A stretch of DNA of 64,000 bases. It comes from a virus. Shown piece after piece: positions 1 to 64,000 of the stretch (positions within the stretch are counted from its first letter, which is position 1; each line of letters opens with the position of its first letter). The stretch is from IMG/VR virus record IMGVR_UViG_3300032240_000608, positions 1 to 64,000 of that record; one strand, written 5' to 3'. Both the position numbers and the translations under genes were made by a program. The notes under the pieces were generated by a model. It was not told the DNA's origin. It ran no database searches and saw nothing but the letters and a program-made list of their open reading frames with translations.

Positions 1-147
1 CGTATGTGGGTGCATCAACTTTGGATAGAAAATATCGAAGAGCACTTGACATACGGAGAAGAACCGTATAAAATAAACGAGTACTGGGAAAAGTATAAGT
101 ACTGGCTTAAAAGAGAATACAAACATCAAAAGGCGAACAATGACTGA
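1..147 (+). CDS. C-terminal fragment of an unknown protein (5' end outside window)
   Basis: An open frame runs from base 1 to a TGA at 145-147, leaving 48 residues. The tail is rich in Tyr, Trp, Lys and Glu, and no family is recognised. Its stop overlaps the start of the next gene (ATG at 140), the tight packing seen throughout this phage, which supports it as a real gene end. The true start lies upstream of the window. Confidence 0.6.
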   Translation, partial: RMWVHQLWIENIEEHLTYGEEPYKINEYWEKYKYWLKREYKHQKANND

Positions 148-361
148 CGACAAACTGCAAAGGTTGTACAATAACTATCTAGAATTTACAGACCATATGT
201 GTCTAGAAAATTCTCCAATGGAAGTTGCAGCTATTATGATGGCACAGGCATTAAGCATATACCGTACCAGTATGGACGAAGCAGATTATAACCGAATGGT
301 TGACACAATCTCTGCAAGCCGTACACAGGTAAAAACTTTCGAAACTCCGGTAATACAATGA
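140..361 (+). CDS. Small hypothetical protein, 73 aa
   Basis: I do not recognise this protein. It is acidic and predicted helical, with no membrane segment or signal peptide. Its ATG lies within the last codons of the preceding gene and its TGA overlaps the next ATG (358), so it looks translationally coupled in an operon of small genes. Such small accessory proteins are usual in T4-like early regions. Function unknown. Confidence 0.7.
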   Translation: MTDDKLQRLYNNYLEFTDHMCLENSPMEVAAIMMAQALSIYRTSMDEADYNRMVDTISASRTQVKTFETPVIQ

Positions 362-735
362 AAACACAAATTCCAGCAGAAGGGATTATGAAAACAAACG
401 ATTGGGGAGACAGCAGAGTCTATCGAATCGCTTGTAATTGCGGTGATGAAACCCATAACCATAATATGTGGGTAGAGGCCGATGACCACGATATTCAAGT
501 AACCATTTATACTACAGGCAAAACGAACTGGTGGAGTAAAACACGCTGGTATCATATTTGGACATTGCTAACCAAAGGTTATATCGATACTGAATCTGCA
601 GTACACTTGACCAAACAACAAGCACTCAATTATGCAGACACTTTAAAGTCTGCTATAAAAGACGTTGAAGCATTCCGCAGACCAAAAGAGAATTCTGCGA
701 TTATTAGAGAAGCAAACGAACAAGACTGTGTATGA
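358..735 (+). CDS. Hypothetical protein, 125 aa
   Basis: Unknown function. The N-terminal half has a CNCGDETHNH stretch (two Cys, two His), which could bind a metal, followed by a Trp-rich segment (NWWSKTRWYHIW) and a helical C-terminus. The start at 358 overlaps the previous stop. An in-frame ATG at 388, preceded by AGAAGGGA, is an alternative start giving 115 aa; both starts begin with the same ATGAAAACA, so the choice is uncertain. The 3' end overlaps the next gene by 4 bases. Confidence 0.7.
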   Translation: MKTQIPAEGIMKTNDWGDSRVYRIACNCGDETHNHNMWVEADDHDIQVTIYTTGKTNWWSKTRWYHIWTLLTKGYIDTESAVHLTKQQALNYADTLKSAIKDVEAFRRPKENSAIIREANEQDCV

Positions 736-1268
736 CCAATGTAAGTAAGAGTCCCCAACGACATTCCTTCCAGCTTGAGGCTGCTAAGGAACGTGCAGTA
801 GAAGATGGTCGGATTGAAATTCCAGAAATATACGAACAACTGTTTAAGTCTGCCAAAGAGCAAGACGAAGCTAATCTTATAGATCCAGAGTGGCAGAAAG
901 ACAATATGGAATACGACCTTCGCAGTAGCGAATGGATGTGTGCCAAAGTTCGAAGCTCTGACACCTATGCACAAAATCTCTATGCGGCTATGTGTAATAT
1001 GCAGTTCCAAAAACTGGACGTTCTTCCTATTCTTAAAAATCAACGATGGAGTGCCAGTTGGCGCCACGCCGGAGGCATTGTGGCAGATATGCAACAGAAG
1101 GGCGACTACATCGATTGGTACTGCTCCGGGATTGGAAACGAAGGATTAGGCAACGGAGATGTGAACGGAGATAAAGGATATGTTCCTGAAGGCCAAGTTA
1201 CAGAAGAAATCCGGATGGATCTAAAAGCATTGGGCTGGTTGCCTATGGAGTGGGACGACGAAGAATGA
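732..1268 (+). CDS. Hypothetical protein, 178 aa
   Basis: Unknown function. The protein is acidic with a conserved-looking C-terminal block (SWRHAGGIVADMQQKGDYID, then WYCSGIG) of a type common in T4-like phages of aquatic bacteria; this recall is from general knowledge and was not searched. It starts 4 bases inside the previous gene and its TGA overlaps the ATG at 1265. No signal peptide or membrane helix. Confidence 0.72.
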   Translation: MTNVSKSPQRHSFQLEAAKERAVEDGRIEIPEIYEQLFKSAKEQDEANLIDPEWQKDNMEYDLRSSEWMCAKVRSSDTYAQNLYAAMCNMQFQKLDVLPILKNQRWSASWRHAGGIVADMQQKGDYIDWYCSGIGNEGLGNGDVNGDKGYVPEGQVTEEIRMDLKALGWLPMEWDDEE

Positions 1269-1465
1269 GCTATATGCTTTTTGAAGTTTGGTTACTTGAT
1301 GATATTGGCCATCAAGAACTAGTAGACACCACGGCTAGCCAAAAAGAAGCATTTGAATTAGCCCAAACTAGTCTCACAGAGGATTGGGTTGAAGCAGTTG
1401 TTTATCAAGAAAATGAAGAAGGCGATAGCATTCTTATCAAACGATTTCAAAATACAGCCACTTGA
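1265..1465 (+). CDS. Small hypothetical protein, 66 aa
   Basis: Unknown acidic protein. I place the start at ATG 1265, which overlaps the preceding TGA (ATGA), rather than at ATG 1250 lying deeper in the neighbour; this matches the coupling used elsewhere. The end of the gene contains the -35 box of the promoter for the following gene. Confidence 0.65.
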   Translation: MSYMLFEVWLLDDIGHQELVDTTASQKEAFELAQTSLTEDWVEAVVYQENEEGDSILIKRFQNTAT

Positions 1466-1490
1466 CAACTGCTGAAAACGATGCTATAAT
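1462..1490 (+). promoter_or_regulatory. Consensus sigma70 promoter with extended -10
   Basis: TTGACA at 1462-1467 and TATAAT at 1485-1490 are separated by exactly 17 bases, and TGC precedes the -10 box (extended -10). This is a full match to the bacterial housekeeping promoter. It would start transcription about 30 bases upstream of the 398-aa gene at 1526, which has its own AGGAG ribosome site. Confidence 0.9.
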
Positions 1491-1525
1491 ATAAGTATTG
1501 TTTAATTAAGCATAGGAGCAATTCA

Positions 1526-2722
1526 ATGGCAAAAGCTGAAACCAAAACTCGCGTAACTAAAAAACAAGTTATCGCACATCGTACCCGTGCAGTTAAAGAT
1601 CACAGTCCGATTTGGGAAGGGTGTGAGTCTTGGGATGACAGTACATTCCATCGTTTCTTTAAACGTGCAATGGATTACTATCGTTTAGAAAGTGATATTA
1701 AAACTTACAAGCCTGTAGTGATCAAGTGGATGGAGTCAGTTGGCTGTACCAAAGCTGATATTACAGCGTTCAAGAAAGTAAAAGACAATCGTATCAGTAC
1801 CACAATGGGTGCTGTTGCTGCCTGTTTGAATCGAGGAATGACAGCCCAACGTGATGGATTCAATAGTGGGAGAGATACAGCCGCTTGGTTGCGAGCAGAG
1901 ATTGTCAAAGTTATCGCCGCCGGCAAGGATGACATTGACGAAGTTGAAGCAAAAGCCATTGAAGCTGCAAAGCCAGCAGTTTATACTCCTTCAATTCAAG
2001 AGCGTGTTCGTGAAGCAAGTTTTAAAATGACAGAAGAAATAGAGGATGCACTCGAATCTTTTGCGCAAGATCCAGAAGCGTTTGATGCTAAACAGTTCAA
2101 ACTGGTAAATTTACTCCGAGGTAAACAGGCTAAAGCTGCCCACGCTCGTATTATTAAAGACCTGTATGTTCGTCAATATGACGAGTATCTCGAAGTTGCA
2201 GAAGGTAAAGACGAACAACTCAAAGAAGGTTATAGTCATTTAAGTAAGGCACAGTTAAAAAAGATCACTGCGTTTTACAGTGAAATACTATCAGCCTGCG
2301 ATATGCTTGCACAAGAAGCTAAAATTAATCGTGTGCCACGTGCTAAGAAAGCAGTGCCAGCAGATAAGATTGTTAGCAAACTGAAATATCTAAAGAGCAA
2401 CGAGCAGTTGAAACTGGTGTCTATTAATCCAACAGATATCATCGGCGCTAAAGAACTGTGGGTGTTTAACATTAAAACCCGCAAGATTGGCAAGTATGTT
2501 GCTGACGAATACAAAGATCTCAGTGTAAAAGGCACTACAATCATTGGGTTTAACGAAATACTTAGTATTCAAAAGACACTGCGTAAACCAGAAGATCAGC
2601 TTAAAGAGTTTAAATCGGCCGGTAAAGTAGCCCTGCGTAAGTTTTTAGACGATATCAAAGCAGTAGATATCAAGCTAAACGGGCGTATTAACGAAGAAAC
2701 AATACTGCTTCGCATACAATAA
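1526..2722 (+). CDS. Conserved hypothetical protein, 398 aa, strongly promoted
   Basis: I do not recognise a family. The protein is rich in Lys, Ala and Glu, largely helical, with a basic N-terminus (KTRVTKKQVIAHRTRAVK) and no membrane segment. It stands alone between a perfect sigma70 promoter (1462-1490) and a strong intrinsic terminator (2742-2770), so it is a single-gene transcription unit expressed by unmodified host polymerase, probably early and abundantly. The ATG follows TAGGAG at a normal distance. A nucleic-acid-binding or host-takeover role would fit but is only inference. Confidence 0.8.
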   Translation: MAKAETKTRVTKKQVIAHRTRAVKDHSPIWEGCESWDDSTFHRFFKRAMDYYRLESDIKTYKPVVIKWMESVGCTKADITAFKKVKDNRISTTMGAVAACLNRGMTAQRDGFNSGRDTAAWLRAEIVKVIAAGKDDIDEVEAKAIEAAKPAVYTPSIQERVREASFKMTEEIEDALESFAQDPEAFDAKQFKLVNLLRGKQAKAAHARIIKDLYVRQYDEYLEVAEGKDEQLKEGYSHLSKAQLKKITAFYSEILSACDMLAQEAKINRVPRAKKAVPADKIVSKLKYLKSNEQLKLVSINPTDIIGAKELWVFNIKTRKIGKYVADEYKDLSVKGTTIIGFNEILSIQKTLRKPEDQLKEFKSAGKVALRKFLDDIKAVDIKLNGRINEETILLRIQ

Positions 2723-2741
2723 CAAAGTAAACACTCAGTAA

Positions 2742-2770
2742 AAAAGCGGGCCTTGTGCCCGCTTTTCATT
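2742..2770 (+). terminator. Intrinsic terminator
   Basis: A perfect 10-bp stem (AAAAGCGGGC at 2742-2751 with GCCCGCTTTT at 2757-2766) encloses a 5-base loop, with T's closing the stem. It lies 19 bases past the stop of the 398-aa gene. The A-rich left arm may also allow use on the other strand. Confidence 0.9.
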
Positions 2771-2775
2771 TATTG

Positions 2776-2803
2776 ATAAATACCTTACTAAGAGAGTATG
2801 GTA
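2776..2803 (+). promoter_or_regulatory. T4-late-type promoter box overlapping an SD-sequestering hairpin
   Basis: ATAAATA at 2776-2782 matches the T4 late -10 element (TATAAATA in T4). It overlaps a 9-position stem with one mismatch: TACCTTACT (2781-2789) against AGTATGGTA (2795-2803), loop AAGAG, just upstream of ATG 2809. The purine-rich ribosome site (about 2790-2796) falls in the loop and right arm. RNA starting at the late promoter (expected near 2788) would lack most of the left arm. Confidence 0.6.
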
Positions 2804-2808
2804 AAACT

Positions 2809-3633
2809 ATGACCACTAAAGATAAAATCGATTCAATAACTAAAAATCTAAAAGACCTCCTATCTAACAATGTGGGAACCACAGTTTCCAGCATTCAATT
2901 CGATGGCGATATCGTAGGTAAAGGATTACAATGGACTGGCAGCGGACACATAAAACAGATTGTTTTTAATACAAATCCAGACAGACTGTGCTCTTCAGAA
3001 AGTATTGACATCGCTGGAAACAAGAGTCTATTAATTGGTGGTGATGTTGTGTTGTCTGGCACTGCGCTCGGTGACACTGTAAAGCACAGTAACCTAACAC
3101 AGCTTGGCATCCTCGAGGGTCTATTAGTCGAAGGTTCAGTATCAATTAATCAATACGTTTACTTTGATTCTCAAACAAACAATCTAGGGTTTGGTACACC
3201 GAATCCTAAAGCTCAGATCAGTATTGTAGACAAAAGTCGCGAAACAGCACTTGATAAAGGGAAAGTAGGCACAATATCCAAAGATAACTTTGATATTGTT
3301 ACCAACAATATTTCAAGAATTAATGTAGCAGCATCGGGAGATATACAATTCGGCAATCCCAACCAACCGTTATCAAAGGTATCTGTACACGGTCAGTTAG
3401 CCATTAAGGTTACTAATCCAGATCCAGAGGTTGATTTACACGTCAACGGCTCTGTAAGATTTAGCGGACACTTACAAAAATATGGATCGTATCCTCCAAC
3501 TTCTGGATATCACAGTGTTGGCGATATTATTTGGAATGACCAACCAAAGATTGATTCTTATGCAGGTTGGATATGTATTAACGCAGGTGATCCCGGACGC
3601 TGGGAACCATTCGGTAAAATTGGAAATCAATAA
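2809..3633 (+). CDS. Fibre-like virion protein, paralog 1 (274 aa)
   Basis: Homologous along its length to the next gene: both begin M-T-(T/S)-KDKIDS and share the blocks GxxLxW, PDRxxSSESID, DxxxFGN and a C-terminal GDIxWNxQP...GW(I/V)C...GxPGxWxxFG. That last block resembles the terminal motif of many phage tail-fibre and tail-spike proteins. Composition is beta-rich (Gly, Ser, Asn, Val). The start at 2809 is preferred over an upstream in-frame start that would lie inside the terminator. The late-type promoter just upstream fits a structural role. Confidence 0.72.
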   Translation: MTTKDKIDSITKNLKDLLSNNVGTTVSSIQFDGDIVGKGLQWTGSGHIKQIVFNTNPDRLCSSESIDIAGNKSLLIGGDVVLSGTALGDTVKHSNLTQLGILEGLLVEGSVSINQYVYFDSQTNNLGFGTPNPKAQISIVDKSRETALDKGKVGTISKDNFDIVTNNISRINVAASGDIQFGNPNQPLSKVSVHGQLAIKVTNPDPEVDLHVNGSVRFSGHLQKYGSYPPTSGYHSVGDIIWNDQPKIDSYAGWICINAGDPGRWEPFGKIGNQ

Positions 3634-3635
3634 TT

Positions 3636-4451
3636 ATGACCAGCAAAGATAAAATAGATTCACTAGTTGAAGATCTTAAAACAGTTCTTGTACAGGGCTC
3701 AAACACATTTGACGGCGATGTTGATGGACAAGGATTACTATGGATACAACAAGACTACAATAAACAATTTGTGTTTCATCGTGGTCCGGATAGATTTTTT
3801 AGTTCTGAAAGTATCGATCTAGCACGAGACAAAGGCATCAGCGCAGATGGTGTACTGTTAGTCAATGAAAAAGAATTAGGTAAGAGCATTACAAAGAGTA
3901 ATCTAAAAGAGATTGGTAGATTACGAAAACTAGATGTTGATGGACCTTTTAGTGTCAATCAATTTTTATTCTATGATCCTAACAGCGATCGATTAGGCCT
4001 AGGAACAGATACCCCAAATGCAGCCTTTAGTATTTTTGATGAGGGCGTTGAGCTTGTATTGGGATCTAGAGAATATAACAAAGGTGGCATTGGTACTTTC
4101 AATCATACTCCACTCGAACTTGTTACTGATAACACCACGCGAATTACTATTACCGCAGGTGGTGACATCGAACTTGGCAACAAAAACTTTGATCAGATTA
4201 AAGTTTCTGTACGTGGTTCATTAAGCATTAACAGTATTAATATTGATCCTAGAGCAGACTTAGATGTTCAAGGCCCTGTAAAAATTAACGGAATATTACA
4301 TCTTAAGAGTAATGAAGTACCCAAAACCGGTAACTTCAATCAAGGCGACATAGTCTGGAATAGTCAACCACGTCCGGGTTCTAATGTCGGTTGGGTCTGC
4401 ACAAGATCCGGAGCGCCGGGCGTGTGGAACGCATTCGGTGACATCAAATAA
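3636..4451 (+). CDS. Fibre-like virion protein, paralog 2 (271 aa)
   Basis: Tandem paralog of the preceding gene, separated by 2 bases, with the same order of beta-rich blocks and the same Trp/Gly C-terminal motif (GWVCTRSGAPGVWNAFGDI). Probably a minor tail-fibre or virion decoration protein made from the upstream late promoter. The pair looks like a gene duplication followed by divergence. Its end overlaps the following gene by 14 bases if that gene starts at GTG 4438. Confidence 0.72.
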   Translation: MTSKDKIDSLVEDLKTVLVQGSNTFDGDVDGQGLLWIQQDYNKQFVFHRGPDRFFSSESIDLARDKGISADGVLLVNEKELGKSITKSNLKEIGRLRKLDVDGPFSVNQFLFYDPNSDRLGLGTDTPNAAFSIFDEGVELVLGSREYNKGGIGTFNHTPLELVTDNTTRITITAGGDIELGNKNFDQIKVSVRGSLSINSINIDPRADLDVQGPVKINGILHLKSNEVPKTGNFNQGDIVWNSQPRPGSNVGWVCTRSGAPGVWNAFGDIK

Positions 4452-5055
4452 AGCATTAGTCATTGGCAACGGTGAGAGCCGTAGATCGATTGACCTAGAA
4501 AACTATCGCAACGATTACGTTCTTGTTGGCTGTAATGCCGTACATAGAGATCTAGAAGTTGATCATTTAGTCTGTTGCGATAAGCGAATGGCTGAAGAAG
4601 CTGCTAATGCTACTGGCTATCCAACTATCTATACACGAACCGATTGGATCGCATACTTTAAATCAACGTATCCCAACGTAGAACAACTACCAGAACTACC
4701 ATATTCTGGCACTCTCAAACAAGATCAACCTATCAATTGGGGCAGTGGCGTCTATGCTTTACTGTTAGCAACCGCATTACCGGTTGACACTATCACGGTT
4801 ATCGGCTTTGATCTTTATCCGACAAACAATACTGTTAATAACATATACAAAGACACTGTGAATTATGCTAAGTCTAACAGTAAACCGGTTGACTATTCCT
4901 ATTGGGTTTATCAAATTGCCAAACTTATAGAACTAAATCCTAACAAGACCTTTCAATTTGTCAACGATGAGACCTGGGCTATCCCATCAGAATGGAAAAA
5001 ATTTAACGTACAGAGCTTGACAATAAATACCTTTACTAGTATACTAGTTCAATAG
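4438..5055 (+). CDS. MptE/DUF115-like putative glycosyl- or phosphotransferase (205 aa)
   Basis: The N-terminus reads KALVIGNGESRRSIDLE, a nucleotide-binding-like turn seen in DUF115/MptE-like proteins and in some sialyltransferase-fold enzymes. The middle contains LVGCNAVHRDLEVDHLVCCD and a later WGSGVYALLLA...ITVIGFDL block typical of that fold. I take GTG 4438 as start because conserved sequence begins there; an ATG at 4384 would overlap the neighbour by 68 bases. It could glycosylate a virion protein or a surface polymer; substrate unknown. Confidence 0.6.
   Translation: MTSNKALVIGNGESRRSIDLENYRNDYVLVGCNAVHRDLEVDHLVCCDKRMAEEAANATGYPTIYTRTDWIAYFKSTYPNVEQLPELPYSGTLKQDQPINWGSGVYALLLATALPVDTITVIGFDLYPTNNTVNNIYKDTVNYAKSNSKPVDYSYWVYQIAKLIELNPNKTFQFVNDETWAIPSEWKKFNVQSLTINTFTSILVQ
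5017..5045 (+). promoter_or_regulatory. Dual promoter: sigma70 with embedded late box
   Basis: TTGACA (5017-5022), 17 bases, TATACT (5040-5045) form a strong sigma70 promoter. The spacer contains ATAAATA (5023-5029), the late-type box used before structural genes here. The segment lies at the end of the preceding gene and reads towards queD. Two polymerase forms could start here at different times. Confidence 0.75.
5035..5048. promoter_or_regulatory. 14-bp palindrome over the -10 box (operator candidate)
   Basis: ACTAGTATACTAGT is a perfect 14-bp palindrome that covers the whole TATACT -10 box of the queD promoter. This placement is what a repressor operator would look like; it could also be chance in AT-rich DNA. 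Confidence 0.45.
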
Positions 5056-5075
5056 ACACACACATAGAGGACTCT

Positions 5076-5180
5076 ATGGCATCATCCCTCTTTAAACATT
5101 CTGCAGTCATCAAACTTGCTACCTATATAAAGGAGACTAGAGATGGCAAAATTTTTCTCAACAAAGCATTACGGTCATAA
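5076..5180 (+). CDS. Possible 34-aa leader ORF overlapping queD
   Basis: ATG 5076 follows AGAGGA at a good distance and is open for 34 codons, ending at TAA 5178-5180 inside queD in another frame. It might be a leader peptide coupling translation to queD, or a chance frame. No homology recognised. Confidence 0.3.
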   Translation: MASSLFKHSAVIKLATYIKETRDGKIFLNKALRS

Positions 5181-5592
5181 TATCGGCCTATCAGCAGTAT
5201 TTCGTCAACCTAACGCAGATCACAGTCACTGTCATTTGCTACACGGTTACAGTCTAGCATTCACTTTCACATTTGGTTGTGACACACTAGACAACAAGAA
5301 CTGGGCAGTAGACTTTGGTGGACTCAAACCACTCAAGGCCTGGTTGGAAGATCACTTTGATCATAAGTTAGCATTGGATAAAAATGATCCACATCTAGCT
5401 AAATTCCAAGAACTAGAAAAGTTAGATCTAGCAGAGATCAGAATCTTTGATGGTGTTGGTGCAGAGAAGTTTGCGGAACACGCTTTCAACTTTGCTGATC
5501 AATTGATCAGAGAAAAGACTGATAATCGTTGCTATTGCGTTAGGGTAGAATGTGCAGAACACGGTGCTAACTCGGCTATCTACGAAGGCTAA
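5143..5592 (+). CDS. queD: 6-carboxytetrahydropterin synthase-like QueD
   Basis: QueD/PTPS family enzyme converting 7,8-dihydroneopterin triphosphate to 6-carboxy-5,6,7,8-tetrahydropterin, the second step to preQ0. Visible: H12, C30 and H34 in HSHCHLLHGYS, DFGGLK, DHFDHKLALDKNDP, and VECAEHGANSAIYE at the end. The usual HGH zinc motif is HGY here (Y36 in place of the third zinc His), so metal binding may differ. Length (149 aa) is slightly above bacterial QueD. SD AAGGAG precedes ATG. Works with FolE (56995) and QueE (60935) for DpdA (51383). Confidence 0.88.
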   Translation: MAKFFSTKHYGHNIGLSAVFRQPNADHSHCHLLHGYSLAFTFTFGCDTLDNKNWAVDFGGLKPLKAWLEDHFDHKLALDKNDPHLAKFQELEKLDLAEIRIFDGVGAEKFAEHAFNFADQLIREKTDNRCYCVRVECAEHGANSAIYEG

Positions 5593-5746
5593 ACACTGCT
5601 GGCGCCTTTGGGCAAAAGCATTAGGTGAAAAGGCAGGTGTTACTGATCAGGAAGCTGATCGAATAGCACTTGTTCGAACACTTATTGTATTAACATATAT
5701 CATTACAAACCTTTTTATTATCGCTGGAGTAATTAGACATTGGTAA
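5552..5746 (+). CDS. Small conserved membrane protein, about 64 aa
   Basis: After a basic N-terminal part comes a motif CWRLWAKALGEKAG, then an acidic turn (TDQEADR) and a single hydrophobic helix near residues 43-60 (LIVLTYIITNLFIIAGVI) ending IRHW. Proteins of this pattern are common in T4-like phages of aquatic bacteria, function unknown. The exact start is uncertain: ATG 5552 overlaps the queD end by 41 bases, and GTG 5564 is also possible. It ends overlapping the TTG start of the next gene. Confidence 0.65.
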   Translation: MQNTVLTRLSTKAKHCWRLWAKALGEKAGVTDQEADRIALVRTLIVLTYIITNLFIIAGVIRHW

Positions 5747-6429
5747 CTATTCTTTGTGTTCGTTTCGGAAAGAAGTACGGTAAGGAATATGTAGAGCGAC
5801 TCCGCAATATGGTCGCAAGACATTGCACAGTTCCCTACGAGTTTGTCTGTCTAACAGATGACGAACGACCCATTGAAGGTGTTCGATTGATCGTGCAACC
5901 AAATGCAGGCTATCAAAGAGGGTGGTGGCACAAGGTTCATATGTTCGATCCGGCACTAGGACTTAAAGGTCGTGTTCTTTATTTTGATCTCGACATTGTT
6001 ATTACTAGTAATATTGATAAACTAGCCGACTATACAACAGAGTTCGTTGGCATCCGTGACTTTAATAGACAGTTCCACCCTGGCTGGAACATATTAAACA
6101 GTTCTGTAATGACCTGGTTATACCAATCAGAAAGTGACATATGGACAAAGTTTATTGAAAATCCGCAGTCGGCGCAAACACTTGCCGGCGATCAGGATTG
6201 GATTTATCGAGTAGCTAAAGATAGAATCGTGTATTACCCAAGAGATTGGATTATGAGTTACAAATGGGAAATACGATCCAAAGAAGAACTGGTGTTTATC
6301 GACGGTATTCGAAAGTTCAAAGAAAATAAAAGTCCCGAAATCCCTAAAGACTGTAGTGTACTGGTCTTTCACGGTGATCCAAAACCAGAGGACGTAACGG
6401 ATACAGTAGTCGTTGACAACTGGCGATAA
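5740..6429 (+). CDS. GT-A type glycosyltransferase (229 aa)
   Basis: Resembles family-8-like glycosyltransferases: FVCLTDD early, GWWHKVHMFDP in the middle, then VLYFDLDIVI, whose DLD is the metal/nucleotide-sugar-binding DxD motif. A later block (SSVMTW ... GDQDWIYRV) fits the acceptor side, and LVFHGDPKP near the end is typical of the fold. Start is TTG 5740, overlapping the previous stop; no in-frame ATG precedes the conserved start. Could modify DNA, virion proteins or host surface sugars. Confidence 0.75.
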   Translation: MVTILCVRFGKKYGKEYVERLRNMVARHCTVPYEFVCLTDDERPIEGVRLIVQPNAGYQRGWWHKVHMFDPALGLKGRVLYFDLDIVITSNIDKLADYTTEFVGIRDFNRQFHPGWNILNSSVMTWLYQSESDIWTKFIENPQSAQTLAGDQDWIYRVAKDRIVYYPRDWIMSYKWEIRSKEELVFIDGIRKFKENKSPEIPKDCSVLVFHGDPKPEDVTDTVVVDNWR

Positions 6430-6441
6430 AGGTGTTATACT
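6413..6441 (+). promoter_or_regulatory. Sigma70 promoter producing a leaderless mRNA
   Basis: TTGACA (6413-6418), 17 bases, TATACT (6436-6441) with TGT before the -10. The next start codon (6448) is 6 bases beyond the -10 box, exactly where transcription should begin, and no ribosome site is present near it. Confidence 0.85.
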
Positions 6442-6447
6442 AGTAGT

Positions 6448-6678
6448 ATGCAAATTACTACTCATCACAGTCAAATTCGTACAATCAAACAAGACGATTC
6501 ACGATTTCGTATCGTCGATAAGTTTACAACCTGCGGTAGAGCAGGGTTTGAAATTTCAAAACAATGCCCACGTGAGTACGGATTGATATTATCCGAATGT
6601 ATTGATCGAGGATGGATCAAGCCTGTGGCCTATATGACAGAACGTGAACTTCTTATTTCAGGATTATCTAATGGTTAA
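6448..6678 (+). CDS. Hypothetical protein, 76 aa, leaderless start
   Basis: Unknown protein with a two-Cys N-terminal half (TTCGRAGFEISKQCPREYG) and a helical C-terminus. Start ATG 6448 coincides with the expected transcription start of the promoter at 6413-6441, so the mRNA should have no 5' leader. The stop overlaps the start of the UV-damage endonuclease gene, suggesting the two are co-transcribed. Confidence 0.7.
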   Translation: MQITTHHSQIRTIKQDDSRFRIVDKFTTCGRAGFEISKQCPREYGLILSECIDRGWIKPVAYMTERELLISGLSNG

Positions 6679-7696
6679 ACGCATAGGCTTTGCCTGCAAG
6701 TGGATCGACGGCCCGTCACAAATTGATGGCATTAAACAAAAAGACAACTGCAAACAGTATAATACTGGCAGTACTACCGTTGCCTGGTTAAATAGACAGA
6801 CAACAGAAGTTGCAGAACAAAAGCTCTGGGACCTAATGGTAGGTAACATCGAAAGTGTTCGAAAACTTGTTGAAAAGGTAGGAACACTTGATGAAAATCT
6901 TAGAATGGTACGACTCAGTAGCGATATCCTTCCTGTCTACACTGAGCCTACTTGGGGCCGGTTTTGGCGGGATTCCGATGTACGAGCCTATTGCGAGAGA
7001 GCATTTCTCACCGTTGGCGATTTGGCTCGCCAGAATAATGTTCGGCTTAGTATGCACCCTGGGCAGTTTACTGTGCTGGCATCTGATTCAGATGATATTG
7101 TAAATAGATCAATTGAAGAATTTGAATACCACGTGGATATGGCTCGCTGGATGGGCTATGGTAAAACGTTTCAAGACTTTAAAATCAATGTGCATATTGC
7201 AGGCCGAAGAGGCCCAATGGGAATACGTGCTGCATTGGGCAGGATGACACCCGAAGCTCGAAATACTCTTACAATCGAAAACGATGAAATGACTTGGGGT
7301 ATCGAAGACAGTATCGAATTAGTTAATGATTGTGCGTTAGTTCTTGACATCCACCACCATTGGGTTAAGACTGGAGAATATATTGAAGCAAATGACGACC
7401 GTGTTAAAAGGGTTATTGACAGTTGGCGTGGTGTTCGCCCTGTGCTACATTATAGTGTCAGTAGGGAGGACATACTTGTTGGACACAGCACAACTGTCGC
7501 ACCCGTTCTTGAGACATTACTTCTAGAAGGATACAAAAAGCAAAAGCTCAGAGCACATTCAAACTTTTACTGGAATCCAGTAGTGAATGAATGGGCACTG
7601 AGCTTTAGAGATTCACACGATATAATGTGCGAAAGCAAGGCTAAGAATTTAGCCAGCTTTGCTCTCTACCAACAATCTTTAAGCCTGGGGCTTTGA
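6671..7696 (+). CDS. uvdE: UV-damage endonuclease UvdE/UvsE (341 aa)
   Basis: TIM-barrel DNA repair nuclease that nicks next to UV photoproducts. Family landmarks are visible in order: IGFACKW at the N-terminus, LRMVRLSSDILP, SMHPGQF, INVHIAG, TIENDEMTWG, LDIHHHW, VLHYSVSRE and a final AHSNFYWN; the His, Glu and Asp residues in these blocks are the metal ligands of the family. ATG 6671 overlaps the previous stop; an upstream in-frame start at 6644 would add 9 residues without conserved features. The 3' end overlaps the convergent gene by 18 bases. Confidence 0.9.
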   Translation: MVKRIGFACKWIDGPSQIDGIKQKDNCKQYNTGSTTVAWLNRQTTEVAEQKLWDLMVGNIESVRKLVEKVGTLDENLRMVRLSSDILPVYTEPTWGRFWRDSDVRAYCERAFLTVGDLARQNNVRLSMHPGQFTVLASDSDDIVNRSIEEFEYHVDMARWMGYGKTFQDFKINVHIAGRRGPMGIRAALGRMTPEARNTLTIENDEMTWGIEDSIELVNDCALVLDIHHHWVKTGEYIEANDDRVKRVIDSWRGVRPVLHYSVSREDILVGHSTTVAPVLETLLLEGYKKQKLRAHSNFYWNPVVNEWALSFRDSHDIMCESKAKNLASFALYQQSLSLGL

Positions 7697-7921
7697 TTTT
7701 GGTTTGCGTGGCGCTTTTTTAGGTGCAGCTGGCTTTTGACCTGCTGGCTTTTTAGGCGCTGGCTTCTTTGCAGGTTTAGCAATTGATGTAACAACAGCTT
7801 CAGAAGCTTTTTCCGCTACAGGAGTAGGTGCAACTGGTGCTTCTACTTTGTATGGAACTTCTGGTGCTGTAGTAGCTTCTGCTGGCTTAGAACCAAATAG
7901 TTTTTTAATAAATCCGATCAT
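7679..7921 (-). CDS. Ala/Pro/Lys-rich basic tail protein, 80 aa
   Basis: Short amphipathic N-terminus (MIGFIKKLFG) followed by a low-complexity Ala-Pro-Lys tail resembling histone H1 or HU-type C-terminal tails (AKKPAPKKPAGQKPA, then APKKAPRKPKSKPQA). It may bind DNA or another polyanion, possibly a packaged basic protein; inference from composition only. AAGGAG ribosome site lies 8 bases upstream and a GTAAATA late-type box farther upstream on the minus strand. Confidence 0.7.
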   Translation of the reverse strand: MIGFIKKLFGSKPAEATTAPEVPYKVEAPVAPTPVAEKASEAVVTSIAKPAKKPAPKKPAGQKPAAPKKAPRKPKSKPQA

Positions 7922-7929
7922 ATCGAAAT

Positions 7930-7950
7930 CTCCTTAGGAGTTTTATTTAC
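7930..7950 (-). promoter_or_regulatory. Minus-strand late box with weak SD hairpin
   Basis: On the minus strand GTAAATA occupies 7950-7944. It is followed by CTCC (7940-7937), TAA, GGAG (7933-7930), a 4-bp stem that hides the AAGGAG ribosome site. Late RNA expected to begin near 7938 would lose part of the left arm. Weak version of the arrangement at 39600 and 63947. Confidence 0.4.
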
Positions 7951-7964
7951 TTCAATTTGCAGGC

Positions 7965-7971
7965 TTAAATA
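7965..7971 (+). promoter_or_regulatory. Late-type box placing iscU start at +1
   Basis: TTAAATA at 7965-7971 is followed after 5 bases by the iscU ATG (7977). In T4 late promoters transcription begins about 6 bases past this box, so the mRNA would be leaderless; no Shine-Dalgarno sequence is visible. Confidence 0.5.
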
Positions 7972-7976
7972 CAAAT

Positions 7977-8357
7977 ATGGCATATTCAGACAAAGTTATC
8001 GATCATTACGAAAACCCGAGAAACGTTGGATCTTTTCCAAAAGACGATCCTAGTGTTGGCACGGGTATGGTTGGTGCTCCTGCTTGTGGCGATGTAATGA
8101 AACTACAGATAAAGGTGGAAGATGGCATTATCACAGATGCGAAATTTAAAACTTACGGATGCGGCTCTGCAATCGCAAGTTCGAGCCTTGTTACCGAGTG
8201 GGTCAAGGGCAAAACGCTGGAGCAAGCAGGACGCATTAAGAACAGTGAGATTGCAGAAGAACTCGCATTACCGCCAGTCAAGATTCATTGCAGTATACTT
8301 GCGGAAGATGCTATCAAGGCCGCTGTAAATGATTATCTTAACCGAAACAGCCACTAA
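7977..8357 (+). CDS. iscU: IscU-type iron-sulfur cluster scaffold (126 aa)
   Basis: Scaffold on which [2Fe-2S] clusters are built. All signature residues are present: C37 in GAPACGD, D39, C62 in TYGCGSAIASSS, and H104-C105 in KIHCSILAEDAI. The HscA chaperone recognition motif LPPVK is intact (98-102), so the protein should be able to use the host HscA/HscB release machinery. Length matches bacterial IscU. It overlaps iscA by 29 bases. No cysteine desulfurase (IscS) is in the window, so sulfur must come from the host or another phage gene. Confidence 0.93.
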   Translation: MAYSDKVIDHYENPRNVGSFPKDDPSVGTGMVGAPACGDVMKLQIKVEDGIITDAKFKTYGCGSAIASSSLVTEWVKGKTLEQAGRIKNSEIAEELALPPVKIHCSILAEDAIKAAVNDYLNRNSH

Positions 8358-8655
8358 ACGAATCAAGCAGAATTTAGAAAAACGTGGCAAAGGCGTTGGT
8401 ATACGCTTAGGTGTAAGGACTACAGGCTGTAGTGGACTGGCATATACTATGGAATATGTTGATGAATATACAGCCGAAGTGGGTGTAACTAATTTTGCTC
8501 AACGAGACTTTGTGGTATTAGTAGATGCAAAAAGCCTGGCCTATCTAGATGGGCTAACTGTAGACTGGGTCCGCAATGGACTCAATGAAGGATTTGATTT
8601 TGTCAATCCAAATGAACGTGACCGCTGTGGTTGCGGAGAAAGTTTTCGAATCTAG
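8329..8655 (+). CDS. iscA: IscA-type (A-type) Fe-S carrier (108 aa)
   Basis: A-type carrier that receives clusters and delivers them to apo-proteins. The three ligands are visible: C34 in TTGCSGLAY and C100/C102 in RCGCGESF. The LTETATKRI N-terminus and the FDFVNPN block before the C-terminal pair are typical. Translationally coupled to iscU through a 29-base overlap. A second A-type carrier is encoded at 42242-42568. Confidence 0.92.
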   Translation: MIILTETATKRIKQNLEKRGKGVGIRLGVRTTGCSGLAYTMEYVDEYTAEVGVTNFAQRDFVVLVDAKSLAYLDGLTVDWVRNGLNEGFDFVNPNERDRCGCGESFRI

Positions 8656-8939
8656 TATTTGCCCACCGGTAATGTTGTACTAGCCGGCATATCCCAAATT
8701 TGTTTACGCTCAACGCCCTTGCGTTGTGCAAATCTCTTGTGATCGCAGTTCGAACAGCAGTGGAAATAGTTATTGCTCAGTCTCTTTCTCGCGATTTTCT
8801 TTAGATCACGATAAAACATCTCATCACAATTATCACAACGAAACTCAGCAACTGTTTTGAGTTTTGAATAACAATGCTCTTTACCTAGCTTGCTGACCCT
8901 TATATATTCGGTTATCTGTTGTCGTGTACGAAGGAACAT
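8652..8939 (-). CDS. Zinc-ribbon-like protein, 95 aa
   Basis: Contains FRCDNC and CCSNCDHKRFAQ, two Cys pairs that would form a zinc ribbon, followed by a basic segment (KGVERKQ). Related small proteins with this 'KRLSNN...CSNC' layout occur in many T4-like phages; their function is not established. Convergent with iscA (stop codons overlap by 4 bases). The start codon is 4 bases past a minus-strand GTAAATA late box with no ribosome site, so a leaderless late mRNA is expected. Confidence 0.75.
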   Translation of the reverse strand: MFLRTRQQITEYIRVSKLGKEHCYSKLKTVAEFRCDNCDEMFYRDLKKIARKRLSNNYFHCCSNCDHKRFAQRKGVERKQIWDMPASTTLPVGKY

Positions 8940-8943
8940 ATTG

Positions 8944-8950
8944 TATTTAC
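8944..8950 (-). promoter_or_regulatory. Minus-strand late-type box at a leaderless start
   Basis: GTAAATA reads 8950 to 8944 on the minus strand, with four bases (CAAT) to the ATG of the zinc-ribbon gene. Confidence 0.5.
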
Positions 8951-8972
8951 ATTAGGCTTTTAAAAATTTGGG

Positions 8973-8979
8973 CTAAATA
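8973..8979 (+). promoter_or_regulatory. Late-type promoter box for the giant fibre gene
   Basis: CTAAATA followed by C, 31 bases before ATG 9011, which has a GGGATGAG ribosome site. Matches the NTAAATA boxes found before other structural genes here. Confidence 0.6.
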
Positions 8980-9010
8980 CTCCAGTAAGCATTAAATCTT
9001 GGGATGAGCT

Positions 9011-12000
9011 ATGGCAAGAAAAATAATTGATATTGGTACAGTTGGTAATGACGGTACAGGCGATAGTATTCGCGATTCGTTTAATAAAGTTAACGACAAC
9101 TTCTTAGAACTATATAGTTCCCTAGGATTAGGTGATAAACTTAAATTCACAGGACTTTCAGATGTTCCAACATCTTATATTGGTCAAGAAGGCGCAGTAC
9201 TCACAGTTAATCAAACTACAACCGGACTTAAATTTAAACAGATTACTCCAGGTGTAGGTATAACGATTGATTCAACTACTAATCCAAATGAGATCAAGCT
9301 AAATGCTGTGTTCTCGCAGATTTCAGCAGACAAGGCTCCGCAACTTGGTGGCGACCTTAGTGCTACATCGGGTGGCATTAGTTATCGAATTAAAGATCTT
9401 TCAACACCGATTTTACCTAGTGAAGCAGCAAGTAAAGGATATGTTGATACTAAAATCTCAAGAGCTGGCGTAAATGCTATAGATCCAGCTACAAATACTA
9501 CTAACTCTGCGTTTGGACGTATGACTGGTCCATTGATACTAAGTCGTAATCCACAACCAGAAGATGACACTGTCTTTGACGGCTTGATCGCTGCTACTAA
9601 ATCATATGTTGATAATGCAGCGTTTGGCTCTGTTGCTAACTTGTATGTTGCTACTTCTGGACAAGATGCTCGTGTTGGTGTATCCGACGAACTACAAGGC
9701 CGTGCATTAGCCTACGCCTATCGCACAGTTGAAGCAGCACTAAGACGTGCTGAAGAATTAATGCTAGAGTCTCGAGTTGAAATTGGACCTTACAAAAAGA
9801 TTTTAACATATAGCGGTGGCACTGGTGTTTGTACTCTAAGCAACATTGGTATTTCTGGCGAATCGGGAAGTGGCTTTAGTGCAGCGGCATTAATGAGTGT
9901 CGATGTTGCGGTACTAAGTTCTCCTGGTGCTAACTATCAAGTTAACGATGTCATTACGATTTCGGGAGGCACAGTTGCTACTAATGGTCAAAGAGCCACT
10001 ATCAAGGTATTAAGTACTACAGCAAGTCCTGGAGCTATTCTTACTTTTTCAATTATTTCTACAGGTGTATACTCAGCTATCCCAGGAAATCTTGCGGTAA
10101 CAACTACCAGCAACAGTGCCTATGGCTCTGGTGCAAAATTTGATTTAACCTATAAAGTTAACAATGTAAAAATTAATAACCCAGGTACAGGCTATGGACT
10201 AGTATCTGTTCGTATTACAGGAGGTGGTGGCTCAGGTGCATTTGGTGTTGCCAACGTTCTAGGTGGTACTATCACTGGTGTTAGTATTACAGATCCTGGT
10301 TCGGGGTTCACATCTGTTCCAACAGTTGTAGCCAATCTTCCTACATTCGCTATCTATACAGCAGGCCTAAAGACTGATTTTACTGGTAACTATGCTTCAA
10401 ACACTCTGCAGGCTGCTGCTACTAGAGATATCCGACCTGGTCTTTATCTTCGTGGTGAAACATCTGGTGCGTTAGCACAGATCCTAACACATACCGGAGA
10501 TCTCGATGCACAAGGCAATGAGTTATTTGACGTTGATATTGTCTATGGTAACTTTGTTATCGGCGAAACTATTTCATACGGTGACGTTACTAAAAACACT
10601 CAGATCACTGTGTTCATCGAAAGCGGGATCTATGAAGAAAACTATCCATTAAAAGTACCACAAAACGTTTCGATTATCGGAGATGAATTCCGACGTGTTA
10701 TTATTAAACCAAGATCAGGGGCTAGTTCAAGTCCGTGGGCATTCCAAAACTTTAGAAGAGATTTAACTGTTGACGGTCTTACTACTGCTACAACATTATT
10801 CGGTAACCACTACTTAACAAATCCCATTCAGCCAGTCTATCCTATTGTTGTTAACGCAGGAAAGTATAATGCGGCTGCGCAATTACTGTATCTTAATAAA
10901 TTTTTCATCCAGGAAGAACTAATCGGTTGGATTGATTATCAAATAAGTCACCGCATCGAACCGTTCGATGGCCAATTTACATTTAACACTGTAACCTATA
11001 ATAAAAATATAGGACTAGTTATAGAAGCAGTTATGGCAGATCTAGTATTAGGCAGCAGCTATCTGTCAACTACTTTTGCAACAGCATACCTAAGATCATA
11101 CAATCTAGCCGATACTACCGCTCAGAAACCTCAAATAATCGCAGGTATTAACAAAGCTAAAAGTTTAATATTAAACACAATATACGGGTCTACAACTTAT
11201 GTAAGTTCGTCAACTAAGATTACTGCATCATTTAAAATTATCACCGATGTCATTCAGTCTTTATCATACCCAACAGCTACATTAACCTATGCGAATCCAT
11301 CGAGTATCACTACTGACGGAACTCGTGCTAAAAATATATTAGTAGCTAACAGATCGTTTATAAGAGATGAAGTTATCGGATATCTTACCGACTCTGGAAT
11401 TGCTGCAGGTATCGCTAGTTATGATCCAGTAGTGTTTAGTCGAAATATTGGATATCTAGTCGACGCAATAGTATTTGATCTAGTCTACGGTGGAACCAGC
11501 CAGTCTATTTTATATGGACAATCTTTTTATAAAACCGATGGAACAATTAATAACGTATGGGAAAGAAATTCGTTCGCTCCGGCCCTTACACAACTTAAAG
11601 TTATTATTCCACAGGTTATATCAAATGGTACAAGCTGGACTGGTAAATCTAGTTCAAACACCACAAGCCAGGTTATAAATTTAACTGCGGCTTCAAGTAG
11701 CGGTGGATCGGCAACAACACTAAATGCAGCATTTGATATTGTAAAAGATATTCTTGCTAATGGCATTAATGCAACTTCAACAATATCTCCAGTAATTCCT
11801 ACATATACAGACGGAGTCAATGCTCCGTTAAATGCTGATCGTCTCACAACACTTACTGCAAAATCAACTATACAAGCACAGACGCTTGCATTCTTAAATG
11901 CTGAATATAATTCAGGAACATTCAGTTATAATTCTAAATTGTGTAAGAGAGATGCAGGACTAATTGTTGATGCTCTAGTATTCGATCTTCGATACGGCGG

Positions 12001-15000
12001 CTATAACAGAACGGTATCTGCAGCATTAAAATACTTCCAGAGTGCTAGTGCAATAATTGCAATCACTACACAGTTAGATGAAACAGTGGCAGCAATGCTA
12101 AAGATTGCCAGCTTGGCAAGAAGTGTAATACAGAATCAATCAGCAGGGGTTGGTGGTCCGTTCACTGGAGGATACTATCAAGAGTATGGCCAACAGATAA
12201 TTGATCAAGCCTATATCTACGAAACAGGCACTCCAGCAATTATCACTAACTTGATAAATGCAGTTATTGATATTGTTAGTGGTTCGACATCGTTGAATTT
12301 ACCAAAGGACAATAACAAGATAGACGTATTCTTGTGTAACGATGCTGTGATGATCAGAAAGGTTAGCGCACAGGGCCAAGGCGGCTTTATGATGGTACTA
12401 GATCCACAAGGTCAGATCCTCGCTAAATCTCCGTACTGTCAGGAATCAGCATCCTTTATCGGATCAACTGGCCGTAAACAGTTTGCTGGTGGTATGTTCG
12501 TTGACGGGTTTGCAGGTAACTTAGAATTTAGAATGTCGTCTGCGGCCAGCACAACTAAAATTTCTGTTACTGGTTTAGGACGTTTCCCTAACTTACCAGC
12601 ATCTGTAATTGTTTCTGACAGCGTGTATCGACTAAACTATGTTAGAGATTTTGTATACGGACCAGCAGGTACTTTTAGTTATGACCAAACAGCATTTTCA
12701 AACGACATTGGCAGAATTGTTAATGCAGCATTAGACGATCTAATCTTTGGAACAAACTACCGCTCAATCACTGTAGGTCTATCTTATCTACAAAGTTCTA
12801 CAATTCAACAGCAACGAGTTCAAACAATAGCAGGTATTAATAAAGCTAAGGAATATGTTCTAGCATTAATATCTAACGGAACAGAGAAGACAGCGATCGA
12901 TGCCTCAATGTCAATTGTTACAACTATTATTAATAGTAGTGCCGCAAGTAGTGCTCCAGCACTAACATATACCAATTCTCTCAACACAGCATCTGGCATT
13001 ATCAATGGTGCTAGAGAGTTGATTGCCAATAGAGATTTCTTAATTGACGAAGTTATCCAATACATCAATGCTAACCTAAGTCCAGAAGTTGTATCAGGAT
13101 ACAATGAAGCGACACGCCGTGCTGCCATTGGAGTATTGGTTGATGCATTAGCCTTTGACTTGTTCTATGGCGGAAACAGCGCAACCGTCACTGCTGCTAA
13201 ATCCTACTACAACGATTTTGGTATTTCCATTCTTGGTACACAAATCGGACTGGTAGTATCAGCATACACTCGATTAAAAAATATTATCGGATTTGTTATC
13301 CAAGCTACAACTGGATGGACTAAGAATACATCATTGGTACAAAGCACTTCAGCAGGAGCTGGTACTAGTGGAGCTGCTACATCTGTTGGCACACTGGTGC
13401 AAATTGTTATTGATGTTATTAATACTGGGGTTGTTGCTGCACCGTCAACAGTCAATCCAACGTATGCCAATGGTACAAACTACGTTTCATATAGTACAGA
13501 CAAAGCAACGATTGTCGCTGGGTTGAGTACTGTTCAATCAAACGTTATTAAATTTATTAATTCAACCTACGGTGCAGGTGGCAGCTCTGCAACTATTGTA
13601 TTAGATCCATCAACACCGTATATATTTGACGTCGGTCCACAGAACTGTACGATCACTAATGCAAGTCCTGCAGTTATTACGAAAGTAAGCCACAATCTAC
13701 AAGCTGGTGCAACATTGGTGTTTTCATCAACTGGTACACTACCAGCAGGTCTTACAGCTGGACAACGATACTATGTTCTACTAGATGGTCTAGGTGCAAA
13801 CTACTTCCGTGTTACAGATACTATTGGAAGTATTACTCCTGTATCGACAACTTCAGCAGGTTCCGGCACACACATTTACGATCGTATCTATGAAATCTTG
13901 ATGCCTGGTAATCGATCAATGTTGTCAAACGACTTTACACAGATTGCAGACCTAGGCTACGGAGTTATTGCAACTAACGGCGGCTTGACAGAAGCTGTGT
14001 CAATGTTTACATACTACTGCCAAATTAGCTATTACTCAATTAACGGCGGACAGATTCGTTCGATCGCTGGTTCATCGGCACACGGTAGATTTGCTCTAGT
14101 CGCTGAAGGTAGCGATCCTTTAGAAGTTCCAACTCCGACAGACTTGTATTATAATCTATCTCAGGCTATTACCTGTTACTATCCATCTGGTACTTACTCA
14201 AACTCCTCTCAGGGTGTAATTATCTATGTTAACAATTACAGTTACATTCCTTTGCCTAACAGTGAACTTGAGGTCGATCACGGTAGTGGTATTCTTTATC
14301 GTTACCCAGTTAATTCTGCATACACTGGCAGCGATTTACCAAATGGCGTTGCTCGACTAACACTTGGTTCATCAACAGGTGCTACTGGCCTGTCAGGATT
14401 GTACACTTCAGTTCCAGACGGGACAATTATGACTATACGACAAAGTCAGTCATTGATGTTGTCTGGTAACTTATCCGGAGTAACTGTTAGACCGTCAACT
14501 GGTTTAGTCTTTACAGAATCAGCAACAAACGTATATCGTGTTTTACAATTTACAGATTATCTAGATCCAGGTGCACCATATACCTGTACTATCAGTATAG
14601 CTAATCCTGCAGTCATCACTAAAACGAATCACGGACTGTTGGTAAACTATCCTGTTATATTCTCAACAACCGGCGCATTACCTACAGGGCTTACAGCTGG
14701 TCAAACTTATTATGTTCTAGGTACTAATCTAACACAAGACAGCTTTACTGTATCAACACTGAAAGGTGGTGGGGCTATTATAACAACCGCTATCGGGTCT
14801 GGAACACACAAGTATACTCCAACAGGTATTACAACTACCTTATTGAGAGAGAACTACAGCTACATCTATCTAACTGTATACCAACCAAACGATTATTCTG
14901 CGATAGCAACAACTGCTACAGCAACAGCAACAACTACTGCGTCAATGACCGGGTCAAGTATTAGTGGAACTACATTAACTGTAGGAACACTAGCATCTGG

Positions 15001-18000
15001 AACTATTTTATCAGGTATGGTGTTGACCGGTGGCAGCATTATTGCAGGAACATATATTGTTGCTAACATCCCAGGAGTAATTACTGGTACAACAACTTAT
15101 ATTTCATTAACTGGTACTAGTGTTACCGCAGCAGCGACTTATACAGCCGTTGCTGTTAAGTCTACTAGTGGTTCAGGTACTGGTGCAACATTTACCGTTG
15201 TAAAAACTGGTTCAGGTACTAGTTATAACGGCGTTACAACTATCACTGTAGTAAGTGGTGGTACAGGTTATACAGTTGGCGACACTATCACAATTAGTGG
15301 AGCAGTACTGGGTGGGGTTGTAACAACCAACGACTTAACATTCACTCTGGCAACAAGTGTAAACAGTACATCATATTGGACTGTGAGTGCAAGTCAGACA
15401 CAAACATCAACTACTATCACCGGTACAAGTAATCAATTTACAGTAGGGACTTCGACTGGTGCGGTAGTCAACCAACCGATTAAGTTTGGTATTAGCACAC
15501 AGGCATCTATTTCAGATGGCCCTACTGCATATATTACTGTAGGTACTACTGATGGTATGGTTCTTAATATGCCGTTGGTATTCACTGTTACTAGTGGATC
15601 AGCATTTGGTGGACTAGTCAGCGGAACAACTTACTATGTTAAATCGATTATCAGCGGAACACAAATTACACTAAGTGGAACGTCGGGTGGAACTACTCTT
15701 TCTGTAACGTCGGGCTCGGGCTCAATGACCGTGGTTACTGGTGGAACTATTCCAGGCGGTGTGACTGCCGGAACAACGTATTATATTTCTGCTATTCCAT
15801 CTTCGACCACTGTGTCAATTAGTCTGTATCAGCGTATTGATTTAACAACTACTGCAACCACAGTAACATCAGCAACATTGCCAGGTTGTACAATCGTTGG
15901 CACAACACTAACTGTTGGCAGCGGAGTTACTGGCACTATCACAGCTGGTATGGTACTGTCGGGAGGCACCGTAGTAGCAGGTACTTACATTATTTCTAAC
16001 ATAAGTGGTCTTGGTGACGGCAGTACTTGGTTAATTAGTACTAGCCAAACAGTGTCAACTCCTACAAGTGTTACAGCTACAGGTTATAACGTTAACATTG
16101 GTAGCACCACTGTGGTTCAGAGAGGACAACCGATTGCATTTACAGGTACCACATTTGGTAATCTTGTAAGTGGTACTGAGTATTATATTGCTGCTATTCC
16201 AACATCATCAACTGTGGTGTTAAGCTCAACGGCCGCGATGACTGCGGTATTTGTTGTTACAGCAGCGACTGGTACAGTATCAACTTCTACTAAATTTAAA
16301 CAGTACGCAGTTTCAACAACTTCAGGATCTATATCAACTGTTATCAGCGGTGGCATCACAGCCAACGTAACTAGCGGCGGCACCGCAGGAATATTTACTA
16401 CTCCATACGCACACGGATTTATTGCAGGAGATGTTATTAAAGTTAGTTCTTCTGGAACACTAGCAACCGGTATAGTCAGCAATGCGCATTATTTTGTTAT
16501 TGCAACTAACCTAACATCAACAACATTCTCTGTGTCATTATCCCCCGGCGGTTCAGCAGTTCTAACATCGGGCACACCAACAGGAACATTAGTTGTTGGT
16601 AAAGTAGTTGGAAGAACTGGTGACAAATTTGTTGCGGTAGTTGCACTAGGCCCTTATGACAGAGCAAGAGCTGTTGGATCAGTGTTCAACTTTAAAGGTG
16701 TTGATTACATCATTACACGTTACGATCCAGAAACTGTAACTAATACAGCGTTCGGTCGTGTCTATGTTCAAAGAATAAATCTTACAACAGGCGTTCAATC
16801 CGATACGGGATTTGCAGATAGTGTAGTATCTTATGTTGCATCAGTAACACTAAAAGCTTCAGTACGTAGAGGCAGTTCGAATGCCAACGGTACACTAACA
16901 ATTCGTATTGCGTTGACTCGTGTTACAGGACACGACTTGCTGGACATCGGTACTGGCTCATATGCAGATACAAACTATCCAAACGAAATTTACGGTCCAG
17001 CTGTAAATGCTCGTAACCCGGCAGGTGAAACTGTTGAACGATCAGTAGGTCGTGTGTTCTATGTGACCACTGACCAATACGGTAACTTTAGAGTTGGCCC
17101 GTACTTTAGCGTTGACCAAGGTACTGGTAAGGTATCATTCTCTGCAGCGATTGCGTTGAGTAACTTAGACGGTCTAGGATTTAAACGCGGTGTTCCAATT
17201 AGTGAATTCTCAACAGACTCATCATTTGCCAACAATGCAACTGACACTGTGCCAACACAGAACGCAACACGTATCTATTTAGAACGTAGATTGGGATTAA
17301 CGCACACAGGTGCTGCCGTTGATAACGGACAATTGATTCCGATTAATACAGGCGGTTTCCTAGCGTTGAACGGTTCCTTGAAGATGAAGGGCAATGCAGA
17401 CTTTAATAACAACAAGATTATTAATCTGTCAAATCCAACAGATCCTCAAGATGCTGTTAACCTAAGAAGCCTAACACTAGGCAACATTACTGGATTTACA
17501 TTTACTAATCCATCAAATAGTCAAATTGCCACATTCAATAGCAGTGGCTTTGTTGTTAACTCATCAATGGGTGGCGATGCTACCGTGTCGCTAAGTGGAA
17601 ATACTCTAACACTTACAATATCAGCAAGTGCCATTGTAAACAGCAAGGTCAGTGCTTCAGCTGCTATCGATCAAAGCAAACTGGCAATGACTGCTGCCGG
17701 CACAAGAACTAACGCCACAGGTATTACCCAAGCAGAAAGAGGCCTTGCAAGTTTTGACGATACACAATTTACAGTAACCAATGGTTGGGTAACTGTTAAA
17801 GATAACGGCTTACAGCTACCTAAGATCGCACAAATTGCAGCATATAGTGTTGTAGGTAATAATAGCAATAGTACAGCTAATGTAACAGCAGTTCCATATG
17901 CATCTATTGTTGATACAGGTGCTGGTATTAAGAAATCGCAATACAGTTCAACTGGCTTCTTGAGAAGAACTAACTCATCAGTTAGTGGCGGTACATTGGA

Positions 18001-18802
18001 TGCTGACTATTCGATCGTTGAGATGTCAGCAAACTCCGATGCCAGCAAATTAGTTGTTCGTGACTCCAACGGTGATTTCGCTGCTAGAGTTATTAGCGTT
18101 GATCAAATTAAAGTTGACACTAACTTGGCCATCGATACATCAGCGGCGGCCAGCGGCGGTTATGTAAGATTCTATGGTTGGAACAGTGTAGGCGGAGTTT
18201 TAGTACAGTCTGGTACACTTGCTGCCGATAACAAAACACTGTACTGGAATGATACACATCAGTTCAAGTCTAAGGATGGCGCAACTGATGCACCAATTAC
18301 TGCATCTTCGATACAGGTAACCGCAATTACTGCCGGCGGCACAACAGCTACTGGTACTATTACTGGACGTTGGACATTGACAGGTACTTCACCGAACGAA
18401 TCAAGATTGCAATCGACTTACTCAGCTGACTTAGCAGAATACTATGAAGGCGACAAAGAGTATGAAGTAGGCACAGTTGTAGTATTCGGCGGGGACAAAG
18501 AAGTTACTATTGAAGGTAAACTGGCTAACACAAGAGTTGCAGGTGTGGTGTCTGCAACAGCAGCATTTGCTATGTATGATGCTTGCCCAGGATTAAAAAA
18601 TCTTATAGCACTACAAGGTCGTGTTCCAGTTAAAGTAATTGGAAAAATACAAAAAGGAGATCTGCTAGTGACATCTAAAATTCCAGGTGTTGCTATATCA
18701 GCTGGCGAAGATGCCAAGACCGGTACAGTGATCGGTAAAGCATTAGAAACATATGATTCGGATCATATAGGTACAATTGAAGTAGCAGTAGGGAGATCAT
18801 AA
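9011..18802 (+). CDS. Giant tail-fibre/baseplate adhesion protein (3263 aa)
   Basis: Largest gene of the window. Residues 13-36 form the NDGTGDSIRDSFNKVNDNF docking motif shared with the gene at 20794. A single-stranded beta-helix-like part (ESGIYEENYPLKVPQNVSII, then GDEFRRVIIKP) lies near residues 535-565. Residues about 600-1520 hold several copies of a helical repeat built around (L/I)VDA...DL.YGG. Residues about 1540-2500 are Ser/Thr/Gly-rich with a motif (AVITK..H.L...LPxGLTAGxxYYVL) recurring near 1541, 1853 and, in looser form, 2457. The C-terminus from about 3138 (SADLAEYYEGD ... RVPVKVIGKIQKGDLLVTS) resembles terminal chaperone or self-processing domains of phage fibres. Confidence 0.88.
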   Translation: MARKIIDIGTVGNDGTGDSIRDSFNKVNDNFLELYSSLGLGDKLKFTGLSDVPTSYIGQEGAVLTVNQTTTGLKFKQITPGVGITIDSTTNPNEIKLNAVFSQISADKAPQLGGDLSATSGGISYRIKDLSTPILPSEAASKGYVDTKISRAGVNAIDPATNTTNSAFGRMTGPLILSRNPQPEDDTVFDGLIAATKSYVDNAAFGSVANLYVATSGQDARVGVSDELQGRALAYAYRTVEAALRRAEELMLESRVEIGPYKKILTYSGGTGVCTLSNIGISGESGSGFSAAALMSVDVAVLSSPGANYQVNDVITISGGTVATNGQRATIKVLSTTASPGAILTFSIISTGVYSAIPGNLAVTTTSNSAYGSGAKFDLTYKVNNVKINNPGTGYGLVSVRITGGGGSGAFGVANVLGGTITGVSITDPGSGFTSVPTVVANLPTFAIYTAGLKTDFTGNYASNTLQAAATRDIRPGLYLRGETSGALAQILTHTGDLDAQGNELFDVDIVYGNFVIGETISYGDVTKNTQITVFIESGIYEENYPLKVPQNVSIIGDEFRRVIIKPRSGASSSPWAFQNFRRDLTVDGLTTATTLFGNHYLTNPIQPVYPIVVNAGKYNAAAQLLYLNKFFIQEELIGWIDYQISHRIEPFDGQFTFNTVTYNKNIGLVIEAVMADLVLGSSYLSTTFATAYLRSYNLADTTAQKPQIIAGINKAKSLILNTIYGSTTYVSSSTKITASFKIITDVIQSLSYPTATLTYANPSSITTDGTRAKNILVANRSFIRDEVIGYLTDSGIAAGIASYDPVVFSRNIGYLVDAIVFDLVYGGTSQSILYGQSFYKTDGTINNVWERNSFAPALTQLKVIIPQVISNGTSWTGKSSSNTTSQVINLTAASSSGGSATTLNAAFDIVKDILANGINATSTISPVIPTYTDGVNAPLNADRLTTLTAKSTIQAQTLAFLNAEYNSGTFSYNSKLCKRDAGLIVDALVFDLRYGGYNRTVSAALKYFQSASAIIAITTQLDETVAAMLKIASLARSVIQNQSAGVGGPFTGGYYQEYGQQIIDQAYIYETGTPAIITNLINAVIDIVSGSTSLNLPKDNNKIDVFLCNDAVMIRKVSAQGQGGFMMVLDPQGQILAKSPYCQESASFIGSTGRKQFAGGMFVDGFAGNLEFRMSSAASTTKISVTGLGRFPNLPASVIVSDSVYRLNYVRDFVYGPAGTFSYDQTAFSNDIGRIVNAALDDLIFGTNYRSITVGLSYLQSSTIQQQRVQTIAGINKAKEYVLALISNGTEKTAIDASMSIVTTIINSSAASSAPALTYTNSLNTASGIINGARELIANRDFLIDEVIQYINANLSPEVVSGYNEATRRAAIGVLVDALAFDLFYGGNSATVTAAKSYYNDFGISILGTQIGLVVSAYTRLKNIIGFVIQATTGWTKNTSLVQSTSAGAGTSGAATSVGTLVQIVIDVINTGVVAAPSTVNPTYANGTNYVSYSTDKATIVAGLSTVQSNVIKFINSTYGAGGSSATIVLDPSTPYIFDVGPQNCTITNASPAVITKVSHNLQAGATLVFSSTGTLPAGLTAGQRYYVLLDGLGANYFRVTDTIGSITPVSTTSAGSGTHIYDRIYEILMPGNRSMLSNDFTQIADLGYGVIATNGGLTEAVSMFTYYCQISYYSINGGQIRSIAGSSAHGRFALVAEGSDPLEVPTPTDLYYNLSQAITCYYPSGTYSNSSQGVIIYVNNYSYIPLPNSELEVDHGSGILYRYPVNSAYTGSDLPNGVARLTLGSSTGATGLSGLYTSVPDGTIMTIRQSQSLMLSGNLSGVTVRPSTGLVFTESATNVYRVLQFTDYLDPGAPYTCTISIANPAVITKTNHGLLVNYPVIFSTTGALPTGLTAGQTYYVLGTNLTQDSFTVSTLKGGGAIITTAIGSGTHKYTPTGITTTLLRENYSYIYLTVYQPNDYSAIATTATATATTTASMTGSSISGTTLTVGTLASGTILSGMVLTGGSIIAGTYIVANIPGVITGTTTYISLTGTSVTAAATYTAVAVKSTSGSGTGATFTVVKTGSGTSYNGVTTITVVSGGTGYTVGDTITISGAVLGGVVTTNDLTFTLATSVNSTSYWTVSASQTQTSTTITGTSNQFTVGTSTGAVVNQPIKFGISTQASISDGPTAYITVGTTDGMVLNMPLVFTVTSGSAFGGLVSGTTYYVKSIISGTQITLSGTSGGTTLSVTSGSGSMTVVTGGTIPGGVTAGTTYYISAIPSSTTVSISLYQRIDLTTTATTVTSATLPGCTIVGTTLTVGSGVTGTITAGMVLSGGTVVAGTYIISNISGLGDGSTWLISTSQTVSTPTSVTATGYNVNIGSTTVVQRGQPIAFTGTTFGNLVSGTEYYIAAIPTSSTVVLSSTAAMTAVFVVTAATGTVSTSTKFKQYAVSTTSGSISTVISGGITANVTSGGTAGIFTTPYAHGFIAGDVIKVSSSGTLATGIVSNAHYFVIATNLTSTTFSVSLSPGGSAVLTSGTPTGTLVVGKVVGRTGDKFVAVVALGPYDRARAVGSVFNFKGVDYIITRYDPETVTNTAFGRVYVQRINLTTGVQSDTGFADSVVSYVASVTLKASVRRGSSNANGTLTIRIALTRVTGHDLLDIGTGSYADTNYPNEIYGPAVNARNPAGETVERSVGRVFYVTTDQYGNFRVGPYFSVDQGTGKVSFSAAIALSNLDGLGFKRGVPISEFSTDSSFANNATDTVPTQNATRIYLERRLGLTHTGAAVDNGQLIPINTGGFLALNGSLKMKGNADFNNNKIINLSNPTDPQDAVNLRSLTLGNITGFTFTNPSNSQIATFNSSGFVVNSSMGGDATVSLSGNTLTLTISASAIVNSKVSASAAIDQSKLAMTAAGTRTNATGITQAERGLASFDDTQFTVTNGWVTVKDNGLQLPKIAQIAAYSVVGNNSNSTANVTAVPYASIVDTGAGIKKSQYSSTGFLRRTNSSVSGGTLDADYSIVEMSANSDASKLVVRDSNGDFAARVISVDQIKVDTNLAIDTSAAASGGYVRFYGWNSVGGVLVQSGTLAADNKTLYWNDTHQFKSKDGATDAPITASSIQVTAITAGGTTATGTITGRWTLTGTSPNESRLQSTYSADLAEYYEGDKEYEVGTVVVFGGDKEVTIEGKLANTRVAGVVSATAAFAMYDACPGLKNLIALQGRVPVKVIGKIQKGDLLVTSKIPGVAISAGEDAKTGTVIGKALETYDSDHIGTIEVAVGRS

Positions 18803-20763
18803 TGTCGTACAATCAAAATATCAAACTTGGGCCTGCTCCGCTGTTATGGAGTAATCTTAACGATGCATTTGCAAAGATTAATCAAAACTTTGACATCATC
18901 GCAGCCAATGTGTTAGGAGGTTCTAGTATTGATTTTTCAACATTAGGCTCTAACGTAACTCCAGGTACTACTAACTTGTTTGGGTTAGGAACAGATAGTA
19001 AACAATGGAAAGCATTGCACCTAGCCGATGCTTCGGCTGTACCAGGTTCAGAATCTAATGGACTTTGGTTAGGTGCTGCGCAGATTAAGAGCTCAAGTGG
19101 TGTTGTAGATCTACCTGCAGGTACTACAGTTGCAGGTGCTCAGATTTTCGACACCAACAGAACTGCTTTTAAAACAATTTCAGTTAGCGGCCAATCAGAT
19201 GTAGTTGCAGATAGTTATACCGATACACTAACATTAGCAGCTGGTACTGCTATGACAGTGACTACCAATGCAGCCACAGATACTATTACATTTACCAACG
19301 CTGGCGTAACAAGTCTAACAGGTAGTACTGCTATCAGTGTATCAAATTCAACTGGTGCTATTACCCTTACTAACACCGGTGTTACAAGAATTACAGCTGG
19401 TGCTGGTATGACAATTGATCAGAACACCGGGAATGTCACAATCACTAACAGTGGTATTAGAGGTATTTCTGTTGTTACCGGTCTTAGTTTGTCAATCGAT
19501 GCTAACACACGTATTGCAACATTAAACAATACGTCTCCAGCATCGGCACTGTTTACATTTAGAAACTTATCTGTACCGGGAGCAAGTTTGATTACTGCTT
19601 CAAGTAGTACTGATACACTGACAATGATCAAGGGATATGGTATTGGTATCACGACCGTCCCATTAACTAAGACGATGACCATCAGTGTAGATCCAAAGAT
19701 CGATATTACAGGTTCGGTATTCTCTGATAACTCTTCATTGCTAGTCGACGGAACTGGCGCAAGAATTGTAGGTGATGTTTATACGTCTGTATTGAGAACC
19801 AGTGAAACAAAAATAACACTTGGATATAGTGCGGGTGCTACATCACAAGGCAACGCTACTGTTGCAATTGGTGCGTTTGCCGGACAAACTACACAAGGTG
19901 CCAATGCAGTAGCTGTCGGATTTAATGCCGGACAAACTACACAAGGTGCCAATGCAGTAGCTATCGGTCAGACTGCTGGATACAATGGTCAAGGTCTCGA
20001 TGCAGTAGCTGTCGGAATAGGGGCTGGATATACTAGTCAAGGTGCGCAGGCCATTGCAATCGGTAAGTTAGCAGGTCAAACCAATCAACACGCAAACTCA
20101 ATAATTCTAAATGCTAGTGGTAGTGCATTACAAAGCGATGGTACAAGTAGATTCTATGTAAACCCTGTGCGCAGTGGTGCCAATACCGGAAACATCTTAC
20201 AGTACAACACATCAACAAAAGAAATTTCATATGGCTCAACAGTTACAGCATCCTTGGTCGGTAATGTCACAGGTAACGTTACAGGTGACCTAAAAGGTAC
20301 TGTAGCTGCCGACGACTCAACAATATTAGTAGATGCAGTTGCAGGCAAAGTCGTTGGGCCGATTGACACAACCACAATCAATGTCACTGGCGCAACACAG
20401 CTCTATGCTGTTAAGAAAACCTATGCAGCGATCGCTGGTGCAACAGGTACAGTTATACACGACATCAATAACGGTGATGTATTTGTACACACTGGGCTAC
20501 AAGGTAACTTCAACGTTGACCTGTACAACCTAAACCTAGCCAATGGTCAGTTTATGGAAATTAAAATGATCCTGATACAAGGCGCAACAGCTCGTGTTCC
20601 AAACGCTATTTTGATTAACGGCAGTAACACTGGCATTACATTAAACTGGGAAAATAACGTTGTTATTACCGGTAACGTAAACAAGAAAGACCTAGTGACT
20701 TTTAGCCTATACCGAAACGGATCTAGTTACAGTGTATTTGGTATGCTGAGAACATTCGGATAA
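18802..20763 (+). CDS. Tail fibre with YadA-type head repeats (653 aa)
   Basis: Starts by overlapping the last base of the giant gene. The N-terminus (SNLNDAFAKINQNFDII) carries a short form of the docking motif seen in its neighbours. The middle is beta-rich (AGAGMTIDQNTGNVTITNSG type). Around residues 350-435 there are about five repeats of A(V/I)A(I/V)G..AG(Q/Y)T.QG, the left-handed beta-roll of trimeric autotransporter adhesin heads (YadA, Hia). This predicts a trimeric fibre with an adhesin-like head. The C-terminal 120 residues form a separate beta domain. Likely a host-binding fibre. Confidence 0.85.
   Translation: MSYNQNIKLGPAPLLWSNLNDAFAKINQNFDIIAANVLGGSSIDFSTLGSNVTPGTTNLFGLGTDSKQWKALHLADASAVPGSESNGLWLGAAQIKSSSGVVDLPAGTTVAGAQIFDTNRTAFKTISVSGQSDVVADSYTDTLTLAAGTAMTVTTNAATDTITFTNAGVTSLTGSTAISVSNSTGAITLTNTGVTRITAGAGMTIDQNTGNVTITNSGIRGISVVTGLSLSIDANTRIATLNNTSPASALFTFRNLSVPGASLITASSSTDTLTMIKGYGIGITTVPLTKTMTISVDPKIDITGSVFSDNSSLLVDGTGARIVGDVYTSVLRTSETKITLGYSAGATSQGNATVAIGAFAGQTTQGANAVAVGFNAGQTTQGANAVAIGQTAGYNGQGLDAVAVGIGAGYTSQGAQAIAIGKLAGQTNQHANSIILNASGSALQSDGTSRFYVNPVRSGANTGNILQYNTSTKEISYGSTVTASLVGNVTGNVTGDLKGTVAADDSTILVDAVAGKVVGPIDTTTINVTGATQLYAVKKTYAAIAGATGTVIHDINNGDVFVHTGLQGNFNVDLYNLNLANGQFMEIKMILIQGATARVPNAILINGSNTGITLNWENNVVITGNVNKKDLVTFSLYRNGSSYSVFGMLRTFG
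19879..19962 (+). repeat. Tandem 36-bp identical repeat, 48-bp period, in the YadA-type head
   Basis: A 36-base block at 19879-19914 recurs without a change at 19927-19962. It encodes the head-repeat unit AGQTTQGANAVA. The identity at DNA level suggests recent copy-number change. Confidence 0.9.
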
Positions 20764-20767
20764 TAGG

Positions 20768-20774
20768 GTAAATA
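20768..20774 (+). promoter_or_regulatory. Late-type promoter box
   Basis: GTAAATA, 19 bases before ATG 20794. A weak repeat (TATTA at 20773-20777 with TAATG at 20792-20796) would place the AAAGAGAG ribosome site in a loop, as at stronger sites elsewhere; only 5 bp including a G-U pair. Confidence 0.5.
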
Positions 20775-20793
20775 TTAAAAGAGAGCGTAGATA

Positions 20794-21351
20794 ATGACCA
20801 TACAAACGATAAACATAGGTAATGTAGTTAATGACGGACTAGGTGATGACCTACGAACTGCATTTACAAAAGTAAACGCAAACTTTGCAGGACTATCCGC
20901 AGAACTAACAATTACCGGTCGGAACCTAGGATCTAGCGGCGTTACAGTTTTTAAACAAAAGACTGGTACACAATTAGAATTTAGAAATCTAGTTGCCGGC
21001 ACTAAGATGCAGTTTAACGAAACTGGTGATTCTATCATTGTTAATAGCACAGCCCCCGATTCGTTTACACGTATCGATACCAATGCTGGATTTGTAACTG
21101 CCAATAATTCAAATGCAGGACATATTACTATACAAGGTGGGCGCGATGTTGATGTGACAACGCTTGGCAACACTATCACAGTCAATACCATTTTACCAGT
21201 TACACAGATTTTATCCACATTCGACTTTGGGCCGATAGGCAGTCAATTTGCAACATCTACACAGCTTGCCCTAGCGTTTGCCAATATAGATTTTGGAACT
21301 ATAACTACACCGAGCTCGATAAACGTTGATAGCGGTTCGTTAACAATCTAA
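20794..21351 (+). CDS. Short fibre-associated protein with docking motif (185 aa)
   Basis: The N-terminus INIGNVVNDGLGDDLRTAFT continues KVNANF and matches the first residues of the giant fibre (NDGxGDxxRxxFxKVNxNF), suggesting both attach to the same baseplate component. The rest is a beta-rich Ser/Thr/Asn sequence ending FDFGPIGSQF...FGTI. Expressed from its own late-type box and followed 11 bases later by the heme-peroxidase-bearing protein. Confidence 0.72.
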   Translation: MTIQTINIGNVVNDGLGDDLRTAFTKVNANFAGLSAELTITGRNLGSSGVTVFKQKTGTQLEFRNLVAGTKMQFNETGDSIIVNSTAPDSFTRIDTNAGFVTANNSNAGHITIQGGRDVDVTTLGNTITVNTILPVTQILSTFDFGPIGSQFATSTQLALAFANIDFGTITTPSSINVDSGSLTI

Positions 21352-21362
21352 GGAATTAACCG

Positions 21363-24300
21363 ATGGCATTAGCTTGGTCAACAGCCGCAGGAAGCCTAGG
21401 AATTATAACTGAACGTATCACAGTTGATATTCCATTAACAGTCACTACGACTACTTCACACTCAATTACCTATACATTAATTTCTGGGAATTTGCCTAGA
21501 GGACTACGACTCTACAATAACCGAATTGTAGGAAGTCCAGTTGAAGTGATTCGATTCACGACCAGCAGATTTGTTATAAGAGCAACTGATACAGTTGATG
21601 TCGAGGATCGAACATTTAGTCTATCTGTAGATGGCTCAGATGTTCCGCAGTGGCTTACCCAAGACGGATTTCTTAATGTAGGCCCACAAGAAGCATACTA
21701 TGTACTAGACAATGCCTATGTAGATTTTCAATTAGATGTCTACGATCCAGATGTTATTGCCGGTGACATATTAAGTTTCTATCTAGTACCTACTGGTGGT
21801 CAGCTTCCGCCAGGACTGTCATTAACAAAAGATGGAAGAATTTTTGGATTCACTGATCCTATTTTTTCTGTAGAATATAACTATTTTACCTCTGGCTCAT
21901 ACGATACATTTCCGTACGATAATATTCCTTTAGACTTTGTTGACGCAAAGGGCAACGGATACGATTCTTTCTACTACGATGACACTACCTACGATTTCAG
22001 TTTAGTAAGTCGTGTGCCAAGACACCTAAGCCGAATTTATACATTTGCGGTAGCAGTCACTGACGGTGCTAATACCGTTACTCGTGCATTTAAAATTTAT
22101 GTAGTAACTGAAGAATTCCTAAAGTCAGACAACAGTCTGATGCAGGTAGACACTAATCTATTTCAAGCAGATGCTGATAGTCGACGTCTGCCTCTATGGA
22201 TTACTGAAAGTTATCTCGGTAGACATCGAGCTAATAATTATCTAACAGTTTTCTTAGAAGTCTATCATCCTACTTCTCTAACTGGTTACCTAAGTTATTT
22301 TTTAATGAAGCCGACAAAAACTTGGCTACCATTAACTAGCTATGCTGTAAATGACCTTGTAAATTTTACATCACAGGGAATTTCTAATACCAAATGGATC
22401 TGTATTGCGAATCACACATCGATTACAGGAATCGATCCTAGTAAAGATACCGTGCATTGGGCCGAATACGGATTACCGCCAGGTATGGAGTTAGATCAAC
22501 TTACCGGAGAAGTTGCTGGTCGTATACCTTATCAAACACGTATCAGTAAAACCTATACATTCAGAATCGAAGCTGTAAATTTTAATATCGCAGATCTTTC
22601 TGCTAACTATAATCTTAGAGGTGATTGGAGTTCAACTACGATCTATTATCCCAACGATGCTATTCGATATGAAGGATTTATCTATATCTGTTTGGTTACT
22701 AATAAGAACGTTAGCCCTTTTGAAATACTCTATTGGAAAAGCAGTATTTCATCAGCGATTAAAACATTTACAATCGATCTCATAGGCGAAATAGAAAGCG
22801 GTATAAGTTGGAATACCGATAGTGACCTTGGCACTATTAAACCCAATCAACCCAGTACTGTCAGTGTTAGTGCCACTAGTTTACTTTATGGTGGCAGAGT
22901 AGCCTACGAACTAGTTGAAGGATCGTTACCGCCAGGTCTAGATTTCTTACCCTCTAATGGTATTATTGAAGGCAAAGTAAAACAATTTGCAGATGCCGCT
23001 GGTCCAGGTCTTACTAGATTATTCGAAGGCGCTGGCGCTCCACCTCCACCCCCAAATGCCGATGGTAGAGATCATAACCCATTGCGACCTTTGGTTAATT
23101 CTGTTGCACAACCATTTGGAAGATATGGAACCGCAAGATATCTAGACGGCATTTATACTATGGTACCTGGAGTGAATCCTAGAACTATCAGTAACATTGT
23201 TGTAGCAGGACACGGAGAAGATCCAGACCCAACAGGATTTAGCGGATGGTTGTATGCTTGGGGGCAATTTTTAACACACGATTTAGAATTTGCTCGAGAA
23301 GGTACAATTAACATAGATGTTATTGTTCCTGCAGGTGATACCGGACTTACTCCGGGTAGTCACATTCCTGTTACAAGAAATGCAGTAGCATTAGGTACCG
23401 GGCCCGGAACAACTGTACCTGCAACGCCAATCAACGAAACAACCGGTTGGTTAGATGCTAGTGTAGTTTATGGTATAGCATATCCGCCCGGTGTACCACA
23501 AGGACCTACAGCGTTTGCCAATCCTGTAGATCTAAGAGAAGGCGGACAACAGGCAACAACAGGAAAGTTATTAACAAGTTTAAATGGACTATATCCTCCG
23601 AAAAACATCAGTGGAAGATATTTTGTAGGTGATCCTCGCGGTACAGAAAATCCAGACTTATTATCCTGCCACGTGTTAATGATCAGAGATCATAACTGGC
23701 ATGTTGATAGATTAACATCATTATCTCCAGGCGTTGACGGCGAACATTTATATCAACGAGCTCGCTCACTGGTTATTGCAGAAATGCAAAAAATAACCTA
23801 CGACGAATGGCTACCTAAGATTGTTGGTCCTATTCCAGCGTGGACTTCTTTCAATCCTAATATAGATGCTACAACAAAAATAGAGGTTTCTGCAGCAGCT
23901 CTGCGGTTTGGTCACAGCATTGTCAGTAATGCCTTAGATAGATTAGACGAAACTGGGAATGTTACTGAATCGTTGCTATTAAGAGATGCATTTTTCTTAA
24001 CCCCTGCTGAGTTTGAAAGAAACGGTGGGGCAGATGGATTTATGAGAAAGCTGGCAGCAGATGTTTCAAATAAATTAGATGTGCATATTGTTGATGATTT
24101 AAGAAACTTACTAGATGATCCTCCTGCTGCATTAGACCTAGCTGCAACAAACATCCAACGTGGCCGTGATTTAGGTCTTGGTACCTTAAACCAAACAAGA
24201 ATAGCCCTTGGGTTAGTACCTTACGAACAGTGGAATCAAATAACATCCGATCCTGCACTTCAAGCTGCATTATCAACTGCTTACGGTGATATTCAGAATG

Positions 24301-25571
24301 TGGATCTATGGATTGGCGGATTGGCTGAAGATAGAGTTACTGGAGCAATGGTTGGGCAAACGTTCCGCACAATTCTCGTCGATCAATTTACAAGACTACG
24401 AGATGGTGATCAATACTGGTGGGAGAATAGACCGTGGGCTCCTGAAGATCGAGCATTATTAGATCAAACTACATTATCTGGATTAATTCTTCGAAATACC
24501 AATACGGTTAGAATGCAGCCTGATGCATTTGTTGCTGTTGAAAGAACAGATTTATATAACGGTGCTTCATTATTAGCCTCACCGATCATAGTACCAGATC
24601 CTCCACTACCGTCGTTTAATATTACATTCGACGGTAGCACAACTACGTTCGACAAGAAATTTACGTTTACAATTAAAGCCAGAGACAGTATTAACTTTTC
24701 TGAACTATTGAAAACATTCTCGCTAACTGTTGTAGCAGATAATGCCAAGACATTTGCAAACCTATTTGTCAAAGCATTCCAATCTAAACAAAAACGATTA
24801 GAATGGTATAACTTTATCACTGATGCTAACACCTTTGTGCCAACAGAACTATATCGATACGGTGACAATAATTTTAGTGTTCAAACAGAAATTAAAATGC
24901 TAGTCTATGCAGGAATTGAAAGCACAACTGCTATAAAATATGTACAGGCAATGAGCCGTAATCATTATAGAAAACGTTTAAAATTCGGCGGGCTAAAATC
25001 TGCTCAGGCTAAAGATCCAATCACGCAAGAAACAATCTACGAAGTTGTCTATGTAGAAATACTTGACGATCTAGAAAAAGATGTATCATCTAATAACAAT
25101 CCAGGATCAACTCTATCTATCAGTAGCACTGTTCAATTGAGCGACACTATTAACAGTCCTGTGATAATAAGTTACGATTCTATTAGAGTTGATAGTGATA
25201 TTCCATTGGCCAGTGACCGTGATCATCAGAGAGTGTTTCCAAATTCTATAAAGAATATGAGGAAACGAATTAAAGGAGTTGGCGAACTTGATAGAGAATT
25301 TCTGCCACTTTGGATGCGTAGCATACAGGATCAGGACAGTAGAGAAACCGGATTTGTTAAAGCCCTGGTTCTATGCTATGTCAATCCTCCGAAAAACGGA
25401 ATATCATATTCAAACAACATCATAAACAGAATTAAAGCTAAGATCCGAGACGAAGGATTTGATTTTAGAGTATTTGATTTTGAAATCGATCGATATCTAA
25501 TTGATATTATCAACGGCGAAATACAGGATAAATATCTTGCGTTTCCACAACGTAAGGAAAAATTACCGTGA
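21363..25571 (+). CDS. Ig-like virion protein carrying an inserted animal-type heme peroxidase domain (1402 aa)
   Basis: Residues 1-550 contain putative Ig-like (He_PIG-type) beta domains marked by LPRGLRL, LPPGLSLTKDGRIFG, LPPGMELDQLTGEVAGR and LPPGLDFLPSNGIIEG. Residues about 558-1067 are a complete peroxidase-cyclooxygenase superfamily domain (see separate entry). From about 1085 the Ig-like fold resumes (STTTFDKKFTFTIKARDSIN) and a 300-residue C-terminal region follows. The frame is continuous, with no stop or frameshift. Proteins of the flanking type are structural, fibre-linked components in T4-like phages of aquatic bacteria; an enzyme in this position would be displayed on the virion. 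Confidence 0.88.
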   Translation: MALAWSTAAGSLGIITERITVDIPLTVTTTTSHSITYTLISGNLPRGLRLYNNRIVGSPVEVIRFTTSRFVIRATDTVDVEDRTFSLSVDGSDVPQWLTQDGFLNVGPQEAYYVLDNAYVDFQLDVYDPDVIAGDILSFYLVPTGGQLPPGLSLTKDGRIFGFTDPIFSVEYNYFTSGSYDTFPYDNIPLDFVDAKGNGYDSFYYDDTTYDFSLVSRVPRHLSRIYTFAVAVTDGANTVTRAFKIYVVTEEFLKSDNSLMQVDTNLFQADADSRRLPLWITESYLGRHRANNYLTVFLEVYHPTSLTGYLSYFLMKPTKTWLPLTSYAVNDLVNFTSQGISNTKWICIANHTSITGIDPSKDTVHWAEYGLPPGMELDQLTGEVAGRIPYQTRISKTYTFRIEAVNFNIADLSANYNLRGDWSSTTIYYPNDAIRYEGFIYICLVTNKNVSPFEILYWKSSISSAIKTFTIDLIGEIESGISWNTDSDLGTIKPNQPSTVSVSATSLLYGGRVAYELVEGSLPPGLDFLPSNGIIEGKVKQFADAAGPGLTRLFEGAGAPPPPPNADGRDHNPLRPLVNSVAQPFGRYGTARYLDGIYTMVPGVNPRTISNIVVAGHGEDPDPTGFSGWLYAWGQFLTHDLEFAREGTINIDVIVPAGDTGLTPGSHIPVTRNAVALGTGPGTTVPATPINETTGWLDASVVYGIAYPPGVPQGPTAFANPVDLREGGQQATTGKLLTSLNGLYPPKNISGRYFVGDPRGTENPDLLSCHVLMIRDHNWHVDRLTSLSPGVDGEHLYQRARSLVIAEMQKITYDEWLPKIVGPIPAWTSFNPNIDATTKIEVSAAALRFGHSIVSNALDRLDETGNVTESLLLRDAFFLTPAEFERNGGADGFMRKLAADVSNKLDVHIVDDLRNLLDDPPAALDLAATNIQRGRDLGLGTLNQTRIALGLVPYEQWNQITSDPALQAALSTAYGDIQNVDLWIGGLAEDRVTGAMVGQTFRTILVDQFTRLRDGDQYWWENRPWAPEDRALLDQTTLSGLILRNTNTVRMQPDAFVAVERTDLYNGASLLASPIIVPDPPLPSFNITFDGSTTTFDKKFTFTIKARDSINFSELLKTFSLTVVADNAKTFANLFVKAFQSKQKRLEWYNFITDANTFVPTELYRYGDNNFSVQTEIKMLVYAGIESTTAIKYVQAMSRNHYRKRLKFGGLKSAQAKDPITQETIYEVVYVEILDDLEKDVSSNNNPGSTLSISSTVQLSDTINSPVIISYDSIRVDSDIPLASDRDHQRVFPNSIKNMRKRIKGVGELDREFLPLWMRSIQDQDSRETGFVKALVLCYVNPPKNGISYSNNIINRIKAKIRDEGFDFRVFDFEIDRYLIDIINGEIQDKYLAFPQRKEKLP
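23034..24563 (+). other. Animal-type heme peroxidase domain (An_peroxidase) inside the virion protein
   Basis: Motifs match mammalian myeloperoxidase (MPO) in order. WGQFLTHDLEF carries distal H639 and calcium ligand D640. T694-G-W-L-D698-A-S700-VVYG is the calcium loop. GDPRGTENPDL carries catalytic R759 and E762. RDHNWHV follows, then GEHLYQRAR and ITYDEWLP. ALRFGHSIV carries proximal H851, AATNIQRGRD carries N930, and LRDGDQYWWEN closes the core. E762 aligns with the MPO Glu that forms a heme ester. The partner Asp is T638 and the MPO-specific Met is N763, so at most one covalent heme link is expected. Substrate unknown; oxidation of halides, thiocyanate or phenols is possible. Confidence 0.93.
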
Positions 25572-26161
25572 CTAGTGCGATTAACTATAACATCATAAAC
25601 GAAAACTTTCCTGTTCCAGGACAGGACAACGATACACAGACTTTTAGAGATAATTTTAATTCAATTAAAACTAACTTTAGAGAAGCACAAGGCGAAATAA
25701 CAGCCTTGCAGACTAACACGGCTAAAACAAATACTGCTAACGATTTTAAGTACAATATAGTATCTAAGGCGAAATTTCAAAACAATATAGAAGCTGTATT
25801 TGATTTTGGTGGACCTATGACATCGGCTCCTGTCCCCCAAGAAATTAACTTTGAAAACGGACCGTACCAGGTTATGCGTCTTGCTACAAACTTTGTTTTA
25901 AACTTCAAAGGATTTCCGGGAGATCCTACAAATATTGAAACTACCAAAGTTGGTGTTGGCCGCGTGACCTTGGAACTCTACAGCGATAGTACAACCCCTC
26001 GAACTGTAACATTTAGTACTTCAGGTGGTACAGTTATTAAGAAGAGTCCAAACTGGCCTGTTAATTTAACTGCTGACTCAACTTCCAATCCTACCATAAT
26101 TGAAATTTGGAGACGAAGCTCAACTGTTATTTTTGTTAACTATCTAGGAAAATTTAGTTAA
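25568..26161 (+). CDS. Fibre-associated virion protein (197 aa)
   Basis: Begins with INYNIINENFPVPGQDNDTQ and then a TFRDNFNSIKTNF block, a variant of the (R)xxFxxxxxNF docking motif of the preceding fibre genes. After a short coiled-coil-like linker (EITALQTNTAKTNT) comes a beta-sandwich-like domain (INFENGPYQVMRLATNFVLN to WRRSSTVIFVNYLG). Starts 4 bases inside the peroxidase gene, so probably the last member of the adhesion operon. Confidence 0.7.
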   Translation: MTSAINYNIINENFPVPGQDNDTQTFRDNFNSIKTNFREAQGEITALQTNTAKTNTANDFKYNIVSKAKFQNNIEAVFDFGGPMTSAPVPQEINFENGPYQVMRLATNFVLNFKGFPGDPTNIETTKVGVGRVTLELYSDSTTPRTVTFSTSGGTVIKKSPNWPVNLTADSTSNPTIIEIWRRSSTVIFVNYLGKFS

Positions 26162-26394
26162 TGTTCCATCCATTTGAAGGCGATCTTAGCCAACTCAAAG
26201 ACAACGAGGTAGAAGAAAAACTCTTCGAACTCAATCGTAAATATTTTGCTGCCGCACGTTTAGGTAAACCTGACCTATTGACACAGCTCGCTACTTTTGT
26301 TACAATATATAAAGACGAACTTTCTCGTAGATATATGTTGAGATCGAAACAAAACTTAGATGGCGGTATGGATCAATTGATTAATGTGGACTGA
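26161..26394 (+). CDS. Small conserved phage protein, 77 aa
   Basis: Acidic helical protein (LSQLKDNEVEEKLFELNRKY ... DELSRRYML) of unknown function. Its ATG overlaps the previous stop and its end overlaps the next start. It contains the promoter for the following gene. Related short proteins are common in T4-like aquatic phages (recalled, not searched). Confidence 0.68.
   Translation: MFHPFEGDLSQLKDNEVEEKLFELNRKYFAAARLGKPDLLTQLATFVTIYKDELSRRYMLRSKQNLDGGMDQLINVD
26278..26306 (+). promoter_or_regulatory. Sigma70 promoter inside the preceding gene
   Basis: TTGACA (26278-26283), 17 bases, TACAAT (26301-26306) with TGT before the -10. Reads towards ATG 26384, about 70 bases downstream. It would separate early expression of 26384-27745 from the late fibre operon. 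Confidence 0.75.
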
Positions 26395-26854
26395 AAATAA
26401 TACTGAAGCACAACTGATAGAGGGCATACTACGGCACGGTCCAGATATTTTGGATAACTGTCAAACCTCTGATGATCTATCAAAGTATATTAATAGACTG
26501 TCCGAAGAGCATCTTCACTACCCAACTCCTAAAACTTCTATAGATAAAAGCCATTGGTTTGTTCCCTACGAATATCAAACAATGGATATACTGGACTGGC
26601 TGTATCAGCGATGCCCGACTCCAGAAATACGAGAACGTGTGGTTGAAGAACTTCGACTATTTGCCAAACACGATATGATTCCAGTACTCAAAGCAATGAA
26701 ATTTGTTGTGGATACTCTCAGAGCCAACAACGTAGTATGGGGAGTAGGACGTGGATCCAGTGTGGCTAGCTATGTGCTTCACATTATAGGTGTACACAAG
26801 ATAGACAGTATTAAATACAATATACCAATAACAGAGTTCTTTAAAGGAGAATAA
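26384..26854 (+). CDS. DnaE-fragment-like protein (156 aa)
   Basis: The C-terminal 40 residues (WGVGRGSSVASYVLHIIGVH ... IDSIKYNI) match the GRGS block of the bacterial DNA polymerase III alpha palm domain. The gene ends before the position of the catalytic Asp triad, so no polymerase activity is expected. The rest is helical. The phage has its own family-B polymerase (47913). This might be a nucleotide- or DNA-binding accessory, or a decoy for host replication factors; both are inference. Coupled to the preceding gene by an 11-base overlap. Confidence 0.65.
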   Translation: MWTENNTEAQLIEGILRHGPDILDNCQTSDDLSKYINRLSEEHLHYPTPKTSIDKSHWFVPYEYQTMDILDWLYQRCPTPEIRERVVEELRLFAKHDMIPVLKAMKFVVDTLRANNVVWGVGRGSSVASYVLHIIGVHKIDSIKYNIPITEFFKGE

Positions 26855-26855
26855 A

Positions 26856-27080
26856 ATGGGTAAAACTTATACAAGTATGCAGGGTAAAGAGATTGATATG
26901 GAAAAGCTCTCTTTGCAAAACGAAACAACACCAGCAGTAGGCAATGCTAAAGTTAATGCTCGCGGTGACGAATTAGGGCCAGGTGGCAAGATTATTCGTA
27001 CACGTGAACAGATTCTACAAGATTATTATGCTCAAAATTCTAGAGCAGTAGATGAAAAAGCATTAAGCCGTAAAGCCTAA
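26856..27080 (+). CDS. Conserved phage protein, 74 aa
   Basis: Characteristic segments YTSMQGKEIDMEKL and NARGDELGPGGKIIRTRE, seen in proteins of the same size in T4-like aquatic phages (recalled). Hydrophilic with no membrane segment; function unknown. Follows the DnaE-like gene by 1 base with AAAGGAG as ribosome site and precedes the co-chaperonin. Confidence 0.75.
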   Translation: MGKTYTSMQGKEIDMEKLSLQNETTPAVGNAKVNARGDELGPGGKIIRTREQILQDYYAQNSRAVDEKALSRKA

Positions 27081-27089
27081 GGAACCACA

Positions 27090-27509
27090 ATGTCATTTGC
27101 ATTTGAAGCCAAAAAGATTAAAGTACGAGCATTACCTAAAGATGTCCTAGTAATCGATATGGATATGGGCGAGATGGTAACATCAAGCGGAATCGTAGTG
27201 GCCAGCGATGACGGCAAAGCACACGGTGTTAAACCACGCTGGGCCAAAGTATACAAGGTTGGAAGCGAAGTTGACTTTGTTAAAGAAGGTCAGTGGATTT
27301 TAATCGAACACGGCCGTTGGACTCGTAAAATTAAAATCGACGATGGGCAAGGCGAAAAAGAGTTTCAGAAAGTAGAAACCAAATCAATATTACTAGTATC
27401 CGACGAACAGCCAGATACTGCCTATTGGGGACAGGAATTCTCAAATGGCGACAGTATGAATATTCGTCCAGACGACTTTATGCCAGGCAATCTACAAAAT
27501 TTCCAATAA
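27090..27509 (+). CDS. GroES/gp31-like co-chaperonin (139 aa)
   Basis: Beta-barrel co-chaperonin that caps GroEL. Visible: LPKDVLVIDMDMGEMVTSSG with a following IVV (the GroES strand plus mobile-loop region), PRWAKVYKVG (the 'V..VG' strand), and an acidic C-terminal extension (SNGDSMNIRPDDFMPG) beyond the normal GroES end at about 100 residues. T4 uses gp31 in the same way to fold its major capsid protein. SD AAGGA precedes ATG. Confidence 0.78.
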   Translation: MSFAFEAKKIKVRALPKDVLVIDMDMGEMVTSSGIVVASDDGKAHGVKPRWAKVYKVGSEVDFVKEGQWILIEHGRWTRKIKIDDGQGEKEFQKVETKSILLVSDEQPDTAYWGQEFSNGDSMNIRPDDFMPGNLQNFQ

Positions 27510-27745
27510 TGGGCTTTAGAAAAAATTGGGATATCGGTGAAGTATCACGCCAAGTACATACCATAGCCCGCGAATGCTCCAGTCCATATAATGACGGCTT
27601 TACCGCATTTGAACTTAAAAAGGATCTATACCAAATTAAGTTTATGGTCGAAGCTGCATTATCCAATTCTCCAAAATTCGAAGGCGAAGAAAACTGGTTG
27701 ACAGAACAAGAAAAAAAGCGTATAATAAACATATTAAAATCATAA
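27509..27745 (+). CDS. Small conserved phage protein, 78 aa
   Basis: MGFRKNWDIGEVSRQVHTIA, an ECSSPYNDGFTAFE block and a helical C-terminus (WLTEQEKKRIINIL) form a pattern found in many T4-like aquatic phages; function unknown. Start chosen at ATG 27509, which overlaps the preceding TAA, instead of a far upstream in-frame start inside the co-chaperonin gene. The next promoter starts within its 3' end. Confidence 0.75.
   Translation: MGFRKNWDIGEVSRQVHTIARECSSPYNDGFTAFELKKDLYQIKFMVEAALSNSPKFEGEENWLTEQEKKRIINILKS
27698..27726 (+). promoter_or_regulatory. Perfect sigma70 promoter for the UDP-sugar dehydrogenase gene
   Basis: TTGACA (27698-27703), 17 bases, TATAAT (27721-27726): no mismatch. ATG 27761 lies 34 bases further on. 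Confidence 0.88.
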
Positions 27746-27760
27746 TAAGAAAGCAGCATA

Positions 27761-28552
27761 ATGAAAATTGGATTGATAGGTTGTGGATTTGTAGGCAACG
27801 CTATTGCCTGGGCACATAGAGGAGATGAGCTAGTTGTACGTGATCCAAAGCTCAAGGATTCTGCCAGTTTAGATCAATTTAATAGCTGCGATGCCATCTA
27901 CGTATGCGTACCCACTCCGTCGACTGAAGACGGCCATTGTGACACTTCTATTTTAGAAAATGTTCTTAAAGAACTACTGTTTGTCAACATCAACAAACGT
28001 ATTCCAATTATTTCAAAAGTAACTGCACCCCCTAGCGTTTACGAACGGTTAGGCAAAGAATACCCAAACCTAGTACATTGCCCAGAATTTTTAACTGCGG
28101 CTAATGCTATGACCGATTATCAAAACTCAAACTACTTTGTGTTAGGTGGTGATAAAGAATATTGTGAAATGGCAAAAGAGGTTATCGAACGAGGAGTTCC
28201 ACTTGTACACGATAAATTCCTAATGACTGATATCAAGACTGCGTCATTGTACAAATATATGATGAACAGTTATCTTGCTATGAAAGTTACATTTATGAAT
28301 GACTTTAAAGCACTTGCAGATGTTCACGATATTGAATTTGACAAACTAACAGAATTGTCTGTATTTGACGATCGTATCGGTTATACGCATATGAAAGTTC
28401 CAGGCCCCGACGGTCAAGCTGGTTGGGGTGGTGCTTGCTTTCCTAAAGACGTTGCTGCTATAATAATGGAAGCCATTGATCAAGGTGTTGACTTTGAGCT
28501 AATGGACCGAGTTGAATCAATTAATAAAAAACAAAGGAAAAACAATGACTAA
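27761..28552 (+). CDS. Short UDP-glucose/GDP-mannose 6-dehydrogenase-like enzyme (263 aa)
   Basis: NAD-binding GCGFVG (residues 7-12) opens a Rossmann domain, CVPTPS and CPEFLT follow as in UDP-glucose dehydrogenases, then KYMMNSYLAMKVTFMND (central helix with active Lys/Asn) and catalytic C226 in GWGGACFPKD. The C-terminal UDP-binding domain (about 150 residues) is absent; cellular enzymes are near 430 aa. The protein may be a catalytic core with an altered sugar-nucleotide site. May supply uronic acids for capsule change or glycosylation by the phage transferases. Confidence 0.82.
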   Translation: MKIGLIGCGFVGNAIAWAHRGDELVVRDPKLKDSASLDQFNSCDAIYVCVPTPSTEDGHCDTSILENVLKELLFVNINKRIPIISKVTAPPSVYERLGKEYPNLVHCPEFLTAANAMTDYQNSNYFVLGGDKEYCEMAKEVIERGVPLVHDKFLMTDIKTASLYKYMMNSYLAMKVTFMNDFKALADVHDIEFDKLTELSVFDDRIGYTHMKVPGPDGQAGWGGACFPKDVAAIIMEAIDQGVDFELMDRVESINKKQRKNND

Positions 28553-28907
28553 CCCGTTTCGCGATCAAGAGAAGTTTATGAAGGCCTGTGACCAAACAGT
28601 AGGCGAGTTTAATGTGGCACAGTTTGATTTGTACACTAAATTAATCGAAGAAGAATTCAAAGAGCTAGGCGTTGCTGTTGATAATGTAGACAGAGTAGAA
28701 ACACTAGATGCATTGATTGATATTGTGGTTGTTACTATTGGAGCATTACACAGTATGGGTGCCGATGTAGAAGGTGCTTGGAAAGAAGTTATGAGTACAA
28801 ACTTTGCCAAAATTGATAAAGAAACAGGCAAAGTTCGTAAGCGTGAAGATGGCAAAGTATTGAAGCCTACAGGATGGGTTCCGCCCGATCTAAAACCGTT
28901 TGTTTAA
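28545..28907 (+). CDS. MazG-like nucleotide pyrophosphohydrolase (120 aa)
   Basis: All-alpha NTP pyrophosphatase fold: LIEEEFKEL (metal-binding EExxE) and ETLDALIDIVVVTIGA (ExxD) are spaced as in MazG/MazG-like enzymes, with a C-terminal NFAKIDKETGKV block seen in phage members. These enzymes hydrolyse (d)NTPs to monophosphates or lower stress nucleotides. ATG 28545 with AAAGGA upstream overlaps the dehydrogenase stop by 8 bases. Confidence 0.85.
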   Translation: MTNPFRDQEKFMKACDQTVGEFNVAQFDLYTKLIEEEFKELGVAVDNVDRVETLDALIDIVVVTIGALHSMGADVEGAWKEVMSTNFAKIDKETGKVRKREDGKVLKPTGWVPPDLKPFV

Positions 28908-28925
28908 ATTTTGGTTAATAAAAGC

Positions 28926-28955
28926 TAGACATTTATTCAACGTCTATGTTACAAT
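28926..28955 (+). promoter_or_regulatory. Sigma70-like promoter
   Basis: TAGACA (28926-28931), 18 bases, TACAAT (28950-28955), each one mismatch from consensus, with TGT before the -10. It precedes the two membrane proteins and the clamp-loader gene. ATG 28991 has AAAGGA. Confidence 0.65.
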
Positions 28956-28990
28956 ACAACAAGCAGATTTTTTAACTAAAAGGATATCAA

Positions 28991-29233
28991 ATGAGTAATC
29001 ATACTGAAGCTGTAGAAGATATAAAAAAAGCAAAAGAAGCATTAGATTCGATCAATTATCACGAGATCAAGATGACAGGTCATCCGGATCCAACAAAGCA
29101 CAAGTATATTAGCTTTATCAAAAGTGCTTTTAGAATCGTAGCTGGTGTTGCATTGGGCCTAGGTTTCTTACAGGCAGCAGGTGGCCTGTTAATTCTAGCA
29201 GAAGTTTTGGGTGTTGCTGAGGAAGTAGTGTGA
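28991..29233 (+). CDS. Small membrane protein, 80 aa
   Basis: Hydrophilic charged N-terminus (about 1-45) and one or two hydrophobic stretches (FRIVAGVALGLGFLQAAGG, then LLILAEVLGVA) at 47-76, rich in Gly and Ala. Function unknown. Forms an operon with the next two genes (4-base overlaps). Confidence 0.68.
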   Translation: MSNHTEAVEDIKKAKEALDSINYHEIKMTGHPDPTKHKYISFIKSAFRIVAGVALGLGFLQAAGGLLILAEVLGVAEEVV

Positions 29234-29463
29234 ATATAGATGTAGAAAATGCCGCTAGTTTTTTAGCGGGCAGTATTTTAATCAGCCTCGGTATCATTAT
29301 ATTCATTATTTGCTGTGTTGTTATTAATAACATCATACACAAATATTGGAAACCAGTTCATCTGTTTACTCCAGACAGCTGGAAAGGTTTCTTTCCACCT
29401 CCCGAGATAAGATACATTGAACCAGAAATGAACCAAACAACTACGTCAAAGGAAGTTAAATGA
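29230..29463 (+). CDS. Single-pass membrane protein, 77 aa
   Basis: One strong transmembrane helix near residues 10-34 (FLAGSILISLGIIIFIICCV) followed by a cytosolic-type tail with YWKPVHLFTPDSW and a PPPEIRYIEPE motif. The same helix-plus-Pro-rich layout is common in T4-like aquatic phages; function unknown. Translationally coupled to gp44. Confidence 0.7.
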   Translation: MNIDVENAASFLAGSILISLGIIIFIICCVVINNIIHKYWKPVHLFTPDSWKGFFPPPEIRYIEPEMNQTTTSKEVK

Positions 29464-30380
29464 AAGAATTATGGGTAGAGAAGTATCGTCCCAAGACCAT
29501 AGAAGGCTATGTATTTCGAGACGAGCATCAAAAGAAACAGATACAGACGTGGATCAAAGATCAATCTATCCCGCATTTGATTTTTAGTGGTACTGCAGGT
29601 ATTGGTAAAACCACAATGGCAAAGATCCTGGTTGAAGAACTAGGTATTGAAGATTATGATGTGTTAGAGATTAACGCATCGCGTACAAACTCTGTTGACG
29701 ATGTTCGCGATAAGATTGTTAACTTTGTACAGACAATTCCGTTTGGTCCGTTTAAGGTCGTACTACTTGACGAGGCTGATTATCTATCTCCGAATGCCCA
29801 GGCAGCACTACGTGGTGTGATGGAAGAGTATCATCAGACTGCCCGTTTTATTCTAACCTGTAACTACCCTAATCGTATCATTCCAGCGTTACACAGTCGG
29901 TGTCAAGGCTTCCACGTTGAAAAAGTAGATCAAACTGAGTTCATTGCTCGTGTTGCCACTATACTTGTTGAAGAAAACATTGACTTTGATCTTGATACAT
30001 TGGATCTATATGTTAAAGTAGCTTATCCCGATCTGCGTAAATGTATTAATCTTGTACAACAAAACTGCCAAGAAGGCAAACTGATATCACCGAATAAAAG
30101 TGATGCTGGTGAGCAAGACTGGAAGTTTGATATGGTTACTCTGTTTAAGGCGGGCAAGATATCAGAAGCACGTAAACTACTCTGTGGTAAAATACGTTCT
30201 GAAGAAATGGAAGAAGTCTATGTATGGTTATACAACAATCTAGAAGTCTTCGGTGAAGAACAGAAACAAGATAGTGCTGTTCTTATTATTAAACAAGGTC
30301 TGGTAGATCACGGACTTGTAATTGATACTGAAATTAACCTTGCAGCCACAATGATTAAACTGGCAAGACTAAACGGGTAA
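29460..30380 (+). CDS. 44: Sliding-clamp loader ATPase, T4 gp44-like (306 aa)
   Basis: AAA+ clamp-loader large subunit that, with gp62, opens and loads the gp45 clamp. WVEKYRPKTIEGYV start, Walker A GTAGIGKTT (about 45-53), Walker B VVLLDEADYL, sensor ILTCNYPNRI and arginine-finger SRC (HSRCQGF) are all visible. A gp62 partner is not recognised next to it, unlike T4, and gp43 and gp45 are 18-21 kb away. First codon overlaps the membrane-protein stop. Confidence 0.93.
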   Translation: MKELWVEKYRPKTIEGYVFRDEHQKKQIQTWIKDQSIPHLIFSGTAGIGKTTMAKILVEELGIEDYDVLEINASRTNSVDDVRDKIVNFVQTIPFGPFKVVLLDEADYLSPNAQAALRGVMEEYHQTARFILTCNYPNRIIPALHSRCQGFHVEKVDQTEFIARVATILVEENIDFDLDTLDLYVKVAYPDLRKCINLVQQNCQEGKLISPNKSDAGEQDWKFDMVTLFKAGKISEARKLLCGKIRSEEMEEVYVWLYNNLEVFGEEQKQDSAVLIIKQGLVDHGLVIDTEINLAATMIKLARLNG

Positions 30381-30383
30381 TCT

Positions 30384-30620
30384 ATGGCTGATCGTTATAT
30401 GATTGTCTACTACCATCAGCAGCCCGATGGTAAGTTCCTTGAATTAACAGAATTCAAAGACAATCTGAAAAGTAAAACAAAAGCAAAAGCTTCTGTAGTT
30501 CTAGATTTTAAGAAACGTAAAGTTATAAAGAACAGCATCAATCCTGATGCTGACTTTATCTCCATTCTTGAAATGTACAAAAAACTGTTAGGGGATCAGT
30601 TGACCCCCTACCTTAATTAA
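30384..30620 (+). CDS. Hypothetical protein, 78 aa
   Basis: Starts with MADRYMIVYYHQQPDGKFLE; basic middle (LKSKTKAKASVVLDFKKRKV); no known family. It occupies the place of gp62 after gp44 but is far too short for it and shows no similarity I can see. Ends convergently against phoH with a 4-base overlap. Confidence 0.65.
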   Translation: MADRYMIVYYHQQPDGKFLELTEFKDNLKSKTKAKASVVLDFKKRKVIKNSINPDADFISILEMYKKLLGDQLTPYLN

Positions 30621-31336
30621 GCGTCTCCGTAAATCGCTAGAACCTCCTTAACTGCTTCGTGGCGTTCCACATCTTCTGCGGTGAAGCTGCACAGATCTAC
30701 ATATCTGTGATTGTGGAAATTATTAAATAACCCAAGGAATTCTAATAGGCCATTGTTGCTAGGACGATCTGCTTGTTGCAGGTCTCCAGTAACTACCATT
30801 CTAGATCCTATCCCTAACCTAGTTAACAGCATTTTCATCTGACTAGGTGTCGCATTTTGCATTTCGTCTGCAATGATTACCGCATTTTTAAATGTACGGC
30901 CTCGCATATAAGCTAGAGGACTAGTTTCAATCACTCCTTCTGATACAAAGTTTTCAATTTCTTTAACTGAGTAATTTTCTGCGAAGACATCCATAATTGG
31001 CTTGGTCCAAGGTTCCATCTTTTCTTGTAATGTACCTGGAAGAAACCCGTGGTCTTCATCTACTGACACTGCTGGCCTTGTAATGATAATCTTATCAGCG
31101 TGACCGTACTTGAGTTGATCTATTGCCCACTGAACGGCCAGCATAGTTTTGCCCGTACCGGCTGGACCGATGGCAAAGACTATCATTTTCTGGGGGTCGT
31201 TAAGTTTGAGTAAGTAAGTTTCCTGACTTAGGTTTTTGGGATAAATTTGAACTCTGCGGCGTTTTTCGTCTAAACGTTGATTGATATTTATTACATTTGC
31301 TTGCAGATGCACTGCTTGCGCTCTTTTTCGCTTCAT
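30617..31336 (-). CDS. phoH: PhoH-like ATPase (239 aa)
   Basis: P-loop ATPase of the PhoH family, widespread in marine and freshwater phages. Walker A GPAGTGKTMLA, then RPAVSVDEDHGFLPG, Walker B VIIADEMQNATPSQMKM and the VTGDLQQAD sensor are clear. The N-terminus is basic. Role in phages is unsettled (RNA metabolism and phosphate stress are both proposed). Minus strand, alone, with a strong AAGGAGGG ribosome site. Its upstream region holds a 7-bp inverted repeat and a TTAAATA box (31417-31411, minus strand). Confidence 0.92.
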   Translation of the reverse strand: MKRKRAQAVHLQANVININQRLDEKRRRVQIYPKNLSQETYLLKLNDPQKMIVFAIGPAGTGKTMLAVQWAIDQLKYGHADKIIITRPAVSVDEDHGFLPGTLQEKMEPWTKPIMDVFAENYSVKEIENFVSEGVIETSPLAYMRGRTFKNAVIIADEMQNATPSQMKMLLTRLGIGSRMVVTGDLQQADRPSNNGLLEFLGLFNNFHNHRYVDLCSFTAEDVERHEAVKEVLAIYGDA

Positions 31337-31367
31337 ATAAGGTTAGCCCTCCTTGTTAAGTGCTAGG

Positions 31368-31396
31368 CACGGACCTTTTAAACCGTCGTGTCCGTG
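31368..31396. repeat. Inverted repeat upstream of phoH
   Basis: CACGGAC (31368-31374) and GTCCGTG (31390-31396) form a perfect 7-bp stem with a 15-base loop, in the expected 5' leader of phoH. It may be a protein-binding site or an RNA hairpin. Confidence 0.5.
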
Positions 31397-31462
31397 TCCG
31401 AACACAAACTTATTTAACGATCTAGTCAAAATATAATAAGTTATGTTAAAGTTTTAGCTGGA

Positions 31463-31469
31463 ATAAATA
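31463..31469 (+). promoter_or_regulatory. Late-type promoter box
   Basis: ATAAATA followed by C, 14 bases before ATG 31484; AAAGGGAG serves as ribosome site. Heads the 31484-34096 operon that includes lysis genes. Confidence 0.65.
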
Positions 31470-31483
31470 CAAAGGGAGATACT

Positions 31484-32023
31484 ATGGCGAATATTAAAGA
31501 CGTACTTAAAAACATAGAACAGGTCTACGGGTCTAACAACAGCTTGAATATGCTCAAAGATTTCGAGCGGGTTATTGACGAACTCGACACTTATGTTTAC
31601 GATAACTGGATTGACGGTGAGCTCGTAGAAGGGCCTAAAGAAGATAGGTATTTTGTAGAATGCACATTTATGTGGCCTAAAGACAAGATGCCGGAACCAG
31701 TAGGTGGTATGCGTCTAATAGAGTACGGCTGTAAAGTTCAGTTCAAAGAAACACAGATTGCCAAAGTCCGCAAGATTAAAAAGCCAGACGATATTCGTCC
31801 TGGTACAAAGAAAGGCAAAATTGATCACGAAGATGTATGGATGGTCAAAATTATGATGCCTAAGAAATTAATGAACGATATCGATCGTGGTTATACAGAA
31901 TTAGATAAAAACAAAGTTGAAGATGTGATCTCACAAAACGGCGGTGTTAACGCACACATCGATCCAGCAGAACAACAGGCACAGGAGATGGCTAATGCAC
32001 CAGCAGAACAACCAGCAGCTTAA
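31484..32023 (+). CDS. Conserved T4-like phage protein, 179 aa
   Basis: Recognisable blocks: LKDFERVIDELDTYVYDNWI, GELVEGP, CTFMWPKDKMPEP and RPGTKKGKI. Similar proteins occur in T4-like aquatic phages next to the following gene; role not established, though the late promoter suggests virion assembly. The C-terminus is a disordered Ala/Gln/Glu tail. Overlaps the next gene by 29 bases. Confidence 0.75.
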   Translation: MANIKDVLKNIEQVYGSNNSLNMLKDFERVIDELDTYVYDNWIDGELVEGPKEDRYFVECTFMWPKDKMPEPVGGMRLIEYGCKVQFKETQIAKVRKIKKPDDIRPGTKKGKIDHEDVWMVKIMMPKKLMNDIDRGYTELDKNKVEDVISQNGGVNAHIDPAEQQAQEMANAPAEQPAA

Positions 32024-32744
32024 CGAAGGCCTTCGTCCGCTGGACTTAAAAGAAATGATTCACCCTACCTTTAAGGTAGACACATATAGCTCAAAGATGG
32101 GAGAGGATAAGGATATCTGCGTTCTTACATTTGAAGTTAAAGATCGTCAGCCTGCTAAAGACCTAATGGAGTTTTTAGAAAAAGGGTACACCTACGTTTT
32201 AGATGCAGATGTCAGCTCTGGTGAAAATGAAGATGGTGAATATTTTGTATTTGTTGAACTTCCAAGAACCAGTCGCCTTGCAGAACACATTAGGGAAATT
32301 ACCTACGGTGTACACAAGTTAACAGGCATTGACGATTTTAAATTTAAGTACTATAAAGACGAGCGTGAACACACAGTCTCCGAAGAAACACTTAAAAATA
32401 TTATCCCCGAATCAGCATCGACATATGAAAATATGTTGAGCAAAGTTAGAACAGAAGAAGTTAAAAGATTCTTTACAAAAACACTTATGGATGATTTTAC
32501 ATTAGAAGGTAATGTAATTACCATACACAAACCTTTTAATCAAAAAATACAATTAAGAATGGTCAAAGAAGGAGCAGTTGATTCTATCCTAGAAGGAGTC
32601 ACTGATCCGATCACTATGGATCAAGATGCTATGAGTGAAATATTTTGGCTGACTAAAGTACTAGGTGACTACAACATCAACAAAGTTGGTGACAGTTTTA
32701 TGTTTGACAACAACGGTCAAGCAATCTTACTACAAAGGATATAA
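31995..32744 (+). CDS. Conserved T4-like phage protein, 249 aa
   Basis: Blocks LDLKEMIHPTFKVDTYSSKM, GEDKDICVLTF, AKDLMEFLEKGYTYVLDADV and a long acidic C-terminal half. Found beside the previous gene in related phages (recalled). Start ATG 31995 has CAGGAGA 8 bases upstream; an in-frame GTG at 31944 would add a poorly conserved 17 residues. Probably a virion or assembly protein, by promoter class only. Confidence 0.72.
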   Translation: MHQQNNQQLNEGLRPLDLKEMIHPTFKVDTYSSKMGEDKDICVLTFEVKDRQPAKDLMEFLEKGYTYVLDADVSSGENEDGEYFVFVELPRTSRLAEHIREITYGVHKLTGIDDFKFKYYKDEREHTVSEETLKNIIPESASTYENMLSKVRTEEVKRFFTKTLMDDFTLEGNVITIHKPFNQKIQLRMVKEGAVDSILEGVTDPITMDQDAMSEIFWLTKVLGDYNINKVGDSFMFDNNGQAILLQRI

Positions 32745-32746
32745 TA

Positions 32747-33373
32747 ATGGCTTTTACATTTGATTTTACTAAAGAACAGCTTGCTCAATTAATTCCAGGT
32801 AACCAATATATCGATCATTGGTATGAAGCATTATGCACTCTGTTACCCGACTACGAAATTAATACTCCAAATCGTGTTGCTGCTTTTCTAGCACAATGTG
32901 CTCACGAGAGTGGCGGGTTCAAGGCATTGAAAGAAAATCTAAATTATCAAGCAGCTAGTCTTTGTAGAGTATTCCCAAAGTACTTTCCTAATATGGACAT
33001 AGCAAATCAATATGCACACAACCAAGAAGCGATTGCAAACAGAGTTTATGGCGGACGTATGGGCAATGGTCCAGAAGATACCGGCGACGGATTTAAATAT
33101 TGCGGTAGAGGCCTTATACAGCTCACAGGCAAGCAGAACTATACAAAGTTCGCAGAGAGCATTGATACCCCAATTGAAGATATTCCAGAGTTCCTAGGAA
33201 CGTTTGAAGGTGCTATTCAATCAGCCTGCTGGTTCTGGGAAACCAATAACCTAAATCAATATGCAGATTCAGGCGACATCCTAACAATGACCAAACGTAT
33301 TAACGGTGGTACTATTGGTCTAGAAGATCGTACACAGCATTATAATCACGCACTAAAAGTATTCGGGGCTTAA
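32747..33373 (+). CDS. GH19 endolysin (208 aa)
   Basis: Glycoside hydrolase family 19 (chitinase/muramidase-type) cell-wall hydrolase. Catalytic E54 in AQCAHESGGF, then NRVYGGRMGNG and GRGLIQLTGKQNY, the classical GH19 signature, and ACWFWETNNLN. No signal peptide, so it needs the holin (34123). Directly followed by Rz-like and Rz1-like genes. Confidence 0.9.
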   Translation: MAFTFDFTKEQLAQLIPGNQYIDHWYEALCTLLPDYEINTPNRVAAFLAQCAHESGGFKALKENLNYQAASLCRVFPKYFPNMDIANQYAHNQEAIANRVYGGRMGNGPEDTGDGFKYCGRGLIQLTGKQNYTKFAESIDTPIEDIPEFLGTFEGAIQSACWFWETNNLNQYADSGDILTMTKRINGGTIGLEDRTQHYNHALKVFGA

Positions 33374-33374
33374 T

Positions 33375-33830
33375 ATGTTTGGTTGGTTATTGGAGCATTT
33401 AATACTATTGGTCCCTACGTGGATGTGGTTGGTATTAGCAGGAGCAGGTGCCGCTGTATATTATTTCAGCGGACTTATTCTAGCGTTTCCACAATTTAAA
33501 CCCTACGGTATACTTGTTAAAATCATCGGCGTTGCAGCTCTATTAGGCGGTGTGTTTATGACTGGTGGGGAGGGTGTTAGTGCTGTGTGGCAAGCACAGA
33601 TAGCCGAGATGAATGCAAAAGTTTCAGCTGCCGAAGCTAAGAGCCAAAAAGTTAATACAGTTATAGAAACTAAGATTATTGAAAAGATTAAAGTAGTCAA
33701 AGATACACAGGTTGTCTTACAAGATCGCATAGTTGAAAAAGAAAAGATAATCGATGCTGAGTGTAAAGTTGCTCCTGAAGCAATTGATATCTTAAATCAA
33801 GCCGCTAAGTTTCCAGGAGCTAAAAAATGA
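33375..33830 (+). CDS. Rz-like inner-membrane spanin with two membrane segments (151 aa)
   Basis: Hydrophobic segments at about 4-37 (possibly a long or hairpin helix) and 44-63, then a charged coiled coil (about 70-130, AKVSAAEAKSQKVNTVIETK onward) that would span the periplasm. The o-spanin gene overlaps its 3' end, as in Rz/Rz1 pairs. Classical i-spanins have one N-terminal membrane anchor; the extra segment might let this protein act also in hole formation. Function inferred from layout. Confidence 0.72.
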   Translation: MFGWLLEHLILLVPTWMWLVLAGAGAAVYYFSGLILAFPQFKPYGILVKIIGVAALLGGVFMTGGEGVSAVWQAQIAEMNAKVSAAEAKSQKVNTVIETKIIEKIKVVKDTQVVLQDRIVEKEKIIDAECKVAPEAIDILNQAAKFPGAKK

Positions 33831-34096
33831 AAAAACTACTTTTAGTATGTGCATTTTTTGTACTAACTGGTTGTGCTGGTACCGTTCCTATAAAAATGTC
33901 ATTTCCTGCTGTTCCGAAAGAACTAACAGAATCTTGCGCTGATTTGCAACAGGCAGATGATAGTAGTACAAAATTAAGTGATGCCTTAAAAGTTGTAACT
34001 GCAAACTACGGACAGTATCACGAATGTCGAATTAAAGTAGATACGTGGATAGAATGGTATACACAGCAGAAACAGATATTCGATAGCATCAAATAA
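33827..34096 (+). CDS. Outer-membrane spanin lipoprotein (Rz1-like, 89 aa)
   Basis: Signal peptide with lipobox LTGC (C16), so it should be cleaved and lipid-anchored. The mature part has MSFPAVPKELTESC and further Cys residues that may make intermolecular disulfides. With the preceding gene it would fuse inner and outer membranes at lysis. Its stop codon lies inside a late-type promoter box. Confidence 0.8.
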   Translation: MKKLLLVCAFFVLTGCAGTVPIKMSFPAVPKELTESCADLQQADDSSTKLSDALKVVTANYGQYHECRIKVDTWIEWYTQQKQIFDSIK

Positions 34097-34099
34097 ATA
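34093..34099 (+). promoter_or_regulatory. Late-type promoter box for the holin gene
   Basis: ATAAATA followed by C, overlapping the o-spanin TAA, 23 bases before ATG 34123, which has TAGGAGCGGAG. Confidence 0.6.
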
Positions 34100-34122
34100 C
34101 AGTTATACTAGGAGCGGAGCGA

Positions 34123-34659
34123 ATGACAGATCAAGTAACAGCACAAAGCGAAAGCGAAAAGAAAAAAGAAGATTGGATGAACAGCAAATGGCGTCCAATG
34201 ATGGGTTGGATGTATATGGTCGTATGTATGTTCGATATGATAGTATTCCCAATCTTATGGAGTCTATTACAAACAGTAACACATACTCCTATTACTCAAT
34301 GGAATCCATTAACATTACAAGGTGCTGGACTATTCCACATCGCAATGGGTGCAGTCCTTGGTATTGCGGCATTTGGTCGTACACAAGAAAAACTAAACGG
34401 AGCAAACAATGGCGGACTACAAACACCAACAACAGGATTTGCGAGCGGGGCAACAGCACCTAGCGCACCTTCAACAGGATTCGGCGCAGCACCAAGCACA
34501 AGTTTTACACCAGCACCAAGTTGGGGAACAACTCCTACAGCGCCAGCAGCAAGCGGCTTTGGTAGCAGTTCAGGATTTGGAGCGACAACGACTCCAGGGC
34601 CAGTAGCATCAAGCAGTGGCAAACTGGGCCCTGCACCACAACAAGATCCAGTTCTTTAA
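34123..34659 (+). CDS. Probable holin with Pro/Ala/Ser-rich tail (178 aa)
   Basis: N-terminal charged stretch, then KWRPMMGWMYMVVCMFDMIV and a second hydrophobic segment around residues 65-87 (LQGAGLFHIAMGAVLGIAAFG), matching phage 3TM-type holin families that begin with 'WRP'. The last 85 residues are a Gly/Ala/Ser/Thr/Pro low-complexity tail with repeated GFG and TxAPS units. Location after the spanins supports a lysis role; the long tail is unusual and may regulate timing. Confidence 0.72.
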   Translation: MTDQVTAQSESEKKKEDWMNSKWRPMMGWMYMVVCMFDMIVFPILWSLLQTVTHTPITQWNPLTLQGAGLFHIAMGAVLGIAAFGRTQEKLNGANNGGLQTPTTGFASGATAPSAPSTGFGAAPSTSFTPAPSWGTTPTAPAASGFGSSSGFGATTTPGPVASSSGKLGPAPQQDPVL

Positions 34660-34668
34660 GGAGCAACT

Positions 34669-34845
34669 ATGAAACAACTATTAGCAATTTTAATCTCAGC
34701 AGTGTTAGCAACATCAGTAATGGCCGCTGATAAAAAAGAACCAGCCAAAAAACCCGCTGCTGAAAAGAAAGCGGAAAAGAAAGAAGTTAAAAAGCATAAA
34801 AAAGCAGAAGGCACAAAAGTACCAGAACCTGCCAAGAAAAAATAA
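34669..34845 (+). CDS. Secreted Lys/Ala-rich peptide, 58 aa
   Basis: ATG 34669 with AAGGAG upstream. A signal peptide (about residues 1-19, ending VMA before ADKK) precedes a 39-residue tail made almost wholly of Lys, Ala, Glu and Pro. After cleavage the product is a highly basic periplasmic peptide; it might bind lipopolysaccharide or peptidoglycan and aid lysis, by position only. Confidence 0.7.
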   Translation: MKQLLAILISAVLATSVMAADKKEPAKKPAAEKKAEKKEVKKHKKAEGTKVPEPAKKK

Positions 34846-34862
34846 CGCTCAGTAAATCTGTA

Positions 34863-34869
34863 GTAAATA
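34863..34869 (+). promoter_or_regulatory. Late-type box before the terminator-promoter element
   Basis: GTAAATA sits directly before the hairpin at 34871. RNA from it would meet the terminator at once, so its use is doubtful. Confidence 0.3.
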
Positions 34870-34870
34870 T

Positions 34871-34899
34871 AAAGGACTGCTTGACACAGTCCTTTTTTT
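34871..34899 (+). terminator. Intrinsic terminator after the lysis genes
   Basis: AAAGGACTG (34871-34879) pairs with CAGTCCTTT (34887-34895), loop CTTGACA, followed by T's to 34899. The loop contains the -35 box of the next promoter. Confidence 0.88.
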
Positions 34900-34909
34900 A
34901 TCATATAAT
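34881..34909 (+). promoter_or_regulatory. Perfect sigma70 promoter nested in the terminator
   Basis: TTGACA (34881-34886) lies in the terminator loop; 17 bases later TATAAT (34904-34909). The DnaJ start codon (34919) is 9 bases past the -10 box, leaving a leader of about 0-3 bases and no ribosome site. Confidence 0.88.
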
Positions 34910-34918
34910 ATAAAGACT

Positions 34919-35761
34919 ATGGATTATTATACAACATTAGGATTACAACGAGGCGCATCGGACGAGGAAATTAAAAAAGCCTATCGTTCAATGGCAATGA
35001 AGCATCACCCTGATCGCGGTGGTGACGAAAGGAAATTTAAAGAGGTTTCGCAGGCCTACGAATTTTTAACTGATCCTCAAAAGAAACAAATGATTGATAT
35101 GGGCGTTGACCCAAATCAACAGCACGGTGGATTCCAACACGCACACGCTAATCCATTTGAGTTCCATTTTGGTGCTGCCGACATACACGATATGTTTGGA
35201 AACTTTGGCTTTGGAAACTTTGGTGGAAGGCCGCAGCAAAGAAATAAAACTTTAAACATCTCTGTAGAAATTACGCTAGAAGATGTACTAAAAGGAAAAG
35301 AAATCAATGCAGAAGTAGCGATACCAAATGGTCCTCGCAAGATGATCAATATACACGTTCCGGCTGGTATTGAAAGCGGACAACAGATTAGATACGACGG
35401 TATGGGCGATAATTCAATTCCACATCTACGTGCGGGTGACCTAATCGTTAATATCATTGTTCGACCACACCCCGTATTTAGGCGTGAAGGTATATCCTTG
35501 ATATATGATCACGTGGTAAGTGCGTGGGATGCAATGATCGGATCTAACATTGATATACGAACACTTGACGGAAAACAACTAAAGATTAATTTACCCGCAG
35601 GAACACAACCAGATACAGTACTAAGCTGTCGAGGTGAAGGTCTTCCTGATGTACGTTCGAGACAACGTGGAAATCTACTTATTAAAATAAAAGTTGAAAT
35701 ACCACGTAACCTTACACCAATACAGATATCTAGGATAGAAGAAATTAAGAATGGAATTTAA
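34919..35761 (+). CDS. dnaJ: DnaJ/CbpA-type Hsp40 co-chaperone (280 aa)
   Basis: J domain at 1-70 with H30-P31-D32 (KHHPDRGGD), then a Gly/Phe-rich linker (MFGNFGFGNFGG), then two C-terminal beta domains (ITLEDVLKGKE, VRPHPVFRREG, LPAGTQPDTVL). No cysteine zinc-finger domain, so class II like CbpA. It should stimulate host DnaK. Start lies almost at the transcription start. Overlaps the deformylase gene by 11 bases. Confidence 0.92.
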   Translation: MDYYTTLGLQRGASDEEIKKAYRSMAMKHHPDRGGDERKFKEVSQAYEFLTDPQKKQMIDMGVDPNQQHGGFQHAHANPFEFHFGAADIHDMFGNFGFGNFGGRPQQRNKTLNISVEITLEDVLKGKEINAEVAIPNGPRKMINIHVPAGIESGQQIRYDGMGDNSIPHLRAGDLIVNIIVRPHPVFRREGISLIYDHVVSAWDAMIGSNIDIRTLDGKQLKINLPAGTQPDTVLSCRGEGLPDVRSRQRGNLLIKIKVEIPRNLTPIQISRIEEIKNGI

Positions 35762-36245
35762 ACTAGGGGCGCACGACAGCCTAACACAAGTCAGTACCGA
35801 TTGGAATTTTACCTCAGATGGAGATGCACGTCAGCTCGAACAAGATATGATTGATTTTATGATAGCGAGCAAAGGCATTGGTCTTGCTGCAAATCAAATC
35901 GGTATAACTAAACGAGTTTTTGTAATGGGTAGCAACAATATTGAGAATTTCCCTGCGCCATTTGCTGTTTTCAATCCTAGGATTTTAGAAGCAAGTAATG
36001 AGATGGTCCTTGATCAAGAAGGCTGTCTTAGCTATCCTAATTTGTATCTAACAATTAAACGCCCAAGTTGGATTATCGCAGAGTATCAAGACAGCGAAGG
36101 AAATCTTAAAGAAATAAAAGTAGATGGATATCTAGGTAAATGCTTTCAACACGAACTAGATCATCTAGATGGCATTTGTTTTGTTGACAGAGTATCACAA
36201 ATGAAGTTACAATTAGCTATGAAGAAACTAAGGAAACAGCGTTAA
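35751..36245 (+). CDS. def: Peptide deformylase (164 aa)
   Basis: Metalloprotease removing formyl from nascent proteins. All three motifs are present: GIGLAANQIG, EGCLSYP (Cys metal ligand) and QHELDHLDG (two His ligands and catalytic Glu). Length is normal. Phage deformylases are known from cyanophages, where they are thought to help process abundant phage or photosynthesis proteins. Operon with DnaJ and ClpA. Confidence 0.93.
   Translation: MEFKLGAHDSLTQVSTDWNFTSDGDARQLEQDMIDFMIASKGIGLAANQIGITKRVFVMGSNNIENFPAPFAVFNPRILEASNEMVLDQEGCLSYPNLYLTIKRPSWIIAEYQDSEGNLKEIKVDGYLGKCFQHELDHLDGICFVDRVSQMKLQLAMKKLRKQR
36184..36213 (+). promoter_or_regulatory. Sigma70 promoter for the ClpA-like gene
   Basis: TTGACA (36184-36189), 18 bases, TACAAT (36208-36213), within the end of the deformylase gene, 33 bases before ATG 36247. 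Confidence 0.65.
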
Positions 36246-36246
36246 T

Positions 36247-38589
36247 ATGATTGAACCAAGCCAAAACTTACAACAGATTTTTGAAAACTCTGTTACTATT
36301 GCCAAAGAGCTCGGCCACGAATACGTTACAATTGAACATATTGTATTTGGAATTATGAACGATCCAGATTCGTTTGCGTTGATTGAAGGGTTCGGAGCAG
36401 ACGCTAATTTTATTAAAACCAACCTAGATCATTACTTAAAAAATAATCTTAATGATATTAAGACTACAGATCCAGACGCAAGACCAAGAAAAACAAACAG
36501 CGTAGAGCGTGTGCTTAATCGTTGCTTTACACAGGTATTATTCAGCGGACGCCAGCGTATGGAAGTTGCTGACGTTGTTATTAGTGTACTTTCAGAAAAG
36601 AATAGTTTTGGTTTTTACTTCCTACAAAAAGGCGGTGTGACTAAAGAGAAGTTTGTTAAATTCTTCCAAGAAAACATTGTATTAGTTGAAGATGAAGAAG
36701 AAATGCAGCCGGTAACCACCCCCACCCAAGTTGATAAGATTCTTAATGCTTATTGTACTAATTTGTCTTTAAAGGCAAAACAAAAAACAATTGACCCAGT
36801 TATTGGTCGTGATGAAGAACTAGAAAAGACACAGCTGGTATTGGCTCGTCGAAATAAGTGTAACGTGCTTATGGTCGGTGATCCGGGTGTTGGTAAAACT
36901 GCGATTGCAGAAGGACTAGCACGTAAGATCTTTGAAAAGAAGGTGCCTAAGTTTATTCAAGACCATACTGTTTACTCACTTGATATTCCTGCACTACTTG
37001 CCGGTAGTAAGTATCGCGGTGACTTTGAAGAACGTATCAAGGCTGTTCTTACAGCACTTGAACGCAAAGGTAAAATTATTCTGTTTATTGACGAAGCACA
37101 TATGATAAACGGTGCCGGAGCATCAAGTCAAGGTTCAAACGATCTTGCCAACATCCTTAAGCCAGTATTGACTAAAGGTACAATTAAACTTGTTGCTTCA
37201 ACAACCTGGGAAGAGTATCGCAAGTACTTTGAAAAGGATCGTGCATTGATGCGTCGATTCCAACGTATTACTATTGATGAACCTACACCAGAAATGGCTG
37301 TTAAGATTCTTAAAGGCATCCGTAAGTATTACGAAAAACATCACAATGTTAAAATCAGCGATGCGGCTATTGAACAGGCTGTTAAGCTGTCTATCAAATA
37401 TATGGCTGATAAGAAATTACCAGATAAGGCCATTGACATCCTTGACTGTGCATCGGCTCGTTACAAATTAAAGGACGATCCAGAGACCGAAGGCATAGAG
37501 CAAATTGTCGATATCGAGCAAGTTACCTATGAACTTAGCAAGATGATCAATATGCCATTAGAAACTGTGGCACAGAAAGAAAGTAAAAATCTAAGCGATT
37601 TAGAATCTGGAATTAAGGCCGCAGTCTATGGTCAGGATACCGCAGTATCGACATTGCTTGACAAGATCTTTGTGGCGCAGGCGGGGATGAAAGCCCCTAA
37701 CAAGCCTATCGGTAGTTTCTTGTTTTTAGGACCTACTGGTACTGGTAAGACTGAAACTGCTAAAGTACTATCTGAAAAGATGGGTATGGAGCTTCTACGT
37801 TTTGATATGGGAGAATACCAAGAGAAGCACAGTGTGGCACGATTAATCGGAGCTCCTCCGGGATATGTAGGCTACGAAGACAATGCTGGTATGCTTATCA
37901 CAAAACTACAAGAACATCCTAATGCAGTATTATTGCTTGATGAAGTCGAAAAGGCTCATCCAGATGTTATGAATCTTCTTCTAGCATTTATGGATAACGG
38001 ATTTATCACAGGGTCAAATGGAAAGCAAGCAGATGGTCGCAACACTATTTTGATTATGACCTCTAACCTAGGTGCTCGAGATAACGAAAATAATACAATC
38101 GGATTTGGCGATATGGCTAAAACTGATGAAGATGATAAAGCTGTTAAGAAATTCTTTGCTCCTGAATTCCGCAATCGCTTAGATGCTATTGTTAAATTTA
38201 GCAAACTAGAGATGCCAGTTGTTATTCAGATTGTGAAGAAATTTATCGGTGAACTTAATAGTCAACTCAAAGACAAGGGCATTGAAATTGTTGCTGATGC
38301 AGAAGCACTACGATGGATAGCCGATAAAGGGTATGACAGTAAAATGGGTGCAAGACCGCTATCAAGGCTAATTGATACTGAAATTAAATCACCGTTAAGT
38401 CGCAGAGTGCTGTTCGGCGATCTAGTTGATGGTGGCAAGATCAGTATCTCTATCGTTGACGGTAAACCTAATTTTACAGTTACTGAGATAGTAAAGCCGT
38501 TGACTAAAGAACAAAGGAAGGCCGCGAAGCTGTTAGCATTAGATAAGGAGACGGCAGATGATAGAATTAACCAAGACGACCAGTCATAG
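36247..38589 (+). CDS. clpA: ClpA-like AAA+ unfoldase (780 aa)
   Basis: N-domain (1-145, LGHEYVTIEHIVFGIM), first AAA+ with Walker A GDPGVGKTAIAEG and Walker B ILFIDEAHM, no ClpB middle coiled coil, second AAA+ with GPTGTGKTETAK and VLLLDEVEKAHPDV, and ClpA-like EFRNRLD, KGYDSKMGARPLSRLI. I618-G619-F620 sits where E. coli ClpA has its IGL ClpP-docking loop and fits the [LIV]-G-[FL] rule, so it should dock host ClpP; no clpP is in the window. A SGSKYRGDFEER-type pore-loop region is present (AGSKYRGDFEER). Confidence 0.93.
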   Translation: MIEPSQNLQQIFENSVTIAKELGHEYVTIEHIVFGIMNDPDSFALIEGFGADANFIKTNLDHYLKNNLNDIKTTDPDARPRKTNSVERVLNRCFTQVLFSGRQRMEVADVVISVLSEKNSFGFYFLQKGGVTKEKFVKFFQENIVLVEDEEEMQPVTTPTQVDKILNAYCTNLSLKAKQKTIDPVIGRDEELEKTQLVLARRNKCNVLMVGDPGVGKTAIAEGLARKIFEKKVPKFIQDHTVYSLDIPALLAGSKYRGDFEERIKAVLTALERKGKIILFIDEAHMINGAGASSQGSNDLANILKPVLTKGTIKLVASTTWEEYRKYFEKDRALMRRFQRITIDEPTPEMAVKILKGIRKYYEKHHNVKISDAAIEQAVKLSIKYMADKKLPDKAIDILDCASARYKLKDDPETEGIEQIVDIEQVTYELSKMINMPLETVAQKESKNLSDLESGIKAAVYGQDTAVSTLLDKIFVAQAGMKAPNKPIGSFLFLGPTGTGKTETAKVLSEKMGMELLRFDMGEYQEKHSVARLIGAPPGYVGYEDNAGMLITKLQEHPNAVLLLDEVEKAHPDVMNLLLAFMDNGFITGSNGKQADGRNTILIMTSNLGARDNENNTIGFGDMAKTDEDDKAVKKFFAPEFRNRLDAIVKFSKLEMPVVIQIVKKFIGELNSQLKDKGIEIVADAEALRWIADKGYDSKMGARPLSRLIDTEIKSPLSRRVLFGDLVDGGKISISIVDGKPNFTVTEIVKPLTKEQRKAAKLLALDKETADDRINQDDQS

Positions 38590-39229
38590 ATTCTATAATA
38601 AATGGTTGTATAAAATTTCTGTAACTCAGAAGGGTGCTGCCTATTTTAGAAATAATTCTATTGAAAAGGTAATTGATTTTTGTAATACTGGGGAACCTAA
38701 TGGGTACACAAACTCCTTACAGACTATCACTTACAATAATAAAGAAGGCATTTTAGAACTGGCAGAATTCTTTAAAGAGTACGATACTACGTTATGGTCT
38801 AAGCGCATTGAAGGTAATTCAATGGATGTCTATACCAACGATAGTGAACTGTACAACAAGTTCTCTACTAGGTTTAAAGACATAATCATTCACAGATTTG
38901 AGCCCGATCTAACTAGCATCGATCAGCTGACTGATAATAAAGTCATCATCTGTAAACAGCTTCCTCATAAAATCTATCAGTACAAGGTGTATCTGCTGCC
39001 ACACAAAATAGCAGACAAAGAAGAAAAGCGCACAGTAGTAGAGTGGCTTAAGAAACAAAAACCTAAGGTAACTTGCACTCCTGCGGTTGAACACTGGTTT
39101 ATAAAAACTGATTGGAATTGGGATCGTAGATATATTCTTGTGCAAGACGAGCAGTCTTTATTGATGCTAAAACTACGTGCTGCGGAGGTTGTCGGGCGTA
39201 TTTACAATTACGTTGTTGCCGATAAATAA
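38558..39229 (+). CDS. Hypothetical protein, 223 aa
   Basis: No family recognised. Basic and aromatic-rich, with YNKWLYKISVTQKGAAYFRN at the N-terminus and WFIKTDWNWDRRYILVQDEQ near the end. Starts 32 bases inside clpA behind AAGGAG; ends at a TAA that is part of a late-type box. Possibly the end of the early operon. Confidence 0.68.
   Translation: MIELTKTTSHRFYNKWLYKISVTQKGAAYFRNNSIEKVIDFCNTGEPNGYTNSLQTITYNNKEGILELAEFFKEYDTTLWSKRIEGNSMDVYTNDSELYNKFSTRFKDIIIHRFEPDLTSIDQLTDNKVIICKQLPHKIYQYKVYLLPHKIADKEEKRTVVEWLKKQKPKVTCTPAVEHWFIKTDWNWDRRYILVQDEQSLLMLKLRAAEVVGRIYNYVVADK
39222..39228 (+). promoter_or_regulatory. Late-type box at a leaderless start
   Basis: ATAAATA overlaps the preceding stop and is followed after 4 bases (AGAG) by ATG 39233. 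Confidence 0.5.
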
Positions 39230-39232
39230 GAG

Positions 39233-39586
39233 ATGTCCACAGAAAGCCTAATTTTACTATCAAACGTTTCCGCAGAATCCGTTGGATCTGCATTTCTATA
39301 TGGAAATAAATCCAAAGGTGCGGGCTATCAAAAGGGATCAGACGGTGTACATACCGCTATGTTCGCATTTGATAGTTTTAAAGGAACTGTAAAAATACAG
39401 GCTACACTAGAACTGTATCCCGGCGATAATGACTGGTTCGATGTTACAGGAACCGACTTCGGTGGTGATAGCACTGCTGTTAATACTGCTAGTCATACTA
39501 GGTCGTTTACAGGCAAATTTGTATGGATCCGCGCTGCATACAATGTACAGAACGGTACTATCACTGAAATTCGTTATAATTACTAA
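39233..39586 (+). CDS. Small beta-rich protein, probably virion-associated (117 aa)
   Basis: Beta-rich sequence with LLSNVSAESVGSAF, FDSFKGTVKIQATLELYPGD, a WFDVTG turn and SFTGKFVWIRAAYNVQNGTI; similar small proteins in T4-like aquatic phages are thought to be structural (recalled). Late box only 4 bases before the ATG, so a leaderless late mRNA is likely. Confidence 0.65.
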   Translation: MSTESLILLSNVSAESVGSAFLYGNKSKGAGYQKGSDGVHTAMFAFDSFKGTVKIQATLELYPGDNDWFDVTGTDFGGDSTAVNTASHTRSFTGKFVWIRAAYNVQNGTITEIRYNY

Positions 39587-39599
39587 CCCGCTGTAATCG

Positions 39600-39632
39600 A
39601 TAAATATAGTATGACCTTACGGAGCCATACTA
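39600..39632 (+). promoter_or_regulatory. Late promoter with read-through-only start-site hairpin
   Basis: ATAAATA (39600-39606) runs directly into TAGTATG (39607-39613), which pairs perfectly with CATACTA (39626-39632); the 12-base loop holds the ACGGAG ribosome site and ATG 39633 abuts the right arm. A late transcript starting about 39612 lacks the left arm, whereas read-through RNA folds and hides the site. Confidence 0.72.
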
Positions 39633-40280
39633 ATGAGAAACCTTATAACTAAAATCGAACTAGCAATGTTCGAATCCGCATTGAATCCTACAGACCCAGC
39701 CGAAGATTATGCGGCTAAAAAGAAAGCTCTGTATGATCTTGAAACCAACCCAAACGTTATGCAAGAGCCAGATCTTATGAAAGCAGTTGCTCAACGTAAA
39801 GCAGATCTTGAAAAAGAAGCTCACAAGCACGGGGTAAAAGAAACTTCAGTCTTAGAAAAAGCCCCCGAAGGTTGGGAAGGTACTGTCAAAGCTATGAAGA
39901 ACAAAGGTTACAAGAGCCATAAGAAAGAAGATATAGAAGAAGCAGGATGGAGAGGTGGTCCCAAAGGATACGATGACGACGGCAACCCATTAGGTGGCGG
40001 CTATGACGAGTATCAAGGTGATCCCTATGGTCACAAAGAAGCAGAACGTAATCGTCAAAGACGAGAAATGGAAGACTCTGGTACTTGGTATGTGAGAATC
40101 AACGGTAAGGTATTCAGAGACAAGGCCACAGGCCAGCCAGCAAAATTCACAGGAAAGAAACACGCCAATAGCGTGGCAGCTAAACTTGCATCAAAAGATT
40201 GGAACAAAGGTGCCAAAATTAAGTTGAGTACTAGTCCCGATGATAAGCCTGAAGAATTTAAACCAAAAGGCCAAATATAA
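39633..40280 (+). CDS. Modular capsid-core-like protein with [10 protein letters not shown] motif (215 aa)
   Basis: Highly charged and Lys/Glu-rich. Contains [19 protein letters not shown], a module also in the gene at 41538, an ESVLEKAPE-type acidic linker and a C-terminal domain starting SGTWYVRINGKVFRDKATG with GKKHANSVAAKLA, resembling known phage add-on modules. Genes of this composition in T4-like phages are often prohead core or internal proteins. First gene of a long late cluster. Confidence 0.7.
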   Translation: MRNLITKIELAMFESALNPTDPAEDYAAKKKALYDLETNPNVMQEPDLMKAVAQRKADLEKEAHKHGVKETSVLEKAPEGWEGTVKAMKNKGYKSHKKEDIEEAGWRGGPKGYDDDGNPLGGGYDEYQGDPYGHKEAERNRQRREMEDSGTWYVRINGKVFRDKATGQPAKFTGKKHANSVAAKLASKDWNKGAKIKLSTSPDDKPEEFKPKGQI

Positions 40281-40621
40281 TGGTAAAGTTATACGAAATG
40301 TTTAGCCCTATTGGTGGTCCAAATACAATGGACGAGCCGGAAGTAGATTGGGCCGACGATCTAAAGTTTTTTATCGACAACGATGACAGCTCTTTAGAGA
40401 ATCAACTGTTCCCAGCTATTAAAAAACATCGTAAGCACGTGGGCCATCCAGATGCTTACAAACTCTATATCAAACCTATAGAAAGCTGCTGTGAAGCATA
40501 CTGTCATAAATTTGATATTGAAGAAAAAGAAAAAAAGTTTCCTAAAGATCTATTAATTGAATTAGCTAAAAAAATAGCTGAAGAACAAGATAAACATATT
40601 GAAGCAGGCCACTATAAATGA
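40280..40621 (+). CDS. Hypothetical protein, 113 aa
   Basis: Acidic N-terminus, helical C-terminus; EVDWADDLKFFIDND and ESCCEAYCHKFDIEEKEK (three Cys and a His close together, possible metal site). No family recognised. Starts on the last base of the previous stop and overlaps the next start by 4 bases. Confidence 0.68.
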   Translation: MVKLYEMFSPIGGPNTMDEPEVDWADDLKFFIDNDDSSLENQLFPAIKKHRKHVGHPDAYKLYIKPIESCCEAYCHKFDIEEKEKKFPKDLLIELAKKIAEEQDKHIEAGHYK

Positions 40622-41541
40622 GATTTATCGATTTACTTGAGGAAGGCGTTAAACACATTACATTCTGCTTTGGCAGGATGAATCCTCCTACGATTGGCCA
40701 CGCTGAAGTTTTTAAAGCTATGGCCGGTGTCGGTGGTGACTACAAGATATTTGTCACACAAAGTCAAGACAAAAAAGAAAATCCCCTAAGCTATTCAGAA
40801 AAAGTTAAATTCATAAAAGCTATACATCCCGAGTATGCACAAAATGTTGTAGAAGATACTAACCTTAATACCATTGGCAAAGTATGTTCATATCTATATG
40901 ACCAAGGCTATCGCAATGCTACCTTTGTAGCGGGCAGCGATAGACTACCCCAGTTCCAAAAATTAATTGGAGACTACAACGGTGTTGAAGGAAAGGCGCA
41001 CGGCTTTTATAAATTTGAAACTTTAGATTTTAAATCTAGTGGGCAGCGTGATCCAGACAGTCCTGGCGTATCAGGAGTCAGTGCCAGCAAAGCTCGAGAA
41101 GCAGCAGCCACTGGAAACTTTGAAAAATTTGAAGAAGCTACCGGCGCTGGACAATATGCCAAGCCAATGTTTATTGCTGTACGTCAAGGTATGGGAATCA
41201 AAGATGCAGTAGGTGAAGCACTGCATCAACGATTAAAAGATCGTGTGGACTATATTACTGAAGCACCATTAGACTTTGATAAAGACTCTCCAACAGACAG
41301 CGAAATATACGGACACAAAGGTGTTAACCCTGCCAGTATTAAAACACGGATAGCAAGAGCACGTGGTCAACTTAAAGAATTAGCTGCCAGAGCAGATAGC
41401 GATGAATTAATTATGTGGGAAAGCATTGCCAATCACTTTCCAGAACTAGCAATGAATATCGAACAGATTAAACACGCTATAGAAGAACTGACTGCGATTA
41501 AAAGCAAAGGTGGTATCCGATCTAGGAACATCAAGATATGA
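40618..41541 (+). CDS. Nucleotidyltransferase (NMNAT/cytidylyltransferase-like) with extra C-terminal region (307 aa)
   Basis: N-terminal 185 residues form a Rossmann-like nucleotidyltransferase: FCFGRMNPPTIGHAEV holds the TxGH active motif, KIFVTQSQ, TFVAGSDR and VSASKAREAA (the ISSTxxR-like motif). Related enzymes make NAD or activated phospho-sugars/cytidine products. The C-terminal 120 residues are charged and helical, not part of the catalytic fold. Lies within the capsid-core-like cluster, so it may be packaged. Confidence 0.8.
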   Translation: MRFIDLLEEGVKHITFCFGRMNPPTIGHAEVFKAMAGVGGDYKIFVTQSQDKKENPLSYSEKVKFIKAIHPEYAQNVVEDTNLNTIGKVCSYLYDQGYRNATFVAGSDRLPQFQKLIGDYNGVEGKAHGFYKFETLDFKSSGQRDPDSPGVSGVSASKAREAAATGNFEKFEEATGAGQYAKPMFIAVRQGMGIKDAVGEALHQRLKDRVDYITEAPLDFDKDSPTDSEIYGHKGVNPASIKTRIARARGQLKELAARADSDELIMWESIANHFPELAMNIEQIKHAIEELTAIKSKGGIRSRNIKI

Positions 41542-42245
41542 AAGCCAAAGAATTCATACCATCCAGTAAGCCCCGCAACTTTGTAGCAAAGAATCAAAAG
41601 ACTGCAGGCGCAGGCGCACACAAAGATAAAAAACGAGCTGCCAAGCAAGGCGATGTTAAGCACAAAGGACAAGCTATGGCAGAAGGCGTTCATTGGCAAG
41701 ATATGAATCCACGTGTAGGTAGACGATTACTTAGCGTTTATAGAGATTTAGCATCTGGAATAGAACAGCACGGCGATGAAGATCAAGCAAGTGCATTGTA
41801 CAAAGAATTAGAATCAGTAGCAAAAGAAGAAGGTGTGCGTACTGAATTTAAAAATCTATTAAATTCTGCTCAACACAGCGCACATATGGATTTTGATACT
41901 AATCCGGGACATTTTAAAAATTGGTTTCCGTATGTTGGAGAATTTTTAGAAAAACTTTTTGGCCAGGACGAAGAACCTGATTTTGAATTAGACACGAACG
42001 AGTCTGCTCCTAAAGGATGGGAAGGCACAGTTAAAGCAATGAAGAAGCATAAAGAAATTGATAATCCTTGGGCATTGGCACACTATATGAAAAACAAAGG
42101 CTACAAGAGCCATAAGAAAGAACAAGTAGAAGAAAAAAAGAAATACCCGTTTGCTGGTGCTAAAGTGGGACAGAAAGAAGGGCCAGCAGGACAATTACGT
42201 ACAGGCCCAGCTCGCGCTGGGAAATTAGTAGGCGGCGGTGTATGA
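41538..42245 (+). CDS. Modular basic protein sharing the [10 protein letters not shown] module (235 aa)
   Basis: Basic Lys-rich N-terminus ([19 protein letters not shown]), helical middle, then [37 protein letters not shown], the fuller form of the module in 39633, and a Gly/Ala/Lys tail. Linker EQVEEKKK resembles the ESxEE linkers of neighbours. Likely prohead-core or internal-type protein, inferred from composition and position. Overlaps the A-type carrier by 4 bases. Confidence 0.68.
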
Positions 42246-42568
42246 TTGAAATAACAGACTCAGCTAAGACTAAGATACTCGACCTACTTGCAGAAGAAGG
42301 CAATCCTAAACTAGCACTACGTACATTTGTACAAGGTGGTGGTTGTTCAGGCTTTAGCTATGGCTTTACATTTGACGAAGAAGTAAACGAAGATGATTTT
42401 ACATTTCCGTTAAACGAACAATACAATGTATTAGTAGACGCGATGAGTATGCAGTATCTTACAGGTGCAGAAATAGATTACAAAGAAGAAGTTATAGGCA
42501 GTCAGTTTGTGATTAAAAATCCAAATGCTCAAACAAGTTGTGGTTGCGGGAGTTCATTTTCAGTATGA
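42242..42568 (+). CDS. Second A-type Fe-S carrier, ErpA/IscA-like (108 aa)
   Basis: C35 in [13 protein letters not shown] and C100/C102 in [10 protein letters not shown] are the three ligands; FDEEVNEDD and [11 protein letters not shown] are typical of ErpA-type members, closer to ErpA than the iscA at 8329 by its GGGCSG motif. It sits apart from iscU in the capsid-core-like cluster, so may be expressed late. Confidence 0.92.
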
Positions 42569-42759
42569 AACAATATCGTGTAACTTATAAAGTAGATACC
42601 AGTGAAGGTGACGAATGCGTCTTAGACGCTAATGATCCCTTACACAAAATGAAAGAGGGAATGTTTCTTGGAAGTGTTCCCGGAGTTGATACCTATTTGG
42701 TATACCCAGAAATCAAAGGAGAAGAGGATCATCCAAACAATCCCTATAGTCAAGTATGA
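42565..42759 (+). CDS. Small hypothetical protein, 64 aa
   Basis: [20 protein letters not shown]... is beta-rich and acidic, unknown. ATG 42565 overlaps the preceding TGA (ATGA); the in-frame start at 42538 lies deeper in the Fe-S gene and is less likely. Overlaps the next gene by 4 bases. Confidence 0.65.
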
Positions 42760-43709
42760 AAATAACAGAAATTTTATCCGAAGCTAAAGCAGTCAAACAA
42801 AGACTGGACCCTAAGTGTTGGAAGGGCAAGCACAAAGAAGGCACCAAGGTCAAAGGTGGTGTTAGAGTCAACAACTGTGTGCCTAATGAATCTGTTGAAG
42901 AAGCTGCTAATGCTGCACAACAGGCTGCTATTGCCATTGCCAAGAAGAAAAAGAAAAGTGCGCCCAATGAATCAGTAGAAGAAAGTGGACTACAACGATA
43001 TACCGGTATCAAGAAATACGGCAAGAAAGGATTTGAAGAACTGCAAAAAGCAGGACGTGAAGGTGCCGATGAAGAAGAAAAAGGTCGCATCAAAGACAAG
43101 TATTTGCCAAAAAAAGAAAGCGTAGAGGAAGAGTGGAGTAAGAAGTACAAGAACAGTATCAACTGCTCACATCCTAAAGGCTTTTCGCAAAAGGCACATT
43201 GTGCTGGCAAGAAGAAGCACAATGAAAGCGTTGAAATGGAAATGACCTGTCCGGATTGCGGAATATCAGAAGGCTACGAGCTAGATCGTATAAGACAGCT
43301 CAGCGGGTTAACTAACGAAGATTTTGAACAACAGTTTGACCTAATAGAAGAAATGGTAGAAGCATTTGCAGAAGCACACGGAGTTGACAGTGAAGTTATC
43401 TGGGAAGACTTTGAAACTGTAGACGATCACGAACTACTGGACGAGTCAGCTGCTTGGCACAGAAAAGCAGGTAAGAGCAAAAGTGGGGGACTTAACAAAA
43501 AAGGTGTTGCCAGCTATCGCAGAGAACATCCAGGTAGCAAATTACAAACTGCTGTAACTACTAAACCTAGTAAGTTAAAGAAAGGTAGTAAAGCTGCCAA
43601 ACGTCGTAAATCATTCTGTGCTAGAATGGGCGGGATGAAAGGCGCAATGAAAAAACCTAATGGTAAACCTACACGTAAAGCATTAGCGTTGAGAAAGTGG
43701 CACTGCTAA
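42756..43709 (+). CDS. Beads-on-a-string protein of small phage modules (317 aa)
   Basis: Four modules separated by acidic linkers. LDPKCWKGKHKEGTKVKGG is a DUF5872-like module. GLQRYTGIKKYGKKGFEELQ is a helical module. WSKKYKNSINCSHPKGFSQK plus AHCAGKKKHNE is a Cys/His module. AWHRKAGKSKSGGLNKKG to KAAKRRKSFCARMGG and ending RKALALRKWHC is a DUF6321-like module. Linkers NESVEEAA, NESVEESG, KESVEEEW and NESVEMEM recur. The strongly basic modules suggest DNA or RNA contact inside the capsid. The DUF names are from memory. Confidence 0.75.
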   Translation: MKITEILSEAKAVKQRLDPKCWKGKHKEGTKVKGGVRVNNCVPNESVEEAANAAQQAAIAIAKKKKKSAPNESVEESGLQRYTGIKKYGKKGFEELQKAGREGADEEEKGRIKDKYLPKKESVEEEWSKKYKNSINCSHPKGFSQKAHCAGKKKHNESVEMEMTCPDCGISEGYELDRIRQLSGLTNEDFEQQFDLIEEMVEAFAEAHGVDSEVIWEDFETVDDHELLDESAAWHRKAGKSKSGGLNKKGVASYRREHPGSKLQTAVTTKPSKLKKGSKAAKRRKSFCARMGGMKGAMKKPNGKPTRKALALRKWHC

Positions 43710-45575
43710 ATGCGAGCAAGTGATTTAAACTTGCCAGACGGAATGGAAGTCTATGTTGATATGGACGGAGTGGTTGCCGATTTCTTTACCGAGTATGCAA
43801 AACTAGCAGGGGTCACACACGGAAACTATCGAGATATTCCTCCTGCTAAAGTAGATCCTACACTAGATAAAATGGTAGGTACAGATTTCTTTGCACGGCT
43901 ACCAAAGTTTCCTACAGCAGATAAACTGCTACAGATAGTAGTAGATGCTGCCGGTTCATATAATATTTGCTCTAGCCCACTGCGTGGGGATCACGAAGGA
44001 TCAGAAAAATACAAAAACATCTGGATTAAGAAACATCTTAATCCGCAACCTAAACATATCTATATCGTTGCTAACAAAGCCAAGTATGCTAAAAGCAGCA
44101 ATGGTATGCCTAATGTATTAATCGACGATCGTGGCAGTAATATCTCAGCTTGGGAAGCCGCGGGCGGCATTGGTATCAAGTATCAGGCAGACGAAGACAG
44201 TCTTAAAGTTATCCTTGAAGGACTTAAACGTGCTCGTCGTGTTGCCAAAGGTGAACAAGAACACGAGCCACAAAAATTGCAGAGTCTAGATCGAGGCAAG
44301 ATGATTGCTGTACACACTAGTGGTGATAAAGACGAAAGTATTAATTTAGAAAATTTTGCTGATGGTAAGAAACCGGGACGTAAAGGACTTGCTAAACGTT
44401 CAGGAGTTAATACCAAAGCCAGCGTAAGTAGTCTACGTAAGACAGCCAAACACAGCTCGGGTGAGAAAGCACGTATGGCTCATTGGCTGGCTAATATGAA
44501 AGCTGGTAGGGCGAAGGCTAAAAATGAAGGTGAGGGAGATCCCGAAGGATTGCCGCATCTAACCAAAACACTGCTAAAACATATTGTTGACGAGGTCGGC
44601 ACAGAAGGCGCACACGCTATTATCAAAAGCCTAACGTGGGGTGACGGTGCTGCTAAAGAATTCTTACATTTGATTGTAAAAGACCTAGAACAGAATCTCG
44701 ATCATAATGATATCGACGAAGCAGGTTTTTTAAGTTTTCTTAAAACTGAACCTCCTAAAAAGAAATGGAATCCTGCTAAAGATTCTAGAGTTGTTAGTAA
44801 TAAGAAAGATGACAACGCTTGGATTAAACTCTTGTTAGATAAGCATCGTAGAGGTATTGAACTAACTGATCGCGAATGGGATTCTATTAAGCAATGGAAA
44901 CTAAAACGTGATATGCAAGGCGAGCAGTTTGAAGAAGGTTGGAAAGATATCGCTGCTGCTGGCGCACTTGCTACAGGACTGGCATTTGGTCACGCAGGCG
45001 ATGCAGAAGCTAAACCTAAGAATCACGAAAGACCAGCTGTTACACAACAGGCCAAAGCACCTGCTAAGAAAGTAAGTCCTGCAGAAGCAGAAGCTATCCT
45101 AAAAAAGGTAGCAACAAAAGCTGGCATACAGGGAACAGAGCTTGCGCAGTTTATGGCACAATGCCAACACGAAACACTCAACTTTACCGAGATGAAAGAG
45201 ATAGGTGGCAGTTTAGATTTCAAGAAATACGATCCAAAACACGCACCTAGGAAAGCAAAGATACTAGGAAACACAAAAACAGGTGACGGTTCACGCTATG
45301 CCGGTCGTGGGTTTATACAACTTACTGGCCGTGAAAACTATAAGAAAGCGGGTGATGCTCTAGGACTACCGTTAGAAAAACATCCGGAAATGGTTGAAAA
45401 TCCGATAACTGCTGCCAAGGTAGCAGTATGGTACTGGAAGAACCGAGTACAGGCCAAAGTGGCTAATTTCAACGATACAGCCGAAGTCACCAAACATATT
45501 AACCCTGCCCTGCGTGGTTTAGACAGTAGACAGTCAGCATTTAAAGATTACAAGCTACAGATAGCACAACGGTAA
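43710..45575 (+). CDS. Fusion: HAD nucleotidase + basic module + GH19 wall hydrolase (621 aa)
   Basis: Residues 12-170: HAD-type 5'(3')-nucleotidase with D17-M-D19-G-V-V-ADF, CSSPLRG and IDDRGSN. Residues 210-272: basic module GKKPGRKGLAKRSGVNTKAS, then GEKARMAHWLANMKAG. Residues 285-405: helical part. Residues about 410-435: hydrophobic signal-like stretch DIAAAGALATGLAFGHAGDA. Residues 455-621: GH19 domain with catalytic E488 (QCQHETLNF) and GRGFIQLTGRENY. A nucleotide enzyme and a wall hydrolase in one chain is unusual; packaged and injected multi-task protein is one explanation. Confidence 0.82.
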   Translation: MRASDLNLPDGMEVYVDMDGVVADFFTEYAKLAGVTHGNYRDIPPAKVDPTLDKMVGTDFFARLPKFPTADKLLQIVVDAAGSYNICSSPLRGDHEGSEKYKNIWIKKHLNPQPKHIYIVANKAKYAKSSNGMPNVLIDDRGSNISAWEAAGGIGIKYQADEDSLKVILEGLKRARRVAKGEQEHEPQKLQSLDRGKMIAVHTSGDKDESINLENFADGKKPGRKGLAKRSGVNTKASVSSLRKTAKHSSGEKARMAHWLANMKAGRAKAKNEGEGDPEGLPHLTKTLLKHIVDEVGTEGAHAIIKSLTWGDGAAKEFLHLIVKDLEQNLDHNDIDEAGFLSFLKTEPPKKKWNPAKDSRVVSNKKDDNAWIKLLLDKHRRGIELTDREWDSIKQWKLKRDMQGEQFEEGWKDIAAAGALATGLAFGHAGDAEAKPKNHERPAVTQQAKAPAKKVSPAEAEAILKKVATKAGIQGTELAQFMAQCQHETLNFTEMKEIGGSLDFKKYDPKHAPRKAKILGNTKTGDGSRYAGRGFIQLTGRENYKKAGDALGLPLEKHPEMVENPITAAKVAVWYWKNRVQAKVANFNDTAEVTKHINPALRGLDSRQSAFKDYKLQIAQR

Positions 45576-45578
45576 ATA
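45572..45578 (+). promoter_or_regulatory. Late-type box at a leaderless start
   Basis: GTAAATA overlaps the previous stop; 4 bases (TAGT) follow before ATG 45583. No ribosome site is visible. Confidence 0.5.
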
Positions 45579-45582
45579 TAGT

Positions 45583-45765
45583 ATGAGAATTAAAGAAATC
45601 TTCGAAGCAGCATCCGCCGGCGCTACAAGTGCCGCAAATATAGGTACGATGCCTATGCAGGGTGGTGGTTCTAGCGTAGGTACATTATTTGGTGGTAGCT
45701 ATGGCCAAAAAACACCAGCTAAACGCAAACCAAAGACTCGTAAAGAATCTATTATCAGAAGATAA
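45583..45765 (+). CDS. Small Gly/Ser/Ala-rich protein, 60 aa
   Basis: Short helix MRIKEIFEAASAGATSAAN, then a Gly/Ser-rich linker and a basic tail (KTPAKRKPKTRKESIIRR). The opening is like the MRIKEIxEAASAGATxAG start of other phage core-type proteins. Probably capsid-internal. Late box 4 bases upstream. Confidence 0.65.
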   Translation: MRIKEIFEAASAGATSAANIGTMPMQGGGSSVGTLFGGSYGQKTPAKRKPKTRKESIIRR

Positions 45766-45768
45766 ATA
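45762..45768 (+). promoter_or_regulatory. Late-type promoter box with a 3-codon mini-ORF
   Basis: ATAAATA overlaps the preceding TAA. Four bases later ATG-GAC-CTT-TAA (45773-45784) lies at the expected transcript start; the real gene begins at 45802 behind TTAGGAATAACTAAA. Confidence 0.55.
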
Positions 45769-45801
45769 CAATATGGACCTTTAAACTTAGGAATAACTAA
45801 A

Positions 45802-46605
45802 ATGGATTTCAAATCACTTATCAATAAACTAGACAGTATGGAAGCACCCGCTAAAGCTATCGCTGCTCCAGAACTACCAAAAAGCGTACAGCTAAACGAA
45901 GATGCTCAACTGCGTGTTTTAAGCGGACGTACAACGTATGTTGCCGAAGCTAAAAAGATGAAAGAAGAAGATGAGATGAAAACTGGCGACAGTAAAAAGA
46001 CATCAACTGGTGGTACTGTTACTAAAACTAAAACAGGTATCGTTCACAAGGCTGGTAACAACTACAGCGGCAAGGCTGCTGAGAAAGAAGATAAAAAGAA
46101 AACCGACGAGTCCATCGAAGAAGCATCTGACAAAAAGAAAGCTGCTCAAGAAAAGTTTAAAGCAATGATCGCTAAGAAGAAAGGCGACAAGAAAGAAGAA
46201 GTTAAAGAAGGTTCAAAACCAGATTTCTTAGACATCGACGGCGATGGCGACAAGAAAGAGCCAATGAAGAAAGCTGCCAAAGACAAGAAAGCAGGTCCTA
46301 AGAAAGGTGTAAATCCATTTGCTAAGAAAAACGAAAGCGCAATGATGCCAAAAGGCAAGAAGCGTCCAGTTAAAGAATCTTTTGAACAAAAACTAACTTT
46401 TAAAGAAATGGTTAAGCTAGTTCAGGAAAGTGGTGGTCAACAACAGATTGATGCAGTAGACAAAGAATTGTTTGCCTGGGCTAAACGTGTTGCATCAACT
46501 AAGTTCAACGAATCAACTAAAGCAGAATTGTACGCAGGTGTAGTATACGAGCGTATGGGTGGTGCTTTTGAAATGTACGATGTACTAGCCGAAACACAAA
46601 AATAA
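45802..46605 (+). CDS. Lys/Glu-rich capsid-core-like protein with Dx[DN]xDG loop (267 aa)
   Basis: Strongly charged (Lys, Glu, Asp). Segment KPDFLDIDGDGDKKEPMKKA is an EF-hand-like calcium loop found in phage core-type proteins. Linkers TDESIEEAS and VKESFEQKL match the ESxE(E/Q) pattern of neighbours; the last 75 residues form a separate helical domain (EMVKLVQESGG to MYDVLAETQK). High charge and abundance of late signals fit a scaffold or core protein. Confidence 0.72.
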   Translation: MDFKSLINKLDSMEAPAKAIAAPELPKSVQLNEDAQLRVLSGRTTYVAEAKKMKEEDEMKTGDSKKTSTGGTVTKTKTGIVHKAGNNYSGKAAEKEDKKKTDESIEEASDKKKAAQEKFKAMIAKKKGDKKEEVKEGSKPDFLDIDGDGDKKEPMKKAAKDKKAGPKKGVNPFAKKNESAMMPKGKKRPVKESFEQKLTFKEMVKLVQESGGQQQIDAVDKELFAWAKRVASTKFNESTKAELYAGVVYERMGGAFEMYDVLAETQK

Positions 46606-46627
46606 TTTAATTTACCCAAATTAACCC

Positions 46628-46659
46628 AAAAGCCAGCAAATTACTTGACTGGCTTTTTT
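46628..46659 (+). terminator. Intrinsic terminator closing the capsid-core cluster
   Basis: AAAAGCCAG (46628-46636) pairs with CTGGCTTTT (46649-46657), 12-base loop, then T's. The -35 box of the following promoter spans the loop and the first bases of the right arm. Confidence 0.85.
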
Positions 46660-46673
46660 GTTGACTATATAAT
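46645..46673 (+). promoter_or_regulatory. Sigma70 promoter nested in the terminator
   Basis: TTGACT (46645-46650), 17 bases, TATAAT (46668-46673). Reads into dsbA (ATG 46695, AGGAGA site). Same arrangement as 34871-34909. Confidence 0.82.
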
Positions 46674-46694
46674 AGTCTTATAGGAGAGATTATT

Positions 46695-46958
46695 ATGTCA
46701 ACAAGAATGTACGGTCCGGAAGAGAAAGCAAAGCTAGAACGCCTTATCAATGAAGGTGGAAATGTATTACGTGAACTAGAAGACCTTAAAGAGGGTCTCA
46801 AAGAAACTGTTAAAGCCGTTGCAGAAGAACTACAAATCAAACCTAGTGTTATCAATAAGGCAATTGCCATTGCACACAAAGATAATTGGAAGGATCACGA
46901 ACAAGAATGGAACGATATCGAAATGATCCTTGGCGTTACAAAGCGTCTCCCTGAATGA
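46695..46958 (+). CDS. dsbA: DsbA-like double-stranded DNA-binding protein (87 aa)
   Basis: Resembles T4 DsbA, a small dsDNA-binding protein that assists late transcription. GPEEKAKLERLINEG, a long helix, then INKAIAIAHKDNW with an acidic end, matching the 'LL.LYHKDN' C-terminal of T4 DsbA. First gene of a sigma70-driven unit leading to the polymerase. Confidence 0.75.
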   Translation: MSTRMYGPEEKAKLERLINEGGNVLRELEDLKEGLKETVKAVAEELQIKPSVINKAIAIAHKDNWKDHEQEWNDIEMILGVTKRLPE

Positions 46959-47248
46959 TTATTGATGTTTTTAAACCTACTGTAGATTGGATCCGAGATG
47001 ACTACAATACTCATCCCTTTCGGTTTTTTATTGAATTACTTGCTTGGGCTGTGTCTATTGGGTGCAGTATCACTATGGCCGTCACCGTGCCTAATCCGCC
47101 ACTACTCGCGTTATATCCTGTTTGGATTAGTGGCTGTGCTATGTATGCTTGGGCTGCTTATACTAGGAAATCATTTGGGATGTTGGCTAACTACATCCTG
47201 TTGACCACTATCGATACCTTTGGTTTGATTAGGATGTTACTTAATTGA
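46955..47248 (+). CDS. Inner-membrane protein, 97 aa
   Basis: About three hydrophobic segments (residues 23-42, 47-67, 74-95) with DWIRDDYNTHPFRF at the start and YTRKSFGMLANYILLTTID late. Small proteins of this pattern are common in T4-like aquatic phages; role unknown, some resemblance to transporter fragments such as PnuC is too weak to use. Overlaps both neighbours by 4 bases. Confidence 0.7.
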   Translation: MIIDVFKPTVDWIRDDYNTHPFRFFIELLAWAVSIGCSITMAVTVPNPPLLALYPVWISGCAMYAWAAYTRKSFGMLANYILLTTIDTFGLIRMLLN

Positions 47249-47820
47249 AAACACATTATGTATTTCCCACACCGTTTTATGAATTTGATCTATCAGATTT
47301 GACTGAACAGTTGTTGGAGATGATCGCTGAAGAGCCAAACTCATTAAGTCCGAACTATCCAAGTATTACACAGACTAATGATCAAATTCTACACGAAAAT
47401 GAAAAGTGGAAATTTCTTAAAGATCGAATAGAAGACTGTTTGTTAGAAATACAAAAGACGGACGGATATGATCCTGCATTTGGTCATTTACGTATCAGCA
47501 GATTATGGGCTAATATTTCATTAAAGAGTTCTGGTTCTGAACATACACAGCATCGACATCCTATGAGTTTGTTAAGTGGCATTCTGTATCTTACAGAGGG
47601 ATCTTCAACAAAGTTTATGGATCCCTGCTATGCTAGAAGTTTGTCAGGTGTTGAAATTCCAAATGATAAATTGTTTGATCATTTATTGATTCCACCTCAG
47701 CCAGGGAAAATGATTGTTTTCCCCAGTTACGTACAACATCTAACAATGCCGCATTACAGTCAAGATAATCATCGAATAACAATGGCGTGGAACAGTTTGC
47801 CTGAAAGAATGGTGCCTTGA
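47245..47820 (+). CDS. 2OG-Fe(II) oxygenase-like protein (191 aa)
   Basis: Double-stranded beta-helix pattern of the phage 2OG oxygenases: THYVFPTPFYEFDL start, SEHTQHRHPMSLLSGILYLT (metal His), KFMDPCYAR, then GKMIVFPSYVQHLTMPHYSQ (distal His) and NHRITMAWN with Arg for 2-oxoglutarate. Such enzymes hydroxylate proteins or small molecules; many T4-like phages carry several. TTG 47245 is the only start consistent with overlap with the previous stop. Confidence 0.72.
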   Translation: MKTHYVFPTPFYEFDLSDLTEQLLEMIAEEPNSLSPNYPSITQTNDQILHENEKWKFLKDRIEDCLLEIQKTDGYDPAFGHLRISRLWANISLKSSGSEHTQHRHPMSLLSGILYLTEGSSTKFMDPCYARSLSGVEIPNDKLFDHLLIPPQPGKMIVFPSYVQHLTMPHYSQDNHRITMAWNSLPERMVP

Positions 47821-47854
47821 AGCAAAAAGAGATATATAAAGTGTAAAAGGTACA

Positions 47855-47900
47855 GCGAGCCATAAATCGCACAATTGGTATTTGCAAGCCGTAAATTGCA
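47855..47900 (+). promoter_or_regulatory. Two tandem hairpins with near-identical 8-base loops before gene 43 (translational operator candidate)
   Basis: Hairpin 1: GCGA (47855-47858), loop GCCATAAA, TCGC (47867-47870). Hairpin 2: TGCAA (47883-47887), loop GCCGTAAA (47888-47895), TTGCA (47896-47900), directly against the TAGGAG ribosome site. The stems differ while the loops are conserved, as expected for a protein-bound RNA. T4 gp43 represses its own translation by binding a 5-bp, 8-base-loop hairpin at the same place. Confidence 0.78.
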
Positions 47901-47912
47901 TAGGAGAAAAAT

Positions 47913-50582
47913 ATGAGTTATGTAGACGCTTTCTATGATAGAGAGCAAGATGCCATCAAAGTTGTAGAACGTGATGCCAAGGGTAATCGACAGTTTAAAG
48001 AATATCCAGCAAGACACATTTTCTACTATCCAGACCCTAAGGGTAAATTCCTTTCAATCAAAGGTGAACCTCTTAGTCGAGTAAGTTCTAAGAATGTCAA
48101 AGAACATCGTAAAGAACTTGCAATCAATAGCAATCGTAAACTTCACGAAAGCGACATCAATCCAATTTATCGTTGTCTAGAAGATAACTATCTTAATGTA
48201 GATGCTCCAAAGCTAAACGTAGCTTTCTGGGATATTGAGGTAGACTTCGATCCAGAGCGTGGCTATGCTAGTCCAGACGATGCATTTATGCCAATCACTG
48301 CCATCGCTGTCTACCTACAGTGGATGGAAACAATGATCTGCTTGGCCATCCCCCCAAAGACATTATCAATGGCTGAAGCAGAAAAGCAGGTTGCTGAATT
48401 TCCAAATACAATGTTATTTGACAATGAGGCAGATATGTTAGATACGTTTTTAGATCTTATTAAAGATGCCGACGTGCTAAGTGGCTGGAACAGCGAGGGC
48501 TTTGATATGCCCTACACTATTAATCGTATTATCAAAGTACTAAGCAAAGAAGATACACGCAGACTTTGTTTGTTTGATCAAATGCCTAAGAAACGTGAAT
48601 ATGAAAAATATGGGAAGCAGGCTGTTACATACGATTTGATTGGTCGTGTGCATCTAGACAGTTTAGAACTCTATCGTAAATATACCTATGAAGAACGACA
48701 CACCTATCGACTAGATGCTATCGGTGAGATGGAGATTGGCGAAAACAAAACTGTCTACGAAGGTTCTCTGGATCAACTGTATAACAATGACTTCCGTAAG
48801 TTTATTGAATACAACAGACAAGACTGTGCCTTGCTTGACAAACTAGATAAGAAACTGAAGTTCTTGGATCTAGCAAATACCATTGCTCACGAGAATACAG
48901 TGTTGATTCAAACCACAATGGGTGCTGTTGCTGTGACCGAACAGGCTATTATCAACGAAGCCCACCGACGAGGAATGATCGTACCTAATCGTGTACAACG
49001 TGAAGCGGGTGTTGACACTCAGGCGGCAGGTGCTTATGTTGCCTATCCAAAGAAAGGCATCCACGAATGGATCGGCTCATTGGACATCAACTCACTGTAT
49101 CCGTCGGCGATTCGTGCATTGAATATGGGCCCAGAGACTATCGTAGGACAGCTACGTCAAGACGGTACCAAAGACTTTGTTGCTGCTGAGATGGCAAAAG
49201 GTAAATCATTCGCATCAGCTTGGGAAGGTATCTTTGGTAGCTTAGAATATACCGCGGTAATGGATCGAGATATAGGTCGTAGTGTAACCATTGATTGGGA
49301 AGGTGGCGGAGAAGATACACTAAGTGCTGCACAGGCCTACGACTTGATCTTCGAAAGCAATCAACCCTGGATGGTCAGTGCTAACGGCACAATCTTTACC
49401 TATGAGAAGGAAGGTATCATTCCTGGACTGTTAAAGCGTTGGTATGCTGAACGTAAAGAGATGCAGGCCAAACTCAAAGACTGTATTAAAGCAGGTAACA
49501 AAGTTGAAGAAGAATATTGGGATAAACGTCAGCTGGTTAAAAAGATTTTGCTTAACAGCCTGTATGGTGCTATTCTTAATCCTGGTTGTCGGTTTTTCGA
49601 CAATCGAATTGGTCAGTCAACCACTCTTACTGGACGAGCCATTGCTCGCCATATGGCCGGGAAAGTAAACGAAATTGTAACAGGTACTAACGATCACGTA
49701 GGTAAAGCAATTATCTATGGCGATACAGACTCTTGTTATTTCTCAGCATACACTACTCTAAAGAAAGAGATTGACAAAGGTTCAATACCCTGGTCTAAAG
49801 AAAATGTAACAGAACTTTATGATACTATAGGAGATGAAGTAAATGGCACATTCCCCAAGTTTATGCAAGATGCTTTCCACTGTCCAAAGACCAGAGGAGA
49901 GGTCATCAAGGCAGGTCGCGAAATTGTTGCAAGCAAAGGACTCTTTATCACAAAGAAACGATACGCAGTCCTCTACTACGACAAAGAAGGCAAACGAGCA
50001 GACGTTGACGGCAAACCAGGAAAGATCAAGGCTATGGGGCTTGACCTCAAGCGTTCAGACACCCCGGTTGTTATCCAGGACTTCTTAAGTGAAGTACTGA
50101 CTCGTGTGCTGAATGGTGCTGCAAAAGAAGAAGTATTAGAGTATATTACTGCTTTCCGCACTGAGTTTAAAACTAGACCTGGTTGGGAGAAAGGCAGTCC
50201 TAAACGTGCTAATAACATTACTGAATATGCTGCGAAGGAAAAGAAAGCTGGCAAGACCAATATGCCCGGACACGTTCGAGCAAGTCTTAACTGGAATACT
50301 CTAAAGCGTATGATGGATGACAAGTACTCTGTACAAATTGTCGATGGTGCTAAAGTCATTGTGTGTAAGGTCAAAGACAATCCAATGGGCTATACATCCA
50401 TTGCATACCCTGTCGATGAACTAAGATTGCCTCAATGGTTCAAAGACCTGCCATTTGATCACGCAGAGATGGAGAATACTGTCATCGATGAAAAGTTAGA
50501 AAACCTGATTGGTGTTTTGGAATGGGACATCAGTTCGACTCGTAGTGATAATACATTCAACAAATTGTTTGATTTTGAGTGA
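47913..50582 (+). CDS. 43: Family-B DNA polymerase, T4 gp43-like (889 aa)
   Basis: Replicative polymerase with 3'-5' exonuclease: WDIEVDFDPE (ExoI), SGWNSEGFDMPY (ExoII), polymerase motif A SLDINSLYPSAIRALNMGPE, motif B KKILLNSLYGAI and motif C YGDTDSCYF. C-terminal FNKLFDFE is a clamp-interaction (PIP-like) peptide as in T4. Length matches T4 gp43. Possibly auto-regulated through the hairpins upstream. Confidence 0.96.
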   Translation: MSYVDAFYDREQDAIKVVERDAKGNRQFKEYPARHIFYYPDPKGKFLSIKGEPLSRVSSKNVKEHRKELAINSNRKLHESDINPIYRCLEDNYLNVDAPKLNVAFWDIEVDFDPERGYASPDDAFMPITAIAVYLQWMETMICLAIPPKTLSMAEAEKQVAEFPNTMLFDNEADMLDTFLDLIKDADVLSGWNSEGFDMPYTINRIIKVLSKEDTRRLCLFDQMPKKREYEKYGKQAVTYDLIGRVHLDSLELYRKYTYEERHTYRLDAIGEMEIGENKTVYEGSLDQLYNNDFRKFIEYNRQDCALLDKLDKKLKFLDLANTIAHENTVLIQTTMGAVAVTEQAIINEAHRRGMIVPNRVQREAGVDTQAAGAYVAYPKKGIHEWIGSLDINSLYPSAIRALNMGPETIVGQLRQDGTKDFVAAEMAKGKSFASAWEGIFGSLEYTAVMDRDIGRSVTIDWEGGGEDTLSAAQAYDLIFESNQPWMVSANGTIFTYEKEGIIPGLLKRWYAERKEMQAKLKDCIKAGNKVEEEYWDKRQLVKKILLNSLYGAILNPGCRFFDNRIGQSTTLTGRAIARHMAGKVNEIVTGTNDHVGKAIIYGDTDSCYFSAYTTLKKEIDKGSIPWSKENVTELYDTIGDEVNGTFPKFMQDAFHCPKTRGEVIKAGREIVASKGLFITKKRYAVLYYDKEGKRADVDGKPGKIKAMGLDLKRSDTPVVIQDFLSEVLTRVLNGAAKEEVLEYITAFRTEFKTRPGWEKGSPKRANNITEYAAKEKKAGKTNMPGHVRASLNWNTLKRMMDDKYSVQIVDGAKVIVCKVKDNPMGYTSIAYPVDELRLPQWFKDLPFDHAEMENTVIDEKLENLIGVLEWDISSTRSDNTFNKLFDFE

Positions 50583-50590
50583 TTTAGTCC

Positions 50591-50619
50591 TTGCTTTTTC
50601 ACACAGATCTAAATATAAT
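50591..50619 (+). promoter_or_regulatory. Sigma70 promoter overlapping a late-type box for gene 45
   Basis: TTGCTT (50591-50596), 17 bases, TATAAT (50614-50619); CTAAATA (50609-50615) overlaps it. Clamp is needed early for replication and late as a T4-type late transcription activator, so dual use would make sense. Confidence 0.72.
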
Positions 50620-50643
50620 CTTAATATAACCGGAGAAATCTAA

Positions 50644-51381
50644 ATGAAAGATATTTTACAAGACATCGTAAGCCATACACAGAACCTAGGCTTCTTGACA
50701 ACTGTCAAGGTCACAGGCACAGAAGAAAAGACAACCATTAACTCAATGGCAGATGACCGTTCAGTTATTATGGAAGCTGAGACATCAGCACCATACTCGG
50801 ATATGCTAGGCGTATTTGGTATGCCACAACTTAACAAATTGAAGTATTTGTTAGACGGCGCTGAGTATAAGGATGATGCAAAGATTTCTATTACTACAGC
50901 AGAACGCAATGGCGAAGTATTGCCAGTGGGTATTCACTTCGAAAACAAAGACGGCGACTTTAAAAACGACTATCGTTTTATGCAAACAGAAATTATCAAT
51001 GAAAAGATGAAAACTGTTAAGTTCCGTGGTGTTAAGTGGGATGTAGAGATTGAACCAAGTGTTGCCGCAGTAACACGTTTCAATTTCCAAGCAGGTGCTA
51101 ATAATGAACATCCAACATTCTTGGCAAAGACAGAAGGCGGCAATTTGAAGTTTATCTTTGGTGATGCTTCAACACACGGCGGTGAGTTTATTTTTGCACA
51201 GAACATTGCAGGTAAACTAGATCGCGGTTGGACTTGGCCAGTGCTGCCAATCTTGAGTATCCTTAAGATTGCAGATGTAAACAACACAAAGATGTCATTG
51301 TCAAACGAAGGTGCTATTCAAATTACTCTAGATAGCGGATTGGCAACTTACAAATATATCATTCCAGCACAAGCGGCCTAA
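50644..51381 (+). CDS. 45: Sliding clamp, T4 gp45-like (245 aa)
   Basis: Ring-shaped processivity factor for gp43 and mobile enhancer of late transcription in T4. KYLLDGAEYKDDAKISIT and the C-terminal KMSLSNEGAIQITLDSGLAT block are typical of gp45 proteins of T4-like aquatic phages; length close to T4 (228 aa). CGGAGA site. Directly followed by dpdA. Confidence 0.92.
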   Translation: MKDILQDIVSHTQNLGFLTTVKVTGTEEKTTINSMADDRSVIMEAETSAPYSDMLGVFGMPQLNKLKYLLDGAEYKDDAKISITTAERNGEVLPVGIHFENKDGDFKNDYRFMQTEIINEKMKTVKFRGVKWDVEIEPSVAAVTRFNFQAGANNEHPTFLAKTEGGNLKFIFGDASTHGGEFIFAQNIAGKLDRGWTWPVLPILSILKIADVNNTKMSLSNEGAIQITLDSGLATYKYIIPAQAA

Positions 51382-51382
51382 A

Positions 51383-52993
51383 ATGAAACCATCAGTTAAC
51401 CTAACACCATTACAGAAAGACTATGCTGTCTATTTGCCAGCTATCAGTTCTTTCTATTCCACGTATGTGGCAAAACAACGACTAGAAGAATTTGTTCCTA
51501 AGGATCGTATTCCTGCAGGATTCGATCAAGGTATCGAAGGGATGAACTTCTTAAATGCAGATCAAGGATACTTTACCTACAAGTATGCTCTATACTCAGC
51601 AGGACACGCACAACTTGACTTGGAAAAGTCAATGGAACAGGAGTCGATGATCCAACAGCGTGACCGACCTAACACAATGATCTTAGGTGACTCAGGTGGA
51701 TATCAGATTGGTAAGGGTGTTCTTAAGTTTGACTGGTTGAACTTCGAAGGTGCCGAAGCTAACAAAACTCGTAAAAAGATTCTTGAGTGGTTGGAGTTAA
51801 CTGCTGATTGGTCAATGATGTTGGACGTTCCGACTTGGGCCTGTGATCATATTCACAGTCCTAAAACAGGTTTGAAAACATTCGAAGATTGTCTAGAAAA
51901 GACACGCTTCAATAACGACTACTTCTTACAAAATCGTCTAGGTCAAACTAAATGGCTTAACGTTCTACAAGGTGGTGACTGGGATACTGCTGAAAAGTGG
52001 TACCGTGGTGTTGTGGAATTTAGTGATCCTAAAGGAAAATATGCCGGTAAGGAAGCCGAAGGATGGGCATTTGGTGGTGCTAATATGTGTAAGATGGACA
52101 TCACACTTAAACGTCTAATGATAATGCGTGACGAAGGAATGCTTACAGGCAAGAACTGGATTCACTTCTTAGGTACTGCACAGTTAGACTGGTCCTGCTA
52201 CCTAACACAAATTCAACGTCAAATACGTAAGCATATCAATCCAGAACTTACTATCAGCTTTGACTGTGCAAGCCCGTTCATTGCTACTGCTCACGGACTT
52301 GTTTATACAAATGCACAACATACTAACAAGCGTTGGTCAGTTATTATGGACAAGGCTCCAGATAACAAAGCACTTTCAGGACGTTATGATATTCCGTTTC
52401 CGTTTGAAAGTGAATTTGCAAGCCGATTAACAATGGGCGATATTGCATACTATGACTACGGTGTTCGTAAGTCCGATGCCGAACTAGGCGAAGTTAAATT
52501 TAATCATTTAAATCCAGAACACTATCATACAGTTCCAAGACTTAATAAACTAGGCAAGATTCCAAACAAAACCAGTTGGGATAGTTTCAGTTATGCTCTA
52601 ATGATGGGCCATAATGTTGAATGTCATATCAAAGCAGTACAACGTGCTCAACAGTTAATGGATATCGAATGTGCAAGATTTAAGCCAGACTGGCGTATGA
52701 AGAGCATTGAAGGTAAGAAAGAAATTGAATTTAGCGATTGGGTTCCAAATAAGATTCTTTACTTCGGTACATTCGTTGAAGAACTATTCAATACTAAAAC
52801 TAAAGAAGAAGCGTTTGATATGATCGAGACTGCTACTCAGTTCCTGAAATCATTAGAAGGTTCACGCTTACAAGGTGGACCTGCTGCAAATACATTCGGT
52901 AGCTTATTTGATTTCGACGATGGCAAGAAAGCTGGTGAAATTGATTTCAGCAATCCAGACGATGACGAGTTGAACAGTTTAGTTGTAGAATAA
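51383..52993 (+). CDS. dpdA: DpdA, DNA 7-deazaguanine transglycosylase (536 aa)
   Basis: tRNA-guanine transglycosylase relative that exchanges guanine in DNA for a 7-deazaguanine. Landmarks: MILGDSGGYQIGKGVLKFDW (catalytic/binding Asp region), MMLDVPTWAC, NVLQGGDWDTAEKWYRGVVE, GWAFGGANMCKMD and LGTAQLDWSCYLT. Length exceeds tRNA Tgt (about 375 aa), as in phage DpdA, and no RNA-binding PUA domain is seen. With QueD, FolE and QueE it makes a near-complete modification route. Confidence 0.85.
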   Translation: MKPSVNLTPLQKDYAVYLPAISSFYSTYVAKQRLEEFVPKDRIPAGFDQGIEGMNFLNADQGYFTYKYALYSAGHAQLDLEKSMEQESMIQQRDRPNTMILGDSGGYQIGKGVLKFDWLNFEGAEANKTRKKILEWLELTADWSMMLDVPTWACDHIHSPKTGLKTFEDCLEKTRFNNDYFLQNRLGQTKWLNVLQGGDWDTAEKWYRGVVEFSDPKGKYAGKEAEGWAFGGANMCKMDITLKRLMIMRDEGMLTGKNWIHFLGTAQLDWSCYLTQIQRQIRKHINPELTISFDCASPFIATAHGLVYTNAQHTNKRWSVIMDKAPDNKALSGRYDIPFPFESEFASRLTMGDIAYYDYGVRKSDAELGEVKFNHLNPEHYHTVPRLNKLGKIPNKTSWDSFSYALMMGHNVECHIKAVQRAQQLMDIECARFKPDWRMKSIEGKKEIEFSDWVPNKILYFGTFVEELFNTKTKEEAFDMIETATQFLKSLEGSRLQGGPAANTFGSLFDFDDGKKAGEIDFSNPDDDELNSLVVE

Positions 52994-53006
52994 CAGGAGG
53001 TGTAAT

Positions 53007-53186
53007 ATGTACGAATTGCGTATAAAACATTTAGAAGAAGCACATCGTGCTTTGGATAAACAAATTGATACATTAGAAAAAAATGGTTTGTTTGAAGACC
53101 TTAGATTGGAACAATTGAAGAAAGAAAGGTTGCTCTTAAAGGATAAACTTGCTATAATAAAGCATAAACAAGAACTTCAAGAATAG
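53007..53186 (+). CDS. DUF465/YdcH-like coiled-coil protein, 59 aa
   Basis: ATG 53007 follows a strong AGGAGGT site. HRALDKQIDTLEKNG and LEQLKKERLLLKDKL match the helical hairpin of DUF465 (YdcH) proteins; function unknown even in bacteria. Its last 60 bases contain the promoter for the next gene. Confidence 0.72.
   Translation: MYELRIKHLEEAHRALDKQIDTLEKNGLFEDLRLEQLKKERLLLKDKLAIIKHKQELQE
53130..53158 (+). promoter_or_regulatory. Sigma70 extended -10 promoter
   Basis: TTGCTC (53130-53135), 17 bases, TATAAT (53153-53158) preceded by TGC. ATG 53193 is 34 bases on. Confidence 0.65.
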
Positions 53187-53192
53187 GCGTAT

Positions 53193-53399
53193 ATGGCAAC
53201 CAGTTTTACTCTTAATCGAACGCAAGTTGAAAAACTTGCTAAGATGGCTGCACACTTCAAAGAAGTAGAATGGTTTACTCTTGAATCAGCACACACAAGC
53301 GGCATTGGCCCTTCGGTCACTGTCAAGTTCAACCTGTTCAACGATGATGACAAAGATATTGACACCACCGTTGACATCACAGATGTAAGCACCTGGTAA
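53193..53399 (+). CDS. Conserved phage protein, 68 aa
   Basis: TLNRTQVEKLAKMAAHFKEV helix followed by a beta part ending in an acidic VDITDVSTW. Similar small proteins are frequent in T4-like aquatic phages (recalled); function unknown. Stop overlaps the next start. Confidence 0.7.
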   Translation: MATSFTLNRTQVEKLAKMAAHFKEVEWFTLESAHTSGIGPSVTVKFNLFNDDDKDIDTTVDITDVSTW

Positions 53400-53620
53400 T
53401 GTACAAGACAATTTTTACTGAAGTTGAAGTAGATGTTGAACTAAGCGACTTTGATACAGAAGACCTGATTGAAGAATTGGAGTCACGTGGATTGGGTGTT
53501 ATGGACTATGGGGATGGTAAAGAAGTGCTGGAATCCATTTACCAAAAACGTAGACTGGGGCAGGATTATCAAACAGAATTAGAAACATTAATCTATCTAG
53601 GGTTAGGACGTATTATATGA
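53399..53620 (+). CDS. Hypothetical acidic protein, 73 aa
   Basis: EVEVDVELSDFDTEDLIEEL is a beta/helix acidic start. No family recognised. Translationally coupled on both sides. Confidence 0.68.
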   Translation: MYKTIFTEVEVDVELSDFDTEDLIEELESRGLGVMDYGDGKEVLESIYQKRRLGQDYQTELETLIYLGLGRII

Positions 53621-54060
53621 CAGAACAAGAAATGCAAGAATACTTTCCAAAAGTATTTCCAAAAATCTTTGAAGGCAAATACGGCGGCATTGCTGTAGGC
53701 AAAGGCTGGTTTGATATTTTGAACAGTGCCTGTCAGCTTATTCAAAGTCATATTGATTGGAAAAACAAAGACGGCCAAGTTGTTCCACAAGTTGTTGCCG
53801 AACAAGTAAAAGAAAAGTTTGGAGACTTGCGCTTTTATGTACAAGGCGGTGACGACTATACACAAGGTATCATTGCTATGGCAGAACAGATGAGCGGTAA
53901 AGTCTGCGAGGATTGCGGTGCTCCTGGTGAGGCAGGTGGTACAGGTTGGATCACAACACTATGCCCAACACATCGTGCTGAACGTGATGCAGCTCGTGCA
54001 AAAGCAGACGAAGAATGGGAACAACAACGTAAACTACTTAAAGAAGGTTTCGAAGAATGA
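53617..54060 (+). CDS. Conserved phage protein with zinc-finger motif, 147 aa
   Basis: N-terminal KYGGIAVGKGWFDILNSACQ and VKEKFGDLRFYVQGGDD, then CEDCGAPGEAGG...LCPTHR (C-x2-C ... C-x2-H), likely a zinc-binding knuckle, and a charged coiled-coil tail. Widespread in large myoviruses, unknown function. Confidence 0.73.
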   Translation: MTEQEMQEYFPKVFPKIFEGKYGGIAVGKGWFDILNSACQLIQSHIDWKNKDGQVVPQVVAEQVKEKFGDLRFYVQGGDDYTQGIIAMAEQMSGKVCEDCGAPGEAGGTGWITTLCPTHRAERDAARAKADEEWEQQRKLLKEGFEE

Positions 54061-54608
54061 AACGAGATTACACATCCGGTGTTGCCGGAGACATTACATT
54101 CTTTACGGGTGTTGAGATCGAAAAGACTCCTGCCTATGGAATGAAAACCCTGTTTGTGGTAGGCACCCACGATCCTCAAACAGTATTGCATATTGCTAAT
54201 GATACTCAATCATTGCTCGATGAGAGCAAACGTATCAAACATATCTACTTTGGTGCTAATCAAAGTTTTCCTAAACTTCGAACCAACGATGCTGATGGAT
54301 GGAGTCCTTGGGAGTATATGATCCAAGAATGTTTGGATGCCGGTTACTGGTGTACCCTAGACTTCGATGTAAGTGTGGTAGAAGGTGTTCTTGAAAGTGC
54401 CCTTGTAGAGCATCGTCAGTTCATTCCGCAAATTTCGGTTAAACTGCCCTACTTGACACAGCTAGGATATAATGCTACAATTAAGATAGACGACAACGAT
54501 TTTGCAGCAACAAATCCTGGAGTGTGGTGCCATAACCTCCACGACCTACTAGATAGAAATAAGTTTACCAGTTGGGATCAATATGGCAAAGATGAGATTA
54601 TCAAATGA
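54057..54608 (+). CDS. Conserved phage protein near the 7-deazaguanine genes (183 aa)
   Basis: Starts KRDYTSGVAGDITFFTGVEI, contains LFVVGTHDPQTVL, HIYFGANQSFPK, GYWCTLDFDVSVVE, then ISVKLPYLTQLGYNATIKID and FAATNPGVWCHNLHDLLD. I recall close relatives in phages but no assigned function. It lacks the SGGxDS motif, so it is not QueC. Starts 4 bases inside the zinc-finger gene. Confidence 0.72.
   Translation: MKRDYTSGVAGDITFFTGVEIEKTPAYGMKTLFVVGTHDPQTVLHIANDTQSLLDESKRIKHIYFGANQSFPKLRTNDADGWSPWEYMIQECLDAGYWCTLDFDVSVVEGVLESALVEHRQFIPQISVKLPYLTQLGYNATIKIDDNDFAATNPGVWCHNLHDLLDRNKFTSWDQYGKDEIIK
54453..54481 (+). promoter_or_regulatory. Sigma70 promoter inside the preceding gene
   Basis: TTGACA (54453-54458), 17 bases, TACAAT (54476-54481) with TGC. 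About 120 bases before ATG 54605. Confidence 0.6.
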
Positions 54609-55003
54609 GTGGTGGATACGGGCAAGCGGTAGCATCAACCGCAAAGTCTATTCATCGCTTACAGCGGTCAATGACTAAATCCCCGTCTATGGTTAGACCA
54701 AGAAGACAATATGTAGAAGAAAGACCTATGAAATTAACATTTAAACAAAGAATTCGCAACTGGCTAATGAATGACGAAGAAGATTATATTAATCAGCTAA
54801 TTTCTGTTGACAGCGAAGGTCCGAACATTCAGTCACGGGGATTTAGACTAAATGTCTATAGTGCCAGCGGCGGAACTATTATTGAAACTACCAAGTATGA
54901 CCGTAAGACCGATGAGAATCGTCACAGTCTACACGTAGTCACTGAGGATAAAGACCTCGGTGAAGAACTCAGCAAAATCATAACAATGGAGCAACTACGC
55001 TAA
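54605..55003 (+). CDS. Conserved phage protein, 132 aa
   Basis: A basic N-terminal 50 residues (SIHRLQRSMTKSPSMVRPRR) precedes a domain MKLTFKQRIRNWLMND ... GFRLNVYSASGGTIIETTKY, ending EDKDLGEELSKIITMEQLR, known in many T4-like phages without a function. The in-frame Met at the start of the domain could be a second start. Coupled to both neighbours. Confidence 0.72.
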   Translation: MSGGYGQAVASTAKSIHRLQRSMTKSPSMVRPRRQYVEERPMKLTFKQRIRNWLMNDEEDYINQLISVDSEGPNIQSRGFRLNVYSASGGTIIETTKYDRKTDENRHSLHVVTEDKDLGEELSKIITMEQLR

Positions 55004-55230
55004 TGTTACACGAAAGCATAAAACTTAAAAACTTCACAGTCAAAGAAAACGCAGGTTTTCGAGTACGTGTAGAACAATGGGAAGTTATTAATCCTAAAGG
55101 ATTATATTCTTTAAACTTCATTCAAGAAAGTCTTAAAGACGGCAAGGTCGAAGATTCACAAGTCTATAACTTCTTTATGACCAAAGAAGAACTTACAACA
55201 CTCTGTGCTGGATTGTTAAATGATAATTAA
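55003..55230 (+). CDS. Hypothetical protein, 75 aa
   Basis: Beta-rich, LKNFTVKENAGFRVRVEQWE and an acidic middle; unknown. ATG overlaps the previous stop by one base and the end overlaps the next gene by 11 bases. Confidence 0.65.
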   Translation: MLHESIKLKNFTVKENAGFRVRVEQWEVINPKGLYSLNFIQESLKDGKVEDSQVYNFFMTKEELTTLCAGLLNDN

Positions 55231-55615
55231 GCAAGACATTCGCCCTAACAAAATGATATGGGTTACTTTCCGTAAGGAAGGCGTTCATAAATATCCTGCA
55301 GCATTGACGGATCCAAATCTAGCTACAGGAGATGAATATGACGTATCGTTTTTGGGTTACCCTCATCGCCACATTTTTCATTTCAGGGTGTGGATCGGTG
55401 TGCAACATAATGACAGGGACATCGAGTTCATCCAGTTCAAACGATGGCTCGAGTCGCTGTATAATGGTCAAGGTTCCGTTCTGAGCCTTGACTTCAAGAG
55501 TTGTGAAATGATGTCAGACGATCTGTATGATGTCATTTCCAATAAGTATCCAAATCGTGAGATTTGGATTGAGATCTCCGAAGACGGAGAAAATGGTTCA
55601 TTCATCAAATATTAA
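55220..55615 (+). CDS. Conserved phage protein, 131 aa
   Basis: Compact domain: MIWVTFRKEGVHKYPAA, DVSFLGYPHRHIFHFRVWIG, DRDIEFIQFKRWLESLYNGQ and a final IEISEDGENGSFIKY. Several His near the middle could bind metal, and the name of the family is unknown to me though relatives are common in phages with DpdA-type genes. Confidence 0.7.
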   Translation: MIIKQDIRPNKMIWVTFRKEGVHKYPAALTDPNLATGDEYDVSFLGYPHRHIFHFRVWIGVQHNDRDIEFIQFKRWLESLYNGQGSVLSLDFKSCEMMSDDLYDVISNKYPNREIWIEISEDGENGSFIKY

Positions 55616-55627
55616 TAAGAGGCTGCA

Positions 55628-55900
55628 ATGGCTAAGAACTACCGGGATTATTCCTACTTTGAAAACCGTCCTGACGTTGTACGGGTCTTTGACGACCTGG
55701 ATGCGTATTTGGACTACTGCAGAATTGAACTCTGCGATTTTAACCCTGCGGATATGTACCGTAAAGATTCGAAAAACTATCAGAACTTTCTGTATAGTAA
55801 ACGCCCAAAGCGTCCTTGGGTAGATCGGAACAACGGGGAACGTAAACCTTATCAAGGCAAGAATCCGAGACCATATAACAATGACCGTTTTTCTAATTGA
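55628..55900 (+). CDS. Hypothetical protein, 90 aa
   Basis: FDDLDAYLDYCRIELCDFNP acidic helix and a basic, Asn/Arg-rich disordered tail (SKRPKRPWVDRNNGERKPYQ). The charge asymmetry suggests RNA or protein binding; nothing firmer. Overlaps the glycosyltransferase gene by 20 bases. Confidence 0.66.
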   Translation: MAKNYRDYSYFENRPDVVRVFDDLDAYLDYCRIELCDFNPADMYRKDSKNYQNFLYSKRPKRPWVDRNNGERKPYQGKNPRPYNNDRFSN

Positions 55901-56954
55901 TTTAGAAGCAGTTGAAACCAGGTACACGGGTCAGTGGAAGACTCACGTACCTGCTCTCTTACGAAAGGCAGGACACAATGTTCAAGTTATTTCCGGACCT
56001 ACGGATATTCCGACTGCTACCACCCCTGGGGCTTTTCTCAATTTTGGTGGAACTAACATATACAAGGCTAGTCAGGTTGAGCAGATGGGTCGTTTATTTT
56101 GTAACGGATCCGTTCATCCCGGCGATCACTTTATTTTTACTGATGCTTGGCACCCTGGCATCATCAACTTAAAGTATATGAGTGAACTGTTACAGATCCC
56201 CGTAACTATTCACGCATTATGGCACGCCGGTAGTTATGATCCTCAAGACTTTCTAGGTCGCCTCATTGGTGATGCTCCTTGGGTTCGACACGCAGAGAAA
56301 TCATTCTTTGCTGCCATTGACCATAATTACTTTGCCACACAGTTTCACATTGACTTGTTCTGCAAGAATCTTTTAGAAGATACAATGGAAGATACTGTTA
56401 AAGAGTTTATCGACGAAGGTAAAATCGTGCTAACAGGTTGGCCTATGGAATATATGCACGACACTTTGGTAATGTATAAGAATATGCCTAAACGTGATCT
56501 TATACTGTTCCCACATCGTATCGCTCCAGAGAAACAGGTCGAAATCTTCCAAGATTTAAAAGAACATCTGCCACAATATGAATTTATTGTCTGCCAGGAT
56601 CAACAGCTTTCAAAGAACGAATATCATAATATGTTAGGTGAAGCTAAACTAGTCTTTAGTGCTAACCTACAAGAAACTCTAGGCATCAGTTGGTATGAAG
56701 GTGCTATCGTTGATGCTATTCCTATGGTACCAGATAGATTGAGCTACAGTGAAATGGCTCACGATACATTTAAGTATCCAAGCGAATGGACTGAATCATT
56801 TACATCATACAAAATACATCGACAAGACGTCTGTATGAAAATCATACAGTATATGGAAAATTACGAAAAGTTCTTGCCAAGCCTAAATAAACAGGTATAT
56901 GATTTAAAAGAAAACTTTTTTAGTTGTAATCCGTTACTAAAGAAGTTACAATAA
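55881..56954 (+). CDS. GT-B type glycosyltransferase (357 aa)
   Basis: Two Rossmann-like halves: N-terminal acceptor domain (VPALLRKAGHNVQVISGP ... WHPGI) and C-terminal donor domain with LILFPHRIAPEKQVEIFQDL, EFIVCQDQ and FSANLQETLGISWYEGAIVD AIP-type end, matching GT4-like enzymes (E-x7-E position in QETLGISWYE). T4 glucosylates its DNA with GT-B enzymes; here, beside 7-deazaguanine genes, DNA glycosylation is possible but unproven. Confidence 0.72.
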   Translation: MTVFLIDLEAVETRYTGQWKTHVPALLRKAGHNVQVISGPTDIPTATTPGAFLNFGGTNIYKASQVEQMGRLFCNGSVHPGDHFIFTDAWHPGIINLKYMSELLQIPVTIHALWHAGSYDPQDFLGRLIGDAPWVRHAEKSFFAAIDHNYFATQFHIDLFCKNLLEDTMEDTVKEFIDEGKIVLTGWPMEYMHDTLVMYKNMPKRDLILFPHRIAPEKQVEIFQDLKEHLPQYEFIVCQDQQLSKNEYHNMLGEAKLVFSANLQETLGISWYEGAIVDAIPMVPDRLSYSEMAHDTFKYPSEWTESFTSYKIHRQDVCMKIIQYMENYEKFLPSLNKQVYDLKENFFSCNPLLKKLQ

Positions 56955-56994
56955 TAATATATGTCATCCACGACATTAACTCGGAGAATTTTAA

Positions 56995-57759
56995 TTGACA
57001 ACATTTACATCAGAAGATCTTCAAAGCGTACTTAAAGGCGCAGATGATATGAGCGACAAAGGTTACGAAGAAGGCTATCTAGGCGATGCTATTCGTTTTA
57101 AAATGAAACGTGATCGTAAACGTTTCTGGGCTGGCGATAATATCAGCGATTACGTTAGTGAAGCAGATAAAGAAATACTTATTGACGAAGCAACAGAAGC
57201 GTTTGAACGAGTATTGGATACATTGCTTATTGATCGTGAGAATGATCCAAACAGCAAAGGTACAGCCCGTCGACTGGCTAAAATGTACTTTAATGAAATA
57301 ATGGCAGGACGATATGAATCAGCACCAGACGTAACAGCATTTCCAAATGATTCGGAGGACCGCTACGAAGGTATGTTGGTTGTCCGTAGTGAGCTTCGCA
57401 GTATGTGTAGTCATCATCACCAACCCGTTGTTGGCGTTGCTTATATTGGTCTTATTGCGGCTCAGAAACTCATCGGACTTAGCAAGTATACGAGGATCGC
57501 TCAGTGGTGTGCCCGTAGAGGTACTCTCCAGGAGGAACTTTGTAATGACATTGCTAGGGAAATCGAACGTGCAACAGGTGCAAAAGATCTAGGTGTTTAC
57601 ATTCAAGCAGTACACGGTTGCTGTGAGAATCGCGGCATTATGGCGCATTCATCTTTAACACAGACAACTGTTCTTAAAGGTGCTTTCAAAGACGATACAA
57701 GTACAAAGAAAGAATTCTTTGATAACATTAAAATGCAACAAGAGTTTGCCCCACGTTAA
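56995..57759 (+). CDS. folE: GTP cyclohydrolase I FolE (254 aa)
   Basis: Makes 7,8-dihydroneopterin triphosphate from GTP, first step towards preQ0. Zinc site Cys and His in SMCSHHHQPVVG, substrate blocks KLIGLSKYTRIAQWCARR and QEELCNDIAREIE, and third zinc Cys in AVHGCCENRGIMAHSS. N-terminal 80 residues are longer than in E. coli. Start TTG 56995 follows CGGAGA; the next in-frame ATG has no ribosome site. Confidence 0.92.
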   Translation: MTTFTSEDLQSVLKGADDMSDKGYEEGYLGDAIRFKMKRDRKRFWAGDNISDYVSEADKEILIDEATEAFERVLDTLLIDRENDPNSKGTARRLAKMYFNEIMAGRYESAPDVTAFPNDSEDRYEGMLVVRSELRSMCSHHHQPVVGVAYIGLIAAQKLIGLSKYTRIAQWCARRGTLQEELCNDIAREIERATGAKDLGVYIQAVHGCCENRGIMAHSSLTQTTVLKGAFKDDTSTKKEFFDNIKMQQEFAPR

Positions 57760-57774
57760 GGAGACTATACTATA

Positions 57775-57993
57775 ATGCAGACTGCAAAAGATCTATCTGA
57801 TCAATTAATTTTCCGTGCAAAAAATCTACAAGAGTTTGTTGTAGAACGAGATTGGGCACTTATTCCTGCAGGTGTTGTAAAGTATGACATACAACACACT
57901 GTCGGTGAGCCTGCTCGTATCTTTGTGTACGCAATGACACGAGAAGAAGCAGAGCGTCAAGTCGACGACTGGTTTGGTGAAGGTGTAGAATGA
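57775..57993 (+). CDS. Conserved phage protein, 72 aa
   Basis: AKDLSDQLIFRAKNLQEFVV then a beta region and MTREEAERQVDDWF. Unknown function. ATG 57775 sits after AAGGAGACTATACTATA. Overlaps the glycosylase gene by 4 bases. Confidence 0.7.
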   Translation: MQTAKDLSDQLIFRAKNLQEFVVERDWALIPAGVVKYDIQHTVGEPARIFVYAMTREEAERQVDDWFGEGVE

Positions 57994-58400
57994 TTACTCC
58001 ATTACGTGACGATCTAATGGTACAACAACAGGTAGACGGGGCTTGGCAGCATTTTGTTGGCGTTATTATGCTTAATCAAACTGGACGTAAAGCAGTCAAG
58101 ACTACACTCCCCGAATTCCTTTATTGGTTTCCGAGACCAGAAACATTGTTAAATGCAGAACCCGATTTTGTAAAAACCATTTTAAAACCATTAGGTATGT
58201 ATAATGTACGGTATGATCGTCTTATGAAAATGAGTAGAGATTACTTGACTTGGAACGGAAATGATGCTACAATGTTATATGGCATTGGAAAATATGGATC
58301 TGACAGCTATGAGATCTTTTTCAAGAACAACTACACCGTTGAGCCAACTGACAAAGAATTAAAACGATACTTAGAAGAGGAAGTATTTAATGTTGCTTAA
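57990..58400 (+). CDS. HhH-GPD DNA glycosylase, MBD4-like minimal domain (136 aa)
   Basis: Helix-hairpin-helix glycosylase fold closest to vertebrate MBD4: GVIMLNQTGRKAV matches MBD4 'FLNRTSGKQA', EFLYWFPRPETL, ILKPLGMYNVRYDRLMKMS matches 'LLKPLGLYDLRA', hairpin LYGIGKYGSDSYEIFF matches 'LHGIGKYGNDSY', and D121 in VEPTDKELKRYL is at the catalytic Asp. No Fe-S cluster loop. It is shorter than cellular enzymes (the fold alone). Could remove T or U from mismatches, or act on modified bases; the latter is inference. Confidence 0.83.
   Translation: MITPLRDDLMVQQQVDGAWQHFVGVIMLNQTGRKAVKTTLPEFLYWFPRPETLLNAEPDFVKTILKPLGMYNVRYDRLMKMSRDYLTWNGNDATMLYGIGKYGSDSYEIFFKNNYTVEPTDKELKRYLEEEVFNVA
58245..58273 (+). 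promoter_or_regulatory. Sigma70 extended -10 promoter inside the glycosylase gene
   Basis: TTGACT (58245-58250), 17 bases, TACAAT (58268-58273) with TGC before the -10. It would drive the cupin and PRTase genes. Confidence 0.55.
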
Positions 58401-58869
58401 ACTTTTGGATAAGCTAGGACGTAAGCGTATTATCCTTGATCGTGAATCGAGTGAACCTTACTTGGAACGATATTATATATTTCTCAAGGATAGGAAATGG
58501 TTTCCGTTCAATGCGTTCATTCATAAGTTTCTCAAATCAGATCCAGATGATGTTCACGATCATCCGTGGTCGTATGCTACGCTAATTCTTAAAGGTGGTT
58601 ACTATGAACATACTCCTAATTTCGAAAATGGCAAAATGGTTGGAGAGACGAAGCATTGGCGAGGTCCTGGCCATTTCCGCATTTGTACTCCTGATAGCTA
58701 TCATCGTGTAGAGCTTAAAGAAGGTGTAACTGCTTGGACATTGTTTATGCCCGGTCCTCATAAACGTGATTGGGGTTTCCTAGTCAACAACAAATGGATT
58801 CAAAACGAACAATATATGACTATGAGGAGAGCTGCCGCATATGAAAAAGCGCACAGTAACCTGGGCTGA
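58390..58869 (+). CDS. Cupin-like protein (159 aa)
   Basis: Basic N-terminus, then a beta-barrel-like region: DDVHDHPWSYATLILKGGYY with the His-rich cupin motif 1 (HDHPW ... G), HFRICTPDSYHRVEL motif 2 (H) and AWTLFMPGPHKRDWGF. Similar phage proteins are annotated as cupins; metal enzyme or sugar-binding role unknown. Overlaps PRTase by 29 bases. Confidence 0.7.
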   Translation: MLLKLLDKLGRKRIILDRESSEPYLERYYIFLKDRKWFPFNAFIHKFLKSDPDDVHDHPWSYATLILKGGYYEHTPNFENGKMVGETKHWRGPGHFRICTPDSYHRVELKEGVTAWTLFMPGPHKRDWGFLVNNKWIQNEQYMTMRRAAAYEKAHSNLG

Positions 58870-59377
58870 ACACCAAGGACTAGTAAGTAAAATTTGTCGT
58901 GACATCACTGTCAGTGGATGGAAACCAGACTACGTAGTAGGACTTACACGTGGTGGGCTTCTTGCTTCTGTGATGATCAGTCACTATCTAGAAGTACCCT
59001 GCGAAACACTAAAGGTCAGTTTGCGAGATGAGAAGTTTCTCGAAACTAACTGTTGGATGGCTGAAGATGCATTTGGTCACGAAATATACGATGCAATGGC
59101 ATCTGGCAGTGGCAAAAAGAATATCCTTATCGTAGATGATATCAACGATCAAGGTACAACGATCAACTGGATTTTAAAAGATTGGCAAAGTAGTTGCTTT
59201 CCGGACGACGAACGTTGGAAGGACGAAATCTGGAATTATAATGTTCGCTTCGCTGTGCTGTTTGATAATCTAGCAAGTAAAGCAGAAATTAAAGTTGATT
59301 ATGTAGGCGAAGAAATTAACAAAGCAGAAAATGATGCGTGGATTGATTTTCCTTTTGAAGATTGGTGGATGAAATGA
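58841..59377 (+). CDS. Type I phosphoribosyltransferase (178 aa)
   Basis: PRPP-binding motif NILIVDDINDQGTTIN and early YVVGLTRGGLLASVMISHYL with an LKVSLRD block typical of xanthine/hypoxanthine-guanine PRTases. Possible substrates include guanine-like or deazaguanine bases. GAGGAG site; ends overlapping the next ATG. Confidence 0.82.
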   Translation: MKKRTVTWAEHQGLVSKICRDITVSGWKPDYVVGLTRGGLLASVMISHYLEVPCETLKVSLRDEKFLETNCWMAEDAFGHEIYDAMASGSGKKNILIVDDINDQGTTINWILKDWQSSCFPDDERWKDEIWNYNVRFAVLFDNLASKAEIKVDYVGEEINKAENDAWIDFPFEDWWMK

Positions 59378-59613
59378 GTACGATTTCAAGATACGGAGAT
59401 ACCTGTAAAGTAACACAGACTTCGAGCAACAAGACAGTTGATGCAGAAGTAATGGCACTTAATGAAGGTCGTAACTTAACTGTAGTGATGAATAAGTCAG
59501 TTAAACTTATGATGAACTGGAATGGTCAACAATACGAAGGCAGAATGGCTGGTATGGATTTTGTCAGCGATGGACCTTCTATAACTAAAACCCAAACAAG
59601 CTCAAGAGGCTGA
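59374..59613 (+). CDS. Conserved phage protein, 79 aa
   Basis: Beta-rich STISRYGDTCKVTQTSS and LNEGRNLTVVMNKSVKLMMN, ending in Ser/Thr-rich tail; SH3- or OB-like small barrel is possible. ATG 59374 overlaps the PRTase stop; an in-frame TTG at 59362 is less likely. Function unknown. Confidence 0.68.
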   Translation: MSTISRYGDTCKVTQTSSNKTVDAEVMALNEGRNLTVVMNKSVKLMMNWNGQQYEGRMAGMDFVSDGPSITKTQTSSRG

Positions 59614-59614
59614 T

Positions 59615-59992
59615 ATGAATTTACATTATTCATTAGATGATGCAAAAGAAGCAGGAGTTGCACCCTGGGACGATATTGTAAACGATGATTTCCACGTTGT
59701 TGTTTTTAAAGATAAGTATCCTGTTACAGAAGGACATCTGCTGTTCGTGCCTAGATATGCTGCCGATGGTGTGATCGAAGATTGTTTTGCTGATGCGTTG
59801 ATGCACGGTAAGAAGATGGTAGAAGATGGGCATTGGGATGGATTTAATATCGGAATGAATTGGGGCGAAGCTGCGGGACAGACTGTTGCTTATCCGCACT
59901 TACATTTAATTCCAAGACGTAAGGGAGATGTGGAAGATCCTGTAGGGGGTGTTCGTAATACTATTCCCGGAAAAGGTAATTATAAAAAATGA
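59615..59992 (+). CDS. HIT-family protein (125 aa)
   Basis: Histidine-triad hydrolase/transferase fold: FHVVVFKDKYPVTEGHLLFVP, NIGMNWGEAAGQTVAYPHLH and LIPRRKGDVEDPVGGVR. The active motif is PHLHLIP: the first His of the usual HxHxH is replaced by Tyr-Pro as in a phage subfamily, the catalytic His is kept. Likely acts on a nucleotide phosphoramidate or AMP-linked substrate. Confidence 0.82.
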   Translation: MNLHYSLDDAKEAGVAPWDDIVNDDFHVVVFKDKYPVTEGHLLFVPRYAADGVIEDCFADALMHGKKMVEDGHWDGFNIGMNWGEAAGQTVAYPHLHLIPRRKGDVEDPVGGVRNTIPGKGNYKK

Positions 59993-60135
59993 AATTAATT
60001 AAAAAAGTTTGTGCAATTTTTATCACGGGATCTGCGTTTGCGTTAGCTATCCTACATTGGCAAGAGCCCGAAAGCATTGCTTGGATAGTGGCGTTTGCAG
60101 GGTGGGTTCCACATTGTTTTAAAAACGAGGAATAA
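59989..60135 (+). CDS. Small membrane protein, 48 aa
   Basis: ATG 59989 overlaps the HIT stop (ATGA). Basic start then two hydrophobic stretches (VCAIFITGSAFALAIL at 7-22 and IAWIVAFAGWV at 30-40) joined by a charged turn. Unknown; coding is supported by the overlap and the AAAAACGAGGAATAA end next to the following gene's ribosome site. Confidence 0.55.
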   Translation: MKLIKKVCAIFITGSAFALAILHWQEPESIAWIVAFAGWVPHCFKNEE

Positions 60136-60137
60136 CT

Positions 60138-60362
60138 ATGCAAATAAGAGTAAAAGAAGATTCAAAAGAATTTGGTAAATGTGGATGTGGTCGTAGTCCT
60201 ACAGGGTATTGTATCGGATGGCACGGTCTTGAAGAAGGCGAATTCCGAGAGAAACTTGCCGAATGGGAATTAGAAGATTACAAGAAACGTGCTCAGGCTA
60301 TGTGGAATGACAGTTGTACCAGTGTGAGATCTCCCGAATCAGAAGGTGGCGAGATTGACTGA
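60138..60362 (+). CDS. CDGSH-like Cys/His motif protein, 74 aa
   Basis: C15-G-C17-G-R-S-P-T-G-Y-C25-I-G-W-H29 resembles the CDGSH Fe-S motif (C-x-C-x2-S-x(3)-P-x-C-D-G-x-H) with one residue fewer before the third Cys and with I in place of D. A [2Fe-2S] or zinc ion is plausible. The C-terminus is an acidic helix. Relatives with KCGCGRSPTGYC are found in aquatic T4-like phages (recalled). Confidence 0.62.
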   Translation: MQIRVKEDSKEFGKCGCGRSPTGYCIGWHGLEEGEFREKLAEWELEDYKKRAQAMWNDSCTSVRSPESEGGEID

Positions 60363-60549
60363 AGTGGTTATCAACTGGAATAACCAACAAGGGTTCTGGT
60401 GGGATGAAACCTGTGCTATGATATTAGAACATTTTGGCTTACCTGGTGAAAGATACACCAGTCATCCCGAAACCGATCAAATGAAATTTAAATTTTTTAA
60501 CGAACACGATGCACTGATGTGCAAAATACTTTTGAGTGACAGATTGTGA
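60355..60549 (+). CDS. Conserved phage protein, 64 aa
   Basis: VVINWNNQQGFWWDETCAMI and FGLPGERYTSHPETDQMKF, ending DALMCKILLSDRL: a small alpha/beta domain frequent in T4-like phages, function unknown. TTG 60355 after AAGGTGG overlaps the previous stop; GTG at 60346 or 60364 are alternatives. Confidence 0.66.
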   Translation: MTEVVINWNNQQGFWWDETCAMILEHFGLPGERYTSHPETDQMKFKFFNEHDALMCKILLSDRL

Positions 60550-60749
60550 TGGATAAAATTATTACTGCTATTCTAATTGTAATTGTTATTATAATTATGT
60601 TGTACACTGATTTCAGCGGCCATAGAGTAGTAGTATATGATTGCAGGATGTCAGAAATATCTCCAGATTTTCCGAGAAGCGTAGTTGAAGAATGTCGTCG
60701 ACTACAAAGAGACGGAGAAACAGCTAACAGTATGAAAGGCACAATATGA
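60549..60749 (+). CDS. Small membrane-anchored protein, 66 aa
   Basis: N-terminal transmembrane helix (KIITAILIVIVIIIMLYTDF) then a soluble part HRVVVYDCRMSEISPDFP and VEECRRL with two Cys. Common in T4-like aquatic phages; unknown function. Its ATG overlaps the TGA of the previous gene. Confidence 0.68.
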   Translation: MDKIITAILIVIVIIIMLYTDFSGHRVVVYDCRMSEISPDFPRSVVEECRRLQRDGETANSMKGTI

Positions 60750-60928
60750 ACAGCTGGACTTTAAATGTTGAAGAAGATCCCGACACAGGTGATGCAATAC
60801 TTACCTTTCCTCCCGAATTGTTAGAACAAGCAGGATGGAAAGAAGGTGATACTTTACATTGGATCGACCAAAAAGACGGTAGCTGGCGTTTGGAAAAGGT
60901 TGACAAGTCTATTGAAAAGAGTGTATAA
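60746..60928 (+). CDS. AbrB/MazE-like small protein, 60 aa
   Basis: WTLNVEEDPDTGDAILTFPP, ELLEQAGWKEGDTLHWI and GSWRLEKV form the swapped-hairpin AbrB/SpoVT pattern of small DNA-binding or antitoxin proteins. No toxin gene follows. It may regulate nearby promoters; its 3' end carries the queE promoter -35 and part of the spacer. Confidence 0.65.
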   Translation: MNSWTLNVEEDPDTGDAILTFPPELLEQAGWKEGDTLHWIDQKDGSWRLEKVDKSIEKSV

Positions 60929-60929
60929 T
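60900..60929 (+). promoter_or_regulatory. Sigma70 promoter giving a leaderless queE mRNA
   Basis: TTGACA (60900-60905), 18 bases, TATAAT (60924-60929). The queE ATG (60935) is 5 bases past the -10 box, at the expected start of the RNA; no ribosome site is near it. Confidence 0.8.
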
Positions 60930-60934
60930 ATACT

Positions 60935-61786
60935 ATGAGCAAAATTAAAATCGCAGAGCTGTTTTACAGCATACAAGGTGAAGGACGCTATATGGGTGTG
61001 CCTTCTGTTTTCTTGCGTACATTTGGCTGTAACTTTAAATGTGCAGGCTTTGGTATGCCACGTGGCGAACTTAGTGCAGAAGTCGAAGTTATTGCAGAAC
61101 GTGTTGCAGAATTTAAAGATTACAATGAACTGCCATTAGTATCAACTGGCTGTGACAGTTATGCTAGTTGGGATCCTCGATTTAAAGACCTAAGTCCAAT
61201 GCTAACTAGTGATGCTATTGCAGATCGTATTATGGAAATTCTCCCGCACAACGAATGGCAGGATGAACATCTAGTTATTACAGGCGGCGAACCTTTGCTA
61301 GGTTGGCAACGTGCTTATCCAGATTTGTTAGATCATCCTAAGATGGCGGGCTTGAAAGAGATTACATTTGAAACAAATGGTACTCAAAAACTAAGTAAAG
61401 AGTTTAAACAATACTTGCTAGACTGGCAATGCAAAGAAGATATGTGGCGTCAGATTACATTTTCAGTAAGTGCTAAACTGCCTTGCAGTGGTGAGAAGTG
61501 GGAAGAAGCTATTTTGCCAGAAGTGGTTTGTGAGTATGAAGATTTCGGTACCGTATATTTAAAATTTGTCATAGCAACAGAGGAAGACTTTGCAGATGTA
61601 GAATGTGCTGTTGCCGCTTATCGCAAAGCAGGATTTAAAGGACACGTTTATCTAATGCCAGTAGGTGGTGTAGAAAGTGTTTACGCACTAAACAATAAGA
61701 ACGTGGCATTGTTGGCAATGAAACACGGCTTACGTTATAGTGACCGTTTGCAAGTGCCGTTATTTAAAAATGAGTGGGGAACCTAA
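60935..61786 (+). CDS. queE: 7-carboxy-7-deazaguanine synthase QueE (283 aa)
   Basis: Radical SAM enzyme: ELFYSIQGEGRYMGVPSVFL is the QueE signature, then C32-x3-C36 and, after an insertion of 36 residues, C73 in TGCDSYASW, so the third cluster cysteine is displaced compared with CX3CX2C or CX14CX2C types. ITGGEPLL is the GGE/SAM motif. Needs a [4Fe-4S] cluster, which fits the phage Fe-S genes. Longer than cellular QueE (about 220 aa). Confidence 0.9.
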   Translation: MSKIKIAELFYSIQGEGRYMGVPSVFLRTFGCNFKCAGFGMPRGELSAEVEVIAERVAEFKDYNELPLVSTGCDSYASWDPRFKDLSPMLTSDAIADRIMEILPHNEWQDEHLVITGGEPLLGWQRAYPDLLDHPKMAGLKEITFETNGTQKLSKEFKQYLLDWQCKEDMWRQITFSVSAKLPCSGEKWEEAILPEVVCEYEDFGTVYLKFVIATEEDFADVECAVAAYRKAGFKGHVYLMPVGGVESVYALNNKNVALLAMKHGLRYSDRLQVPLFKNEWGT

Positions 61787-62226
61787 TGCGTAAATTTGTA
61801 GAAAAACTATTTGGTATTGATAAGATACGAGCAGAAGCAGAACGATCTGTAGCCATTGCTTCAGAGGCTGCAGAAGCAGCAAAACAATCTATCGAAGCTG
61901 CAGAAAGAGCAAAGGCAGCAGAAGATTCGGCTAAAATGACAGAGAAAGATCGAGCCACTCATAAGAAAGAGCCGTGGGTTGGTGTGTTGCATACACATAT
62001 CAATCAAGATAATATACGTAACGGTTTCTTTGAGCTTGACTGGAACGAGCATTTCGTGTTAAAATTAAAGCAAGAAGGATATGGTTTCGACGGTGATCCA
62101 GACGAAGAGATTGTCGATCGTTGGTTCCGTGAACTTTGTGCAAACGTAGTAGTCGATGGCGACTTTGGTGGCGCCGTTAATACTGGCGTTATTGATATTA
62201 ACTCTGTTAAAAAGAATAATCAATGA
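61786..62226 (+). CDS. Conserved phage protein with coiled coil, 146 aa
   Basis: Residues 10-55 form a long Ala/Glu-rich coiled coil (EAERSVAIASEAAEAAKQSI). Then PWVGVLHTHINQDNIRNGFF and ELDWNEHFVLKLKQEGY, a domain common in T4-like phages. Start taken at ATG 61786 overlapping the QueE stop; GTG 61774 is an alternative. Function unknown. Confidence 0.72.
   Translation: MRKFVEKLFGIDKIRAEAERSVAIASEAAEAAKQSIEAAERAKAAEDSAKMTEKDRATHKKEPWVGVLHTHINQDNIRNGFFELDWNEHFVLKLKQEGYGFDGDPDEEIVDRWFRELCANVVVDGDFGGAVNTGVIDINSVKKNNQ
62036..62065 (+). promoter_or_regulatory. Possible sigma70 promoter
   Basis: TTGACT (62036-62041), 18 bases, TAAAAT (62060-62065) with TGT. About 155 bases before the RNase H gene; weaker than the others and possibly chance. 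Confidence 0.4.
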
Positions 62227-63233
62227 CCTATATTTTAGTTGATACAGCAAATACATTCTTTCGTGCTAGACACGTCATTAACGGTGACGCTGATATCAAG
62301 TTAGGTATGGCCTTTCATATCACACTTAACAGTGTAAAGAAAGCCTGGCAAGACTTTGGTGGCAGTCACGTCATCTTCTGTTTAGAAGGTCGTAGCTGGC
62401 GCAAAGATTTCTATGCTCCTTATAAGGCGCAACGTGCTGCTGCTCGAGCAGCGCATACTGAAAAAGAAGCAGACGAAGAAAAAATCTTCTGGGAAGCATT
62501 TGATACATTTAAAGATTTCATTACAGAAAAAACTAATTGTACAGTAATGCAAAATCCTCGACTAGAAGCAGATGATCTTATTGCAGGTTGGATACAGAGC
62601 CATCCAAACGATAATCACGTGATCATTAGCACAGATACAGATTTCGTACAGCTTATTGCACCTAATGTGAAACAGTACAATGGTGTTATGGAAACAACTA
62701 TCACGCACGAAGGTATATTTGATGCAAAAGGCAAAAGAGTCATTGACAAGAAAACGCAAGAACCAAAAGCTGTCCCAGATCCAGAATGGCTCCTCTTTGA
62801 AAAATGTATGCGTGGTGATACCAGTGATAATGTCTTCTCAGCGTATCCAGGTGTGCGTACTAAAGGCACAAGCAAAAAAGTGGGTCTTACTGAAGCGTTC
62901 GAAGACCGTAAAGGCCGCGGATATGCGTGGAACAATCTTATGTTACAGAGATGGTCTGACCACAATGGAGTCGAACATCGAGTACTAGAAGATTACGAAC
63001 GAAACCGTCGACTGATTGATCTCACACATCAACCAGATGATATTAAAGAAATTATAGCCGAAACTATTGCCACGGCAACTAATGCTAACAAAAATATTAG
63101 TCAGGTCGGTATCCGATTAATTAAGTTTTGTAATCTATACGATCTTAAAAAGATTGCAGATCAGGCACAGGCTTATGCCGAGCCTCTAAATGCAAGATAT
63201 AAAAATCAAACGCTTGCTGGAGAAACAATATGA
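62223..63233 (+). CDS. rnh: 5'-3' exonuclease / RNase H, T4 Rnh-like (336 aa)
   Basis: FEN-1/T5-exonuclease family enzyme that removes RNA primers. ILVDTANTFFRARH (first Asp), KDFYAPYKAQR, LEADDLIAGWI and STDTDFVQL (acidic metal clusters), and RGDTSDNVFSAYPGVRTKG (helix-hairpin region). Length similar to T4 Rnh (305 aa) with a longer C-terminus. Overlaps both neighbours by 4 bases. Confidence 0.92.
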   Translation: MTYILVDTANTFFRARHVINGDADIKLGMAFHITLNSVKKAWQDFGGSHVIFCLEGRSWRKDFYAPYKAQRAAARAAHTEKEADEEKIFWEAFDTFKDFITEKTNCTVMQNPRLEADDLIAGWIQSHPNDNHVIISTDTDFVQLIAPNVKQYNGVMETTITHEGIFDAKGKRVIDKKTQEPKAVPDPEWLLFEKCMRGDTSDNVFSAYPGVRTKGTSKKVGLTEAFEDRKGRGYAWNNLMLQRWSDHNGVEHRVLEDYERNRRLIDLTHQPDDIKEIIAETIATATNANKNISQVGIRLIKFCNLYDLKKIADQAQAYAEPLNARYKNQTLAGETI

Positions 63234-63706
63234 CAGACTTACACGCTAAGCCAATTATTAAAGATAAGTTTTGGATCGTTGAAAAGAATGGAGAGAAATT
63301 TGCCACCTTGCGAAAGAACGAAGACAATCGTTTTGTGTTGAGCAACGAAACCGGAATCAAAATTTATGAGACTAAAGAAAGTCTAACTAGACAGTTTGGA
63401 AAAGATTTCTTTATCGCTAAAATTATCAAAGAGGCTAATAACAATCAGCCAAATGAAATTCACGGATATTCTACTAGCACAACTCCGCATAATGCAATGT
63501 TCGATATACAACGTAAACTACCGTTGTTCACAAAAAGTGAAGATAGTAAGAGTTTATACTGTGCTGGTTATTATATTATTCGTTTTGAAAAAGGTTGGGT
63601 TAAGAGCTTTTGTCCTAAACTGATTACCCTTCAGCGATATGATTACAAAGGTCCGTTTAAGACTGATCTTGAAATGAAACTGGCATTGTCAAATGCAGCA
63701 AAATAA
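63230..63706 (+). CDS. Conserved T4-like phage protein, 158 aa
   Basis: FWIVEKNGEKFATLRKNEDN, KESLTRQFGKDFF, then GYYIIRFEKGWVKSFCPKLI with TLQRYDYKGPF and LEMKLALSNAAK: a pattern found beside replication genes in T4-like aquatic phages (recalled), function unknown. Overlaps the next gene by 14 bases. Confidence 0.74.
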   Translation: MTDLHAKPIIKDKFWIVEKNGEKFATLRKNEDNRFVLSNETGIKIYETKESLTRQFGKDFFIAKIIKEANNNQPNEIHGYSTSTTPHNAMFDIQRKLPLFTKSEDSKSLYCAGYYIIRFEKGWVKSFCPKLITLQRYDYKGPFKTDLEMKLALSNAAK

Positions 63707-63950
63707 TCTTCCTACCACACTGCCAGCCATCGAACGACTCATACAAAGAGTCGTATCAGCAGAAAAAACTCAGCAGAAAGACATACGTGTGACTATTCAA
63801 GAAGCACGTGAATTAACCGCTGAATTAGCCATCCTAACTTCAAGATTAGGTAAAACAGTTAACGAAATACACCAAATGTTAGCTGAAATAAGTGAATCCA
63901 CTACTAATATAGATGTAAAGTTCGACGGGGGCGGGTTCGGTCAAGGATAA
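63693..63950 (+). CDS. Small helical protein, 85 aa
   Basis: Long helix (TLPAIERLIQRVVSAEKTQQ, ELTAELAILTSRLGKTVNEI) and a Gly-rich end FDGGGFGQG. Unknown. The last codons lie in the next late promoter box. Confidence 0.68.
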   Translation: MQQNNLPTTLPAIERLIQRVVSAEKTQQKDIRVTIQEARELTAELAILTSRLGKTVNEIHQMLAEISESTTNIDVKFDGGGFGQG

Positions 63951-63984
63951 ATATATACGTGGTTAATTAGGAACACGTATATAT
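63947..63984 (+). promoter_or_regulatory. Late promoter nested in an 11-bp inverted repeat over a start site
   Basis: ATAAATA (63947-63953) overlaps the left arm ATATATACGTG (63951-63961); the right arm CACGTATATAT (63974-63984) reaches into ATG 63983, and the 12-base loop holds TAGGA. Late RNA expected to start about 63959 would keep only three bases of the left arm. The same logic is documented for T4 genes e and soc. Confidence 0.78.
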
Positions 63985-64000
63985 GAGCAGACCAAAACCC
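63983..64000 (+). CDS. Start of a gene cut by the window end (MSRPKP)
   Basis: ATG 63983 behind TAGGA, in the right arm of the hairpin, followed by codons for SRPKP. The opening MSRPKP is typical of a conserved T4-like aquatic phage protein (recalled), but six codons cannot prove it. Confidence 0.55.

What the first reader, a model, noticed from the sequence alone, without database searches (positions are those of the whole stretch)
47855..47906. Tandem RNA hairpins with a conserved 8-base loop before DNA polymerase
Two hairpins, GCGA/TCGC and TGCAA/TTGCA, carry loops GCCATAAA and GCCGTAAA. The stems have different sequence but both pair, and the loop is almost fixed. The second ends directly at the ribosome site. 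T4 gp43 binds one 5-bp, 8-base-loop hairpin at this place to repress itself. A doubled operator with a different loop would be a new variant of this classic regulator.
Basis: partly seen in the sequence, partly recalled or inferred. Interest (0 to 1): 0.8.

Follow-up and report, generated by a model that had tools for sequence, protein, structure and literature searches.

The report
Tandem RNA pseudoknots before DNA polymerase
Just before the DNA-polymerase gene of a large family of uncultured, probably very large phages, the messenger RNA carries two small knotted hairpins whose pairing has been kept across hundreds of sequence variants, most likely a switch by which the polymerase limits its own production, and built differently from the single hairpin known from phage T4.

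Summary
Both hairpins exist at the stated places and are conserved, as RNA, in the leaders of hundreds of uncultured relatives whose polymerases are 63-92% identical. In 48 distinct versions of hairpin 2, found by a pattern that left three stem positions free, all three pair in 48/48, and all 200 occurrences precede the polymerase gene. When the loop is GCU the upstream triplet is AGU/AGC (H2: 267 GCC/GGY, 52 GCU/AGY, none discordant), and H1 of other clades has AGUC:GACU, UGUC:GACA and GGUC:GACC. The element stays beside the polymerase when genes are inserted upstream, and heads a coupled small gene when one is inserted downstream. Model hits below E 0.01 in large contigs (up to 353 kb) lie only before this gene. 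RegA is not detected. Best reading: a doubled translational operator through which the gp43-like polymerase represses itself (binding inferred, not shown). T4, RB69 and RB49 have one simple hairpin, described as not a pseudoknot. New variant of a known kind.

The parts
47849..47870 (+). Pseudoknot 1 (H1): S1 GGT 47849-47851 with GCC 47859-47861; L1 ACA 47852-47854; S2 GCGA 47855-47858 with TCGC 47867-47870; L3 ATAAA 47862-47866
   Evidence: Sequence; stem and S1 covariation across relatives; descriptor scan of the window finds only the two elements plus one chance-level hit inside a coding region; CM hit E=0.002
47877..47900 (+). Pseudoknot 2 (H2): S1 GGT 47877-47879 with GCC 47888-47890; L1 ATT 47880-47882; S2 TGCAA 47883-47887 with TTGCA 47896-47900; L3 GTAAA 47891-47895
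   Evidence: CM hit E=1.2e-5, best in the window
47902..47907 (+). Shine-Dalgarno AGGAGA, directly after pseudoknot 2
   Evidence: Sequence; distance from S2 3' end to the end of the start codon is 7-21 nt in 210 relatives, mode 15
47913..50582 (+). Family B (gp43-like) DNA polymerase gene, the presumed target and presumed repressor
   Evidence: PHROG 262 E=1e-197; Pfam DNA_pol_B; best solved relative is RB69 gp43, E=1.5e-63
50644..51381 (+). Next gene; counterpart annotated as sliding clamp in phage Phosso; no pseudoknot in its leader
   Evidence: no CM hit there
47245..47820 (+). 2OG-Fe(II) oxygenase gene, an insertion between the usual upstream neighbour (97-aa membrane-like protein, 46955-47248) and the pseudoknots
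   Evidence: in most relatives the membrane-like gene lies directly upstream of the element

Best explanation
The polymerase mRNA leader holds two tandem H-type RNA pseudoknots, each with a 3-bp S1 (GGY:GCC, AGY:GCU or extended), a mostly 4-7-bp S2 of free sequence, no base between the stems, a short L1 crossing S2 and an A-rich 5-6-nt L3 crossing S1; the second ends at the ribosome binding site. Most likely they are a two-site translational operator: free polymerase, when in excess over its DNA substrate, binds the two copies (perhaps cooperatively) and blocks ribosome entry, so that the replicase adjusts its own synthesis, as T4 gp43 does with one simple hairpin. Shown here: conservation, stem covariation, pseudoknot-type co-variation, position, and uniqueness to this gene. 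Inferred: that the ligand is the polymerase, that the effect is repression, and that the two sites cooperate.
For: RNA structure: S2 of H2 covaries (75 double-change cells, 0/500 shuffles); cross-clade units 97.6% paired, covariation 0.816 vs 0.272; 48/48 distinct units pair at positions the pattern left free. Pseudoknot: S1 concordance over all parsed H2 units: 267 GCC with GGY, 52 GCU with AGY, 1 ACU with AGU, 1 ACC with GGU, none discordant; S1 100% paired with 6 G-C to A-U double changes among 26 diverse units; on the polymerase tree 2 (H2) and 4 (H1) independent pairs change together, 0 the other way; H1 of the L226 group shows AGUC:GACU, UGUC:GACA and GGUC:GACC (L392); S1 of 4 or more bp in 21 vs 6.2 shuffled, maximum 14. 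Target: all 200 occurrences with a Shine-Dalgarno precede the polymerase; CM hits below E 0.01 in the window record and other large records, including a 353-kb contig, lie only there. The element stays next to the polymerase when the usual upstream neighbour is far away, and precedes a small ORF that overlaps or abuts the polymerase start when one is inserted. RegA not detected in 19 records; the same search finds RegA in T4 and RB49. Precedent: gp43 autocontrol in T4/RB69; RB49 loop also contains UAAA (PMC3014915).
Against: No binding or expression data. S1 is only 3 bp in most members and its changes are few independent events (sign tests on the tree do not reach 0.05 for either element alone). 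Thermodynamic folding of the leader is unremarkable. The polymerase is only ~27% identical to T4 gp43, and some T4-related gp43s do not autoregulate (PMC3014915). Some relatives lack the element, chiefly where the upstream gene abuts or overlaps the polymerase start, and leaders of cultured jumbo phages with 32-49% polymerases show none. H1 of the L242 group keeps at most 2 bp of S1 in most members.
Confidence: 0.6

Rival explanations
1. The tandem pseudoknots are an operator for another phage protein (sliding clamp, single-strand binding protein, or an unknown regulator), so the polymerase is controlled but not by itself.
For: Nothing here identifies the ligand; the clamp gene is the next gene downstream; T4 gp32 is known to bind a pseudoknot in its own mRNA (PMC3014915).
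Against: No second confident copy before the clamp or any other gene in the window or in other large contigs; a regulator of replication genes would be expected to have several targets; RegA not detected.
Confidence: 0.18
2. The elements are small-molecule riboswitches in tandem that set polymerase translation by a metabolite such as a nucleotide or a 7-deazapurine.
For: Tiny H-type pseudoknots next to a Shine-Dalgarno resemble preQ1-I in topology (own knowledge); tandem arrangement; the window encodes QueD-, QueE- and GTP-cyclohydrolase-like genes.
Against: No Rfam match even at E 5; only 22-26 nt with few invariant unpaired bases; present only before the polymerase and not before the deazapurine genes.
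Confidence: 0.08
3. The structures act without a ligand: they shield the mRNA 5' end from nucleases or tune ribosome loading.
For: A TAAATA or TAAGTA motif begins mostly 15-18 nt upstream of the first element, which would place the mRNA 5' end at the first pseudoknot; in the L242 group S2 overlaps the Shine-Dalgarno.
Against: Conserved identity of loop bases and the fixed GCC/GCU plus A-rich L3 exceed what shielding needs; a general stabiliser should occur before other genes.
Confidence: 0.1
4. The repeats are DNA sites (operators or promoter parts), not RNA structures.
For: They lie next to an AT-rich promoter-like stretch.
Against: Stems change sequence freely while pairing is kept, G-U pairs are used (the third S1 pair is U-G in most members), the order of segments is asymmetric and the distance to the start codon is narrow.
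Confidence: 0.02

Closest known systems
T4 / RB69 / RB49 gp43 translational operator (autogenous repression by DNA polymerase)
   Same: Structured element in the leader just upstream of the ribosome site of a family B, gp43-like polymerase; 8-base loop on a 5-bp stem in T4 (AGCCT AATAACTC GGGCT, read); RB49 loop contains UAAA (PMC3014915)
   Different: Two units instead of one; each is a pseudoknot with an upstream strand, whereas the T4 hairpin is described as showing no evidence of a pseudoknot; loop GCC-NNAAR instead of AAUAACUC; no RegA detected; uncultured group with polymerase ~27% identical to T4
T4/T2 gene 32 autoregulatory pseudoknot
   Same: H-type pseudoknot in the leader of a phage replication gene, used for autogenous translational repression (PMC3014915)
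   Different: Different gene and protein; a single pseudoknot 67 nt upstream that nucleates cooperative binding over an AU-rich stretch; here two pseudoknots abut the ribosome site
preQ1-I riboswitch (comparison of fold only, from own knowledge)
   Same: Very small H-type pseudoknot with an A-rich strand near a Shine-Dalgarno
   Different: No Rfam similarity; different segment lengths and conserved bases; found only before DNA polymerase

Membership tests
gp43-type autogenous translational operator | Structured RNA immediately upstream of the ribosome site of a gp43-like polymerase gene | tested here: met
gp43-type autogenous translational operator | Single simple hairpin, stem ~5 bp, 8-base loop with UAAC/UAAA | tested here: not met
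   Two units, each with an upstream pairing strand; the loop does hold NNAAR (UAAA in the window) but its first three bases are paired
gp43-type autogenous translational operator | Polymerase binds the RNA specifically and represses its own translation | not testable with these tools
   Needs binding and reporter assays
gp43-type autogenous translational operator | Element specific to the polymerase gene | tested here: met
   200/200 occurrences with a Shine-Dalgarno precede the polymerase; confident CM hits in large contigs only there
H-type RNA pseudoknot | Hairpin loop bases pair with a strand outside the hairpin; both stems supported by covariation | tested here: met
   few independent events for S1
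RegA-controlled ribosome binding site | RegA present; unstructured site; many targets | tested here: not met
   RegA not detected in 19 records, positive in T4 and RB49; the site is structured and single-gene. Records may be incomplete
Known Rfam RNA family | Match to a covariance model | tested here: not met
Small-molecule riboswitch | Specific ligand binding | not testable with these tools
   No Rfam match

The most novel reading that the evidence does not exclude
The doubled pseudoknot is not a protein operator but a tandem ligand-sensing RNA that couples DNA-polymerase translation to a small molecule (for example a nucleotide or deazapurine pool) in large phages.
Probability: 0.08. Interest if true: 0.92.

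Novelty: new variant of a known kind. Interest (0 to 1): 0.72.

Why it matters
gp43 autoregulation is a classic case of a DNA polymerase doubling as a specific RNA-binding repressor, and its operator was the target of the first SELEX experiment, but it is known from a handful of T4 relatives with one simple hairpin. A doubled, pseudoknotted operator across a large group of uncultured phages would show that polymerase autocontrol can use a different RNA architecture, and gives hundreds of natural variants that say which bases are recognised (GCC/GCU with its partner, and L3 AA) and which only need to pair. A 2010 review could name only gene 32 as a viral pseudoknot used for translational autoregulation (PMC3014915).

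Tried and rejected
Rfam at gathering and at E 5: nothing. Global folding of the leader: not unusual, hence not used as evidence. A generic hairpin finder for H1 that ignored bulges misplaced many H1s and gave a weak S1 signal (54% vs 32% shuffled); replaced by better-anchored parses. A first H1/H2 labelling on the tree without stem checks for H1 was replaced. Isolated jumbo phages (Phosso, Hallingskeid, Atu_ph07, PA5oct, SCTP-2, Vibrio 2.275, RaK2, XacN1): element not visible in the leaders. Polymerase-leader pseudoknots in T4 and RB49: not seen by eye. A bacterial genome scan for the H2 pattern with Shine-Dalgarno: none. A regex search with a greedy gap failed and was redone. Literature searches found no description of this element in the held library, which lacks most subscription papers.

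Full report
Observation. The gene that follows is an 889-aa family B DNA polymerase, PHROG 262, closest among solved structures to RB69 gp43 (E=1.5e-63) but about 27% identical to T4's enzyme and at best 49% identical to any cultured phage in the collection over its full length (Sinorhizobium phage Phosso). The window is nearly all of a 65-kb record; relatives lie on contigs of up to 374 kb, so these are probably large phages.

Conservation. The 80 nearest IMG/VR relatives (85-92% polymerase identity) keep both hairpins, with changed stems and the loop GCC-N-N-A-A-R (many H1 stems have one bulged base). A MAFFT alignment of 67 non-redundant leaders from polymerases mostly 69-92% identical gives 98.5% paired cells for the H2 stem, 75 double-change cells and a covariation score of 0.556 against 0.166 +/- 0.019 in shuffles. 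A cross-clade set of 36 units gives 97.6% pairing and 0.816 against 0.272. The least biased test: a pattern fixing TTTG...GCC..AAA...CA and a Shine-Dalgarno but leaving three stem positions free was scanned over IMG/VR; over all held loci it gives 200 occurrences, 48 distinct, and 48/48 pair at all three free positions.

Pseudoknot. Every unit of the window's group is preceded by GGU or GGC (AGU/AGC in a few H1s), usually 6-8 nt before the loop's GCC. In units with loop GCU (a group around L226, and scattered H1s such as L114, L170 and L174) the upstream triplet is AGU or AGC. With hairpins found without reference to the upstream strand, 168/168 GCC loops have GGY upstream and 41/43 GCU loops have AGY (the other two are unrelated hairpins). 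With stem-verified anchors the H2 table is 267 GCC/GG, 52 GCU/AG, 1 ACU/AG, 1 ACC/GG and nothing discordant (one of the 267 also has an AGY nearby). ACC/GGU and ACU/AGU turn the U-G pair into U-A, and GGC gives C-G. In 26 diverse units S1 is 100% paired with six G-C to A-U double changes. H1 of the L226 group has longer S1 helices with flanking changes, AGUC:GACU and UGUC:GACA, and GGUC:GACC in L392; S1 of at least 4 bp occurs in 21 of 67 against 6.2 in loop shuffles, maximum 14. On a polymerase tree the independent pairs are few but always concordant where both change: 2 for H2 and 4 for H1, 0 opposite, 1 H1 pair in which only one side changes. The geometry (L1 mostly 1-3 nt over S2, no L2, A-rich L3 of 5-6 nt over a 3-bp S1) is that of a compact H-type pseudoknot. 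The S1 claim therefore rests on concordance, several independent events and geometry, not on one significance test.

Place and specificity. The distance from the S2 3' end to the end of the start codon is 7-21 nt, mode 15. In the L242 group the S2 3' strand overlaps the Shine-Dalgarno (CGGAG). All 200 occurrences with a Shine-Dalgarno lie before relatives of this polymerase. With a covariance model, matches below E 0.01 lie only at the polymerase leader in the window record and ten other large records, and also in the 353-kb record of L180, whose only two hits are the tandem pair. Several more distant records give no or only chance-level hits with this model. In one record (G004) the pair lies about 200 nt upstream, before the inserted small ORF. 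The upstream neighbour is usually a 97-aa membrane-like gene; when other genes sit between it and the polymerase, as the 2OG oxygenase does in this window, the element usually stays beside the polymerase. In L097, L128, L371, L374 and L387 a small Cys-rich ORF sits between the element and the polymerase, ending at or near the polymerase start, and the element stays at the front of this pair. Where the membrane-like gene abuts or overlaps the polymerase start, the element is usually gone (38 cases, 4 of which pass a loose regular expression). A TAAATA/TAAGTA motif begins mostly 15-18 nt before the first element, suggesting, by inference only, a transcript that starts at the first pseudoknot.

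Mechanism. Shown: conserved RNA pairing, S1-loop co-variation, placement at the ribosome site, and exclusive association with one gene. Inferred: translational repression by the polymerase itself. The inference rests on the T4/RB69/RB49 precedent (PMC3014915), on single-gene specificity, and on RegA not being detected in 19 records by a search that does find it in T4 and RB49. Two sites could give cooperativity or a graded response; nothing here tests that. Rivals are another phage protein, a riboswitch, a ligand-free stabiliser, and a DNA site; the last is disfavoured by free but paired stem change, G-U pairs and asymmetry.

Relation to known systems. It works like the gp43 operator by hypothesis, but it fails one descriptive feature of that operator (one simple hairpin, no pseudoknot) and the defining biochemical feature is untested; it is therefore filed as a new variant of autogenous polymerase operators, not as a member of the T4 operator. 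No Rfam family matches, and no description was found in the held literature, with the caveat that much of the gp43 literature is not held.

Noticed in passing
L128:410-600 (- strand); L097, L371, L374, L387 leaders: A small Cys-rich ORF (about 50-63 aa) lies between the pseudoknots and the polymerase in some relatives, with its stop overlapping or close to the polymerase start: a coupled partner of unknown function.
   Followed up: partly
window 43710-45575: One 621-aa protein joins an N-terminal 5'-deoxynucleotidase-like (NT5C) domain to a C-terminal GH19 endolysin.
   Followed up: no
window 5143-5592, 56995-57759, 60935-61786: QueD-like, GTP-cyclohydrolase-like and QueE-like genes suggest a 7-deazaguanine pathway; the 536-aa protein at 51383-52993 has no family match in Pfam, PHROGs or NCBIfam and could be a divergent base-exchange enzyme (guess).
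   Followed up: no
window, e.g. 5023, 31463, 34093, 39222, 39600, 45762: ATAAATA occurs 10 times on the + strand and once on the - strand, often shortly before gene starts: a likely T4-late-type promoter motif.
   Followed up: partly
window 9011-18802: A 3263-aa open reading frame (giant, probably structural protein).
   Followed up: no
L212, L396, L410, L412 and about 30 other relatives: Loss of the tandem element where the membrane-like gene abuts or overlaps the polymerase start: natural loss events useful for testing function.
   Followed up: partly
leaders of the L242 group, e.g. L448-L485: The first element is a different hairpin (GUCGYUC-ACGUUAC-GARC-AUG) that keeps at most two S1 pairs in most members; its role is unclear.
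   Followed up: partly
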